A stretch of DNA of 64,000 nt, taken from Heliocidaris erythrogramma (lineage: Eukaryota; Echinodermata; Echinoidea; Camarodonta; Echinometridae). The DNA is taken from contig CM046853.1 in the NCBI GenBank assembly GCA_025617745.1, positions 51,539,021 through 51,603,020 of the forward strand, written 5' to 3'. The notes beneath the pieces were generated by a model that had not been told where the DNA came from, did not search any database, and saw nothing but the letters and a program-made list of their open reading frames with translations. Numbering within the stretch: position 1 is the first letter of the stretch; each line of letters starts with the position of its first letter. The translations under genes and the position numbers were made by a program. Of this stretch, positions 1 to 64,000 are shown in pieces.

Positions 1-491
1 ATTGTTGAGCAATGTTTGCCCAATGTTAGAGATTTGGGGAAAACTGCCCAACAGTTGGACAAATATTAGGCAAACATTGCCCAACAGTTGGTTGGGTTGA
101 CGATTGCCGCAATATTGGTTTTTGTGGGTTTTTTTGCAGTGTAACTTAAATTAATATTTTCCCTGAATCTTGTGCAAAAGTTACCCAACTGTTAGGTAAA
201 CTTCTGTATGGCAAAATTTCCCTCATAGATTTCGACCAACCTTTCTTTGTCCAACTATTTTTCCCCAACATGAAGAGGAACTCATTCCCAATTATCCAAC
301 TACGAGGCAAATATCCCCAACCTACATTTAACCAATGCTGTTGGTAAATACGTGCCCAACAGTTGTGTAAATTTATTTGCCACAAATTGGTGAAAGGCTT
401 AGGCGATCAGTTCGTTAAAAAATGCTCATAATTGGGCATTTTTTTACCAACCATGATTACCCAAAATAATTTAACCAACATTTTAAGAGTG
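1..491. mobile_element. Right part of a miniature element rich in CCCAACA motifs
   Basis: Repeated CCCAACAGTTGG and CCCAACATT words on both strands run from the window edge to about 491. The segment ends in AACATTTTAAGAGTG, which resembles the inverted end CTAAGAGTG of the complete element at 12796-13006, so this is probably a larger relative whose left end lies outside the window. The open frame at 146-385 lies inside this repeat and is not taken as a gene. Confidence 0.5.
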
Positions 492-1380
492 CACTTCTGG
501 GAAAACTCAAGGAATCTCGACCTTATGTCCGCCCACATAGAATTAAATAGGAGTGCTTTGGTATAGGGCCCTAATTTCTATCATTCACAAACATACAAGT
601 ACGTGATGATGTAATAAAACGATTTCCCCTGAAAATACTACATAATATGCGTCGGAACTTCTTTGAAGACGCTGAATGGTACTGTTCTGGCGGATGTAAA
701 GTGAAAAGAATGCATACAATTTTTACTGTTCTGACAAGAAACTGAATATCATATCTAAGGTGAAAATATTTTTCTTGAATGCAGACGATCTAAACATGAT
801 ATTCCTTTCTTTGAGAACTAGATCTATTTCTGTCCAACCTGCTGTGTTGCACAAACTATGAATAAAAGATGGCGACTGCAGATCAATGTCATTAACCTCT
901 TTTGACAAGAATGATAGATTGTCCGTTTTGGAGGGCTGCAGAAAACATAACATAGTTGCTTACTCAATCCAAATTGCTAATATCCGAGCTTGTGATCGGT
1001 CTTCGTGCGACGTTCTCGTCAGAAAGTATGACCATTCAGATTAATAAATTAGTTAGATTTGTCATGCATTGTGGAAAAGAAAGCTTGAACTAAACCTTTG
1101 TTATATTCAGCATTGATTCAAAGCAAACATGAACGCAAACAAGAAATTAGCTCATGCTTGCTTGTGTTTTCAAATTGCATTCATAATAAATTGATTTGAC
1201 TTGCTTTCTTTGCTGCTTCTTTCGGCGAACACCACAAAATATTTCATGGAGTGGAACTAGTATCTAAAGAGGCTAATAGTCTTTTTCATGATCGAATATT
1301 TTCGTAGGCCTTCTTCTAGATCCACTAATGCTTCTCATTGGCGTGCGTGTTTAGCTCTCATTAAGACCGCATCAGAACGA
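492..1380. other. Non-coding, nothing recognised
   Basis: AT-rich sequence with only short open frames in all six frames. I see no exon with good splice sites, no repeat structure and no RNA gene here. Confidence 0.5.
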
Positions 1381-1665
1381 CTATCCCCAATGGAGTATCA
1401 ACCCTCGGACAACAACACCCAAGGACAACTTATCCCGGAAAAATAACTCACTTACAACTACTCCTTAAAAAAATGCCCCTGCACAACGACCCCTGGAAAA
1501 CTACACTCCAGGACAGCTTAACCCTTGGACAATTGCCCACGAAAACTGCCCTCTTGAAAATTACCCCACTGGCCCTCGGACAATTAGGGTCTAGTGGGTA
1601 ATTGTCTGAGGGTAATTGTCTTGTAGGGTGTAGTTATCCGGGTGGCAATAGATTGGATAATTGTC
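1381..1665. repeat. Degenerate GACAATT/CCC repeat cluster with a hairpin
   Basis: Loosely repeated words of the type 'ggacaa-tt-cccc' recur about every 20-30 bp. At about 1573-1614 the sequence folds on itself: CCCTCGGACAATTA is followed after a short spacer by TAATTGTCTGAGGG, an inverted repeat with one mismatch. It is probably a decayed minisatellite or miniature element. No coding potential was seen. Confidence 0.45.
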
Positions 1666-1799
1666 CTACAATCACCCAAGACAAAAGCGAAAATATTTTC
1701 GTACCACCAAATGACATAATTATGTCAGACAGCAAAATCACTGATGAAAATCAGAGTATACCATTTATTTCCCATCCCTATTGATGACGAATTACCGCG

Positions 1800-2830
1800 T
1801 ATTATACATATTTTTTAGATAATGAAACATTCGTTTATATACCACGCTCGGGCTAAACCCTCCACATCAAAACGTCATCGTGCTTAAGTGTTATGGTAAC
1901 AAAGCCAATTTGGGCTCGGTACGCCTATTCGTAAATTAGTGCCTTAATACATTAACTTCATCAGTGTCGATTGAGTTTCGTTAACGTTTAACCGCGTTAG
2001 AAAGATTAACAATCAACGTTTTATGTTATTGCCTGTGCTGTTGATTTTCGCTTTAATTTATAAAACGATGGAAAGGAGGAAACTAAAAGCGAATGGATGG
2101 ATTCCCGGCTTTCATTTATGAAAGAGGTCAAATTATTCTTTGCAATCGTCATTCTTGATCATAAATCATCACGTATGTTGGAATGTGTTATTCATCTAAT
2201 TTAATCTTTTCCTTAGCGCGAGACCTAGAACAATCTAAGGCCTCATATTCTAACCAATTCTTCGTGTTCTCTTGTTGCACAATGTTCCCAGGTTAACGCA
2301 CTTCATCATGATCATGATAGAACATAATTATGTAAAAGTGGTCAAAATTGGACTATATTAGTGATACTCTTTATTGCAGTGCTATACGGAATGATAACCA
2401 TACGCCAAACACACCCACCGACCCTTTCAAACCCGTATTCCTTACCGAATTTTAGCCGATATTCGTGAGGAAGTCAAAGGAAATTTTGAAACCACAAATG
2501 TTTACTTGATAGGCGGTTTCTTTTTCTTCAAATGAATACACAGATCTGTCTGCCTTTCTTCATATTTTCCTCCTTATATCGTGTCTGAGTTGGTTCTATG
2601 CAACTTAATAATATCTCCCTTTTTATTATAAAGAAAGTGCGTCATTCGACTTCTCCATAATTATACCACTTCTATTTTGCTGTATCATGGCGTGTGTCTT
2701 CAGTCACGCGGGACAGAAATATATTGGAACTATTCAGCTTAGGGATCGTGTTATATTAACGGTACGAGCTACGAGGAACATTGGCGAACAGTGCCATAGC
2801 CTTGGTCCAGCTATCGGATGGGGCACTGAT
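1800..2830. other. Non-coding, nothing recognised
   Basis: AT-rich unique-looking sequence. A possible splice acceptor follows TTTATTGCAG at about 2380 and another follows GTGTCTTCAG at about 2702. Neither leads into an exon I can join to the downstream gene in phase, so no gene is called. Confidence 0.35.
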
Positions 2831-2836
2831 GTTATG

Positions 2837-2879
2837 GGCTGGGCTGGGCGGGGCGGGGCGGGGCGGGGCGGGGCGGGGT
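2837..2879 (+). repeat. Tandem GGGCT/GGGGC array
   Basis: Two GGGCT units are followed by six GGGGC units and a final GGGG. The strand has enough regularly spaced G-runs to form a four-stranded G structure, and each GGGGCGGGG overlap resembles an Sp1 GC box. It lies in otherwise AT-rich DNA. Confidence 0.8.
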
Positions 2880-3475
2880 TGACATCCATCTTACTAGATG
2901 GATGAAAAGCGAGAAAGCAAGGCTATCGAATAAGGGGAGGGTGTCGGAGGGAGTCGTATGATCATTTCTTACCCCTCCCCTCCCTCTTTCTTTCTCTCTT
3001 TCTCTCTTCCTTTTTTTTCCACATTCGATTGGGGAGTGCCCCCCTCCTTCCGTAATTACGCCGCTGAACGGTAATGCTTTTCTATAATTCATTGAAAGTT
3101 TAATATGTTGTTTTTTAATATCTTTACTATGATTTCAGGCTAAATATCAACTAGTTTAAAAGTTATAGCTGTATGATATAGATTGACATATTTATATGTG
3201 ATTTAAAAATTAATTTTAACAGCTCGTATCGTGGGCACATGATTCACAACGTAGTCAGCGAAACATGGGTAATTATAGGTCTTTGAGCATCAAGTTTCAA
3301 CGCCTTTAGTCCATACAAATTACTCTAATATTAAATTCTGAAACAACATGAATAATTGAAATGAACAAAGTCACGAAATGAAAAGGAGAACTCAACTTCA
3401 TGACGATTTTTTTTTCCGCTGATGTATAAAGTTACATATTTATGGCAATTTGTACGGCCCCAAAAAAGGAGAATT

Positions 3476-3626
3476 CTGGGCCTTTTTCATAAAACTTGTT
3501 ATCAATATATCAAGTTTTAATAACTAATAAAGCTACCGAAACTCTTGAATTTTATTGGCTGTGAGCAAATTTTATCATACAATTTTACACTTTTTATTCA
3601 TAGCAAGTTTATGAAACGGGGCCCTG
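3476..3626. mobile_element. Short inverted-repeat element (CATAAACTTG family)
   Basis: GGGCCTTTTTCATAAAACTT at the left is mirrored by AAGTTTATGAAACGGGGCCC at the right, giving a roughly 150-bp AT-rich foldback. Similar ends occur at 32705-32843 and, more distantly, at 51507-51673, so this is a dispersed miniature-element family. No target duplication is obvious. Confidence 0.6.
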
Positions 3627-3778
3627 GTTTGAGTCACCAATGGGTTCGAATTACACCGCTGCCACAACGTTCAGAAAGGAGAATTTAAGACATCGGCTCG
3701 GGGATAGGATAGAGGAGACTAAGGCTGAACAAAGCCGGCCAAACAAAAACATAAATGACAGTGAACACCTCACCAACG

Positions 3779-3801
3779 GGGGGGGGGGGGGGGGGGGGGG
3801 G
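3779..3801 (+). repeat. Poly-G run, 23 bp
   Basis: A pure G run. Runs of this kind, in either strand, are scattered through the whole window, often inside repeat elements. Confidence 0.95.
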
Positions 3802-4484
3802 AGCTAACTTTACAGTTGATTGAATTAAAAAGAAAACCCAGATTCATCTATGAATATTGTTGCAATTGGTACATGAAGATTTATTTTTTCAAATACATCG
3901 TAATGTTTTCTTTCAATTAACACTGTGGTCAAAACAATCTGATCACGGACAGCTGAACAGTAGCATTTTACCTCATCCATGTCAAATTTGCCTCTGCCCA
4001 AGTTTTGAATGAAATGGATGATCACCCCAAGGGTTTATTGAATGGTCGCCATTACAATTGAATGTAACCTCATGTAACGAATGTATCTCCAGACCTGATC
4101 AACATTCATCCCAAACTTGGGCAAAGGCGATTTTTGACATGCATTTTGTTTAATTGACCAGAGCTCAGTCATCCATACACAGATTTTGGTAAGAAGGAGC
4201 CTATCAAATTAAAGAAGACATTATAAATAACCAAACAAATATAAAATATTTCATTAATTTCAACTGGTTTTTAAGATACTAGGGTTTGAATATGGTTTTT
4301 TTTTAATTGACTCACACAGTATACATAACCTACATAGGCGCGGGGCGAATGGATTGACCCTCGGGCGCTCTGGTAAGTCAGCCTGGATTTCAAACTGGCC
4401 TAAATTTCAACTTCAGTAACAACGGCCATCAAATTTCTCATAATTTAACATCCTTTTACTTTCATTGGTTGTCATCCCTCTTAG
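3802..4484. other. Non-coding, probably intron or intergenic
   Basis: AT-rich sequence upstream of the first exon recognised in the plus-strand gene. A polypyrimidine-rich stretch ending in CCTCTTAG at 4484 serves as the acceptor of that exon. Nothing else is recognised. Confidence 0.4.
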
Positions 4485-4635
4485 GATTGAATGCCAAGCA
4501 GACACCTGTGGAAGGCGGATCAGAAGAACTGCCCAATGATCTCATGATACCTGTAATTGGAACCGATCGGATATTATGCAAGCATATCGCACCAGGTGGT
4601 CTCTACAAATGTATAAGCTACAGGACGCCAGAAAG
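4485..4635 (+). CDS. Exon of unrecognised gene (first one seen)
   Basis: The frame starts with two leftover bases and reads LNAKQTPVEGG, continuing to LYKCISYRTPE. Two cysteines about 11 residues apart flank the segment KHIAPGGLYK. The donor is AAAG/GTACTA and two bases carry into the next exon. Confidence 0.45.
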
Positions 4636-7125
4636 GTACTATATTCCGTAAAAGTGATCAGTTTCCTTCATACTATTATATTTGAGTGAATACTTGCCCT
4701 TTGAAATATATATATATGACAGAGATGAAGTGTTAAAATGTAGTAAATTTTACAACATAGAGGATACACACAAGAGGAGCAGAATTTTTATTTCACAAGT
4801 GCTTTTGATTTATTCTCTTCGGATGAAGTATATATATGATGTATGTTTATATGTAGTGGGGAAATGCACCTTTTGGAATTAAACTGAAGTTATAAAAAAT
4901 GTCAAAGCATACATGGACGAAATGTTCCCTATACAAGACGTAATAAACGTTTCAAGTTATTGATAATAAGGCAATGTCCAAAATAACAAAAATACATGCC
5001 AACATTAGAGTTAAGTCATCAGATCCAAAGAGTTTATTTGTGTATATTCATATATTAAATTACAAGTCTGTTAGCCAGTAATTTGAACATAATGATTAAA
5101 AATATGATACACAAGATAAAACATTCTTCAAAATATGGCACATAATGCCATTCTGTTCAATGTGAAATTGTCACACAATCCCATTTCCTTGGCCATGTTG
5201 GCAGTCTAACTTCGAATACTGCATGTAATTATCAAACCCTGAAATACTCCATCTGATGATAGATAAATTCGATATTCTATGATGTACATGGAAAAGACCA
5301 GGACTGTTGGGAAAAGAAAGGGAGATTGGTCAGCAAATCATGCTGAAAAATTGAATTAGAAGGAAAGTGTGGGAGTAAAATTACATAAATATTGATCACT
5401 AGGGAGTACATAACCATGATAACCTTATCACGTACATACTTTAAATATCAAGTCGTATATGGTAGTTCAACCAAAACGTACTGCAAATAAGGTACTTGAA
5501 ACTGTAAATTTATTACTTTTTATTATTTTGTTATGACAGTGAAATGGCAATCAAAGTTTTGAAGGTAAATTAATATTATGTGCAGCTCTGACATCACTTT
5601 CTACTCCTCTGGCATCCATATACGCATCAAAATGGTGATCCCAATGAAAGAATGTCTAGCATGTAAAGGGAAACTTCGGAGAAGTTATTCCCCTTCCTTA
5701 ATAATCAAATAAGAGTAGTTTCAAGATTTGGCACGAGGTTATCTGCTGCCGTCTTTGGGCTTTCAATCTCCTTTAAACACATTGAATGATTCCGAATCCT
5801 AATGTGTATTGATTTAGCTTTATCATTTTCATGATTCACTTTATCATTTAAATTTTGCAGCGATACTTTGTATGAAATGGAGCAATGAAACCAACGGATC
5901 GGTCGCTGATCATCTCATTAACACTGTGAGGACTACAGACAGATATACCATGCATGAAATCAATGGCACTCTGGCATATGTGACAACAAAAGGTTTACAT
6001 GATGCCATCAGCAATCTTCTTATCCTACCCTTCTCTTCGTCTATCTAAGGTTTCATCGTCGCTTTCATCATCATCATCGTCATCAATGGGGAAACACTAA
6101 TGCTCACAATCTCTGAAAATTTTTGTCATAAGAGAGCAATTAAAAGTGTCTTCAAATTAATTCTGGTCTTACAATCGGAAAAAATGATGAAGTCCGGGGG
6201 TATGGTGTTATTCTTCAAGGTGATGTATCTCTTTGCAGGCATGAAAATTATTTTAAGCTATCTACTCGTAACTAAGTCTAAAAATATTAAAGAAAATAGG
6301 TCTAAAAGCTCTCCAGAAATTTTTTTCGGTGGAATTTAATTATATCGACTGCTGGTGGACTATTATTCCTTGCATATAAAAAGGAAATCGATGCTAGTTA
6401 TTGATATTTAGATAAACAATTACGGTCATATTCTACGACTGTGATATTTCGTTATTGTTAATGAAATACTTATTATCCAAACAAAACGTATTGTTTGCAG
6501 AAGGAATACATCATCAATGAAGAACAAGTAGGGATTCGGGGTTTTAGATTTAATATATACAGAAGCGCTACTTTGGACAATTTATGCAATAACTAAAGAT
6601 TATTGATTATTTTAAATCATGAACCTGTGTATTTGAAACTATATTCCTTTTATCTTTTCTATCATTCACTAATTCCATATCCGTTGTTATCTATAGAAAT
6701 TAAAAAAAAGAGTCTTTACCTTTTTTTTTTTTACTATTAAACGGATTCGGTAATTCAGGAAACATTAGTTATTCACTGCATTATAACTCAGCATATGTAA
6801 TGAAATATTATTATTAGGAATGATTGTAGATCAGAGTACAATAAAATATAAGCGATACAAGGCAAATGTTTGAAGTTATACATGTATAATGTTACGAATT
6901 TTCCCCTCTCCTTTGTATCTTAATTTATCGACAGAGAAATATTTGACAACACTTTGGGTGAAAGTGTGTGAGGATAATAATAATGTGCGCTAGCATTACA
7001 TGTATGTTTTTACAGCCCTAGATCAGTACGACAACCGTCCTCAATTAGAAGATAAAAAGGAAAACATTAAAAAAGCAATCCCACAACTTAAATATCACAG
7101 ATCTGTATTGTCTACAATTCTGTAA
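4485..7125 (+). CDS. Unrecognised gene, 3' part: four phase-compatible exons, partial
   Basis: Four exons join in one open frame: 4485-4635, 5586-5662, 5861-5992 and 7016-7125, ending in TAA. Each junction has AG before and GT after the exon, and leftover bases match: 2+1, 1+2 and 1+2 nucleotides. The joined C-terminal part is about 155 residues. It has five cysteines, three Asn-X-Ser/Thr sequons in a row (NET, NGS, NGT) in exon 3, and a charged tail with DKKENIKK. Repeated Cys and sequons suggest an extracellular protein, but no transmembrane segment or family motif was recognised. The 5' exons and signal peptide were not found. The donor of exon 3 (GTTTAC) is weak. The phase agreement over three junctions is the main reason to believe it. 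Confidence 0.5.
5586..5662 (+). CDS. Exon of unrecognised gene (second one seen)
   Basis: The acceptor is TTATGTGCAG. The frame reads SDITFYSSGIHIRIK and then MKECLA, with one base carried over. The donor GTAAAG is close to consensus. An in-frame stop lies 39 bases past the donor, consistent with an intron. Confidence 0.45.
5861..5992 (+). CDS. Exon of unrecognised gene with three N-glycosylation sequons
   Basis: The acceptor is AAATTTTGCAG. The frame reads ILCMKWSNETNGSVADHL and continues to MHEINGTLAYVTTK. The two other frames contain early stops. The sequons NET, NGS and NGT imply passage through the secretory pathway if the exon is real. Confidence 0.5.
7016..7125 (+). CDS. Terminal exon of unrecognised gene
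   Basis: The acceptor is TTTTTACAG. The frame reads LDQYDNRPQLEDKKENIKK and ends ...HRSVLSTIL-stop. An AATAAA lies about 80 bp downstream in GAAATAAATTAATAC and could serve for polyadenylation. Confidence 0.45.
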
Positions 7126-7244
7126 ATTAGCATTAATCACGTTAATGATATAATTCATTATACCCAGCAAAATAATAATTAGTATTCAGTTATTTCGAGT
7201 TCCATGAAATAAATTAATACAAACATAAACATAAGTCATAATCA

Positions 7245-7348
7245 GAAGTGTATCCACAAATTGATATAAGGGAGGGTTACATCTGTGTTTCAATTTCTTT
7301 CAGGGCCGTCGAACGGGGGGGGGGGGGTACCCGTTGGATACGCCACTG
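7245..7348. mobile_element. hAT-like miniature element with G run
   Basis: The right end TGGATACGCCACTG is the reverse complement of the CAGTGGCGTATCCA end seen at 29647. The left end CAGAAGTGTATCCA is a degenerate version of it. A poly-G run sits between them. No clear 8-bp duplication is left, so it is old or truncated. Confidence 0.45.
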
Positions 7349-7349
7349 A

Positions 7350-9900
7350 TAGTAGCAAACAATTTATTTCAATCTATTCTTTAATGATCAGTACTTACTT
7401 ATATAATACTAATTACTCTGTTGAATTTTGTCGATTTCCTAATGTATTATTCTCTTACCTATCATTTCTTCACTGCATTATCATTGAAAGCTTTTGACGT
7501 TTAATCGAATCGATGTACTGTTTAGAAACAACGGCAGCTACAAATACTGTTCTGAAAATGTATAAATATATATAAAACAGCTTTCGGGTGCGTTTCTTAC
7601 TACGATGTTAGTAGTAAAATAATATGACTTTGATTTAATCATACTTGTAACAAAACCCAGAAAGAAAGAGAGAACTGAAAAGGGAAATGGGATATATTTT
7701 TTTATAGCAGACCCTCTAGTATGGTGTACATTTTTACCAGATTTGTGCGAGGTACATAGACTGGTGATCATAAAGCATTTACATTAGGCGAATTCTGTGG
7801 TTGAAATTATTGATGAGGGTCTCCTACATTATGTAATTTATATTTTAATTACAATCCTGTCCCGTATGATCATTTCGAATTAGGTACAAATATGTATTCA
7901 TTATTCATAAATAACGAAAATAACATGTGATCTATTGAAGAGTCCATATTGATTTCATACGCAAATACAATCGGACTTCAAGAAAAAAAGATGAAATAAT
8001 GAACGATCTCTTCTGTTGGGTACAACTCTGATACAATTATTATCTCATGAAGGTCGAAAGTGGTACTGTTTGTAGATAGTAGACGAGTGAAAAACAAAGA
8101 GGTCAAAACGATTGAAGAGAAATCAGGAAACGGTTTACTCAAGAAAACAAAAACAAAAACGAGAATACCTTGAAATGGATAGTGGGATGTTTCTTGAGGA
8201 ATTAAACAGAAAGTAGAAGCCTTATTCTCATGTCTAATGAAGTTTTGTATGTAAAAATAAACTACTTAGAAATCTTCATTGCATTTAGAAGAACAAGTTG
8301 GTTTGGGAAAAGATGCATTACTCTTAATTCGAATATGGTTATTTATGTCTACAATTCACAAGCTGGCAATGAAATTCTCTTGTAGGCCTGCCCATTATTG
8401 CAATCATAGAAGTAATCGAAAGTTTTCTTATATGCGTGAAAAAACGTACAAAAAGCTTGTATAATATGGCTTAGTATTGACATTTTTCTGGTAGTATAGT
8501 AGAAAAATCATAATATCGGAGGACGTGGCATATCTATTAAGTTTTCTTATTACTGTGATACCTACAATACATGACGTATAATCTTTAATCGTTAAGAAAT
8601 TGCAATATAAATAATTAGTGTAAATATTACCCAGAAGACAACGAGAAGATGTAATATTCCTTGCGTTTGCGTTCCTCGATCGGCTACAAAACCTTGCTTT
8701 TTATTTTGATGTATATTACGAAGCCTTGTTATATCTATGAGGCAATCTACGTAACTGCCGATTTATGCAAAGTGAACAGGCATTTCCACAAAATATGAAA
8801 TTATACGACATTTTCTTCTGGAATTCAATCTAGAATTCTATCCAATCACAAAAATCCTATCATTTCGACAAGCGCATGTACCTTGTAATCAGTAACAATA
8901 TTTATAGATCATAGGCTAAATAAGAGAGAAAAATGCAATAATATTCATAGAAGTCTGAAATTCTGCTCTTTTCGTAGTGACATTATCTTGGAGAGAGAAG
9001 TCTTTCTGTTGATATAAGATAATAGTAACCCCAGACTCTTATACAGGTAAAATGCCCATTACGAAAACAAAATTTGCATTTATGTATCGTCAATTCCATG
9101 GTGATAGTTTAGCTATTGTAAGTACTAAATATATTACTTTTTCATCTGTTATAAAACAATTTTGTGGTATGGTAAATTGTCAGCGTGTTGAAGTCATTGC
9201 ATGAATTTCTCTTACATCATGCCATAGATCACGATGTCATGTACTAGAGTAAGACGTTTTCTCTGAGCTCTACAGCTTCCCGTTAATAATCTATGTAAAC
9301 GACAACTTTTGACAGAGTCATATTATTTCCAAAATAAATTAAAATATCCAATGGCTTAAATGGCAAAGCGATTCTTTTCTTTATTTTGTTTTGATCAAAG
9401 AAGACCAATCACCAAAACAAACTAAGTCGTATAAGGATAAAAGGCATAAAACCATCCTCATAAAACTATGAGATATTCAGATGGTTACGGATCAAATATC
9501 ATAACGGGAAATAATTCTATATCAAGGCTTACAGGGAAGTAGCTAGTAAGACTACTCAGAAGTCACTATTGCGGTATTTAATTTCGTTATGTAAATTTGG
9601 ATTATCTCGTTACAGAAGAAATGTTTAAACCTGATCATTTGAATACAGTATACCAGCATGGAGCCTCAAACATCCAGGGCAACATTTGTTTCGTTGATTA
9701 GTCTCCTTTAAGCCTCTAAAATTTATAAAAATACAATTCTCACGTAAAGATTCAATCATTATAAACCTCAGTTTTGTCGATATTCTTTGATTTTCTGAGT
9801 TTCAGTAAAAAATATTTTAGAGCTTTACATCGTGTACAAAAAATAGTATGCAATGAATAAAAAAATGATAAAATCACGGGGCAAGAGGCATGATAAAGGA
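7350..9900. other. Non-coding, nothing recognised
   Basis: AT-rich sequence with short spurious frames only. I saw no splice-compatible exon, inverted repeat or RNA gene. It may be intergenic sequence beyond the plus-strand gene. Confidence 0.45.
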
Positions 9901-10065
9901 AAGAGATGAGAGTCCAAACGATCAGGAGAAAGTGAGAGAAGAGAGATGTGGAAAGAAGGAGAAAAGGGAAAGAGATAGATGTTGTAAGAGAGTTCGAGGT
10001 GGAGGTAGATAAGAAAGAAAATGAATGAAAGGGGGAGGAGAGATAAAGAGAGAGAGAGAGAGATT
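9900..10065 (+). repeat. Purine-rich low-complexity tract ending in (GA)n
   Basis: An almost uninterrupted A/G strand with a pure GA microsatellite at about 10046-10064. The open frame on the opposite strand (9922-10113) is a by-product of this composition. Confidence 0.8.
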
Positions 10066-10549
10066 TTGAGCGATATATCTATATAATGGAAAGGAAATTC
10101 GTGATGAGGACAATGCTTGCTAAAGTTTCTAAAAGTGCATGAACTCTAAGTATACTTGTATAGTCTGCTGGGGATTATTGTAGAATAACTTCTAGAAATA
10201 CACACCAAACAAGATCACACTAAGAGTTTCAATAATCTGATACCGCGATATTTACCTCTCCGGGCAGTCGGCTAATATCGTCAAATTGTGGCTGTGGTAT
10301 TGCTGAAAAGGTGACCAATATAGCAAATATTGTAGATCTACACATTTACAGTCTATATTCGCAAGGAAATGTCAGAGTGGGCAAGCTTCTTTACAAACAT
10401 TATATGAAATAGTGCGAAATGGTATTCATGAAATGTTGTTAATCATGGTCGTGTTCTATTATAAGGGGCTACGTATGCCTACTTACAGGATTTTTTTTTC
10501 TTTCTTTTTAGATTAGTGGTTGATAAACGCCATTTGTACTAATTATGTA

Positions 10550-11050
10550 AGCAGTCCACCTGAATATGGGGCCAAGTCAAAAGAGAAATGTTGAAAAATG
10601 CATTGTTACTCTCAGCACAGAATTCTCCTTTCTTTTGAGGATGGATAGTGCTTTGAATGATATTGAGGTAGTTGTTCTGATTGCAAGACGTTTTCTTCTT
10701 TTGTTTGGAAGATGAAATGTGCCTTGAATCTCCATGAAACTCAGACACAGTGATAATCTCTATATCAGTCGAGTTAAACATATTTCATCTTCCAAACAAA
10801 AGATGAAAACAACACTGCACTTTATGAATGACAACTTCAACGTCATTGAAAACATAATCCATCCTCCAAGCAATGAAGAATCTACTGCTGACAATAAAAA
10901 TACCATCCAACATTTAACTTTTGACTTGTGTTATAATCTGTCGATTAAAACACATTTCATCTTCTAACAAAAGAAAACACCATTAAATTTAAAAATGACA
11001 GCCTAAACATCACTCTACAACAATGCATCCTCCAAACATAGAAGTACAAA
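10550..11050. repeat. Inverted and tandem copies of a ~168-bp unit
   Basis: The unit beginning ATTTCATCTTCCAAACAAAA occurs at about 10781 and again, diverged, at about 10949, a spacing near 168 bp. A third copy in the opposite orientation occupies about 10550-10720 and reads GTTTGGAAGATGAAAT. The result is a foldback plus a tandem repeat. Frames at 10539-10781 and 10734-10967 lie in it and are not taken as genes. Confidence 0.65.
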
Positions 11051-11925
11051 TGGGACATCATTGTAAAGGGGAATAAACAGACTTTTAAATGATTCCAAAT
11101 TCAACAGAGATATCAATGCTAAAAATATTGAATTGCAGAATCTTTATGAGTTATAGAGCTCATAAGTCACTTATTATGATATGGTCATATTCATAAATCT
11201 CAAAATAAGGAATAATGGGAAATTCCCAAAGCAGAGCATTTATTTTAAGCAGAATTTTTTTTTTTGGCGTACACAAGTGTCCTCCAGTGTCCTCACTGCA
11301 GGATACAACGAAATTGAAGGTATTTTAGATCAAATCAAACAAAACATTTTTACAAAAAACCTCAGTACAAATGGACAAAAAATCAGCAAGTTTGGCAGTA
11401 AAAATAAAATCAAAGTTGGTAGGATATGTAACTATCCTCCTGTTGGGCATTTCCCTAACCAGCATTTGTAGCTTTCAATGTTTTTGAAGAAAAGATGAAA
11501 TCCAAATTGGTTTTGACAAACGCTGTGTTAATACTTTAAACAATTTTTCATATCTGGTCATGTGATAAAGGATCAGAAACCATTTCATGAAATAGTTTTG
11601 TAATCCTTGTTAACCATACAACTTACATGAACAGTAATATTTTCTATAAATGTACACATTTTGCTGTCTGGTTAAAACTAATGGAAGGATTTTTGGGTGA
11701 ATAAAAATTGTGATCAAATTCTACCTTACCACGAGTCCTCCCAGTAGTACGCACATGATGCCACAACCGGACCCCCGCCCCCTTTCTATCTCCCTCTCCT
11801 CTATTCTTTTTCTTTGTCATTATCTGTGTCTTAAACGCTCGGTTTCCTTGTTATATTTATAGTTTTTCCTCCCATATTTTCGCATCCTCATGTATAATGA
11901 CCATTTGATTTATAAATCCCCGCTC
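11051..11925. other. Non-coding, nothing recognised
   Basis: AT-rich sequence. The 96-residue frame at 11181-11471 has no splice context or recognisable motif and is not called. Confidence 0.4.
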
Positions 11926-12175
11926 CCCTCCCCCCCCCCCCTCTCTCTCTCTCTCTGCCATGCGCTCTCATGGCCACACATATACACCCGCACCCACCTA
12001 CACACACTTCCCCACCCACACATACACCTCTCTCTCTCTCTCTTTCTCATGCATGCACGTACACACACGCGTATACACCATGATATACACCCACACCTCG
12101 TCACCTCGCCATCCACCCACACACACACCCCCACTTCCACCCACCTAAACACCCCTCCCAACCCACCCACACAGG
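11926..12175 (+). repeat. C-rich, (CT)n and (CA)n/ACCCAC low-complexity tract
   Basis: A run of C, then CT dinucleotides, then imperfect ACACAC and CCCACC words over about 250 bp. Overlapping open frames on both strands reflect the absence of T/A-rich stop codons in the repeat. Confidence 0.9.
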
Positions 12176-12180
12176 GGTCC

Positions 12181-12302
12181 GCTTGCTATTCATAAGGACC
12201 GCTATTCATGGAAAACCTGTATTCATTTAACACGCGTTATGAACAGCTAATATGAACAGTTAATAATGGTCCTTATGAATGGAGTCCTAATGAATAGCGA
12301 GG
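12181..12302. mobile_element. Palindromic miniature element, copy 1 (CGCTATTCATAAGGACC family)
   Basis: TTGCTATTCATAAGGACCGC at the left mirrors the right part, which reads GGTCCTTATGAATGG and then AATGAATAGCGAGG. The element is about 120 bp. A second copy lies at 12717-13052 in the same orientation. Confidence 0.65.
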
Positions 12303-12716
12303 TGATTTGTTTTTGTTTATTTCTTTATTAATTTCTCAATATATCAATATACAAATCAAATACATATCTTCATAGAACAGCAATACATAACAATCATAGA
12401 CATAGGATTATAAATCTTAACTTAACAGCTGAAATTCCGTAGTAGACAAGCAAAAATTGAAGAGAAATGAGAGGAAACCAGCCGAAAAGCATAAGCTTGT
12501 AAAAGGTGGCTTATTCCAGAATCGTAAAAGTAAAGGAGATAATACTAAGAATATATAGAAAGAATATATAAGAAATATATATATATATATTTAGAACACG
12601 ATCAGCATGAAAAAAGCTGTTTGTATGTGAATAAAAGTGTGAATGATTTATAATGCGAATTGCCCGTTTTTGGATCTTCAGAAGTTGGTCAAGTTGGAAA
12701 TTGGCACTGTCTATGG

Positions 12717-13052
12717 TTTGCTCGCTATTTAGAAGGACCGCTATTCATACAAAACCGCTATTTATTTAGCCACGCGTAATGGATAGCGGTCCTTACACTC
12801 TTAGAAATGTTGGGTAAATGCCACTGGGTAAATGAAGATTGGGCATAGGTTGGTTAAATCTTGCTCAACTTTTACATGCATTTACCCAACATTGGTCAAA
12901 AATAAGAATGAAATTGGTTAAGTTTACCCAAAAGTTGGTCGGACTCATAAGGACCCTCATGTTGGGTAAAATTTGGGTAAAATTTTGCCCAATATTTCTA
13001 AGAGTGTATGAATAAGTGGTCCTTATGAACGACGGTCCTTATGACTAGCGAG
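12717..13052. mobile_element. Palindromic miniature element, copy 2, split by another element
   Basis: The left part carries GCTCGCTATTTAGAAGGACC and ends GATAGCGGTCCTTA. The right part is TGAATAAGTGGTCCTTATGA and ends at ACTAGCGAGG. The two parts are the same family as 12181-12302 but are separated by a TA-flanked element at 12796-13006. Confidence 0.65.
12796..13006. mobile_element. TA-flanked miniature element, Tc1/mariner-like
   Basis: The 211-bp element starts CACTCTTAGAAATGTTGGG and ends CCCAATATTTCTAAGAGTG, an inverted repeat, with TA at 12794-12795 and 13007-13008. TA duplication is the hallmark of the Tc1/mariner superfamily. It carries TTACCCAACA words like those at 1-491 and has no coding capacity. 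Confidence 0.75.
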
Positions 13053-13381
13053 GTTACCCCCTCCCCACACACACACACACACTGCTTTAGAGATAAACGA
13101 GATCCCCTCAAATCTACAAATAACTTTCACTTTCTGCAGCAAGACTAATGAGTTCCTGTTAAAAGACTAGGAGAGCCCTGGAAGGTCATTTTCATACGGG
13201 AGTGAAGTCCTGCGTTCAACGTTTAAATATATGTTTTGGTCACCCTATAGCAATGCGTCATTAATATATAAGAAGATTCAATCAGATGAGTAGCGTTACA
13301 TGTAAGACTATACCTTAGATGGGCGTCATTTTGGCATCCAAGATGGCTTGTACCGAAAGGGTGGGTAGTATATATATATAT

Positions 13382-13800
13382 CATGAAATGTTCATCCTTG
13401 AGATGTAATTAAGATATCTATACCTAGGTTTTGGGGTCGAAAAATCCATTCAGAACACTTACAATGTGTTATGGGGGTCAAGAAACATGGACATCCAATA
13501 TGGAGTCGAAGATGGCCGCCAAATTCCTAAAAATAACCGGGAATCGCAAATTTTTTTTTTACACATTAAAGTGCTTTTGTGAAAGAGTCTCAGTCGTCAG
13601 CGCACATTCACGATAACCAGCAGCGCTGTGTGCACGAACAGTACAACCAGGGATGATTTTTCTACTTTTAAATTTTAAATATTATCTTGGATTTCCAAGT
13701 TTCCTGACCCCCGTAACACATTGCGAGAGTTCTAAATAGATATTTCGACCCCCAAAGCTTAGGCATAGATACCCAAATTACATCTCCAGGATGCTAAAGA
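13382..13800. repeat. Foldback with ~115-bp arms
   Basis: The left arm starts near AGATGTAATT and runs through TTTTGGGGTCGA to GGGGGTCAAGAAAC. It is mirrored at 13690-13800 by a stretch that includes TTTCCTGACCCCC and ends near AATTACATCTCC. The arms are diverged but collinear. The spacer contains no recognised gene. Confidence 0.6.
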
Positions 13801-13982
13801 TTTTTAGCATGTTATTCATGACGCCAAACATTGCCAGAAACCGTTAAAAACATGGGTGTCGATCCCGGGGGGGGGGGGGGGGGAGGGTGAGGGGTATATA
13901 TCCCCCCAAAAAAAATCTTTAAACAAATTGAGGTGGATGGGGGGGGGGGTAGCCTGTATTGAAATACCATCACATTCTTTAA

Positions 13983-14427
13983 AGACCTCAGCCTGACCCA
14001 AAACAACCATATATTGACGTAAAGCTTAGTAAACAAAGAATATAATTACGCTGGGTATTCATAAATTTTCGTCTCCGTTTATCCATAAAAAATAAAAAAG
14101 ATAATTTTTTTTGGTCCGCCCCCTCCTTATTGCGTAACAAGAGAGGAAACTGCAGGGGGTCGCTAGACGTGTGACGACATGTCATGTATACAGCTCCGAG
14201 TGCGTCTACACGATATGTCGTCATCAAATTTTCACCCCCCGCAAAGTAGCGTTCCTCAGAGACGGGGCCCTCGTCAGAAAAACCACCGGGGCTCAACATT
14301 CGGGACGCTGTTACTCATTCCACAGGAAACGGAATCTCATGAAGTTGGTTTCAATTTGTTCAGAAAATATATAGCTCCCCGTGGATGAATAAAGTGTATA
14401 TTTCAAAATTCGGTCAGGCTGAGGTCT
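13983..14427. mobile_element. TTAA-flanked miniature element, AGACCTC ends
   Basis: AGACCTCAGCCTGAC at the left end is mirrored exactly by GTCAGGCTGAGGTCT at the right end. TTAA lies immediately outside both ends (13979-13982 and 14428-14431). TTAA duplication is typical of piggyBac and Kolobok transposons. The 445-bp interior has further inverted words (ACGACATGTCATG / GATATGTCGTCATC) but no gene. Confidence 0.75.
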
Positions 14428-14431
14428 TTAA

Positions 14432-15130
14432 TGATTAGAAGTATATAAGGAAATAAGAAATGCCATAATTTCAATGCGAAAATATCGAAGAAATTTCGTT
14501 CGCTCGAATCGTTATTCTCAATTAAGGGGTTCCCTCCAATTGACGTAGATCCGTGCATTCCTTCTGTTCATTAAGGGAGTGGCTTTGTTCTCCATGAATG
14601 GTCCCCCCCCCCCCCAGTTAAAAAGAAATTCTTGCATTTTAAGCCAGTGGTTCGTGTCGATAACAATCTATCTAAAATGCTATTATTATCACCTGTTTAT
14701 TACTTACAATCATGTCCGTAACTGATATCACAAAATATGTAAGTTCGGTTAATAACTCATCAGTGTCAATCAGGACGTGGGGGATACTGGGGATCTGTAC
14801 CCATGTAATTTCTCCAATCTGCCAGTAAATATAATTTGTGATAATAAAGTTTTGGGATAGAAACATTATATCCTGCGCATGCGATTGGGGTCGATAATCA
14901 CCTATAGGCTATAAGCCGAAGATACGTTTTGAACCTCAGCTCTGGAATTATCACTTTTGTTCCTTGTATAATAATAAAACTTCTTCTTCGAGCATTGAAC
15001 AACAAACTGTCTATCTGCCTTCTTTTTCCTTAATCATTACGAATAAGTTATAACACACATATTTAAATATCTTATGTTATGATTATTGATAGTTTGTTGT
15101 ATTTGCCGTGAATTTAGACATTTTAATTAC
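14432..15130. other. Non-coding, nothing recognised
   Basis: AT-rich sequence with a C run at about 14603. No exon or element was recognised. Confidence 0.4.
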
Positions 15131-15159
15131 ACAGAAATTTTGGGATGCTCTAAAATGCA

Positions 15160-15625
15160 AGTTTTATAGACACCCTCCCTCCGCTCGGTCGCTTCACTCC
15201 CTCGCAGGTTCGGACGCGAAGCTAGGGGGCGAAAAAGCGGGGAAAGTGAGAGAAAAAAAGCCTAAAAAAGCTTTAAAAAGGCGCTCCGATCCGTTATCTT
15301 TCTCTCAAAAATCTGCTTAAACGACAAAGAGTATTACGTCCAAATAATTGAAAAGCAGTCAGACGTCGAGCTAACTTTCCGCCTAAAAAAAGGTGCTACG
15401 AGCCGTTATCTTTCTCCCAAATTTACTCAAACGTCGGAGCTTTCGCGCTTCGCGCGTGAGGGGACAAACTCCCCCGGCCCTGCACCCACCCAATGCACCC
15501 GAGGAGCACGCAAAGCGTGCTCATCAAATGCCCCCTAAAATTAAATCCGAGCTATGCGGTTGCGCCGGTCACCCCCCCCCCCCCCCCCCCCCATCATGGA
15601 CACGGATCGACACCCCTGGTTGAAA
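15160..15625. repeat. GC-rich repeat with GCG-rich words and a poly-C run
   Basis: A GC-rich block in AT-rich surroundings. It repeats GGCGCTCCGATCCGTTATCT (15282) as GTGCTACGAGCCGTTATCT (15391), each followed by TTCTC(C/T)CAAA, a period near 110 bp. It ends in a C run and CACGGATCGACACCCCTGG. It looks like an old dispersed repeat; the open frames in it are proline/alanine-rich composition artefacts. Confidence 0.5.
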
Positions 15626-15679
15626 AACCTTTTGTTGCAAATTATTTTCGGTCAAACCCTACATTGACCCGATTATACT

Positions 15680-16430
15680 AGTATATCAATTTATTGTAGA
15701 TAAAACTGGGATTCCTTGAATTCATATCGTGGTTACATTTCAAATACATACTAGTTTTTACTTCGATTGTCAACGTTCTGTGCAAATAATGTTGCACGTA
15801 TAAGTTCACAATTCTCATATGGGCCATATGCCATATGGGCCTAACCGCAGGTAACAGTGATGACAAAGACACATGCATAGACATCAGAAAAGACCAAAAC
15901 TAATATCTCTTTATTGCACGATTGAGAAAAAAATATTATTATTATATGATTATATTATTTCTCTTTCTGCCCCCTTTTATTATATTTGTTATCAGTTATA
16001 CTTTTACAACTTCTTATATTTTGTATATAATACATTTTTACATTTTTTTCATTTTTTCCCCTGGATTAAAACGTATTGAAACTAAGTTCAGGGGCTTGCT
16101 TCTTGTACAAGCTTTGCTTCTTTCTGGCAAGTCCCTCCGTTTTACACTTATTATAAGCTAAAGTGTTGTTACGTTGCTGATCCTTTTTTCAAGAATTATG
16201 ATATTTTCATGTATTCTATATGACACATGTTCTAACAACTTTGCTGTATTATATTTATCATGTCATGTTTCTTTATTTTTTGTTTATGTGAAACGGAAAA
16301 AGAATAAATAAATTTAAAAAAAATAATAAAAAAATAAAATGGTTAATATAGCGTTTGGGGTCTCTTTTTAACTAAAAAAATCTCTGACAAGCAACAAAAA
16401 GCACCCCCTACAGCACCCCAGCATCCACAG
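15680..16430. other. AT-rich non-coding DNA
   Basis: It includes the near-palindrome CATATGGGCCATATG at about 15818 and a very AT-rich stretch at 15920-16330. No gene was recognised. Confidence 0.4.
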
Positions 16431-16439
16431 CCTTCATTA

Positions 16440-16545
16440 TGGGGGGGGGGGGGTGCTGCACCACCCCCAGCTCCCAGGGGGGGGGGGGTTTACAGACGTG
16501 TATCAATCAGATATGATCAATCAGATACAATTCATTTATACACGA
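16440..16545. repeat. G-run repeat sharing TTTACAGACGTGTATCAATC
   Basis: Two G runs are followed by TTTACAGACGTGTATCAATC and AGATATGAT. The same word recurs at about 31425-31455 in a different setting, so it marks a dispersed repeat. Confidence 0.5.
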
Positions 16546-18120
16546 CTATGGCAGCGGCTCGAGGAGAGTACATGAATATCTCGAATACGGACAGAATTAG
16601 GTTGGCTGGAGCATTCGACAACCAGCTGGCCGACACCCTAGGAATAAACATGAAATATGATTAAAATAAACTTTGAAAATGAGAAGGAAATTATATAATC
16701 AAAAACAGTAAAAAGGGTGCAGCATACGACATGAAAAAATGAGGTAAGAACTACAGAACTTGTTTATGTTAATTGAATTCGAACGTTCAATGTGCGAAGG
16801 TGTGTGCCTATAAATGAAATTGAAATTGGTATTTGAAATTGAACGTCTATCCAGCTGGCGCGAAATTGAATGACAACTTCGCATCGTCAAATTGAATGCA
16901 TTTCTTTTAAATTGAATGAAATAAAATTTAAAAGGAGTGATATGAAACGAAACCGAATGCTCAAAGAATGAAAATGAACCATGATAACAGAGAGTTGACG
17001 AAAATTGTTCGAACTTGAAAGCCTATTCATGAATTCGAATGCAACTCTGATGAAATTGGGCGGGAAAACCTATCTAACGCTCGATATAGTCGGAATATGT
17101 CAATTTCACCAAAACGAACTGATAATATCCAGTATTGATAGGTTTAAGTTATTTGAACAGTTTGGTAGGCCTCTTTGAGTTACGGCCAAAAGACCGAAGG
17201 CCCACGAGAGCGAGGGTCATTTGCCAAGCAAACTCCTCTGCCCCCCCCCCCATTATTTTTTAAGTTATTTTAATTTATTGTAGTGTCATTGGCAACTCTC
17301 ATCAGATCTACTTGCGAGCGAGCGATTCAAGCGATCAGGAATCTTGGCCAAATGTTGTTTTGACAGTTATGGTGCATTCTATATAATTCAAACCTTAAAT
17401 GCTATTTTAGATTAGAATTCAATTCACAGTATAAAAATTGTGTTCGATTTCCCCTGTTGCATGGAGTTATTATTAAAAAGACACGTGCCCCCAATCCCTT
17501 CCCCCACCCAAATCTTCACGTTAGAAGTCTGGCTTCAAAACTTGTTTAACGGCACCGTCCTAAGAGGTCACATAGCGAACACGCAGAAAATATCTGGGGA
17601 AAAAACATGTACAACTTGTGAATTTTCAAGGGAAATTTATGATTACATGTACTTACCTTTTAAGTTTTTCTCTCATGTGACTGAAAGTAAGTAATAGTTT
17701 TATCATGTAGAGGCTATTTGATATTCGGGCAAAAATTGTCAGCCCTCTAGGCTATGAAATGCTGCAAACATATAGTTATATAAATTTATACCCAATATGA
17801 TAAAGACATTCTAGACTGGGAAATAGGCTAAACTAGAAATTAATCGCAAAAGAATTCCGCAGAGAAAACGATGTCGATGTAAAATTGCAACGCAAACGCT
17901 CATCACTTGGAAAGATATATTAAAATAGAATAGAAATAGAAATAAAATAGAGTCCAAACTTCGATGATGCGAATTTACTGCAACTAGAGCTCCATCAAAG
18001 GTCAGTAAATGCCTTAATTACAAGTAATGATACCATACAGCATGTTTATTGGGTTTTATTTACAATAAATGACGTCTTCTCGAGAAATTATGAATTCCAG
18101 ACCTTATTGCTGGCGAGTTC
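16546..18120. other. Non-coding, nothing recognised
   Basis: AT-rich sequence with repeated AAATTGAATG words at about 16760-16925 and a C run at about 17241. No gene was recognised. Confidence 0.4.
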
Positions 18121-18127
18121 TTCTTTT

Positions 18128-18427
18128 CACAAAAAAGTTAACAGTTGGAAAAGTCTCCCCAAATAAATATTTCAACATATTCATACCTGTGAACAGCTGA
18201 GGGTCTCTCCCATTAATGACACCAAAAATTCCAGACTCGACAAGAATTGGTATTTTGTTCTGGCTGGCAGTGGCGGATTTAGGGGGAGGGGGCAGAACAA
18301 AATACCAATTCTTGTCGAGTCTGGAATTTTTGGTGTCATTTGATGGGAGAGACCCTCAGCTGTTCACAGGTATGAATATGTTGAAATATTTATTTGGGGG
18401 ACTTTTCCAACTGTTAACTTTTTTGTG
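18128..18427. repeat. Near-perfect palindrome with 135-bp arms
   Basis: The left arm 18128-18262 (CACAAAAAAGTTAACAGTTG ... GGTATTTTGTTCTG) is mirrored by 18293-18427 with very few differences. The 30-base loop contains CAGTGGCGGATTTAGGGGG, similar to the hAT-like ends seen elsewhere in the window. A diverged partial copy of the arm lies at 39719-39905. It could be a foldback element or a fresh inverted duplication. Confidence 0.85.
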
Positions 18428-18550
18428 GAACGCACGGTAGGCCAAGTTTACAGAGTTGACGTCAGATCCGTTTCCTTCAGTACTTACATGTAGATCTAGT
18501 TTTACTCAGTGTAATACATACGTTTATACATAACTTGAAACTTGTATCAG

Positions 18551-19573
18551 AGCTTGTCAGCTCGAACGAAGCCGCCGGGTTTGGCCCCCAGAGCGCCCCC
18601 CCCCCCCGGCCCCAAAGTCGGGTCGATTTCAACCCATCTAACATAATTATGCACCAAACTGTCAGAAGGAAGGTGTAGGACATTACCAAAACAACACTTT
18701 TGTCCGCTTAAGGCCGATTGACCAAATTTTGTCAAAAGGAAGAGGGTGTACATTACAAATATATAAAAATTTGACAAAAATTTCCATCGGGAAGAGGGTG
18801 TAATACGCCCTTGAAAAAACACCAAAGTTCCCCTAAACCAAGCTTTGCTGCCCAAAATGCCCTTGATGTAGAGAACTCCAAAGTGTGTCTTTCAGTTCAG
18901 GTAAAATTTACGTAGTACAATTTTGAGTATTGTAACAATATCATTTTGACTACTTTTGAGAAAGCAATACATTTTTCACAATTTAATAACTAATAAAACA
19001 AATAATTTATTGAATGATCATTTGACACGAAATTACACAACAAGAAAGTTACAATACTCAAGATTGAACTATCTAAATTTTACCTGAATTGAATGAAACA
19101 CTTTGGAGTTATTAAGGTTGTAATGACTAAAAATGGTTTTTCTCTACGTCCAAAGTATTTTGGGTAGCAAAGCTTAGTTTAGGGGCACTTTGGTGTTTTC
19201 TTCAGGGGCGTATTACACCTCCTTCCCGATAGAAAGTTTGTCAGTTTATATATTTTTGTAATGTACAACCATACCTCTTCCTTCTGACAAAATTTCGCCA
19301 ATGAGCCTTAAGGGAAAAAATTTGCCCAATTTTAGGGGCGGGCTGACAACCCATTCCAACAAAAAAATTCTCCAGCCCTCCAAAATTCGCTCAGTAGGGG
19401 GGGGGGGGGGGGGAGTTATGGGGGTCTAGTCTCCCTCCATAATTCTCTGACAAAAAAAAAGTGAGACCCGTATTGGGTCTCACCAGCTCTCGCAAAGTCG
19501 CTCAGTTGGGGGGGGGGGGGGGGGGGGGGGGCCTCTGGGGGCCAAAGCCGGCGGCTTCGTTGAGTTGACAAGC
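18551..19573. mobile_element. 1-kb foldback element with G/C runs in both arms
   Basis: The left arm begins GAGCTTGTCAGCTCGAACGA and continues through a C run to GTGTAATACGCCC and AATTTTACGTAG. The right arm mirrors it from about 19040 to TCGTTGAGTTGACAAGC at 19573. The arms are about 380 bp or more. The right arm is lengthened by a second G-run repeat at about 19370-19510. No coding sequence is convincing, although short frames occur. Confidence 0.65.
19370..19531. repeat. G-run repeat with CGCTCAGT words
   Basis: CTCCAAAATTCGCTCAGTAG plus a G run, then CTCCCTCCATAATTCTCTGA, then TCGCAAAGTCGCTCAGTTG plus a 24-bp G run. The same arrangement occurs in reverse orientation at about 22895-23045, identifying a dispersed family in which poly-G is an internal part. 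Confidence 0.65.
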
Positions 19574-21290
19574 TTTTTGTGAATGACATGGAGGGTCAAA
19601 ATAGATTTAAGGGGTTAAATCTCATATGTAAAATGGGTTGACTTTTTCGGGACAGGCTCCTGGTTAGTACAGTACAAATGATATGCAGTTGTAGATTAGC
19701 ATTCATAGGCCTATAGCCTATTCATTTGTCATGACCCCTTCGATGATTAACGGATGGGGAAAATGCACCATGTTATATATTATTTTTGTTTCCCTGTTCT
19801 GTTTGTAAATACTAAAATGCCACGTCCATGCATAGTGCAACAAGCTATAGGAAGAAATAAGACAGACAGCAGTATACGAGGTTAGCCAGAACGTGTGACC
19901 AAGCATACAGAGCAACGCACATCTCACCGGACAGGGTCCCCTAAGGTAGCCGTCCCTACCCGCGCATAGGCTGCCAGACGATCGATCCTACTCGCGCGCG
20001 TCCTTTACTTTTCGGAAGCTTGGGCGCTTGGAAAACACACCTCTCTGCTCCCTGATGGATGCAGCTCTATCCAATACATTCTACTGGTTCATGTACAAGC
20101 CTGGGATCCTTCTGGCGACTGTACACAATGAAAGGTTCCGAGTGGGGTGTCGTCCCGGGAGTGGCACTTACTTTCGCTTGAAGGGGGAGTAATCAAAATG
20201 ACGAAATGGAGAGAAGGAGTACATAAGAGACAGAAAAACACTAAAATTTGACGGAAAGATAAAGATAAAGAGAAATAAAGATAGGAAATGGAGAGAAATA
20301 GAGATAATGATACAAAACACGATGAAGAAACATGATGAAGAGGCTTTTAGTTTTTAAAAAATACCTAAATGAAAAGACTAAAGAACTTGTGAAGTTATTG
20401 TGTGAAAAGAGAGAGCGAGAGAGAGAGAATGGAGGTAGATGGGGGGGGGGGGGGGGGGCAGATTGAGATTAGGATGAAAAGGGGAAAGGTATACAGTAGA
20501 GATATTGGGAAAATAACAGATTTTCTGTTTCGTTACATTACATTTAATATACATCATTAAAATAAGGAACAAAGATGTTACAAAAATCAAATAAAATCTA
20601 CATAACGAAGCCTATACATTCTATGATCATGTATTTTCCACCACTTTTCATGATTCTATATTACGTGAAATTGAAAAAAACGAAAGTATTTAGACTCATA
20701 AGACATTCAATATATTCGTCAAATTCCGTACATTTTAAGTATTTACATAATATATTTGAAAACAGATCTATACTTAATGTTTATGACGTACGTTCAGACA
20801 GATGGTGGACAAAGTCATAAATAAAATAAAATAGCGGCGAACTGTAGCCTCGACGCACCCGTCAACGTTACTTGTTGTTTCCTTACTTTCAACTTTGAAA
20901 TCTTTGGTCAATTTTCTACGAAAATCTTTCATGCATGATTCAGTTTCTGGTAGAGAAAATGAACCAATCAACAGCTTCTGTGACGTGGCGTGAAAAGACC
21001 GCTCAGATGATTCCAAACATGGGGAAAGTTGTTATCGCAAATAGGACATGATAATTTCCATATAATATAAGAAAAGTATGACTGTTGACCATTTTCTTTT
21101 TGAAAAATGAACAAAACATCTATTTGTGAGTGGAGTTTTTATCAAGAGAAAAGAAAAATATACATAATTTAAGCTTTATCCCGTTATCTACCCTTTTCGG
21201 TCCCCACTGAATAATGGAAGAGCTCAGTCTGTTCCTTTACGGTTCTTTTTATTTGATTGGTTACACGCGCTGAACAATAGAGTTCAGTGT
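19574..21290. other. Non-coding; short G run and GA-rich tract
   Basis: It contains GA-rich sequence at 20200-20430 with a G run at about 20441. No exon or complete element was recognised before the TTAA at 21291. Confidence 0.4.
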
Positions 21291-21465
21291 TTAAAGGTCC
21301 CCTTTTATGGAATTACAAAGGAACTTCATTTAATAGACTTTTCTACTGTGAATCCAGATCTGTCAATCACATTACCTGAATTCCATTCATTAATCTGTAA
21401 CCTTGAAAATAAAAAAATAACTGGGAACGCCCCTAAAATTTTTGGAAAATCGGTCCAGCGATCGA

Positions 21466-21473
21466 TGACGTCA
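21466..21473. promoter_or_regulatory. CRE-like palindrome TGACGTCA, left side of element 1
   Basis: A full TGACGTCA, the consensus bound by CREB/ATF factors, lies 171 bp from the left end of element 1 and about 160 bp upstream of the ATG of its P2X7-type gene. A second half site TGACGT follows at 21476. An identical octamer occurs near the right end. Confidence 0.55.
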
Positions 21474-21626
21474 TGTGACGTTACCCACAGAACGCTCGAC
21501 TCACACAAGCTGGATCAGTATCGATGTGTGTGTGTTATGGCTATTGAGCTTCGTGTAGATCCCTTCGACTTCGTGCCATTTCAGCCCTTCATTTTAGCTT
21601 TTTAAAGACAAAATCCTACATCAACG

Positions 21627-22993
21627 ATGGCATCATCTTCTTCAGCCAGGACACTTATTCAGGATCAGATATATCTGATTTGGAGCATCAAGTCCCAGAA
21701 GAAATTGAAGAGGAATTAGGGGCCCGGCCGTATACTATGTTTGAGCCAGACATGTCGGATTCTGGGCAAGATTCTGATGATGACAGAGACGTCCCTGATT
21801 TTAATAACGGAGAGGATATCGACGGGAGACTTGGGAATAACAATTGGTAATTATTTTTTTATAATAAATTATCAATTAAAGTTTAATTCACGCATATCCA
21901 CGTATTATGAATCTTGTTTACGCTTGCAAATTGCCCGAGAGGCTGAGCTGATACTTCGCTGATCGAGGCAGTGAGCTCGATGTGCGCAGGGCCGGGGTAC
22001 ACGCCGCGCAGTTTGGTTGTTCGCCTGCTGACCCTGCCTGGGCTTGCGCTTGGGCAGTTTTACTGGTGCATGGGGTGGTAGCGTTTGATTCTAGTAAATT
22101 CTAACATTGATATCCAGAAAACTCTTAGCTCTCCTGTTATCTTGCTTGTTTTCTTTGTGCTGTAACACTAAGTAAGTGTAGGTACCGTTATAGTTGACAA
22201 TAGATATGATCTTCTTCTTCTCCACCCAGGGTTTCATCCAGTGTGTCTGCATGGAGCGGTATGTGATGAAAACTGCTTACTATTTGTATCGACAGCAGTA
22301 TGGCGGACAGGCAAGGCAGGATGCAACTGAAAATCAGTGAGTACACCATATTTTTTGTTTTAATCCTTACTGCAGTATTCCTGTATTATATAAAGCAGTT
22401 TGGATGCAAAATGCCAATTTGGCTCCTTATGAAATTAATATTACGATATTCTATAAAAGAAAATAATGTTTTAGCCTTAACGTAAATAGAGGAAGATTAT
22501 TCTATTTGCAGTGTACATGTATTTTCTTGTCCTATGTGCAGATTAACGTTTGTTTCCTCTTTCCCCATCACAACATTTTACACTGCGGTGTTGACAACTA
22601 AATTATTAGCTAATCTTCTATTGTTTATTTGTGAAGTTCAAAGTAAAAGTTACCTCACTATCACCTACATCATAGACTACACTGTGCATTGTTTTGAAGT
22701 TGTCTAATCATAGTTTCCTTTGTACTCTTAAAAAAAAAATCTTTTATAGGAAAGCCAGGCAGGGCAGGACGTGTTCCTCTCCCATCTTGTGCCGTGACAA
22801 GAATCCGTGCAGCATTTCCATCAGAACCATTGGCGGATCCAGGAGGCACAGTCGGCCCGGTCCCCCCCCCCCCCCCCCCTTTGGAAGAGAAGTATGATTT
22901 TTTTTGTGGCTTGTCAGGGAATTATGGAGGGGAAACTGGACCCCAATAACCCCTTACTGAGCGATTTTTGAAGGTTTGGCGAATTTCTTTTTT

Positions 22994-23029
<36 letters not shown>

Positions 23030-23161
23030 ACTGAGTGACTTTTCGAGAAGCTGGCAAGACCAGAAAAATATGGGTCTACCTTTTGACAAACTTTCATTTT
23101 TGTGCCCCCTCTTTTACTCAATCCTGGATCAGAACAGAACAGGGGCTTTGAAGAGGTGTAG
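21627..23161 (+). pseudogene. P2X7 ballast-domain-like gene 1, broken
   Basis: Three parts match my knowledge of a family of proteins sharing the cysteine-rich cytoplasmic 'ballast' domain of P2X7 receptors. Exon 1 (about 21627-21846) is acidic with ARPYTMFEP and ends GRLGNNNW at a GT donor. Exon 2 (22230-22336) reads YVMKTAYYLYRQQYGG, with the HPGFHPVCL motif just upstream in another frame. Exon 3 (22750-22827 and 23136-23161) reads PSCAVTRIRAAFPSE and, past an inserted element, ends GFEEV-stop. The exon with the CxC zinc ligands was not found, nor was the linker before PSC. At least one frame change lies between VCL and YVM, and another may lie after ATG-GCA-TCA. It is therefore a decayed copy. 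Confidence 0.55.
22828..23127. mobile_element. 300-bp poly-C element inserted in exon 3, 8-bp duplication
   Basis: It starts CATTGGCGGATCCAGG, a hAT-type end used repeatedly in this window. It contains two long C runs (the larger 22996-23027, 32 bp) and CTCACTGAGTGAC and TTACTGAGCGAT words. ATCAGAAC flanks it at 22820-22827 and 23128-23135. Removing the element and one copy of the duplication restores a continuous reading frame to a stop codon, which supports these limits. Confidence 0.7.
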
Positions 23162-24540
23162 ACCTACATACAATTTTGCTGTTATCTTTTCCCCCACCTT
23201 GTCAAGATCTATGTTTACAGAAAAATAAATGTTTTACTTCCACCTTATTACTGAGATTTTTATTACTGTTCTAAGATAGATTTTCAAAGATAATTTTTTT
23301 AAATTGGAAATATTCCCTGCATTTTACCTCTTTAGGGTATTTTCTTTTCAAAGTTTACTGTATGTATATATATTTTTTTAACCTTTGCAAAAAAATCAAA
23401 AGGGAGGGAAGCTCTGTGGAACTTTAATTTAAGCTATGCAACCATTATTCTCGTATTTTTTTTTACTGGGGCTTGGATATGACATGCACAAATCTCAACA
23501 TTATGCAAAGGTGATAGTAGAATTGAACATTTTAAAAATATTTATGTATCAGAACTGTTGTTCCATCAGTGTAAACATTTACACAAAGTCATCATTTGAA
23601 AGAAAAAATTATTCAGTACTAATGACTGGCAAACATCTTTTATTTACTTGGGTCATTCATGTGATCATCATTATTGTTGCTTCACATCATATTTCTTTTC
23701 AAATTGACATTTTTTCTACAGATTTTTTTCTTCTTCTTTCATTTGATTTATTGTTGTATTTATTATTATGTGCTTATATATGTTGGTCTAGTTGTTAACT
23801 TGATAACGCTTAGATAGCATATACATTTATCATGTATATAACTGTTTATAAGAAATGTTAAAAATGCTAGTACGTCATTGTTCAGTCTATCTTTTCATGA
23901 TATTTAATTCCTATACATGGATATCAGTTTCCCTGAAAGTTGGGTTTATTACATGAGGGTGTGCTACACTGTGACAATGTAAAAATTTTATTGCTGTTTT
24001 TGCTTCAAGTATCAGAAGAAAAGAGGAGTCTAGGAGGCTTATTTTGAATATTCATTTTCACTGTCAGAAATAAAATTGGAATTGGGTAACTGAGTTCACA
24101 TCTAAGTATTTGCCCAGAGCATTTTTTGTAATTGATGTTGTAAAGATGCATGTATCTCAGTCAAGAATGATAACTCTATTGTTAATGGCATATGAGGTCT
24201 GTTATTTTTTATGGCATTTGTTGTTGAATTTGTTAATGAAACACACTTTGGAAGCTAATCAGTTTTGTTTGTTTTGTTTTGTTATGTTTTTTTTTTTTGG
24301 CGGGGGATGGGCATTCTCCTATTGAATTTTTGATGTTCAATTGTAAGACAACCATTTCCTGGATACAACATCTATATCTACATTTCTCCAGAAGTAATAA
24401 TATATTTCAAATCAATTGAATATTTTTGTCATCTCTGGAAGAGCTCAAACACATTTACTATGCAAGCTTGTCGTGAATGAAACTAACAATTGAAAAGAAA
24501 GGTGTGAGTGCGTGAATGAGATCAAAACCAACAATTGGCA
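23162..24540. other. AT-rich interior of element 1, nothing recognised
   Basis: The 120-residue frame at 23436-23798 is phenylalanine/leucine-rich and lacks any motif. No transposase-like sequence was recognised on either strand. Confidence 0.45.
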
Positions 24541-24554
24541 GAATGGAAAAAGAA

Positions 24555-25025
24555 AAAAAAAAGAGAGATAAAAAGTTGAGAGGAGATGTGTGTAATTGGA
24601 GAATATTGGGCAAAAAGAAGGAGAAAGGGAGACAGAAAGCACAAGAGAAGAAATAGTGAAAAAGAGAGGGAATCACTGGGGGAAAAAGGGAGAGATAAAA
24701 AAGTTGAGGGAAGATGTGTGAAAGTGGAGAATTTTGGGCATAAAGAGGGAGAAATGGAGGGAAAGCACAAGGGAAGAAATAGAGAGAGAGAGGGGGAATC
24801 ATTGGGGGGAAAAGGGAGAGATAGAAAAGTTGAGGGAAGATGTGTGAAAGTGGAGAATTTTGGGCATAAAGAGGGAGAAATGGAGGGAAAGCACAAGGGG
24901 AGAAATAGAGAGATAAAAAGTTGAGGGAAGATGTGTGTAAGTGGAGAATTTTGGGCATAAAGAGGGAGAAAGGGAGGGAAAGCACAAGAGAAGAAATGGT
25001 GAAAGAGAGAGGGAATCATTGGAAA
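24555..25025. repeat. Purine-rich minisatellite, four units of ~110-130 bp
   Basis: GGAGAGATAAAAAAGTTGAG, GATGTGTG(A/T)AAGTGGAG, TTTTGGGCATAAAGAGGGAG and GGAAAGCACAAG(A/G)GAAG recur in the same order four times. Long open frames exist in three minus-strand frames because the strand is purine-rich and stop-poor; they are not considered genes. The array lies in the middle of element 1. Confidence 0.85.
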
Positions 25026-25124
25026 ACAGATTTTCTGTCAAATGAACTACACGTATAAGGTAGAGAAGTAGGAATCAACCTGTAACTGTGATGTATACCC
25101 CTTTTTCCTGCCGAAGGAGGGGGA

Positions 25125-25143
25125 GGGGGGGGGGGGGGGGGGG
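25125..25143 (+). repeat. Poly-G run, 19 bp
   Basis: A pure G run between the minisatellite and the small TA-flanked element that follows. Confidence 0.95.
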
Positions 25144-25215
25144 ATTGTAGGTTGAAAATTGCCCGTTATATTTTCACTACATTCAGGGTGGTAACAAAAA
25201 TCAATATTAAATATA

Positions 25216-25382
25216 CGGTGGAAACTTAGTATAACAAGGTCCTTGGGACCTGGGTAAATCCAGAATCTCGTTATATCAGTTTAAAAAAAAAGAATATAAA
25301 GAGTTGAGACCAAAATATTGCCTTGTTATATCAGGAATAGAATATTGTTGTATCAGACCTCTTTATACTGAGTTTCCACTCT
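25216..25382. mobile_element. TA-flanked miniature element, GTTATA ends (Tigger/pogo-like)
   Basis: CGGTGGAAACTTAGTATAAC at the left and TTTATACTGAGTTTCCACTC at the right are inverted. TA flanks each end. A related element with AACCTCGTTATAAC words lies at about 60130-60283. This terminal pattern and TA target fit the mariner/Tigger group. Confidence 0.55.
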
Positions 25383-25541
25383 ACCATGATAAACATTTTT
25401 ATAACACTCTTTATGGAGAAAGATCTTTTTCTTCATCAAGAACAAAAAAAAATCATTTTTAATAGTAAAGACCAATTGAGAGAGGTGCTTGTGAGGTAAA
25501 GCTCAGAGTCGCCAAATTTCATATTATTGATACATGTATGA

Positions 25542-25796
25542 TCAAACTTGTTTCAGGGACGGCCTCTTCTTGATGCCATACGCCGCATGCAGCCCCGTGC
25601 TATCGACGAAGTCCTCCGCACAAAAGTGCTCGGAGCACACAACACTGTGGTCACTCGGCCCCTTCCAATGGGCGCGAGTTAATTTTACTTTTGCGGTCCA
25701 TTTCCTTCTTATATTTGGGTCTTTAGGGAATAAATGTAGACTGACACCCTCCTTTGTGGTGTTACTGCAACCTGCAACATCGCAGCGTTGCGGCAT
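25542..25796 (-). CDS. THAP zinc-finger exon 1, intact
   Basis: The 84-residue frame opens MPQRCDVAGCSN and shows the THAP C2CH ligands: C5, C10, C54 and H57 (VVCSEHF). It also has HLFPKD at 21-26 and W33, the conserved tryptophan of the KW segment. The classic AVPTIF box is replaced by KKRPSLK. THAP domains bind DNA and occur in cellular regulators and in P-element and Kolobok transposases. The frame stops soon after the domain, so this is probably a first exon whose donor is near 25550, or a truncated protein. It starts 317 bp inside the right end of element 1 and runs leftward. No catalytic domain was found downstream. Confidence 0.75.
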   Translation of the reverse strand: MPQRCDVAGCSNTTKEGVSLHLFPKDPNIRRKWTAKVKLTRAHWKGPSDHSVVCSEHFCAEDFVDSTGLHAAYGIKKRPSLKQV

Positions 25797-25912
25797 ACTT
25801 CGCTTTAGAGGTGGTTTTCAAGGTGGTATACACAACAGCAAGTTAGTTTGCACATGTAATACATCGGCAATATTGTAAACAAGCATCGGCAATGTCGGTT
25901 TGTGACGTCACA

Positions 25913-25920
25913 CGTCAATC
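25913..25920. promoter_or_regulatory. CRE-like palindrome TGACGTCA, right side of element 1
   Basis: It lies 193 bp from the right end of element 1 and about 117 bp upstream of the THAP start codon. It is followed 41 bp later by GGGGCGGAGCTTA (25954-25966), a GC-box-like word also present at the matching place in element 2. Confidence 0.55.
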
Positions 25921-26290
25921 ATGCTCGCGGAACGAGAATTCGGGGTTTAAAAGGGGGCGGAGCTTAGCAGACTGTTTTGGACATGAATACCTGGGGGAAA
26001 TATTATTTTAAAAATATTTTGATACGTATTTATTGCAAACGGATGTCATTTTTCAATTTAGATGAGATGCATGTACAAAATACCAAGAATTATAATTCCA
26101 TAAAAGGGGACCTTTAAAGGTTGACTAAATTAGAGAGAAAATGGGTGCTCTTTCCATGCATTTTTGCCTTCTAATCACGAATCTGCCAATCGTTTGTCCA
26201 AATTATGTCTCGTTTTGACGAAAAAGGGGGAAAAGTAGAGGTTTTGGGACCGTTCCTTAAAACTCGTGAGCTGATTGGCTAACCCCCAAG

Positions 26291-26297
26291 TGACGTA
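26291..26297 (+). promoter_or_regulatory. TGACGTA site, left side of element 2
   Basis: It lies 173 bp from the left end of element 2, matching the 171-bp position of TGACGTCA in element 1. The same heptamer, inverted, occurs at the right side. Confidence 0.4.
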
Positions 26298-26942
26298 TGA
26301 AGAGTAAGGGGCACAAGATCTGCAGGCTGTAGCATATAATATTGTACACAGAATGCAGTATTTGACCCCTCTGTTCAACGGACAATTTATGAAAAAAGGA
26401 AATTAATCAATAAAATCTTAGGAATATATTTTCTACAAGATCAGAAAACGTTTTTGCCTAAATATACAGCTCTTGTTATGTTTTTTAGCTTTTCTTTTGA
26501 ACAATGTTCTCATCCATCTGAGCTTGCCGAACGAAAGTTTACGCGTGCACAGCCGTTTTATGCGTCTGTATGTATGTCCTACACATCTTTAGTATGGCAG
26601 TGACTATGTTCCCCTCGTATAGTATAGCGACTGGTACGGTGAACGCTTTTGTTTTGTTTATTTCACTTGCGGCTTTTTTTTTCCCTTCGCTTTACATAGT
26701 GCGGTAGTACTGACTTAGATTTTGGCTGAATTCGAGTAACTTATATTGAGAGAGGAAAAGTGCCCGCGATTCCGGGTTGGAGGACTTTTCTGAGCCATGC
26801 AGATACGAACTCTGATGTATCAGATGATTTATCAGATGATTTATCAGACCCCGAAGGCAAAGAAGCTCGAGTGGCAAGGGGAAATTCGACCATATTATAT
26901 GTTTGAACCCCTCGCAGAATACGGTGAAGGGCCGTGGGTGAA

Positions 26943-26978
26943 GTAACTCCAGGGAGCGTTGGAGCTCCCTGGAGTTAC
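26943..26978. mobile_element. 36-bp perfect hairpin flanked by GGGTGAAG repeats
   Basis: GTAACTCCAGGGAGC (26943-26957) and GCTCCCTGGAGTTAC (26964-26978) are perfect inverted repeats around a 6-base loop GTTGGA. GGGTGAAG occurs on both sides (26936-26943 and 26979-26986), overlapping the hairpin edge by one base. It resembles a tiny deletion product of an inverted-repeat element together with its target duplication. Confidence 0.7.
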
Positions 26979-26986
26979 GGGTGAAG

Positions 26987-27274
26987 TAGACCGAAAATTC
27001 TGTCTCTCGTTCGTTAGCTCGCCTTAGCTAACGCCCGGGGGGGGGGGGGGGGGGGTGTACTCAGATTAGGGACAACATTTTTGGGGGAAAATGGGACCCA
27101 TGTCTAAGGATTTTTTTGGGGGAAATGGGACCCATGTCTAAGGATTTTTAATGAAAAGGGGACCCATGTCTAAGGATCTTTCTTCAAAAAGTCACCCTTC
27201 CCAGCGGCACGTCCCCGTATACCCAATATACATGAGTACCCCCCCCCCCCCGGGAGCTAACGAACGAGAGTCTA
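26987..27274. mobile_element. 288-bp poly-G foldback element, 9-bp duplication
   Basis: CTCTCGTTCGTTAGCTC near the left is mirrored by GAGCTAACGAACGAGAG at the right, and both ends meet TAGA/TCTA. CGGGTGAAG flanks it at 26978-26986 and 27275-27283. The interior has a G run, three copies of GGGACCCATGTCTAAGGAT (about 27087, 27127 and 27159), and a C run near the other end. No coding sequence was found. Confidence 0.7.
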
Positions 27275-27374
27275 CGGGTGAAGCTGCTGCAGCTGCTGTC
27301 GTTGAAAAACAGATTGGAAGACTTGACTCCACGTCTGATCGTTGGAATAGGTGAACTAGCTAGCTTATCCCTTG

Positions 27375-28425
27375 TAAAAAATAACCATGATTTTACTGTC
27401 ATAACCATGGAAAACCATGGTTTTACAATGGACCAATAACCATCCATGGTTTTGCCATCAAATCCATGGTAAAACCATGGATAAACCATGGTTTTACCAT
27501 GGTTAAATAACCATGGTTAAGCCACGGTTTTACCATGGTTAAAAAACCATGGTTAAATTACCATGGATAAACCATGGTTTTACCATGGTTAAATAACCAT
27601 GGTTATAGAACCATGGTTAAGCCACTGTTTTACCATGGTTAAAAAATCGTGGTTAAATAACCATGGATAAACCATGGTTTTACCATGGTTAAATAACCAT
27701 GGTTATAGAACCATGGTTAAGCCACGGTTTTACCATGGTTAAAAAACCATGGATAAACCATGGTTTTACCATGGTTATGAGAACCATGGTTTTACCATGG
27801 TTATAGAACTAGGGTTAAACCATGGTTTCACCATGATTTTGGCTGTAAAAGCATGGTTATACCATAGTTTTGGTTGTAAATCCATTATTATACTATGGTT
27901 CTACCATGGATTGGATTGTAAAACCATAGTGATACCAGTGATTTTGATACCGTGGTTTTGAGTTTTGATTGTAAAAGCCATGGTTCTACCGTGGATTTGA
28001 TTGTAAAACCATGGTTATACAGCGGTTTTGGTTGTATAACCATGGTTATACCACGTTATTACCATGGTTAAAATAACCATCTATAAACCATGGTTAAAAG
28101 AAACCGTGGTTATAGCCGTTATAGATCATGGTTAATCCACGATTCTACCATGATTTTGGCTGTAAAAGCATGGTTATACCGTAGTTTTGGTTGTTAATCC
28201 ATTATTATACCATGGTTCTACCGTGGATTTGATTGTAAAACCGTGGTGATACCGTGGTTTTGATTGATTATGGTGATACTGTGGTTTTGATGATTGTAAA
28301 ATCCATGGTTATACCATGATTATCCCATGGTTCTACCGTTGGTTTGGCTGTAAAACCATGGTTATACAATGGGTATGGTTGTATAACCATGGTTATACCG
28401 TGGATTTGATTGTAAAACCAATAGA
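27375..28425. repeat. AACCATGGTT satellite, block 1
   Basis: About 1 kb made almost entirely of AACCATGG, TTTTACCATGGTTA and degenerate versions. Because CCATGG and AACCATGGTT are palindromes, both strands read alike. Unit length drifts between about 16 and 30 bp. Order decays to the right, where words like TGATTGTAAAACC appear. It occupies the centre of element 2 directly after the P2X7-type exon. Confidence 0.9.
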
Positions 28426-28905
28426 AACCACTTAATTTGCATATTAAATACTGGGTGCTTGTGTATTCACGTTTTCATATTATTTATTAAAATTTGCAGT
28501 ACATTTCTTCATTGTTGATGATTTAGAGTACATCAAAACGTTTATCAAATACAAAGATGGGTCAACAAACGGTTACTAGAACAATTCATTCACTGGTATC
28601 AATTACAGGTAATTAAACAGGAATTAAGGAAACACTAACCAGGAACTAAAATATGTTCATTCAATACATATATATGGACGATTCCCTCACACTTTTAAAT
28701 ATGCAAAGTCTTCAAAATTCCATTGCACTTTGGAAGTGTTGCAGACATACCAGAGTAACTTTGTTGCTATTGCCACTGGTAGTTACTAGTACAAGAGTTT
28801 CATATCTTGTAACATACCAAGGTCAAATAGTTAAACTGGTTATACTGGTTTTCACTGGTCTAAGCGATTGGACTTGTAGAAATTTCTTTCTGGTTTTACC
28901 GTCGT
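28426..28905. other. Non-satellite spacer inside element 2
   Basis: About 480 bp of AT-rich sequence between the two satellite blocks. No exon or inverted end was recognised. It could be original interior sequence of element 2. Confidence 0.4.
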
Positions 28906-28909
28906 AACG

Positions 28910-29280
28910 AAGGATAAACCATGGTTTTACAATGGACCAATAACCATATGGTTTTGCAATCAGAGCAAAAAAAGGTTCAAAAAGTTAATAAACCATGGTT
29001 ATAGAATCCACGGTTTCACCATGGTTAAAAAACCATTGTTAAACCATGGTTTTACCATGGAATTGGCTGTAAATCCATGGTTTTGATTGTTATACCGTGG
29101 TTTTGGTTGTAAAAGCCATGGTTCTACCGTGGATTTGATTGTAAAACCATGGTTATACAGCGGTTTTGGTTGTAAAACCATGGTTTTAAACCACGGTAAA
29201 ACCACGGTAAATCCATGGTATGTCCGTTCAATTTACCATGGTAAAACCACGGTAAAACCATGGTTTTACCATGGTAAATG
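28910..29280. repeat. AACCATGGTT satellite, block 2
   Basis: The same palindromic words as block 1, including TTTTACCATGG and GTAAAACCATGGTT. It ends at the 3' side of the broken THAP exon. Confidence 0.9.
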
Positions 29281-29403
29281 GGAACCATGTTTTTTTTTTA
29301 TAAGGGATCCTTTTCTTCATGCCAAATTCGGAATACAGACCAGGATCCTCAAAATCATCTTCGGCAAAGTGATCGCTGCAGATTGTACTCCACTCACTTG
29401 GCC

Positions 29404-30057
29404 GGTGTAGCGGCACATACAGTTCTCCGGCAGATACCGTATCCGCCGGCAGATATCGTTCTACCTCGGAACCATATCTGCCGGGTTTGACGTTTGCAGA
29501 TTTGGTTCCCCGGCGGATTTGGTTCCACGGCGCTGCAGATAAGGTGTATTGTATATTGGCAGATTTGTATGAGACACTCTCGTGCCTAATAGACCTGTTT
29601 ACTAAGTGATTCGAATTTATGGATGTTTCTTTCCTGGGGACCTAGTCAGTGGCGTATCCAGGGGGTGGCGCAAAAAACTAGCAAAAAAAAAAAAGTTGTT
29701 CATTAAATAGGCTTCAAAATTGGTATCCAGGATATAGGATTATTTTGCATCTCAGCCCTTCTTCAGAAGCAAAAATTTCCAAAGGGGGGAGGCCCCTCCC
29801 CTTAGGCGATGATGCCTGGCGCCCCCCCCCCCCTCTTATTGGGAAATCCTGGATACGCCCCTGCTACTAGTAACGAGGTATTCCATTAACCCGTTATTAA
29901 TGAATGAACTACAATACTTGGAATCCAGTTTGCATACATTATTTGTTGCTATGTCTAGGTACGGTATCTGCCGGGGTTGGAACATGATCCGCCGGCAGAT
30001 AGTGTTCTTGGCCGTTTTTAGAACGGTATCTGCCGATCCCCGTATCTGCCGCTACAC
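29404..30057. mobile_element. 654-bp element inserted in the THAP exon, CCGGCAGATA subterminal repeats
   Basis: GGTGTAGCGGCACATAC at the left and GTATCTGCCGCTACAC at the right are inverted. TGGCC is duplicated at 29399-29403 and 30058-30062. Within about 130 bp of each end the word CCGGCAGATA or its complement recurs several times, in the manner of transposase binding sites. No gene was recognised. A smaller hAT-like element sits inside. The superfamily is unknown. Confidence 0.75.
29647..29863. mobile_element. hAT-like miniature element nested in the 654-bp element
   Basis: CAGTGGCGTATCCAGG and CCTGGATACGCCCCTG form the ends. The 8-bp flanks GACCTAGT and CTACTAGT share CTAGT and may be a diverged 8-bp duplication. 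The interior has the C run and the CCTCCCC word typical of this family in the window. Confidence 0.65.
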
Positions 30058-30248
30058 TGGCCCTTGCCACACTGCCCGCGTGAGCTTTACCTTTGCGACC
30101 CACAATTTCCGTAGATTTTCATCTTTAGGAAAAAGATGTATAGGCTTACACCCCCTTACATCATCTTTAGGGGTCTTGCTACAGCCCACAACTATACACA
30201 TAATCGGCATAATTGATGAAACTGTGTCCTCAAATCAACGTTATTGTT

Positions 30249-30805
30249 AGCCTTTTGACAAGGCCTCGTGACTTGGCTATTTTCCTCGTCATGCTGTGCC
30301 TGAGATGAGACTAGCTGGCGACGAAAAGAATCAACACGGCCCTGGTGAACGCGCGATCGAGCAACTTTAGTCGCGAGGCCTTTTGGAACCTGGGTTTCCA
30401 TCGTCCGATATGAATTATTCACGAGTTGACATTCGTATGCTAACACGCCTACCGAGGATTATCGACCAATCACAACGGTATCTGCGGGGCTTGCTTTCCA
30501 TGATTGATGTACTAGTAGCTTGCACGGGCCGCGCTAGCTCGAGATGAAGGCGAATTTGCATACCAAAATGTATGCTGACGTCATGCGAAGATACGTTTGC
30601 TGATTGGCTCCTACCTATAAGGTAGCAGATCCTCGCTAGGAACAAAGGATAACATAAGAAATACGGGCCAGGTTCCAAAAGGCCCTCGGACTCACGTCGC
30701 TCGATCGCCCATTCATCGGGCTGGGGGGCTAGTCTTGTTATGCAGCCACTACTAGCTTACTTGCCGAGAAAAATAGCCAAGTCACGAGGGCCTTGTCAAA
30801 AGGCT
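30249..30805. mobile_element. 557-bp element with 11-bp duplication, Mutator-like
   Basis: AGCCTTTTGACAAGGCCTCG at the left is matched by the complement of GCCCTTGTCAAAAGG at the right. The inverted match extends about 38 bp (CGTGACTTGGCTATTTT) with one indel. ACGTTATTGTT flanks at 30238-30248 and 30806-30816. A further pair, AGGCCTTTTGGAACCTGG and CCAGGTTCCAAAAGGCC, is inverted inside. An 11-bp duplication fits Mutator-like elements. It lies just upstream of the broken THAP exon. Confidence 0.7.
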
Positions 30806-30972
30806 ACGTTATTGTTAGCAATTACCGGTAAACACGAAAATATGCAATGCAAATGGTCGATACGGTGAATATCATGCTCGCACTCGGCACCGTACCGGGC
30901 CGGCTGGGCCTGCCAGGCCTGCGTGCATACACGGTATACAGGTGGGTGGAATATATTTTCCTTTTCTTTTCC

Positions 30973-31024
30973 TACGTCACAGATCACGATGTCGCTTCGA
31001 TGGTTTTTTTAGGGGCGGGGCTTA
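30973..31024. promoter_or_regulatory. TACGTCA and GC box at right side of element 2
   Basis: TACGTCA at 30973-30979 (TGACGTA on the other strand) lies 191 bp from the right end. GGGGCGGGGCTTA at 31012-31024 lies 146 bp from it. In element 1 the matching words lie 193 and 147 bp from the right end. This would be the promoter region of the leftward THAP gene. Confidence 0.45.
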
Positions 31025-31175
31025 TGACTCTGTAAATCAGCAAAAATATACTTTTCAAATGATTATGTAATACGACTAAATGCATAAAAAAGTGTGTGAT
31101 AGAGATTTTTTGGCTCCTGATGACTCCTTCCTACGAAAAATGGGCAATTCATTTTTATTTTAGTAACCCTTTTAA

Positions 31176-32700
31176 GTTTAAATCTAGCTGTGTGTTAAAA
31201 ACGTAACGAGTGGTACTGCCCTATTTGGGAAGGTTGTTGAATGATGCATAATAATCTCGGTTGTCTTGAATATATGAATATTTATGACGTTGACAGGTGA
31301 TTCAAACCCTCGTAAAAAACAGGCCGTATCTGCCACGTAAAACCACGTAATTTTCTTAATGGCCACAATTTAAAAATCCATATAAAAGCCACATATAAAT
31401 GTGTGTGTGTGTGTGTAATTGGGTTTTTACAGACGTGTATCAATCAGATATGATTATTTACGTCTGGGACCGACCTTTAAATGCCACGTAGGCCAAGTAG
31501 CCTCACGACCAAGGAGGTACTAGGCTTGCCTGGTATACCCCTTGCTACGACAACGGACAGAACTGGTTTTTTAACATTTTGCAAATAAGCCAGTTCGGGG
31601 TTAGCGCATGGTACAAATGACCCCAAATACATGTATCCACAGATATTTTAGACATGGAGGGTCCCTTTATGTGCACTTCAGAAAAATAACTCTGGGAGTG
31701 ATAGAGGTGCCTCATGAATAGCTTTTGTTTCCCCTTTAAAAAGAATACTGGATATCATGGAATGCACCATTAGTGCATAATTGAATAATGATTACATGAC
31801 ATTCATGAGCACATATCGAATATTAGTGTCAGTGGGTTTTAGAATTTGGTACAGATGACCTTTATCTGCTCATGCTCAGATTGCATCTCCGAAGTGGCTT
31901 ATTTGCCTGGCCTTCTAGTGACCGCCATTAAAAGTATGACAGAAGCATATTACTGATCAGAAACATAATTATCCAAATAAGGTGCTATTCTTGAATGTTA
32001 TTTGCCTCACTTTGAAGGGAACAGTTATTTTTCAGGAGTATACAAGAGATGAAACCATATTTCTGAAATTTGCTGAAATAAAGTGTAACTGTAACCATTT
32101 CTATGAAAGAACAGAATTGATGAAAAGTTAACAATTATATTCAGTATCCTTGCTAGCGTGAAATGTTATGAACATGTTTACCATCACCAAATAAAATAGT
32201 ATACATTCCTTTGTGTAGTTAATAATTTTTGTTTTCATTATCTAAGAACTAACTACTGTTATTTAAAACATCACCTTTCATGTAAATTATTCATTTGAAT
32301 GTATTATCTACGATGTGTATGCATGTATATTTTATATTTGTAAATTGTGCCCAATTCAACGTTATGTTGCGACGCATGATTATTTTGAATTGAATTGAAT
32401 GGAATTCAATCTTGGTTTCATTGTTATCCGTTATTTGTTTTAATCATAAAATAAAACATTATGTTAATCATATTAATCAGAAATGAAATGAAAGATGTCA
32501 CGCTCAGAAATATAACTTTATTATCAATGCAAAATGTATGGAAATATCAATTTGTCATTTTTATTTTCCACTCACCTTTAATGATTATTGTTTACTCATT
32601 TCAATGGGTGATATGTAACAATTACCTTGCTCCTAAAGACATCATATCAAAGCCAATTACAGGGTATGGCATTAATCGAAAGACTGCAAACTAAAATAGT
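31176..32700. other. Intergenic, AT-rich, with a short (GT)n
   Basis: A GT microsatellite at about 31400-31417 is followed by the dispersed word TTTTTACAGACGTGTATCAA. The rest is AT-rich with no gene recognised. Confidence 0.45.
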
Positions 32701-32704
32701 AATA

Positions 32705-32843
32705 GGGCTTTTTCATAAACACTTATTGACAACAAGTTACAATAACATCTATGAAGTATTGACATCATGGAATAGCTTTGAGCATATTTGTCACAGAAAT
32801 GTGGCAGTTTTTGTTAATAACAAAGTTTATGAAACAGGGACCA
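32705..32843. mobile_element. Short inverted-repeat element (CATAAACTTG family)
   Basis: GGGCTTTTTCATAAACACTT at the left and AAAGTTTATGAAACAGGGACC at the right (degenerate inverted ends) resemble the element at 3476-3626. Confidence 0.5.
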
Positions 32844-32982
32844 GATCTGTTTATTACCTTTCCCTTCTTCCATTCTTAAATTAAATCAAATTCAAGATAA
32901 AACTGATACATGCCGCCATTTTTATGTTTCTTGGCTGTAAAGACAAATTCAAACTCATCAATGATTCTTGTATCATGATGTG

Positions 32983-33229
32983 GAGTGGCCACCGCGATCT
33001 CCGGATCTGACTTGTTGTGACTTTTTTTCTTTGGGGTTATCTCAAGAGCAAAGTGTTCACTACCCCTCCACGTGACACTGCAACTCTGCGACAAAGAATC
33101 ATTGATGAGTTTGATGCTATACGCCACCAAGTCCCAATGATTTGCAGGGCTGTGCGTGAGATGGAGATACGAGCTAATCTCTGTGTGGAAAGGAATGGGG
33201 GCCATGTTGAGGGGCATGGGATGTAATGT
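32983..33229 (+). pseudogene. Mariner-like transposase C-terminal remnant with frameshift
   Basis: The frame EWPPRSPDLTCCDFF (to about 33032) matches the segment around the third catalytic Asp of mariner-type DDE/D transposases. It is followed in another frame by LWGYLKSKVFTTPPRD, then LRQRIIDEF and NGGHVEGHGM-stop, the usual C-terminal end of this transposase group. The frame changes by one base inside a run of T, so it cannot encode a working enzyme. The N-terminal DNA-binding part and first catalytic residues were not found. Confidence 0.75.
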
Positions 33230-35343
33230 TAAAAAGAGATATCCTAAAGAAGACAATGGTAAGTTGCGATTATTAATTTCATTATTCCATTTTGTTAATT
33301 AAGTTAATTTCTAATAAGGTGCCATGATTCTCGCAGTGTCTAAAACTTGGTCCCAGGTCTACTTTGTCTCATTGTCCAAAAAGTATGATTACTCAGCCAT
33401 CCATGACCGTGTATGAATAAATAAAATATCATTATATATCATTGGAAAGAGGAGATATGTGGCTTTTATGTGTTACTACTCACTTTGGTGTTAAGCTACA
33501 TGTAACACAATCTTCACAAATTTGAAATTGAAATCTTGTTGCGTTTTTTTTCGATACGCACTGTGTAACATATTTGATGCTATAGTTTCAAGCTTCAACT
33601 TAGCCATGGGCCAATCAAATACTAGTATTTGTCTTCAATCCCTACTCCATGGCTGCTTAATGTCCTTTTCTTATTATCACATACCAATGAAAAAGTTTAT
33701 AAGCTAAGGTCTGATTGATGAAATATCTCATTTTACTACTAGTATATGTTTTCATTCCATTTATCATTAAAGTTGGCTTCAAAAGAAGCAGAAAAATTAA
33801 AGAACCAGATCAGTGAAGGTTTGACTGAAATACCATAAAAACATAAGTTATGAATTTTTGAAGTTGTAATCAATCAAACACAAATTGGCAACTACATGAC
33901 GTATTTGCCCTAGCCTTATACCTCAAAAGTCATTCATTTCCTTTATTTTTTAAATTAAAGTCATTTACGATACCCATCTTCCGTGACAGTAGGAAAGCAA
34001 GTTTTACATTTTTTAACTTTTGAGTTACCCCAAGCTGATTCCTGCATTGGGGAACCACTGTGAAGTCAAAGTTCTGAAAAATTAAACAATATCAAATCCA
34101 ATCATCATTGTAAATGAGCATGCTTCTAATACCAAATGAAATTAACATAGTAAAGGCGAAGAAGCAGGCTTTTAAATAATACCAAATTGAATTATCAAAA
34201 TGAGGAAATAACAGATATGTCATCTATCAAACTCAAGTTTCTAAAGAACATACATGTACTTACTTAAGAGTTTGTTATTCAAATATTTTCTTAGATTTTG
34301 TAACATTGAGTTGTCTCATGCAATTAACATGCCACTACAAAATCCCTCTCCAGTATTTGATGCATTCTTCCGCAATTAGTCCAATGACATAAATAATGTT
34401 AAGTGTATAATTGATGCCAGAATACCCACTTAGCAAAGTGTTTGTTATCAAAAGACTAAAATATAACAAATAATTCATATTAAGTCGTACAATACCCCAA
34501 CGTGAGCATGAAAACAAAGAAAATTCTAAAACAAAAAATTTCATTACAAAGACATCTCTTATGAAACAAACAAGACTCAAGTAATGTTGCCTCTCCAAAA
34601 TTCCTCTTTAATATGTCATTCAAGAGATCTGTCCGTGACATTTACGATGATCACATGTCCACACATTCTTTGGAAACAATGAAAAATAGGTTTTACTATT
34701 TAAATCACATTTCAATTGCACCTTTCCAGGTAATGCTTGTGATTTTTCAACTGCATTTATCTGAGAGCAAGCATTCGAGCAGCTCCAGAGAGTGAAAGGC
34801 ACTTGTCTAACTTGAAGAGAACTTTTTTTCTAATATTTTAATATCCCACAAGCTTAACTCATAAGCTTTTGATTTTTTTTTTATCAGATCCCTAGTGAAA
34901 TACAATAGAAATTCCAAATTATTTTCATTTTTTGCAATATGAAACCTCGTTAAATTCAATATGGTACTCGGCGGTATGGTTTCTTTTTTTATCAATTCTT
35001 CTATTTTGCATTGTTCTAAAATGAGTACTTTATAGCATTATCTAAGCATTCAAACTACATGTACATCAGCTTACAGTTGTGATATTGAATGGTTTAATGA
35101 ATCCTCACCAAATCAAATGCGATTTAAATCAAATCAAATGTGGACCTGGAAATGGGTACATGAAATTGTCAAAGAGTTCTATGAAACCTCTGAACCCAAT
35201 TGCAGAATCAATATGAAAAGCTGTAAAAATAGAATAATTTTCTCATAATGAAGAGTTGTGTATGAAATCCCAGCTTGCAGATGCTCACGGATACATGTAA
35301 AACTAGCTGTAATTATTATGGGTGATGAAATTTGTTTTTTCCT
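33230..35343. other. Intergenic / 3' region of the HSPBAP1-like gene
   Basis: AT-rich. The 3' untranslated region of the leftward gene should begin at 35343 and extend left. I cannot fix the polyadenylation site because several TTTATT words occur. No exon was recognised. Confidence 0.4.
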
Positions 35344-36195
35344 CTAATCATCAAGGGCTTTGGCACGATGTTTACCACGAACCTTCTCCAGCAATTCTTC
35401 CCTGAGTAAAGCAATTATATTTGGTTGTGTCAAGCATTCAACCAGTGTCACCATAGCGACATCAACAAATGAATCTGAAGTCTCAAGAGCAGAGCTGGAG
35501 GGCACACGGGTCTCTTGCTCAATTTTCAAATTAGCACAGTCATTACCTCTGTGTGATGCAGTTAGCTCGGTAACAGACCCATGGCAGGGAACAGAGAACA
35601 CTGACTGCCTAGCAACCAGCATCCCACTCCCGGGTATGGTGACATTGTCACAAAGCTTAATTCGTTTGACAGATCCTGGCTGGTTTTTTCCTCTATCTGT
35701 ACCCTTAATGCCACGCTTCCTATCCCGCCAGCTACCCAGCTCCGCACAAGCAGAGTCGGCGTTGCAGACGAGGCCATGGGTAGGACTTCCAACATGAATA
35801 GGAACTCTGGTAATGGGAGATGCTGAGAGGTTGGGAGGACAATAAGAAGGAGATGTTTGCTGGTGATGGGACATCCCCCCAGTGCTTTCTGAATCCATCT
35901 CCTCAGCACTTGTTGCCCTATCTCCCACGCTTACACATGCATCACCCCTGATCTTTTCATCTGAATCAACATTTCTTTGAAACTGTTGTTTTAAGGTATC
36001 CCTTTTGCTCCAAGTATGGCACTGTCTCAAAGAGGGATTACCTTCTTTTAAATTTATCAAAGCTCCTGGCAGGTTTTCTGAAATATTTATCACGCTTTGT
36101 CCTTCCTTCCCATGTGATGTTTTTGAACAATGTGTAAGAGCTGCATCAACTGCTCCACCAAGCAGAGCCAAATTGGTGTTTGTGCTTGTAGCTTC
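35344..36195 (-). CDS. HSPBAP1: HSPBAP1 terminal exon, long C-terminal tail
   Basis: 283 codons to TAG, starting EATSTNTNLALLGGAVDAAL. It is Ser/Thr/Gly/Asn-rich with basic patches (DRKRGIKGTDRGKN), and ends with a short helix-like segment (VALVECLTQPN region, REELLEKVRGKHRAKALDD). The last segment reads like the conserved C-terminal helix of the family; the rest looks disordered. Confidence 0.88.
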   Translation of the reverse strand, partial: EATSTNTNLALLGGAVDAALTHCSKTSHGKEGQSVINISENLPGALINLKEGNPSLRQCHTWSKRDTLKQQFQRNVDSDEKIRGDACVSVGDRATSAEEMDSESTGGMSHHQQTSPSYCPPNLSASPITRVPIHVGSPTHGLVCNADSACAELGSWRDRKRGIKGTDRGKNQPGSVKRIKLCDNVTIPGSGMLVARQSVFSVPCHGSVTELTASHRGNDCANLKIEQETRVPSSSALETSDSFVDVAMVTLVECLTQPNIIALLREELLEKVRGKHRAKALDD

Positions 36196-39100
36196 CTAAA
36201 GAAAAAAAAAATCAAACAAATAAGAATAGAAGTACTTGAAAATAAATATATGAAGACAGGAAGAGTAACTTAAAAAAACAGTCATTTAAGTTCACCTGCT
36301 AGCTGTATCATGTACTTGGTGAAATGCAGACTAAAATAACTAAATCAATCTATGATAAATTAATCAAAGATGCCTGATAATCATTTGCACAATTATAGTT
36401 ATCTAAAATTGAATGAGTGGTAAACTTAAAGAATATTAGATTTTCCTTGGAGATACATGTAGTAGCAAAAGCAAGATAATAAGATAAGTGTCACCAATGA
36501 AGTGCAAGGGTAACAAGAAAAAAAATATCAATAGCACAAGGGGGGGGGGGGGGTGTCCTTCGTGAGAAATTCAAAATCACCATGGGGGTAAATAAAGTGA
36601 TTAATATTGCAGAAGGCCAATTAGGCCCAAATAAAAATGTACACAATGTTATCATAAGGGGCATAACCCCAAAATCTGTGGCTTCAACTTGGAGAGGGTG
36701 AATAAAACCAAAGTAAAAGTTACAAGGATGAAATATGAAAAAAAAATCATTGTCACCAGGGGAAGGCCAAAAGAGAATTAACATAAAGTATTCAGTGTGC
36801 CAAATGGGAGAGGGGATGAAAAAACAAAAGAATGTGTTTATGAGTAGAGCTCAAAATCAGGGGCGGATACAGGATTTTCAGAAAGGGGGGCGCATTTCAG
36901 AGGGGGGGGGCGCACACTGCGGAACCCTCTGTTTGACAAAGCCAAACGGCCATTTATGGGGTCCGGGGGCATACTTTGTCAGACAAAACGGGGGGGGGGG
37001 TGCACGCCCCTTGCCCCCCCCCCCCCCCCCCCCCTCTGGATCTGCACCTGAAAATGTCAAGAAAGAGATGGAAAGATTATACAAATAATTCATGTCATGG
37101 GGAGGGGTGTAGAAGGCTTATAAAGATATAGAGTGGCAAAGTGATAAAAGGGAATACTAAAAGAAATGAGGGGAAAAACCTGCATATGTGGCAGTAGATT
37201 GCATAAGCTGTCGTAATAGAAAAAAATCTAGTAATGTAGGAAGGCATTGTAAATTGTAATATTCTGTGTACCCTAGCAGTGGATAAGGCAATATTTTTGC
37301 CTAGTGGCACTGTATTTTTTAATTTCCTTGTTTTCATTTCGCTTGTTTCATTTTGAACATCGTTTTGGACATCATCTTTGATATCGCCTTGGACATCATC
37401 TTTAATATTATCTTGGACATTGTATCCAACATCGTGTTTGACAGCATCGTCAACATCAACATCAACGACTCCTGGAATTACCTTGGACTTCTTCATTTGA
37501 ATCTAAATTGATTCATTCTTCTGGATCCTTCATTCTTCATTGGAAGTTTTAAAGCCAGCAAACTTTTGGGACTTGATCTACATTTAAAGAACATTCTGGA
37601 CTCAGATTAATATTCTATAGACGTGGGTTTTCCCAGCTGAGAAATTATAAGTCTTTGCTCATTTATATATGTAATATTTGGGTCTTGAAAATGTTGGTTT
37701 TGATTTCATGTCTTACTGAGACATTTGTAAATATTAAGAATAAACTAAATATTATTTAATCAGATTTTTTTTGTTCGATTCTGATATATTTTTTATTTTG
37801 AATCCTTACAACCAAATTAAATACACTGATGTATCACAAGCTGGAAGAGCCCATATAAGACTAAAAGACGTCATCTGCAACAGTGAATTTTAGATATATA
37901 TAGCTGTAAATTCTTTCGATCCCTAATCCAACTTTCACCCTGATGATAAAAACCTTGCCGATGAACACTTTGTTTCACAAAGATGTAGATCTACTTCAAT
38001 ATCATCAGTCCTCTTTTTTTAATCATTTTAAATCCAAGTATAGAATACAAAGAATTTTAAAATATAATAAAGAGAGAAAAGCAAGCTGATGGAAAATACA
38101 AGATAAGAAATAAATAATTTGCCTGTCTGTCTGGGTCCATTTCTCTCTCAATGCAATGGTCATTGTTACATCTTGATTGGGATATTAACATGAAAAAATT
38201 ACACCTAAAACACCAACAAAAACAGATGAAAAACAGATAAAAACCATTTTACACTGATGCAATTTTGTCATACATGTAGATTTGCAGACAATGCGGTTAC
38301 ACATTACAAGTATTATGTAATGATCAATTTCTGAACTTTACTGGCCATGATAAACAAGGCACCCCCTATCAGTGGCCGATATCAAGAATTAATTATATCC
38401 CGAAGGATTAATCAATCCAGTTTATAGAATTGCACTGAACAATGCTGAGATTTACTTTTATTCGGTGTAAGCTTTTATACAGGCCAGGTGAGCTCTACAA
38501 ATCTTACTTTGCGTAGCAAATACGAATTCTGCATATTTAAAAAAAAATTGTTACTGGGTTAATCAACCTCCCTGCCCTGCGTGTCCACTAACTGATGCAT
38601 TTGCTCCTAAAATACCGGTATGGTAAAGTTTCTAGCTTTCAACAACACGAGTCGTTACGTAATCAGAAACCATAAAACCTAATGTACAATAAATTGCAAG
38701 ACCAATTATAATGTCACTTACATGTAGCACTACAAACCTTCTATAATCATACAAATTCATTGCACAATCTTTAATTAGGGATACGGAATTCAAACAATGT
38801 TCTTGATATAACACAAAAATGAAGGTGATGTGTGTTCCTTGACATTAAAGGAGAATTAACCCCTGAGTACAAATTTACTTATATTGGAAGGTGTAATATA
38901 TTCCTACTTATTGGCCTAAATTATTTTCTAATAAGATATCAGAAAAGGGTATAAATAAAGATATTCCAACACCCGGCATCGTCTCCTACTCATTTACATG
39001 GAGGCTGCCATTTTCTTGCTGATTTGGAGTTGTACATGAACCATTGAGAAATGTTCCAGTCAGGAAGATATTTTGAATCCAAGACCTAAATTGATTTTCT

Positions 39101-42100
39101 TCATTACCTAAAATCCCATATGTGACGAAAAATATAAAGTGGGTGTTTACATATATTATACAAATTAAATCTTTATAATGATACTTTTAAATTGTCTGGT
39201 TTTGCTTAACAAAAATCTATTTTCTTGGGTTTGCCAAACAGAGCGGAACATAATATATACAGCATGCATTCTGACTTTTCAAGTCCATTATCCGAAAGCA
39301 GGCGAATGCATAGTTTGCCGCTATAGATGCTCAGGGAAGAAGCATCCATAAAATTTGAATTAATTTGCTCCGTCCCATACGTCCAGTATCGAGAAAATAG
39401 ATTTCTATTAAGCGAATATCGATTTTCAACAGAAATATATTTCAACAGAAGCCATATAGTCTAACAAGTCGGAATAAATAACACCTTTGAACACTATCGT
39501 CTTTATTGTTTGAGGTTAATTCTCCTTTAATACTTCAGTCACATGACAAACTTAGTTTACAAACTAGCAAAATTGATCTCAGCATCTACATGTAGAATAC
39601 GCTGCTTATATTTGTGTTTATTGAAGAATGACAAATTCTAGACTCCCAAGAAAACGATTATTACACAAGTTTACATGTAAGAGTTTTCTGACTCTCAACT
39701 TTGCTGATACTAGCCAGAAGAAATACCAATTCTTGTCCCCTCTGGATTTTGCACCTTTTCACAAAAGTGGTCCTTGCTCACTCGAGCGTAAAATATCACC
39801 AAAACTTTAGGTGTCATCCACAGGTATGAAATTTTGCTTCAAATATTTCGAAATATTTATTTGGGGAGACTTTTTCTGACTGTTATTTTTTTCTAGGACA
39901 CACTGTATAGCATCATGCTGTCATCTTCTTTTATAAAAGGGACATTAGTGGGAAGATTTATAGATGGAGAGTGAGATTTGGATAGAAATAATATATTGCT
40001 TTATTGTTACAGTCTAATTCCTCTTCATAAAGATAAAAACTGAGTTCAGGTCATGTGATTTCACTGCGAAAGACACCGTCTGGAAGCAAATTGGGAAAGT
40101 TTGGTTATGTAGTACATAGGAACTGATGTACACTGCGAGGTTTTTGACTCATCAAAATGATAAGAAATAGACTCAGTCTTGCTGAAGTCACATGCACTGC
40201 ACACAAAAATGTGTATATGGGACTACTCACACACACACACAAGCGCGCACACACACGCACACACACATGTGGAATGAAAGTTTGGTTGGTCCAAACTTTC
40301 AGCTATTTCTTGTCATTTTTTTTAAAATGACGGCATCTGAAGAGCAATCCTTTTTTCTGGGACATTTCTTCTATTAAAAGATGATATTCTTCCACACTGA
40401 TACAAAAAGAATGAAAAAGCTCCCAAATTATTTGTCACCTTCACGGCAACCCAACCTTCTCTTTAACATTACACACTAAATTGCATTGCCTGCTCTCATT
40501 TTCCTACCTCATATTCATAACACATACATGTAGCCCAAAAAATTGCAAAGCACCCAGAATGAATGAAAAGAATAAGGGTAGTTAAAAGCTAAAGCACATG
40601 TTGAGCAGTATCAATCCATACATCTACAATTTGGGTTCTTTTCAGTATATGTATATTCTGCTCAGTGAGAGCCAGAGAGATGTTAACTCTCATGTGCAAC
40701 AAAGTTAGTCAATGCCCTTTTAGCTTTCAGCAGAGAGTATTGTGTAATTTAGTAGATTTCCCAGCATGGCTTCATGATTTTTTTTAATGTATATCATAAA
40801 ATAACTTGACCATTTTTTTCCAGACCCTTAATATATGTAGCTGAAAACAAACAAAAAAAGCTCTAGGAGTACTTGCATTAACTAATAAAAGTGATACTCC
40901 ATACATGTTGCCCCAGGCAAGTTACATTTACTCACACAAATAGCATAAAGAGGATATTTTGCAGTCCTCTTCGCGGGGGTTTAACCTTCCTGATTCGTTT
41001 AGCCGAAGACATCGATTGGATTTCACCAATTCATCACATTTTTGGAGAAATGCACACAAAAAAGACAGAGAGCAGCAGAGACATGCATGAAGCACGTTTT
41101 AGTCTCTTTTATTCTTGTGTTATTTTCCATTGAACTGTACTCCTTTAATTACTTACTATCACATCATCAGAAAACCTAAGCCAAATGTTTCTCATTTCCT
41201 CTCATTTCCTAATTGACTGTACTTTAATCCAAAAATCAAAAGCAAATCCATATCATGGAAAAATTGCAATTAAGTTGTCCTTTCTCTCCATCAACACATT
41301 TCAAAAAATAATGATGTAATGAACAAATAAAGAAAATCCCAGTAAAAGAGATGACTGTAAAAAATACTGTATCCCTAGGCCATGATATGAACGTGCCTAC
41401 TCACCTCTGTCGGATTAAGCCACGAAGCGACACTCTCCTCATCTTCATGTCCTTCCAATGACATCAGCCCACACACCAGCGTTCTAGCAATGGCTTCATC
41501 TACCCGACTTACATGGTCACTTTCCTGCAAAGGATTAGAGCATGATTAAAGCACGATAAACTTTCGCTGTCTGCAATTTAGTTTCCTCTTCAATGTCATA
41601 ACATTTCATGGTCTCATTTTTTGGTTCGCTCATAAAAACACTGGAAAGTTGATATTTGGACAAAAGGTGTCCCCCTCGGCAACGGACTGCAGCCTCCCCC
41701 CCCCCCCCCCCACCCCCGAGGATTTTCAAAGTACTGATAATCGGGCAACCACCATTTCATATCTGGGCCGCGAGATTCCTAGATAATTATGTAATTCTAT
41801 ATGTAACTTCTGTACATTTTCACTATGAAAAGTAAAAAAAAAAAAATTGACAAGTTGATATTTGGGCAAAAGTCGTCAGCTCGCCCCCCCCCCCCCCTTG
41901 CGAAAATTAAAAATAATTATGATCAAGATCTCTACAGCTGTGATTTTCTTTTTGATTATTATTTGTGGGGGGAGAGATTAGGGTGCAGCATTTTTGTAGG
42001 CAAATTTGGGTGTCACACCCCCCCCCCCCAATTCAAAATGTTCTAGCGACGCCCCTTTAATGATCAAAGCCATTTATCTAGCTTAAAAATGCTTGTAATA

Positions 42101-45100
42101 CCATTAGTAAATACTTTCAAATGTATATACCAGTGCAAAGCTCTTTAGCATGTATGTGGCCTGCTTCAAATTGGTGATATATAATCATATAATAATCAAA
42201 GCTGTTTATCTAGCTTTAAAACCTCTTGGAGTAAGGTACCGGTAGTAAATACTTCAAATGTATATATCGGTGCGAAGCTCTTTAGCATGCATGTGGCATG
42301 TTTCAAATTGGTGATATATATATATATGTGACCAGGCACCACAAAACCCCCAAAAAAGTCGCCAGATATAATTTTTCAGGTAAGGTCTGATTCTGAAAGA
42401 ATATTGTTGATGGTGGGGGGGGGGGGGGGGGGTAGAGAAAAGGCACATTTTGTATGGAAATGTCATCAAAAGAATGGTATAAAGGGCACGTAAGGATGAA
42501 ATATATCAGATTATGACAACTTTCCACCTGCAGAATGGGCACCTTTTCCATCACAAGAGGGATATTTAAAGTGATTAGGTAACTTTGTGGAGGATTGATA
42601 AAATCTGAGCTGTCTGGCCTTACATGTTATCAGTGCATGTAATATGGTGTAAAAATGAAGCCCATGTGGAAAAAAGCACTTCAAAATCATCATGTGCTTC
42701 ACAAAAGTAAACATATGCAAGTGACCGGAAATGCCAGACTCATTTTCCCCCATAGACTCAGTGTTAGACTAAAGCGTATGGCCATAAGCTTTCGTAAATG
42801 GTAGTATTCAGTCGCAGAAAGCTTAATAATAGCATTATACACTAAAGGAAAAAAGAAACTTATAAAAGTTCAAGAGATCACCAAATTAAATTCTCTGCAT
42901 GGAAATGTACCAAATTTGGATATAATGTTGATTCAATGCATGGCTTTAAATGACAGTCAATAACAAAAAGTTTTCTTCAATGCCACAAAAGAAATGTGCA
43001 CTGAAGCAAAGGACTCTCTAATCCCCAAGTCACAAAGACAAACTGCAGCCTTGTACACCATATGCATGTCAATGAATGAAACAAAAGAATTTCAAAAGGG
43101 ATTTGCACCCTCGAGCAAGAGGATATTGATGTTCTGCCATGGTGCGCCCGTTCACCAGACCTTTCCCCAATTGAACATCTCTGGGAAGAGCTTGGTCGAC
43201 GTGTGTCAAGGCGTGACAATCAGCCCATCAATAGGGAGATGCTCATTGCAGCACTGCAAGAGGAATGGAACAATGTTCCCCAGGCTACCATCGCGAATCT
43301 GATCGGAAGCATGCGAAGACGGTGTACAGCTTGCCAGCAAGCTAGAGGTGGACATACTGGCTATTAATCTGTTTGGATATGAACTTGCAAATCCCTTTTG
43401 AAATTCTTTTGTTTCATTCATTGACATGCATATGGTGTACAAGGCTGCAGTTTGTCTTTGTGACTTGGGGATTAGAGAGTCCTTTGCTTCAGTGCACATT
43501 TCTTTTGTGGCATTGAAGAAAACTTTTTGTTATTGACTGTCATTTAAAGCCATGTATTGAATCAACATTATATCCAAATTTGGTACATTTCCATGCAGAG
43601 AATTTAATTTGGTGATCTCTTGAACTTTTATAAGTTTCTTTTTTCCTTTAGTGTATATTTGAAAACCTTTCTATGCCTGGCTATTTATTTATCCTTCTGA
43701 ACATCATTATACAAGACAGATATCAAAATTCAACAATTTATTAAATCAAGCCTCCACAATTGGCGTTGGCTCATGTTTCATGAAAATTCAGATTGAATGC
43801 ATTTCATCACACAATGTGTATCCCATTTTTGTAGCGTACATTTCCCTTACGTCATGTTCGCTTATGACACTAATGTTATCACAGACTTTTGATTTACCAA
43901 AATCTGGCACAATTGAATTTTTATATGCCATTTTGAAAACAACATTGCTCTGTGATGCTTGCATGATTTATGCCATCAGTATATCATTTTAAAGCATATT
44001 AATTCTACTTGATGAAAAACAAAGAGTTATATCCGTAATGCTCATAGTTTATTCACAATAAGCCTTTGTTTCGGGGTTTTGTTTTTTCTGGGATGCACCA
44101 TATATAACCATATAATTATCAAAGCTGTTTATTAGCTTTAAAATCTATCAATTTGTCCTCATAATGGATTCCCTTTTTCTCATTATGCATTGCAGTCTTA
44201 CAAGTTAAACACTTCACCTTTCGGCCGATATGAAATCAATGTGACATACATGTATCCAAGAGTTAAAACCATCAGAAGCCAACAATCAACAATGTGTGGT
44301 CATAAGTTTTTAAATTTAGGGGTTTCAGTTACTGTTTCAGTGTCATCTTAGGGCAAAAACATTACTATTCTATTATATTCTATTGTGAATACTGAAATAA
44401 TAAGCCTTAAAGCCCACCACACACTATACAATCAGTCTATGATCCGATTTTGCAAGAAAATGTTACAGCATTAGATATAAACAGTTAAACACAGGCCCGT
44501 ATTCTGAACTCCGGTTTAGCTTAAACCATGGTCTAAATGTGTGGTTTAACTATGGGCAGCCAAATGTGACACAAATATCTAACAGTAGATATTCAATTAA
44601 TCAGCATTTTTGGTACTCAAACTTTTAAAAACTGTCTGGGAATGATAAGTAAAATAGTTTTCTTGACCATTAAAGCACGAGACCAGAATCCAGTAAACAT
44701 AAGGAACATGCAATATAAACAAAGTTTTGACATTTTTGGCTACCCATAGTTAAACCACGGATTTAAACCATGGTGTAAGTTAAACCGGAGTTCAGAATAC
44801 GGGCCATAGAATATGTTTTATTGCAGTTCTTGAATAGTTACACAGATTGTAATACTGCCTTAAAAAAAAAACGCTAGTGTTTTTTTTTAATAGCGTACAG
44901 CGCTTCACATTTCTGTATCTAATAACACATAGGTAAGTGAGTTCACATAGGACTTGTGTTGCGTCATGCATCCCTACTTGCCATTCATTTAGTACACAAA
45001 ATACCCACAGTGTTTTTCTTATGTGGGTTTTACAGTGGCATGTATAACGTGCCTTCAAAGTAGGAGCAATGGGCTAAATACTATACAAATGATGCATGAG

Positions 45101-48100
45101 AACGAGTTTGTTGTAAGATATATCATCACTCGAGTTGAGGCTGTGTGTATCTAGATGGGTGCAATACAGCCTCAATAAGATCGGATAGATCGTATAATGA
45201 TTGAATGAAGACAACATTTGTTTTATACAACAAAACTCCGAGATCTCTGTTATTTGATTAAAAAACGATTCTTTTATGATAGGTCCATATCATTACTGAT
45301 GACATAAATATCACAAGTTTAGTAGGCTTAATCTAGCGTGCGCACAAAATATAGGTGCACTAACCTCTACAAGACCTGTACCAAAGCATTTAAAAAATTT
45401 TATTCCTTTGAAATAATTCATTGTTTGTACTATATCATCAACCTTTCCCAAAAAGATAAATAGGTTTGGGGAGAGCGGCAGCTATTTTTTTCTTAATAAT
45501 TAAATGTTAATTGAAAGTACTTTCTACAGTCAAAGCATATTGGCACAGACATTTTCCGGATATGGTACTTTAATCATGGATACATGGCCAATAGGCCATC
45601 CACACACACATAAAAAAATGTTTATTCCTTGATAAGAATTGAGAAAAAGGAAATTTCAAATTAATTTTAGGACGCTCAGCAAAACTTTTTTTATTCTTTT
45701 TCCCATTTATCTCAACCTTTTACTAATCCTTTTCTCTGATTGGTCTGCATCACGTAAAGGCCAACCTGGCACAAGGTTTGACTCCTCTTTTTAACTATGT
45801 CAAAGAAAAATATGCAATAAGACCATCTACATCCCAAGATACAATCTGACATAGAACTATGGAAAATACTTACTAATGAAAGATATGACATTGATTTAAA
45901 GAAAAAAAAGGAAAAACTTTTGAAGGGTTGTCACGTAGCAGTATAATAAAGTTCAACCCACAAACATTCCAAATCTTGGTGATATAATTCATCTCTCCTC
46001 TTGTACTCAAATAATGCTCTAAGCACTTTGGTTGGTTACATTGTAACTGATCAGGTGCTATACAAGAAACAGCTATTATTATTAACAAATGATGTGTGTG
46101 TGTGTGTGTGTGTGTGTTGGGGGGGGGGGGTGCAGGGCTACTTTTTCTTAATAACTAAAGGGTGCTTGAAATTACTTTCTAAAATCTAATCATGTTGGTA
46201 CAGACATATGTTTGCTCCATGATATGGATTGGAGAAAAGGGAAGTTTCAAATACATTTTAGTACTGACAGGCATAACTTTTTTATTATTTTTCCTTTTTC
46301 CCAACTATCTCAACTTTTCACTAATCCTTTTCTCTATTTTTGTCTGTTTCCAGTAAGGCCAACATAACAAAATTACAATTCAGGACTGTTTTGTCCGTAA
46401 TGAAGACCTTTGATATTAAGACATCTGACATATAACAATGGAAAGTGAGACTCACTAATGAAAGATATGGCATTGATTAAAAAAAACATATAAATAAATA
46501 AACAAGATATATATAGATTGCTTGTCACATACAAAAATGTAGCAGTACCTAGCCAACAACAAAATGCTGTGGTTGTGGGAGGGGGGGGGGGGGGCCAAGC
46601 TGGGATTAGTCCTTCACAATAACTGGAGCATGATTTGAACTACTTTCTATAATTTCATTTTATCTCTTATTAATGTGCCACAGGATTTTGCCTGGCCCAA
46701 AATGGACACTTTTCATTATTCATATACCAGTAACCATATCTATGTAACTGCTGGATCAGATTTGCTGATTTTGACATATTCAGAAAGGTGATTACGCAAG
46801 CAAGCAAATGTCGTCATGTTCGAATGATTTGGGAATGATTTGTTTTTCGTTATCATTATCATTATAGGACTGACCAGCTTTTCTGAAATCCATAAAATTT
46901 CTGTATCAATAATCGATCATGCCTCTTTGAATACTTTCATGGGTGGAAATATGCAAAGGTGTCTAAAGAAATATAGGTTACCTCTGTGTGACATGATTAC
47001 AGTGTACTGTGGGTACATCCGCCCTATTCTTGATTACGGGGCACCTGTGTTCAATGGAAATTTAACGAAACAAAATTGCCAGCTCCTAGAAAGTATCCAA
47101 AAAATTTCTTTGCAAAACAACGAGGTTCTAAAACAGCCCCCTACCTTACCTCATCCATTTGTTAAATGAATAAGTTGCAAGGTACATGCTTCTGACTATT
47201 TTGTATGCACTATCACAACTGATCATGTACCACACTTTCTCATCATTTCAAATAGTATAATATCCTGATTGTAATACTTTACAGATATTTTATATGCAGA
47301 AGGATTATTATTTTATTTGTGTTCTGTAGGGGTGGGAGTTTCGGGTATTTTTTCAATTCGGGAACCCGACAATTTTTCGGGCGGGTTCCCGGTTACCCGA
47401 AAATCATATAACACAAATTACAAGCTTATATTTACCCTTAAGAAGCTATTAACACTGGGAAAAACTCGAAAGCGCATCACTGCAGTGGGGCGCTACATGG
47501 ATATTTACATGTACATGTAGATATTGAATGGCTGGTCGACGTTATCTACCGCCTTGTCATGTTACATACATGAGTAATCATTAAATACTTATTTTCGGGA
47601 AACGGGCATGTAATATTTTGACCCGGGACCCGATGCTCTCGGGCGGGACCCGGGTACCCGGTTTTTAGTCCCAGCACTAGTGTTCTGTTTTTGATCTTAT
47701 CTAATTTTTTCCAGAGTTCCGTCAGTTAAAATTATTTGGATATAATTACATTAGAGTTTTTTTTAAATTTTCATTGTGTCTTAGGCTAAATTATCTAAGT
47801 TATTTATCAACTTTAACTCTGTTCTTTTTCTTTCTGTTAATATTTACTTAACAAAACAATTATGTAACTATGTATTTCCAACATTGATGTGAGGTCATGT
47901 AACCCATCAAAAAAGCAAATATTGCTAAACAGTGTTAAAGGAAATTCAAAATAATGTCAATGACTACATTAGTGCTGGGACTAAAAACCGGGTACCCGGG
48001 TCCCGGGTCAAAATATTACATGCCCGTTTCCCGAAAATAAGTATTTAATGATTACTCATGTATGTAACATGACAAGGCGGTAGATAACGTCGACCAGCCA

Positions 48101-51100
48101 TTCAATATCTACATGTAAATATCCATGTAGGGCCCCACTGCAGTGATGCGCTTTCGAGTTTTTCCCAGTGTTAATAGCTTCTTAAGGGTAAATATAAGCT
48201 TGTAATTTGTGTTATATGATTTTCGGGTAACCGGGAACCCGCCCGAAAAATCGTTGGGTTCCCGAATTGAAAAAATACCCGAAACTCCCACTCCTAGACT
48301 ACATGTGAAGTTAAGAAATATAATGATTACGAGTGATATTAGCAATGTTTGTCTTGTTTCTAGGTTTTTTATCAATATTTTTATAATGCAATTATTTATA
48401 TGCCTCCAACATTGATGTAAAGTCAATCTGCAACCTAAACACATTCATCCTTTAGTACTTAGTAATGAAATTAACAATAACATCATCTACTATTAATATT
48501 TAATGATTATCCCATATATTCAAGACACTTGAATTTTCAATAAACCCCTATTTAATAATGAATACTCTGTGAAAATGAATTTAGAGTCTGATTGTAAATA
48601 TTCAAAATGTAATTATAATGTATTTCTATTTTGTATTTGTAAGATCAATTTATAACCCATGTACAATTCAACTTCTGGTTGCGATTTAATAAAGACCATT
48701 TTATCTCTCTATCTATCATGCAGGAAATTCTTTTCATCAGGAGGGGATGTAACAATAGGTCATCCCCCCCCCCCCCCCCGATGAATAGAATTGCATAACA
48801 CATCTCCATTGCTGAATACTTTTGATATTGGCATAACAAGTCAGGTCAAGTCTTAGGTCATATTTTAATACAATAATCATTTTTTTAAAAATAATGTCCG
48901 ATACCTAGTCCCAAACTGTTCAACTGGGTGACAAAGTACATGTAAATTACCCTATTGACATAGTGTACTCCCTAGTATGAATAAAAGCAAACTGAGTTCC
49001 TGTCACTAGATGGCGCCATAGCAACATGGAGTTCAATTGACTGAGAAAACAAAATTAAAGGAGAATTAACATTAGAATATAAATGTGCTCATATTCAAAG
49101 ATGTAATCTATTCCTTCTTGTTGCCCTACGTAGTTTTGCATTAAAATATACGAGATGGGTATAAATCAGGATTTTCTCGGCAAGATTTATCGTCTGCTAG
49201 CGATACCAGGGGGCTGCCATTTTCTTGATGTGTACATAAAGACATTTTTAATCCGAATGCAAAATTGTCTTTCTTCCTGATACAAAATTCCATCTGAGAT
49301 TTAAAATATTTAACAGATATATACATATATTCTAGAAACGAAAATGTGTTTTATATTTCTTTGAAAATTACGATTTTACTATTAAAATATCAATCTATTT
49401 TCTTGATACTATGACGTACAATGTACGTGACGGAGCGAATTAATTCAATTTATGGATGATGACTTTCCCCGAGCGTCAATAGTGACAAACTATGCATTCA
49501 CCTGCTTTGAGATAATGGACTTCAAAAGACAGAATGCGCGTTGTATAAATTATGTTCTGCTCTGCCAGGCAAGACCAAGAAATCGATTTCTAGTTAGCAA
49601 AACCGGAGAATTTAAAAAGAAATCTATAAATTTCAAATTTTAAAATAAATGTATACACCTGTTATGTATTTTCCATCATATATGGGGCTTTTTTTTATAA
49701 TGAATAGAAGCAATTTAGCTCGTGGATTAAAATATCTTCCTGACCGGAACGGTCTCCAATGGTTCATGTACAACTCCATGTCATCAAGAAAATGGCAGCC
49801 CCCATGAAGTGTTAGCAGATGATACCGTGTGCTAGAATGTCTTGATTTAAACCCTTTTCTGATATTTTATTTCTAAAGTGATACAGGTCATTGATTAAGA
49901 ATATATTACACCTTTGAACATAAGTATATTTATATTCTAATGTTAATTCTCCTGTAATGTCGGATGAAGTTATGATTTTTTTGGGGGGTAATTTTCTTTC
50001 CAAATCTAAAGACCTAACAATTCCACACATAATGCACTACCAACATGTACATTTCTTGACTCCAAATCTTTTTATCCCCCTTTTTTTTTAAATACAAGAA
50101 AAGGAATCAATAAATTCATGCAAACGATAGGTAAAATGGATTTCCATTACAACACATAACCTAAATAATTCTTCAGTATTCCATGTGTGAATTTGTTAAT
50201 TTCATCTACATCACATGATCTCTCTCTCTCTCAACGTGTTTCCAATTTTCACATTTCCTTCCTGCCCTATTTCTTGACTACTTTAGGAACAGTTTTTGAA
50301 GACCTATTTCTTGCACTGCATTATCTTTATTTTTACACTATTATATCTACACATGTATTGAATAATAGATTGTTGAAAAAACAGCCTTTCATAAAGGTGA
50401 AAGACAAAAACAATATAATTATATATTAGAAATCTGTCAGAGCAAACCCTTTCTTAGACACCTCTGAATTTATGCCACATAATCTTTTCAGCGTAAGGTT
50501 TATATCAATCATGGACTTAGTAAATGCTTAATTGTTTTCTACGGCTCGTTTTCTCGAAAGGCGTCTAACTTTTTAATAAGCCCCCGCCTTAGTGTGTAGA
50601 TTTAGGCCACCGAATTATGGAGAGCCAAATGTCACCCTCTTTTAATCCTACAAAATCCCCATAGTTTTGGGACTAAATACAAATACAAAAACCGACACGA
50701 TAGAATTGATTTCTGATGCTCATTTCATGCCAGAAAATAATGTTTCTTTATTTTGTTACATATTAAATACAGTAATTTATACAAGACTTAGGGAATGACG
50801 AATGGCCTTCCATAAATCAGTGGCGTAAGTTTAAGCCAGGCTTAACTTAGGCCACTTTGGATAATACGAACCTATGACTCTATCCAGTTACCCAATATCC
50901 CCACCAATTTCTTGCCCTTGTAATCCTTCAATATTATTTAGTATAAAGTTGATGATAGCAAATAACAGTTCCAAGTTCAGAACTGTTCCATTTTTGTACT
51001 TACCAAATCCATCCAACAGTTTATGCTAATAGATGTATCCAGGCTTTCCACAAAGTGCCACCATAGTTTGGGAACAAACAGAATGTCTCCTGGGTGCAAG

Positions 51101-54100
51101 ACTGCCACATAGGGTGTGGCTCTGCCAAACTTCGGATGCTGATCAAGGTCTGGTGACTTCACATTGACCCTGCTGAATACACTAGATTCCTCGTATGGAA
51201 TCCTGGTGGGGTACATCAGCTCTGTCTGGGATGGGGGAAATAGGTGCCACTTTTTCCTGAGAAGAAAATTTAAAAAAAAATCATAGTATCATCATCATGA
51301 AGAGATTATATGAATAAGAACATCCTATTAGAAAGAAAAGACACAAAGCTGAGATCAGCTTTATTTACTTCAGAATTAAAAATGACCATAATTTGTACTT
51401 TCCCATTTTAATGTTACAGCTCTTCTGACTATTATTATAAATTCAACTTTATGGAAATTGGGAGACAGAAATTAGGTCACCTTTCTTCAAATTCTAACAA
51501 CCATCCAGGGGGGTGTTTCATAAAGCTGTTTGTCAGTTACACACAACTTTACTGGTGATCAGTTTTTGTGCGAAATGATTGAGAATCTGATTAGTATAGC
51601 ACCCAAGAACATGTTCCAGTCGTTCGTAAAGTCATTCATAACTTTACGAACAGCTTTATGAAACACCCCCCAGAACAGCTAATTATACTAATATGCACTG
51701 GATTAGATTGGACTTTACATGACTTCATACTTATCTTTTTATGAATTTAGACTGAATATATATGTCTCCAGGATATTTGAACAACACATTATAATGATCA
51801 TATTCTGTACTAAAGAGCTCTAATGTAAATGAGCCTGATAAGTTAGTCACGATCACGGACAGACATTTGACAAATTTAGAAAGTTTGAAGGCCTGTAGAA
51901 AATAATAATGTACTTAAAGAAAGTTTTTTTATTCTTTCATTGTGAAGGGCGTCACTAAAGGAGTTGAAACTTGATAAAATTTGGTTGTCATGCCGGGTTG
52001 CCTACTAAAATTATAATCCATCTATTATTCAATGTCACGGACGGGCAAAATGCCTACTCTTAACCGATCAGGCTCATATCCCTCGTATCCAAGTCAAATG
52101 GTTCAACACTTTTTAGATCACGAATTTAAAACCCTAAAGCCCCATAAGATAAGAGGCAGAAAAACACTTTAACCCCTTCTCTGTCGCTATAGTTTTTGAA
52201 CAGTTTCCTAAATGAAATTTCAGGAGTCTAATTCAGGCTTTCATTTTTGTTTCACGGGCATTTTTGTTTCAGTAATAAATTTGGCTTTACATATACATGT
52301 ATATTAAATGTTAACTACCTTCCCAATGCATACATGTACCTGTTAATATTTCAGTAAGAAATCAAAAGCTTTTTTGGGGGGCAGATTTATAGCAGAACTG
52401 GTACATGTATATTATTGAACAGGATTTAGTGCCTATGTCATGCAAGGAGTTAAAAAAGATGCATGATCTGCAAACAAACGACAAAATACTTTATGTACAA
52501 ATGAATGGCAAGAAGCAATGTGGTGGGGTAAGAAAAGCTACCTGCATGCAATAAAATCCTATATTTTTACTCATTGATCTGTACATGTTTTAAGATTTGC
52601 GTGCACTACACGTAACATTTTTAATACACTGCTGCAGTGTTTTCTTTTTGGCAGTTTACCATCTCCTTTGTGAATGGGGCTTAACACACACACACACAGT
52701 TGGTTGATTTCTATACCTGCCTCGTATCTGAGCCACAAGGTTAAACCCATATGTATCTTGATGACAAGGAGTGTTTGCGCCCTCGCTGCCGATCCATATA
52801 GTACTTTGGCTTCCGTCGCGGTCAGCAAATCCTAAATCTTTCCATCTCACATCCTGACAAAATAATGTTTTTAAAAGAAAATGTATGACAAACAAGATGA
52901 ATGCGACTGCGTCTCCTATATGCCTCTGCCTAAATTCAGGTGATGGCTCAAACTGTTCTTGAAATATTGTGATAACCAGAATAAAAAGCCTCTAATTACA
53001 TCTTAATTGACCTCTTTGACATTTGACCTTACACCTTATACAGAAACCCCAAAGTCTGATCACTTTATCTCCTCCTAGTCATGAATACAAACCAGTTGAG
53101 ATATGGTGATAGCAAAGGTAAAAAAACATTAATTTCACTGGTATAATGACCTCTATGACCTGTCACCTTTGACCAAGTGCACAAAAATCTAACCAGTTTG
53201 TCTCACTATGGTGATGCATACTAGTTCCAAGTTTGAAGTTAATATATCAAATGGTTCTTGAGATATCATGTTAACAAGGCTAAAAACCTGCAATTTCAGA
53301 ATTGACCTCTATGACCTTTGACTTTTGACCTACGTATCCCAAAATCTAATCAGATCGTCTTTGGTGATACATACTAGTGCCAAGTTTGAAGTTCATACCT
53401 CAAATGGTTCTTGAGATATTGCGTTAACAAGGCTAACACCTGAAATTTCAGAAATTGGTCTCTGTGACCTTTGACCTACGTAACCCAAAATCTAATCAGA
53501 TTGTCTTCCTATGGTGATACATACTAGCACCAATTTTGAAGTTCATACCTCATGTGGTTCTTGAGTTATCGCGAGAACGAGAAAGCGGGACAGACGGACG
53601 GACGGTCGGACAACCCAAAAATATAATGCCTCCGGCACCACCTTCAGTGGGCGGAGGCATAAAAAAAAAATACTGAGAAATGCATAATCCTCTTTTACAA
53701 ATGCAGTGAGAGCACTTTGCTTGAACCATCTCATATAAGTTAAGAACAAGAAAGTGTGAAAATTTCCACCACAAGGACAAACTAGCTGAAAGTATCATTG
53801 AAACTGGATACTGCCATAAATGTTTCAACAGACAGCTCATTAAAATCATATCTGCTGGTACCATCTATATGTATCCTTATGTAGAAGCAATAACCTACCT
53901 CCAGAACACTAGGGCAATTCTTGAAGAGATGTTTCATATGTTTATAATCTGCATAGCACCAGTAATGGGTTCTGTCATAGGACATTAATGGATTTACTGA
54001 CTCCTCCGTTGGACGATGCATCCTATCTTCACTGTGCTTTTGGTCTGTCATAGAGAATGGTAAAAAATAAAAATGAAAATGAAGACAAGGCAGAAGATTA

Positions 54101-57100
54101 GAAATCTGACCGAGGTTTGAAAAACTTATCAATTATGATTGGATAGAATACATTTAGCAAACTTGGAATTCTATTTTCTCCCTATATTACCAAAAAGAAT
54201 TTATGTAGATTTATATGCACAATTAAGGCACCCAAAGCAATTTTCATAACACAAAACTAAAGTGAGAAGATTAATTCATACTTGGTTTTCAAACTAGAGA
54301 GTGAGACCACACAAATAAAAATTTGAAAACAAAATTATTCCAATCACTCAGCTTCCTTATCTGGAAAATAACATTACTTGCTTTACAATAACCAAAAGCA
54401 ATTTAAAAAAAAAACAGGCCTCACATTCAAAATGACTGAAAATGTTCAGAACATAAACATTTCAGGTCCATATCCCCTATTATTATTTCTTATTACTATT
54501 ATTTGGGAAAGGAAAAGAGAGGGGAAAAATGGCTCTGCCAAGCAGTTCAAAGTAAAGATTCAGTAAATGTAAGTATATGTCATCTGAAACTTCATTTTTT
54601 TACTAGGCAGAACACGAGTTGAACACATAATAAATCCAAGAATATAGGTGTATGGGCACATTTTCGCCAAGGGGGCTGATGCCTCTTGCCCGATGATCAA
54701 CTTTCCCGGTTTCTAAATTTGTCAAGCAAAATATTCAGGCACCTCATTACCCAAGTATGAGGTGCTGGTTGCCCGAATATCAGAACTACTTGGAGGAAGG
54801 GTGAGCCTTACACACCTATGGCAGTACTGACTGCCCCAGGCTCTTACCTGCTATGTCAGAACTGTGCGATTCCATGGATGGAGAAACAGATGATGCAGTC
54901 TTAGACAGGTCTTTCTTGGTGGAGTCCTGTTGACACCACTTACAGAAGTCTTTCATTGTAGCTTCCTTATAAATGCAATCTCCTTCAAATTCAAAACCTA
55001 GAGTAGGAAGAAAAATAGCATATCTTGGAGACTAGAGTGATTACTAATTCAAATTTGTAGATAGTCCTAGGGCCCAGAACCAGAACCAGTCTCAAACTCG
55101 CAAGACTGAAGGTTTCGAGCTGAGACATGAACCAGACTAAAACTTGAATTGGGTTAACCCTTTCATGATAGAAATAATTATTCAAGGGCTAAATTGATCA
55201 CATTTTGTTCTTCAAATATGGTGTAATGTCTTTGAAAACAATATACATGGTTAGGAATTTTGTCAAAAAGTTGAAAATATTGCAAATTTTGATGAAAAAC
55301 AATGATTTTGAACCTCTCAATGTGTTGCCAATTCAAGGATTTTACAGCTTATTCTTGTTTTTTAAATTCCTGGCATCAAATGCAATATGGTCATGCAACA
55401 AAAATGGGCATGGTGTGCACAGAAAGTTTTGCTCTTTCTGCTCATGCAGCTGGTATATATTTTAAAGCTCTGAATCAAAAGTTCGCCAAACCACAAAATG
55501 TGGTCAATTATCTTGAAAGGGTTAACTCAGTATAAACAGAAGTCCAGTAGAAAAGAATTGTGAAAAAACTGACCTTTTAGTCATCTTTTATCACTTAGAA
55601 AGTGACTTTTTGTAATATATTTTGGAGTATGTACATGTCTGCCACACATTGGAATATGTTTTACAAAGCCCTGTAAGGAAAAGTACAGACACTTTATTGG
55701 TGTCAATATTTTTGATGATAGATTCAACTGTGTTACCGGACCGGTCCAGATTGCAGGAAGGATTTTCAGAAGCTAACGAGCCAGGACAGATCAGTATATT
55801 GGGTTATGAGCTACAATACTATTTGAAGAACAATATTTCACAATTAATATTATGTTATAGGACTACAGCTGCATTTCTGCACTACTCTATGTCATTTGCA
55901 ATGTGGGGATATGGCCCTAAATCACTGCTGCACTCGTCAAAACGAACAACAAAATCAATGTAAGAACTAAGAAAGGTTTATATTTTCTTACAATGCTGCA
56001 TGACTACATTTAGGAGCTTAGCTCTGCTACATGTATATTTGTGGTTTCCAGAATGAAAAATGAACTTTTCAAATGCTCCATTTCTCCTTTCTCCTTTCTA
56101 TGCCTCCTCTCCCATTGCAAACTATACACCCAGATATTGTTTTGTTTTACGAGATTATCCCAGATATGGGAGTGGCATTTTCTGTAATTTCTGGATTTTA
56201 AGAAAAGAAATTGCACAGTTTACAATATAAAACAGAAGAACAGACACTGTTAGTCCATTAGTATAAATTAGGAGAATGTTTTTCATTTAAGAATTTAAGT
56301 GCATAACAAAGACATTTCAAAACAGCCCAGTATCTTATATGGTTATTCTATTGAATGCCCAATAAGATTCCACTTATTAAATTTTTTTCATTTTCATTCG
56401 ATAAGTGTAAAAGCATTCTTGCGTTCCAGTAGCATAAAGCTAAAATGGAAGTAGTATGTACATCAAGAAGTGGACAATTTTGCTTTCTATTTGAACAGAT
56501 TCCAAAGCCATGAAAACCCAGTTATCATGATTATCTAGATCTAGTTACTAGTATTACCTAGTGGCCAAATTCCCCCCCCTGCCGCACACTTAGTGTGCGC
56601 AATCCGATCACCCCTGTGCCACAATAAAATCTGGCTACATGGCCATGGGTGTAAGGAAACCACTCGTTCGTCAGCAGTACGCACACACTTGCGTGCAGTG
56701 ACATGGTTTTTATGGACAGGGAATGAGGAACCCAATGGCATGTGACGCAATGAGGCGCTTCTGTGCCGAGTGAACTGTGGTATTCTCAACCATAATAATG
56801 CCGATCTGGGTTATTTACTTCTCATTTTTGTCAAACCTCTGTCCAATATCCAAAATTCGGCTATTATAGCTAATAGTAATATACCCATAATAAAAGGCAG
56901 TAATCCTCAAATTGGCAAGAATCCTACCTAGGATATAAAAAAAACAGAACGGAGGTATACGATAGATAGGATTTGTATGGAGCGGAGGTATATAGTACAG
57001 CAAGATCAGATTCGCTGTCAATTGCTCGTGGTCTAGTGGTAAAGGCGTCTGGCATGTCTGGTCAGACTGTCAGAGTATTCTCTTTCTACACCGCACTCGC

Positions 57101-57607
57101 ATTAAAGGTCCCGGGTTCGAATCCCACTCTTTCTTGCTTTATAATTATAATTTTTTCAGTTATGAATCGATAACGATAGCGTTTATTCCGTTATAAATAA
57201 TTGAATTTCAACAATGAAAACCAAGAAACTTGACTAATTATTCACTTGTTCAGGCGGATTTAATGGCGGCTGGGCATAATATTAATAACGACTTTGGCCC
57301 AAAATTCCAAAGCGACTCCCAATAGCATCGCTCCCTCATTGATATAGTGTGCATATCTCTGCAATTGCGTATATTGGCACAATCAGTGCAGACTACAAGT
57401 ACAAGAAATGAAAAACTCACCCGAACCTCCGACGTTTTTCCGACCTAAACGAAAGCGGATTTTGTCATCTCCTAGTACTTCTGACAAATCTTCTATTTCC
57501 CAACGAGAACATGACCATGACTTGCTAATATCTTTGATGATTGCGGGTTCAGTCAATATATTTTGGTTAAAAGATTCCGGAGAAATATGTCCAGTGGAGG
57601 CTGCCAT
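35344..57607 (-). CDS. HSPBAP1: HSPB1-associated protein 1 homologue, JmjC-domain protein, seven coding exons
   Basis: The exons are 57607-57421, 54997-54848, 54044-53899, 52853-52717, 51256-51004, 41524-41405 and 36195-35344. All introns are GT-AG and every phase matches, giving 1,845 nt (614 residues). The JmjC fold has GANTPCHQDTYGFN with Fe(II) ligands near H192 and D194, and LFVPKLWWHFVES with the third ligand near H274. YADYKHM, WHLFPP and YPTRIPYEESSVFS are typical of HSPBAP1. The family is related to 2-oxoglutarate-dependent hydroxylases; human HSPBAP1 binds small heat-shock protein HSPB1 and its catalytic role is unsettled. The triad is intact here. The C-terminal exon of 283 residues is low in recognisable structure and makes the protein longer than the roughly 490-residue human protein. 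Only the extent of the untranslated regions is unknown. Confidence 0.93.
36541..36553 (+). repeat. Poly-G run in HSPBAP1 intron 6
   Basis: A 13-bp pure G run after CAAG. It is one of many such runs. Confidence 0.9.
36859..37051. mobile_element. hAT-like miniature element in intron 6
   Basis: CAGGGGCGGATACAGGATTT at the left and CTCTGGATCTGCACCTG at the right are degenerate inverted ends of the CAGTGGCGGATCCAGG family. The inside has several G and C runs. The AAAAT words beside each end are too short to prove a duplication. Confidence 0.6.
37330..37480 (-). repeat. Short imperfect tandem repeat (ATCATCTTGGACAT words)
   Basis: GGACATCATCTT, GATATCGCCTTGGACATC and related words repeat with a step of about 12-33 bp. 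On the minus strand they encode a VQDDIKDD-like repeat in an open frame at 37095-37496. I regard it as a minisatellite in the HSPBAP1 intron, not a gene. Confidence 0.55.
38849..39526. mobile_element. TTAA-flanked element, AGGAGAATTAAC ends, copy 1
   Basis: AGGAGAATTAAC at the left and GTTAATTCTCCT at the right, with TTAA directly outside at 38845-38848 and 39527-39530. 678 bp. The interior shares sequence with the element at 49059-49953 (GGGTATAAAT, GGCTGCCATTTTCTTG, ATTTGCTCCGTCCCATACGT). No transposase was seen. Confidence 0.75.
39719..39905. repeat. Diverged copy of the 18-kb palindrome arm
   Basis: AAATACCAATTCTTGTC, TCCACAGGTATGAA, ATATTTATTTGGGGAGACTT and ACTGTTATTTTT appear in the same order as in the right arm at 18293-18427. 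Here the copy is single rather than palindromic. Confidence 0.65.
40218..40266 (+). repeat. (CA)n microsatellite in intron 6
   Basis: Imperfect CA repeats of about 48 bp, broken by AGCGCGCA. Confidence 0.9.
41405..41524 (-). CDS. HSPBAP1: HSPBAP1 exon 6 (residues 292-331)
   Basis: Exactly 40 codons, phase 0 on both sides, reading ESDHVSRVDEAIARTLVCGL. This matches the helix that follows the JmjC domain in the family. The donor is GTGAGT. Confidence 0.88.
41620..42050. repeat. Poly-C/GTTGATATTTGG repeat, two diverged copies
   Basis: GAAAGTTGATATTTGGACAAAAG (shortened form GTTGATATTTGG) plus a C run at 41643-41711 is repeated at 41850-41895 as AAGTTGATATTTGGGCAAAAG-like sequence plus a C run. 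The segment ends CTAGCGACGCCCCTTTAA. It is a dispersed repeat in HSPBAP1 intron 5. Confidence 0.55.
42058..42325 (+). repeat. Tandem duplication of a ~132-bp unit
   Basis: ATGATCAAAGCCATTTATCT ... CAAATTGGTGATATATAA at 42060-42183 is repeated at 42192-42320 with moderate divergence. A fragment with AATTATCAAAGCTGTTTAT recurs at about 44114. Confidence 0.75.
42840..43653. mobile_element. Tc1-like deletion derivative with 268-bp inverted repeats
   Basis: It starts CACTAAAGGAAAAAAGAAAC and ends with its complement. TA flanks at 42838-42839 and 43654-43655. The inverted arms 42840-43107 and 43386-43653 have exactly equal length and look nearly identical. Between them is only the C-terminal end of a transposase. 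Long inverted repeats plus a TA target fit the Tc1/mariner superfamily. It lies in HSPBAP1 intron 5. Confidence 0.88.
43113..43367 (+). pseudogene. Tc1-like transposase C-terminal fragment
   Basis: An open frame of 84 codons to TAA. VLPWCARSPDLSPIEHLW contains the third catalytic Glu of the DD34E triad (PIE). It continues EELGRRVSRR, LQEEWNNVPQ and the usual terminal motif RRCTACQQARGGHTGY. The first two catalytic aspartates and the DNA-binding region are deleted, so the product could not catalyse transposition. No frame damage is visible within the fragment, which implies the deletion is fairly young. Confidence 0.88.
44494..44805. mobile_element. Foldback miniature element with GGCCCGTATTCTGAACTCC ends
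   Basis: Inverted ends of about 75 bp start GGCCCGTATTCTGAACTCC and continue CGGTTTA and GTGGTTTAACTATGGG. The right copy ends 44805. The 312-bp element has an AT-rich centre with no frame. No clear target duplication was found. Confidence 0.75.
45470..46640 (+). repeat. Diverged large tandem duplication
   Basis: GCTATTTTTTTCTTAATAAT ... ACTTTCTACAGTC (about 45480-45530) recurs at about 46138-46190 as CTACTTTTTCTTAATAACTA and again at about 46598-46655. TAATCCTTTTCTCT and ACTAATGAAAGATATG(A/G)CATTG also recur in order. Units of about 470-660 bp, in intron 5. (GT)n and G runs have expanded at the joints (46090-46130 and 46577-46593). Confidence 0.6.
46900..47130 (+). pseudogene. LINE reverse-transcriptase C-terminal remnant
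   Basis: The frame reads RCLKKYRLPLCDMITVYC, then YIRPILDYGAPVFN and LTKQNCQLLESIQK. This is the thumb-side motif block found just after the catalytic region of non-LTR retrotransposon reverse transcriptases. Similarity then stops and the frame ends at 47169. No catalytic FADD motif is present, so it is a short dead fragment in HSPBAP1 intron 5. Confidence 0.7.
47327..47679. mobile_element. hAT-like miniature element A, perfect 8-bp duplication
   Basis: TAGGGGTGGGAGTTTCGGGT at one end and GGTTTTTAGTCCCAGCACTA at the other form imperfect inverted ends. GTGTTCTG flanks at 47319-47326 and 47680-47687, an exact 8-bp duplication as made by hAT transposases. The 353-bp body carries CGGGTTCCCGGTTACCCG words. 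No gene was found. Confidence 0.85.
47970..48296. mobile_element. hAT-like miniature element B, same family, opposite orientation
   Basis: TAGTGCTGGGACTAAAAACC to AAACTCCCACTCCTA is the reverse complement of element A with few differences and is 327 bp. GACTACAT flanks at 47962-47969 and 48297-48304, again an exact 8-bp duplication. The different duplications show two independent insertions about 290 bp apart. Confidence 0.85.
48764..48779 (+). repeat. Poly-C run in intron 5
   Basis: A run of about 15 C, part of the same class of homopolymer runs. Confidence 0.9.
49059..49953. mobile_element. TTAA-flanked element, AGGAGAATTAAC ends, copy 2
   Basis: AGGAGAATTAACATTAGAAT at the left is mirrored by ATTCTAATGTTAATTCTCCT at the right. 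TTAA is at 49055-49058 and GTAA (one change) at 49954-49957. The inverted arms are long, with GGCTGCCATTTTCTTGATG mirrored at about 49780-49800. 895 bp, related to 38849-39526. Confidence 0.75.
51004..51256 (-). CDS. HSPBAP1: HSPBAP1 exon 5, second JmjC His
   Basis: Reads KKWHLFPPSQTELMYPTR, then VLHPGDILFVPKLWWHFVES and SINCWMDL. The WWH histidine completes the iron triad. The acceptor is TTCTTCTCAG and the donor GTAAGT. Confidence 0.93.
51507..51673. mobile_element. Foldback miniature element, GGGGTGTTTCATAAAGCTG ends
   Basis: GGGGGGTGTTTCATAAAGCT at the left and AGCTTTATGAAACACCCCCC at the right, with a second inverted pair GTTACACACAACTTTAC / GTAAAGTCATTCATAAC inside. 167 bp, in intron 4 of HSPBAP1. 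Confidence 0.7.
52717..52853 (-). CDS. HSPBAP1: HSPBAP1 exon 4, JmjC HxD motif
   Basis: Reads STIWIGSEGANTPCHQDTYG, with the iron-binding His and Asp, followed by NLVAQIRG. The acceptor is TTTTGTCAG and the donor GTATAG. Two bases carry over. Confidence 0.93.
52940..53662 (+). repeat. Repeat array of ~150-bp units rich in TGACCTTTGACC, with hairpin end
   Basis: Four diverged units share TTGAAGTTCATACCTCAAAT, GGTTCTTGAGATAT, AACAAGGCTAA, TGACCT(T/C)TGACC and CCAAAATCTAATCAGAT. The array ends with GACGGACGGACGGTCGGAC and a hairpin ATGCCTCCG ... CGGAGGCAT (about 53626-53660). It nearly fills HSPBAP1 intron 3. Similar repeats are, to my knowledge, widespread in marine invertebrate genomes. Confidence 0.8.
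53899..54044 (-). CDS. HSPBAP1: HSPBAP1 exon 3 (residues 113-161)
   Basis: Carries THYWCYADYKHMKHLFKN, a hallmark of HSPBAP1 upstream of the JmjC core. The acceptor is TCTATGACAG and the donor GTAGGT. Confidence 0.9.
54045..54847. other. HSPBAP1 intron 2, no other feature
   Basis: AT-rich. CTTGCCCGATGATC and GTTGCCCGAATATC words suggest an old repeat at 54650-54830. Nothing coding was recognised. Confidence 0.4.
54848..54997 (-). CDS. HSPBAP1: HSPBAP1 exon 2 (residues 63-112)
   Basis: Reads FEFEGDCIYKEATMKDFCQW, then a Ser/Thr/Lys-rich stretch. The acceptor is CTACTCTAG and the donor GTAAGA. Phases are 2 in and 1 out. Confidence 0.85.
54998..57420. other. HSPBAP1 intron 1
   Basis: About 2.4 kb, mostly AT-rich with frames that lack motifs. 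A GTG/CAC-rich repeat-like stretch lies at 56565-56800, and the tRNA-like sequence at 57025-57130 lies near its 5' end. Confidence 0.45.
57025..57130 (+). ncRNA. tRNA-like sequence, likely tRNA pseudogene or SINE head
   Basis: TGGTCTAGTGGTAAAGG fits the polymerase III A box and D arm of a tRNA. GGTTCGAATCC (about 57113-57123) is an exact B box/T loop. They are about 80 bp apart, too far for an ordinary tRNA unless an intron is present. The 3' acceptor strand complementary to the starting GCTCGTG is absent. The AT-rich tail after it could be a SINE tail. I therefore do not call a working tRNA. Confidence 0.45.
57421..57607 (-). CDS. HSPBAP1: HSPBAP1 exon 1 (residues 1-62)
   Basis: Opens MAASTGHISPESFNQNILTE and continues PAIIKDISKSW, the usual start of the family where the substrate-domain helix precedes JmjC. 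The ATG is at 57607-57605. The donor is GTGAGT and one base carries over. Confidence 0.88.
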
Positions 57608-57700
57608 TTTTTCTCATACGCATGTCTATTTACGCCGCGTCGCGCGCGTCGTTTGTGGAAGGGGGGGGGGGGGGGGGGGGGGGGGGGGAGGTCCTAATTG
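57608..57700 (-). promoter_or_regulatory. HSPBAP1 5' flank with a 28-bp poly-G/C run
   Basis: Upstream of the ATG comes a CG-rich stretch (GCCGCGTCGCGCGCGTC on the + strand, about 57632-57650). Then comes a run of 28 G at 57661-57688, read as poly-C on the gene's strand. The local CpG content is unusual in this AT-rich window and fits a promoter or 5' untranslated region. The transcription start is not determined. Confidence 0.4.
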
Positions 57701-57789
57701 GAGCAACCATAGCACTCACATTTTCACTAAAAATGAAATAACAGAAATTAGATACAATTTTTCTTTCTTAGTCAAAGGGCAACTAACCC

Positions 57790-58460
57790 TTAATGGCGCA
57801 AGCAGAGAAGCAGAATGGTGACAGTTTGAATGACATCGGACAAGAAATTATATTTAGAAATTAAGAATGCTTTTTGAAGGTAGTATAATCACTACATATA
57901 TGGGAATTCAATTTGGTGGAATTGGTAACTGTGATGCAGTGGCAGACAATTCCTCATTTGCTCCAATTAACACGCAAAATGACTTAAATATTATTTGTGT
58001 CAAAATGTATACTCAGTAGGATATTTTTCTTTTATGAGAACCTACCGGTATATCAATATGCTATCTACAACATATTTTGCGTATACAGGTACTGCCCCTG
58101 AGGAAAAAGCGTTTTGGGAGAACCGCAAATTAATATTTTAGCAAAATCGACTCACAAATTTGCTGATTTGAGATTCGCATAGATTTACTGATCTCATTTT
58201 TCAAACTGTGTTATTCCTTGTCCGATTTCTTTCAAACTTTCACCATACTGTTTTTCTCAATTTTCTGCTTTCACACAAAGGGCAATCCATTGACCTTGGT
58301 AATAAGAGGATTTGTGTGAAAGCATAAAAATAAGAAAAACAGGATAGCGAAAGTTTGAAAGAAATCGGACAAGGAATATATAAGAAAGTTATGGATGTTT
58401 GAAATATGAGATCACTACATCTATGCGAATCTCAAATTGGCAATTTGGTGAGTCGATTGT
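57790..58460. repeat. Foldback with ~140-bp arms and a third partial arm
   Basis: GAGATTCGCATAGATTTACTGATCTC (58170 region) through GTCCGATTTCTTTCAAACTT to GCTTTCACACAAA is mirrored at 58312-58450 (TTTGTGTGAAAGC, AAGTTTGAAAGAAATCGGAC, GATCACTACATCTATGCGAA). A diverged single arm with ACAGTTTGAATGACATCGGA lies at 57820-57920. Confidence 0.75.
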
Positions 58461-58570
58461 GACAAACTTGCGGAAAATTAATTCTTCCATTTGTTGTACA
58501 CAAAAATATAATTTATCAACTTGGCCTTCGGTTGGATTTCCCTTATTTCTCTTTAAGCCTATTCTTCGTT

Positions 58571-58592
58571 GGGGGGGGGGGGGGGGGGGGGG
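58571..58592 (+). repeat. Poly-G run, about 22 bp
   Basis: A pure G run following CTTCGTT, downstream of the foldback. Confidence 0.9.
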
Positions 58593-58599
58593 ACATTCT

Positions 58600-60110
58600 A
58601 ACTCGCAAATATATCTACTGTAGTTTGTATGGCCCTAGATAATACGTCATTGCAAAAACAAAAGTGGGTTTAGTTCACTCTTTGCTGTCCACTTTTGTAG
58701 TCCACCACCTTTATCTCCTCTTCTTTCACATTGAGGATTGTATAGAACAGCTAACAAATTGCACATTCCTTGAATCTTTATAGTGTGTTCCTGCTGTTTT
58801 TCAATGACTGATATTCTGCTTTGATCATTTGTAACTTATATTGAATCTTCCTTTGTATCTGCAAGTTGATGATAATCCAAAATTGTGAATTTTAGCTCAA
58901 TAAATTGATTTGATTCATATTTATCTTTTTTTAACATCAGGCACGCAGCCAGAAGGTGGTAGGGGCAGCCATCTCTCCCTCACCCCCCCCCCCACCAAAA
59001 AAAAACTAATTAATTAAATAAAATAAAAATAGGGGGAAGGAGAGTGAAAGCAAGGGAAAAGCAAGAGAGAGAAAAACAAGAAATGAACATACAAGGGAAA
59101 AAAACCGAAAGAGATATGAAGAGATAGAAGAGAGGGGTGAGAGAAATTTTTAGAATAGCTAGCCGGCAAGTTGGTGCAGTGTATTCTGCAATAAATAGTG
59201 TGGTCACAAGTTACTAATCCATGTATCAAAGTAACTTTCCACCTCCAAAAAAAAAGCCATCATCTTTCTTGTCCAAACTTCAGGAGGGGGAAAACTTTCT
59301 CCTAAAAAAATAAATCCCAGCAACACTTCACTCATTATCCAGTCTCATTAATCAATTTCAATCACATTTATTTAAGCCCCCCCCCCCCCTTAGGATTTAA
59401 CAAATGACACTTCTTACGACATACAAGAGAAAGAGGTATAGATGAAAACATTCAAATTTAATATATTTTCCCCCCTTCAAATCAACATAAAATGTATGAA
59501 TGCATTATTTACCAAATGTTTACCCCCAATAAGACATACATGTGATACACTCAAAATTATACAATGTTTTAATATTATTCACAAAGGAAACATAAACAAA
59601 AAGAGTACAAAAGAAAATCAATTGCTAAATTTTACACATGACCTTCAAATATGTATTCATTTGTTCATAATTTATACAGCATTTTATCATGTGATCACCT
59701 GAATGAGCATAACAGAGAATGGCATAAAAAGGAAAGCTCAGAAAATGAGCTCTTCGGATTTTCATTCTTGTTATGTTGACACTGAAAATACTATCTGAAT
59801 CACACTGAATCTCTCAGGTTAGGCATCTTAAGGGCTGGTACAAAAACCTGAATGATAAGGAAATATGCACATAAAATGTAACAATAACAATAGCGATTAA
59901 AATGGTCCCATCAATAACGATTTGGGTAACTATAACATCATTGGGGTTACGTCAGTCAAAGACAATGGACACTGCCCTCATGGTTTAGCTGATCTGACGT
60001 CACATTACAGGAGTGGAATGATTGGCTCACAAATATTATAGTTGAGATCTGTCCTAAAAAAAGAAAATCGCTCGCTAACCGATCGTAACAAGATGATAAA
60101 ACTGTTGCAG
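58600..60110. other. Intergenic, nothing recognised
   Basis: It contains C runs at 58983 and 59378 and an A/G-rich tract at 59030-59130. No exon was recognised on either strand. Confidence 0.45.
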
Positions 60111-60124
60111 GAGGTCAGTTCATA

Positions 60125-60285
60125 AAGAACACTGTTATAACAAACTCTTGTTATAACAAGGCAATTTTGCCGGTCCCACTTCTTTGTATTCTATTGATTT
60201 TTAGGCCTGATGTAACAAGGTTTTGATATAAAGAGGTAATTTCCTTGGTCCGGAGGAGATTGTTATAACGAGGTTCCACCGTAGT
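60125..60285. mobile_element. Miniature element with GTTATAAC words (Tigger/pogo-like)
   Basis: CACTGTTATAACAAACTCTT at the left and GTTATAACGAGGTTCCACC at the right enclose further AACAAGG words. The right end resembles the end of the element at 25216-25382. The left end is less clear. Confidence 0.5.
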
Positions 60286-61500
60286 ATAAAATCTTTGAGG
60301 TGGGACCTACAACAATGATTTCCAATGCATTTTCAAAATAAACAACACAGGGAGAGATTCAAAAATAGTTTATCGCTATTGTTATTGTCATCATTCAGGT
60401 CAGACAAGCCTTTGAAGGTAAGCTGAAATCAACAAAAAAATGAAAAAGGATTGTGCATAGACTGGACAAGATAAGGGTAGAAAGACCACTACCATACCCT
60501 TTCTCGTGTTATCATGACAGCATTCAGATGTTTGAAACACATAATCATCATATTAAGTTGTACAATAACCCCCATATATATTCCATCCCTGCATATTCTC
60601 ATTCATCATTACGATTTCTGTACTAAGGAATGAAATGATGTTTTATTATTTACACTAGTATTGTTTTTGCTTCTGTCTGCTAATGGTGTCTGCTTTTCAA
60701 CAAATCCCTAATACTCAAGTTATTGTCATGAGTTGATTTCTCAAAGGATGTAACAGAGGCCATACAATCAGGAGTGCCCTTTCATCTGTAGTTCCTCGAG
60801 TCTGAAGGTTCATTGATCGAAAGGTTAAATGGCCCAATTAAATGAGTCCCGAATACACAAATGTTCACGAGTCCGAAAAAAAACCGCCGTTCATAGACTC
60901 ATGGAACAGAACATTGCACGTAACAAGCCTTCAAACTGTCCTGCCACCTTCCCAAAGGCAAATGGTATTGCAGATACCTTTGGATTCCAAACAAAATATT
61001 TTTTGTAATAACATCATATGTCATCATCACCATCATTATCATTATCATCTCCTTTTTACAAAATATACATTCATATTCATGATTATGAATACAATACCAA
61101 TCCCGGACTGTTCACTCTGTATAGAATGTGTCAAACATGATGGTGCCTGGATTTCAAACTTATCCCCAATGTTAATAGCAGAATTTCATTCAATTAACCC
61201 CACCCTTATTAACATGAAAACAAGGAAAAGGTACATTGTAAATGTCCCCCCCCTATTTAAAACCATTTCAAGAAGAGAAGGCTGCTTTGTTTTGTTTGTT
61301 TTTTTTTTTTTTTAAAGGATTTCAAACTACCTTAAAACATGTATCCTTGTTTTCTAGGTCTCAAGTCTGGATTTTCTATTAAGAAAACGCCTAGATAATA
61401 TTTTATTTCAGATATTTTAGTGAGAAGGCCCCCTTTTTTCAACTATCGCGCTCCATGGTAGAGAATGGCGACAAAAATACCCCTTTCTCCACGATTTGGA
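60286..61500. other. Intergenic, nothing recognised
   Basis: The longest frame (60842-61315) has an ATC-repeat-encoded His run and no motif or splice context. It is not taken as a gene. Confidence 0.45.
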
Positions 61501-61508
61501 ACAGTCAT

Positions 61509-61632
61509 GCATATATATATATATATATATACAAGGGTCCCAAGTCCTTGTGTTGCCATAAAGCCATTATGGTAATAGCCGGGAGGGCGCATTGTTATAC
61601 ATAATTTGTATATATATATATATATATATATT
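61509..61632. repeat. Two (TA)n microsatellites
   Basis: (TA)n at about 61509-61530 and 61612-61631, about 80 bp apart. Confidence 0.9.
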
Positions 61633-62392
61633 GATTCTGAGTGAACACCCCAGGGCAATACCAACATGTTCTACTCTGTTTCTATCCTCATACAGTGACT
61701 ATAGGCCTACATGTGAATATTGACATCAATGGTAACACAGATTGCTAAGGCCAAATTTCAATATCGCTCATTCATTATCCATTTCCTCTTTTTTTCTAAC
61801 ACATCGTACACACGAATAAATAACCCTCAAAGTATATGCTTATCATATCAAAGCCTCGATCCTACATAAAGAAGAAAGTTTACTGATCAACACTTTTTGC
61901 TTCTGATATAACATTCAATTGATATTGTGCGGTCCAATTAAAAATTCCTTCATTTCTAAAAGTACAATGCCTCTAATTTAAAGGCTCAAAACAATTTTTA
62001 AAAAAGATAAAAAATTAAAAAATTGTGCTTCAAGCCTGCATACCAGCTTACATGTAATTTTCACAATTATTAAATACCAGTATATTTTGCACCCAAGATG
62101 TACACATGGTTAACATTCAACACTAAAATATTATTAAGACAATACATAAAAAAAAGATGAGCTCATAAGGATTAATGATTAATATACTAAAAAAAAAAAA
62201 GAAGATACATGTAAATCATTCTTACACTTCATTGTATTATATCCTTGTATATGTCAAACCGGCACCAATATATAAAAATTACCATCATGAACATTATGCA
62301 AAGAGATTAAACTCAACCCTTAGTACTGCTCTCACATCATCTTAACTCAATGATAACACCATAGGGTTTCATAACTAACCAATTCTACTTAA

Positions 62393-62641
62393 CCCCTACC
62401 ATGCCGTGGGTGGCAAATCCCACCCAAAAATGTGAGTGTTGAACATTTTGTTTAGGCTCAGAATGGCTTGAAAATTCTTTCTCATACAGCAACCTACATG
62501 TATGCCTCCAATATAATGTGTATTCCTATGCAATAAATCTTTGCCCAGTTTGCTCAGGAAAAAACTCATTGGAAAGTTGATATTCAACTCTTGAAACTAA
62601 ATTTTTGACAACTTCTAAAAAATTTGGTGGCATGGAAGGGG
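62393..62641. mobile_element. TTAA-flanked miniature element with CCCC ends, piggyBac-like
   Basis: CCCCTACCATGCCGTGGG at the left and GGTGGCATGGAAGGGG at the right are inverted. TTAA lies directly outside (62389-62392 and 62642-62645). CCC-type ends with TTAA are the piggyBac pattern. GTTTCATAACTAA and AATTCTAC occur on both sides beyond the TTAA, so the flanks may also be duplicated. 249 bp, no gene. Confidence 0.65.
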
Positions 62642-63000
62642 TTAAGGTTTCATAACTAAATAATTCTACACAGTACAAAAATGAAATGAAAAATTGATGA
62701 ATTAAACATTAACGATGAAAAGAATAATCAATTATTAGACAATACTAAAGGTATTATTCAACACTCAATTGAGGATGCAAGAGGTTTTACAAAATATACA
62801 ACAAAATAAACACATTCAGAAGTTTCAACCCAAACAATTATCCTTATTGTATTTTAGGAGGAATCTTGTTTGCTTTCTATATTGAAATTTATGTAGACAA
62901 AAAATCTGGTTTTATGAGAAACTTTCATTTTTATCACTTTTTGTAAAATTGCAAATTAATTGCATTTCATAGCCTCAAAAATGTCCAACAATACCTTTAA

Positions 63001-63322
63001 AGGGAGTGGCAAGTCGTAATCCATGGGCCTGACCAGTTGGCCTGACTCGGGGAAATTCGGATACAATCAGGTCAAATCGTGGCTACCGAAGGAATGTTAT
63101 TGCCGAATTCCTCGCGTGATCGTTAACTCGAATCCCTACATACGTAACCAACCAATGAGATTCAAATACTGGAATAAAGAACGCGCGATCTTGTTTACTC
63201 AAATTTCAATGTGCGAACTTTTATTAGCTGCGCGCGATAAATTGAAGTCGCTTTGAACTTTGATCCAGAGAAAGGAGCAGCCAACTGTAAAACCGCCCAT
63301 AGATTGCGACTTGTCGCTCCCT
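63001..63322. mobile_element. TTAA-flanked miniature element, AGGGAGTGGCAAGTCG ends
   Basis: AGGGAGTGGCAAGTCGTAAT and CCCATGGGC words at the left are mirrored by GCCCATAGATTGCGACTTGT and CGCTCCCT at the right. TTAA flanks at 62997-63000 and 63323-63326. The 322-bp body is GC-richer than its surroundings and has CGCGCGAT words. The 77-codon frame inside is not considered coding. Confidence 0.75.
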
Positions 63323-63326
63323 TTAA

Positions 63327-64000
63327 GTAAGGTTTTGAGCAGGAGTTTTCATACATAAACATATTCTTATAAAATACACTAGATTAAAGAAACATTACAG
63401 GATGTTGTACATACGGGGATGCCAGTTAGATTCATGATTCCTGAAAATAGTTCTCTATATAGGGAGGCCTACATGTAGCATACAGAAAATTTCAATGAAA
63501 TCAAAGAAAAGGCTGCAAACGGGCATATTCTAGTAAGCTGCCATCCCTGTATATACACAACTGAAAATGTTGGAAGAGTAAGAAGGTGATAGACAAGGAG
63601 AAAAGAAGACCTACAAAAACACAAGAAGGAAGTACAATGACAAATACTAATAAATGTATATAAATGAAAGAAGACATGGTAGAATAAAAACGTAACTGTA
63701 TGTACTGAAAGTTGCAAACATTAATCTTCTAGGCAGGTTGTCTCAAAATCATTCCATATTGGTAAAGTATTCAAATGATTTCATCTATTTGGGGGTTTAA
63801 AAGAGTATATTACCAAGGCTAGTGTCTCTTTTTGTGTGCTTTATCCCCTTTAGTTCCTTTATATTGTTTGATTTCAGCTTTCTGTTCATTCTTGCATTCA
63901 ACACTGATGAAAGCAAATTGAAAAGCTCCAACGAGTCTTTATTCAAAGCTATTTAAAAATTTGAAGTATTTCGCGCTGTATATTCCCAGTATATTCCCAG
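63327..64000. other. Intergenic, nothing recognised
   Basis: AT-rich sequence to the end of the window. No exon, RNA gene or inverted repeat was recognised. Confidence 0.45.

Follow-up and report, generated by a model that had tools for sequence, protein, structure and literature searches.

The window, a 64,000-nucleotide stretch of Heliocidaris erythrogramma DNA, contains two adjacent elements, E1 (21295–26113) and E2 (26118–31171), that abut on one TTAA: the right TTAA of E1 is the left boundary of E2 (Table 1). E1 has perfect inverted ends of 21 bp with TTAA on either flank (TTAA-AGGTCCCCTTTTATGGAATTA at 21291–21315 and, inverted, at 26093–26117). Inside it lie three rightward exon remnants of KolX, a gene for a protein of the P2X7 ballast type, and a leftward THAP exon near the right end. 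A leftward THAP exon had also been noticed near the right end of E2, where it is indeed present but split by an insert.

Table 1. Features of E1 and E2, in window positions.
Feature	Position	Strand	Remarks
TTAA target-site copy left of E1	21291..21294		
E1 left terminal inverted repeat	21295..21315	+	AGGTCCCCTTTTATGGAATTA
E1 KolX exon 1 remnant	21626..21847	+	acidic; ..ARPYTMFEP..GRLGNNNW
E1 KolX exon 2 remnant	22230..22337	+	..CVCMERYVMKTAYYLYRQQYG..; cysteine core mostly gone
E1 KolX exon 3 remnant	22752..22829	+	..VPLPSCAVTRIRAAFPSEP; P2RX7_C 13.4 bits
E1 THAP exon	25545..25817	-	Pfam THAP 51 bits (cut-off 23.9)
E1 right terminal inverted repeat	26093..26113	-	
Shared TTAA at the E1–E2 junction	26114..26117		
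E2 left end	26118..26135	+	AGGTTGACTAAATTAGAG
E2 KolX-like exon 1 motif	26887..26910	+	RPYYMFEP; weak (tblastn E 0.026)
E2 insert 1	27034..27269		not in L032, L033, L035
E2 insert 2	27371..29306		palindromic tandem array, CCATGG-rich
E2 THAP exon, second half	~29312..29401	-	14 bits, below 23.9 cut-off
E2 insert 3	29406..30058		splits THAP exon
E2 THAP exon, first half	30055..30234	-	24.8 bits; open frame; match proper 30055–30210
E2 insert 4	30251..30831		inverted ends TAGCCTTTTGACAAGG, read from sequence
E2 right end	31154..31171	-	AAGGGTTACTAAAATAAA on minus strand
TTAA right of E2	31172..31175		

The AGG-type inverted ends and TTAA flanks noticed earlier are borne out, and the ends of both elements recur genome-wide. 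The E1 25-mer (TTAA plus end) has 753 matches at ≤2 mismatches (reversed control 0); the E2 left end (26114–26135) occurs at 1,564 places at ≤2 mismatches (control 6) and the right end (31154–31175) at 1,347 places at ≤3 mismatches (control 115). On contig C1, 52 exact left and 27 listed right E2 ends form 18 inverted pairs within 10 kb, two of which use one right end in common; 15 of the 18 span 1,654–1,710 bp. Window E2, at 5 kb, is swollen by four inserts that make up its excess over sister copies of 1.63–1.71 kb. The description as twins might have meant that E1 and E2 derive from one element in two copies. This is rejected, as their ends differ and the window has a single match to the left end of E2.

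We then compared gene content among copies. The E1 sample consists of 20 regions, which cover the leading 24 ends in a list of 100 (out of 753), minus the two window ends; both ends lie inside the fetched stretch in 15 regions. These 15 copies are also flanked by TTAA, although the search pattern itself contained TTAA. With window E1 included, KolX pieces are present in 16/16 two-ended copies and THAP in 15/16, so that copies lacking one or other gene, which had been named as evidence against a standing pair, are in the main absent. The THAP-less exception (L030) and a THAP-bearing copy (L029) have identical 8-bp flanks on both sides, and for this reason look like a single insertion that was duplicated and then rearranged. 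Among the five regions without both ends in the fetched stretch, L012 and L018 contain KolX and THAP, L011 contains a KolX piece only, and L022 and L028 contain neither.

A P2X7-type gene had been assigned to each element. An intact gene of this type is present in neither of them, a candidate rejected because of deletions and a frameshift; in E1 it persists as exon pieces. The exon 1 ATG (21627–21629) is out of frame with the remainder, which is not the case in a fuller sister with both E1 ends (L040), and exon 1 has no Pfam match at E ≤1. The KolX cysteine core is largely missing from window E1, where positions 869–1468 of L040 have no counterpart; part of exon 3 is missing too (no counterpart of L040 2002–2044), and the E1 exon 3 score of 13.4 bits is below the P2RX7_C cut-off of 23.5 bits. 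L040 itself contains three KolX exons, including the cysteine core, and THAP; its exon 2 has one frameshift. L061 and L062 (one E1 end seen in each) retain THAP together with an open KolX core and exon 3, and no transposase match was found in these three loci. In E1-type L060, KolX core and exon 3 are open and THAP is lost as well as the transposase. In E2, the KolX trace is an 8-residue match alone, found by motif scan in 5/7 E2 copies, and no KolX cysteine exon was recognised in the window copy. Two of the E2 copies (L032 and L033) were chosen for a THAP match beside an end, while the choice of L035, L063, L064 and L065 was independent of E2 gene content.

A larger relative contains both genes. 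L036 and L031 form a single unit of 11,097 bp, including both TTAA, with ends AGGAACTACAG that recur in a second copy with other flanks. It carries KolX exons and, convergent on the opposite strand, a THAP exon (61.9 bits) followed by Mutator/Kolobok-type transposase exons, one of which matches PF20700 at 32.6 bits (cut-off 26.5). Because THAP here lies upstream of the transposase exons on one strand, what was supposed to be a convergent THAP gene most likely represents the first transposase exon rather than a second accessory gene: the convergent exon stands, its status as a gene of its own probably does not. The THAP–transposase splice is deduced from the shared strand and the order of the exons and from the domains published for such transposases. 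Comparison with L031 suggests that the E1 THAP exon once began a transposase gene that has since been lost. An alternative is that THAP and KolX are separate accessory genes (e.g. THAP as a regulator) of a transposon whose transposase lies elsewhere. This could explain why THAP occurs without recognisable catalytic exons in E1 copies and window E2, but we regard it as very unlikely given the arrangement in L031, within one TTAA unit, and given that Kolobok transposases usually contain DDE, THAP and H2CH motifs (PMC6004289).

The L031 transposase exons match none of the 16 two-ended E1 copies (the window copy and 15 sisters) and have no match in window E2 (tblastn E ≤0.01); a Kolobok-type DDE transposase was thus found in none of these elements, which suggests that E1 and E2 are non-autonomous. 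A search for full copies with a DDE core had been proposed: transposase exons appear in the 11.1-kb relative, and none of the copies examined combines the ends of E1 or E2 with a transposase, so we infer the source families from KolX and THAP similarity.

The proposal of Kolobok from TTAA and THAP is upheld, with membership resting on ends and exon similarity. Both elements have TTAA target-site duplications and 5'-RR...YY-3' termini (E1 AGG..CCT, E2 AGG..CTT, L031 family AGG..CCT), and the relative has a PF20700 exon. The TTAA target would also fit piggyBac, and a KolX-like C-terminal part is reported in a few piggyBac families (PMC9587614). However, the ends begin with AG, and 5'-RR ends are the stated difference of Kolobok from piggyBac (PMC9587614); THAP is present, and no piggyBac model is among the Pfam matches of the L031 transposase exon at E ≤1. 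A piggyBac origin is therefore extremely improbable.

Our results also connect KolX to the P2X7 ballast. When KolX exons are joined, a search against solved structures finds the P2X7 ballast at E 8.6e-4, and an intronless KolX-type ORF, 8.4 kb from a convergent transposase match, finds it at E 1.7e-13; the 79-residue core alone gives no match to solved structures and the L031 cysteine exon alone none to Pfam at E ≤1. At 22 of 58 transposase loci, with copies of one family counted more than once, a P2RX7_C match among the 150 listed of 463 candidates lies within 20 kb, against a random mean of 0.41 (maximum 5, in 1,000), and all 22 are convergent. The other 36 have no such match among those 150. 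A wider count of 28/58 used the 150 family matches, the top 46 of 150 core matches and eight weaker rows picked by hand; we prefer 22/58, which uses the family matches alone. Among KolX-core/transposase neighbour pairs, 1/16 is divergent. The standing ballast-type partner is thus confirmed, co-occurrence exceeds chance by a wide margin, and the contrary outcome, a pair at one locus only, is absent. Among the matches listed, no P2X channel joined to a ballast was found: 0 of 21 P2X-receptor exon matches lie within 100 kb of any of the 150 listed KolX matches. KolX and transposase exons are near-identical at several loci. This suggests that the elements were recently active, and such elements would offer a setting for testing the role of KolX.

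Truncated proteins can act as repressors, as with the P-element derivative KP, and short E1 and E2 copies could likewise be under selection for repressors in the form of a truncated THAP (or KolX) protein. The THAP DNA-binding exon is retained in both families, whose ends occur at hundreds of places. Nevertheless, the substitution test gives no sign of selection on the THAP exon (18 collected E1 sequences: N 26, S 6, omega 1.49, one-sided P 0.86) or KolX exon 1 (omega 0.81, P 0.32), and layout alone accounts for the retained exons; we give this possibility very little credence. In a pairwise comparison, 28/190 pairs were usable (dS 0.05–1.5 only), and dN/dS is below 1 in 28/28 (median 0.41), whereas a fairer test on 12 E1-group cores is not significant.

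In brief, E1 and E2 are very probably non-autonomous, internally deleted members of two Kol0-type Kolobok families, whose relatives bear inward-facing KolX and transposase genes. KolX would start by the left end and the THAP–DDE transposase by the right, so that internal deletion would take the middle: the catalytic exons would go, as would the greater part of the KolX cysteine core in the case of E1. The two gene starts would survive and give the picture of paired genes. A transposase acting in trans would have mobilised the copies of E1 and E2, recognising their ends via its THAP domain and cutting at TTAA. KolX, a putative zinc/ballast protein, may serve the transposition complex as an accessory, most likely in the form of a zinc module that binds protein or DNA and aids assembly or regulation.

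A bolder reading, which we consider unlikely, gives KolX an active part of its own in mobility. L060, L061 and L062 would then represent a class of non-autonomous elements that is functional, either supplying KolX or benefiting from it, and the linkage of a ballast gene with two neighbour genes, read as ancestral synteny in PMC7016195, would be a Kolobok unit. The ZCD/NANOR-like proteins of that study (Rump et al. 2020), found in many animals including sea urchin and acorn worm, are likewise stand-alone ballast/zinc-coordinating cysteine proteins; 'transpos' does not occur in its main text. Another related system is Kolobok in Xenopus, known from elements and from domesticated transposases (PMC6004289), where the transposase has THAP, DDE and H2CH motifs; 'KolX' is absent from the main text of that paper.

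The closest known system is Kol0. The partner gene had been thought undescribed, but the KolX–Kolobok partnership was published in 2022 and is not new: in Kol0 Kolobok transposons, KolX is an accessory protein beside the DDE transposase (Kojima & Bao 2022, PMC9587614), and its ballast fold and role as the source of the P2X7 extra domain are argued there. Our results lend genome-scale support to the published views that the ballast domain travels as a transposase partner and that the tail of P2X7 came from such a partner, from a genome without a P2X exon match near any listed ballast match. TTAA duplication and 5'-RR ends are common to Kol0 (PMC9587614) and the families described here, and the larger relative has exons for the two Kol0 proteins, a DDE transposase and a KolX with P2X7-ballast similarity; unlike Kol0, the copies in the window are deletion products lacking transposase, and their ends and families are those of this genome. 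'Thap' does not occur in the main text of PMC9587614, which apparently discusses neither the convergent arrangement nor copies that keep KolX but have no transposase; these two features, together with more families, are what the present analysis adds to Kol0.

Both elements of the window, E1 and E2, are decayed derivatives of two different Kolobok-type families. Their anatomy (TTAA flanks, inverted ends, THAP and pieces of KolX, a P2X7-ballast-type zinc/cysteine protein) is correct as first seen in the preliminary description, which took them for twin transposons with a P2X7-type gene and a convergent THAP gene each. In the 1.06-Gb host genome, the TTAA-plus-repeat 25-mer of E1 has 383 + 370 matches with at most two mismatches, and its reversed control has none. 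The left 22-mer of E2 has 1,564 genome matches (control: 6) and the right 22-mer 1,347 with at most three mismatches (control: 115). On contig C1, 52 exact left ends and 27 right ends among the matches listed form 18 inverted E2 pairs shorter than 10 kb (two with a common right end), of which 15 measure 1,654–1,710 bp and the others 3,202, 5,062 (window copy) and 5,934 bp. Relative to three sister copies, the window E2 contains four inserts, and CCATGG-centred self-complementary units in tandem occupy its middle.

Features in and around the two elements (bare coordinates are window positions; E2 inserts are relative to L032, L033 and L035)
Feature	Position	Strand	Details
E1	21295–26113		perfect 21-bp inverted repeat, TTAA at each side
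E2	26118–31171		left TTAA is right TTAA of E1
E2 insert	27034–27269
E2 insert	27371–29306		CCATGG palindromic array
E2 insert	29406–30058		inside THAP exon
E2 insert	30251–30831
TTAA-flanked unit	13979–14431		MITE-like; inverted ends 17/18 bases
TTAA-flanked unit	18708–19311		inverted ends 14/18 bases
TTAA-flanked unit	38845–39530		MITE-like; inverted ends 15/18 bases
TTAA-flanked unit	62997–63326		MITE-like; inverted ends 15/18 bases
L036+L031 unit	C1:72133817–72144913		11,097 bp including both TTAA; ends AGGAACTACAG
L036+L031 KolX exon 1	in L036	plus
L036+L031 KolX exon 2		plus	with cysteine core
L036+L031 KolX exon 3		plus	P2RX7_C (Pfam ballast model) 32.8 bits, cut-off 23.5
L036+L031 THAP		minus	61.9 bits
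L036+L031 PF20700 'Mutator' exon		minus	32.6 bits, cut-off 26.5
L036+L031 exon, weak MULE match		minus	19.8 bits, below cut-off
Intronless ballast-type ORF	L035:3242–3928	minus	228 codons; matches P2X7 chains, E 1.7e-13

The window also holds four shorter TTAA-flanked units (330–686 bp). Ten block-shuffled controls reach at most 14 of 18 matching bases, so the 18708–19311 unit is no better than chance. Nested 18/18 inverted matches with two TTAA positions each, at 42886–43607 and 47438–48185, suggest long inverted repeats. In the right flanks of two E1 copies (L021 and L017), AGG comes after the outer TTAA, an arrangement also present at the E1/E2 joint; these might be insertions adjoining another such element.

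The window E1 carries three KolX exons in pieces (plus strand) and a THAP exon (minus strand). Compared with L040, an E1 copy with both ends seen, it lacks 600 bp (L040 869–1468) that include most of the KolX cysteine core (1339–1468), as well as L040 2002–2044 in KolX exon 3, and its sequence places the KolX ATG in another frame than the remainder of exon 1. In the window E2, the THAP exon is split into two halves and the KolX exon-1 motif comprises eight residues. THAP is present in all seven E2 copies (window included), and a motif scan finds the KolX motif in five, the exceptions being L033 and L035.

We sampled 20 E1 regions by their ends alone, 15 of which have both ends within the fetched stretch. 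With the window copy, KolX pieces are present in 16/16 and THAP in 15/16, the exception being L030; its 8-bp flanks are identical to those of L029, so both appear to stem from a single insertion that underwent duplication and rearrangement. L040 retains three KolX exons and THAP, with one frameshift in exon 2. L061 and L062, each with a single E1 end in view (four mismatches), retain exon 3 and the core of KolX as well as THAP. In E1-type L060 (C16:16818900–16825900), the frames of the KolX cysteine core and of exon 3 are both open; a right E1 end lies ∼0.4 kb downstream (four mismatches), the left end is outside the fetched stretch, and there is no clear THAP or transposase match. Transposase queries against L040, L060, L061 and L062 gave E 0.26 or worse. 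Distinct variants among E1-group copies, scored against the column consensus (one-sided P), follow the pattern of neutral decay for (i) the KolX core (N 26, S 12, omega 0.75, P 0.25; 12 sequences); (ii) THAP (N 26, S 6, omega 1.49, P 0.86; 18 sequences); and (iii) KolX exon 1 (N 34, S 11, omega 0.81, P 0.32; 18 sequences).

None of the 16 two-ended E1 copies matches the L031 transposase exons. Transposase exons do occur in the 11.1-kb relative L036+L031, convergent with its KolX exons. Further open frames lie on its minus strand, and KolX exon 2 by itself matches no Pfam family. Another copy of this unit, on C12, has ends that match at 96.6% (left 1.5 kb) and 97.6% (right 0.7 kb), with different flanks. 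Five loci share a KolX core at 100% identity and seven a transposase core at 99–100%, query included, and this near-identity points to recent movement. The KolX and transposase genes begin near opposite ends, pointing inward, and a middle deletion spares the element ends and the first exons of both; this suffices to account for the paired-gene picture in two families. We infer that transposase supplied in trans would move the short copies, that THAP would bind their ends and that KolX may have an accessory role.

P2X7-type and THAP genes co-occur above chance: at least 18 of 150 listed P2RX7_C matches (463 candidates) have a THAP match from a list of 150 (3,966 candidates) at a distance of 20 kb or less, all 18 convergent, versus a random mean of 1.09 and maximum of 6 (500 draws). 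The 69 transposase matches fall at 58 loci, at least 22 of which have a listed P2RX7_C match within 20 kb, again all convergent, versus a random mean of 0.41 and maximum of 5 (1,000 draws), copies of one family entering separately. The other 36 have no partner within 20 kb among the 150 listed, which could reflect P2RX7_C matches beyond those listed, decay or other Kolobok lineages. A transposase lies within 20 kb of 16 among the best 46 KolX core matches, in convergent orientation for 15 and divergent for one. The 21 P2X-receptor exon matches share a single contig, and none has a listed KolX match within 100 kb.

When joined, the KolX exons of L036+L031 align with solved P2X7 chains (E 8.6e-4), the match running from the first cysteines through to the final residues. 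The intronless ORF has a convergent transposase match 8.4 kb away, with an E2 copy between; these are neighbours by distance and a candidate single TTAA unit only. Core cysteines are mostly retained across 20 aligned KolX core sequences, except that L041 lacks the first part and one early cysteine is Y in L059 and S in L053.

The pairing, initially thought undescribed, is already in print: Kojima & Bao 2022 (PMC9587614) describe KolX as a second protein encoded by the Kol0 group, note that it resembles residues 476–595 of human P2X7 and argue for a fusion with KolX as the origin of P2X7. Titles and abstract openings in our literature search revealed no other paper on KolX/P2X7–Kolobok–THAP pairing. 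PMC6004289 counts THAP as one of the motifs that Kolobok transposases usually have. Rump et al. 2020 (PMC7016195) describe a linkage, seen across animals, between ballast genes and two neighbouring genes, as well as an Ixodes ORF that fuses a 'TAHP' domain to the ballast; by our own reading, both may be Kolobok.
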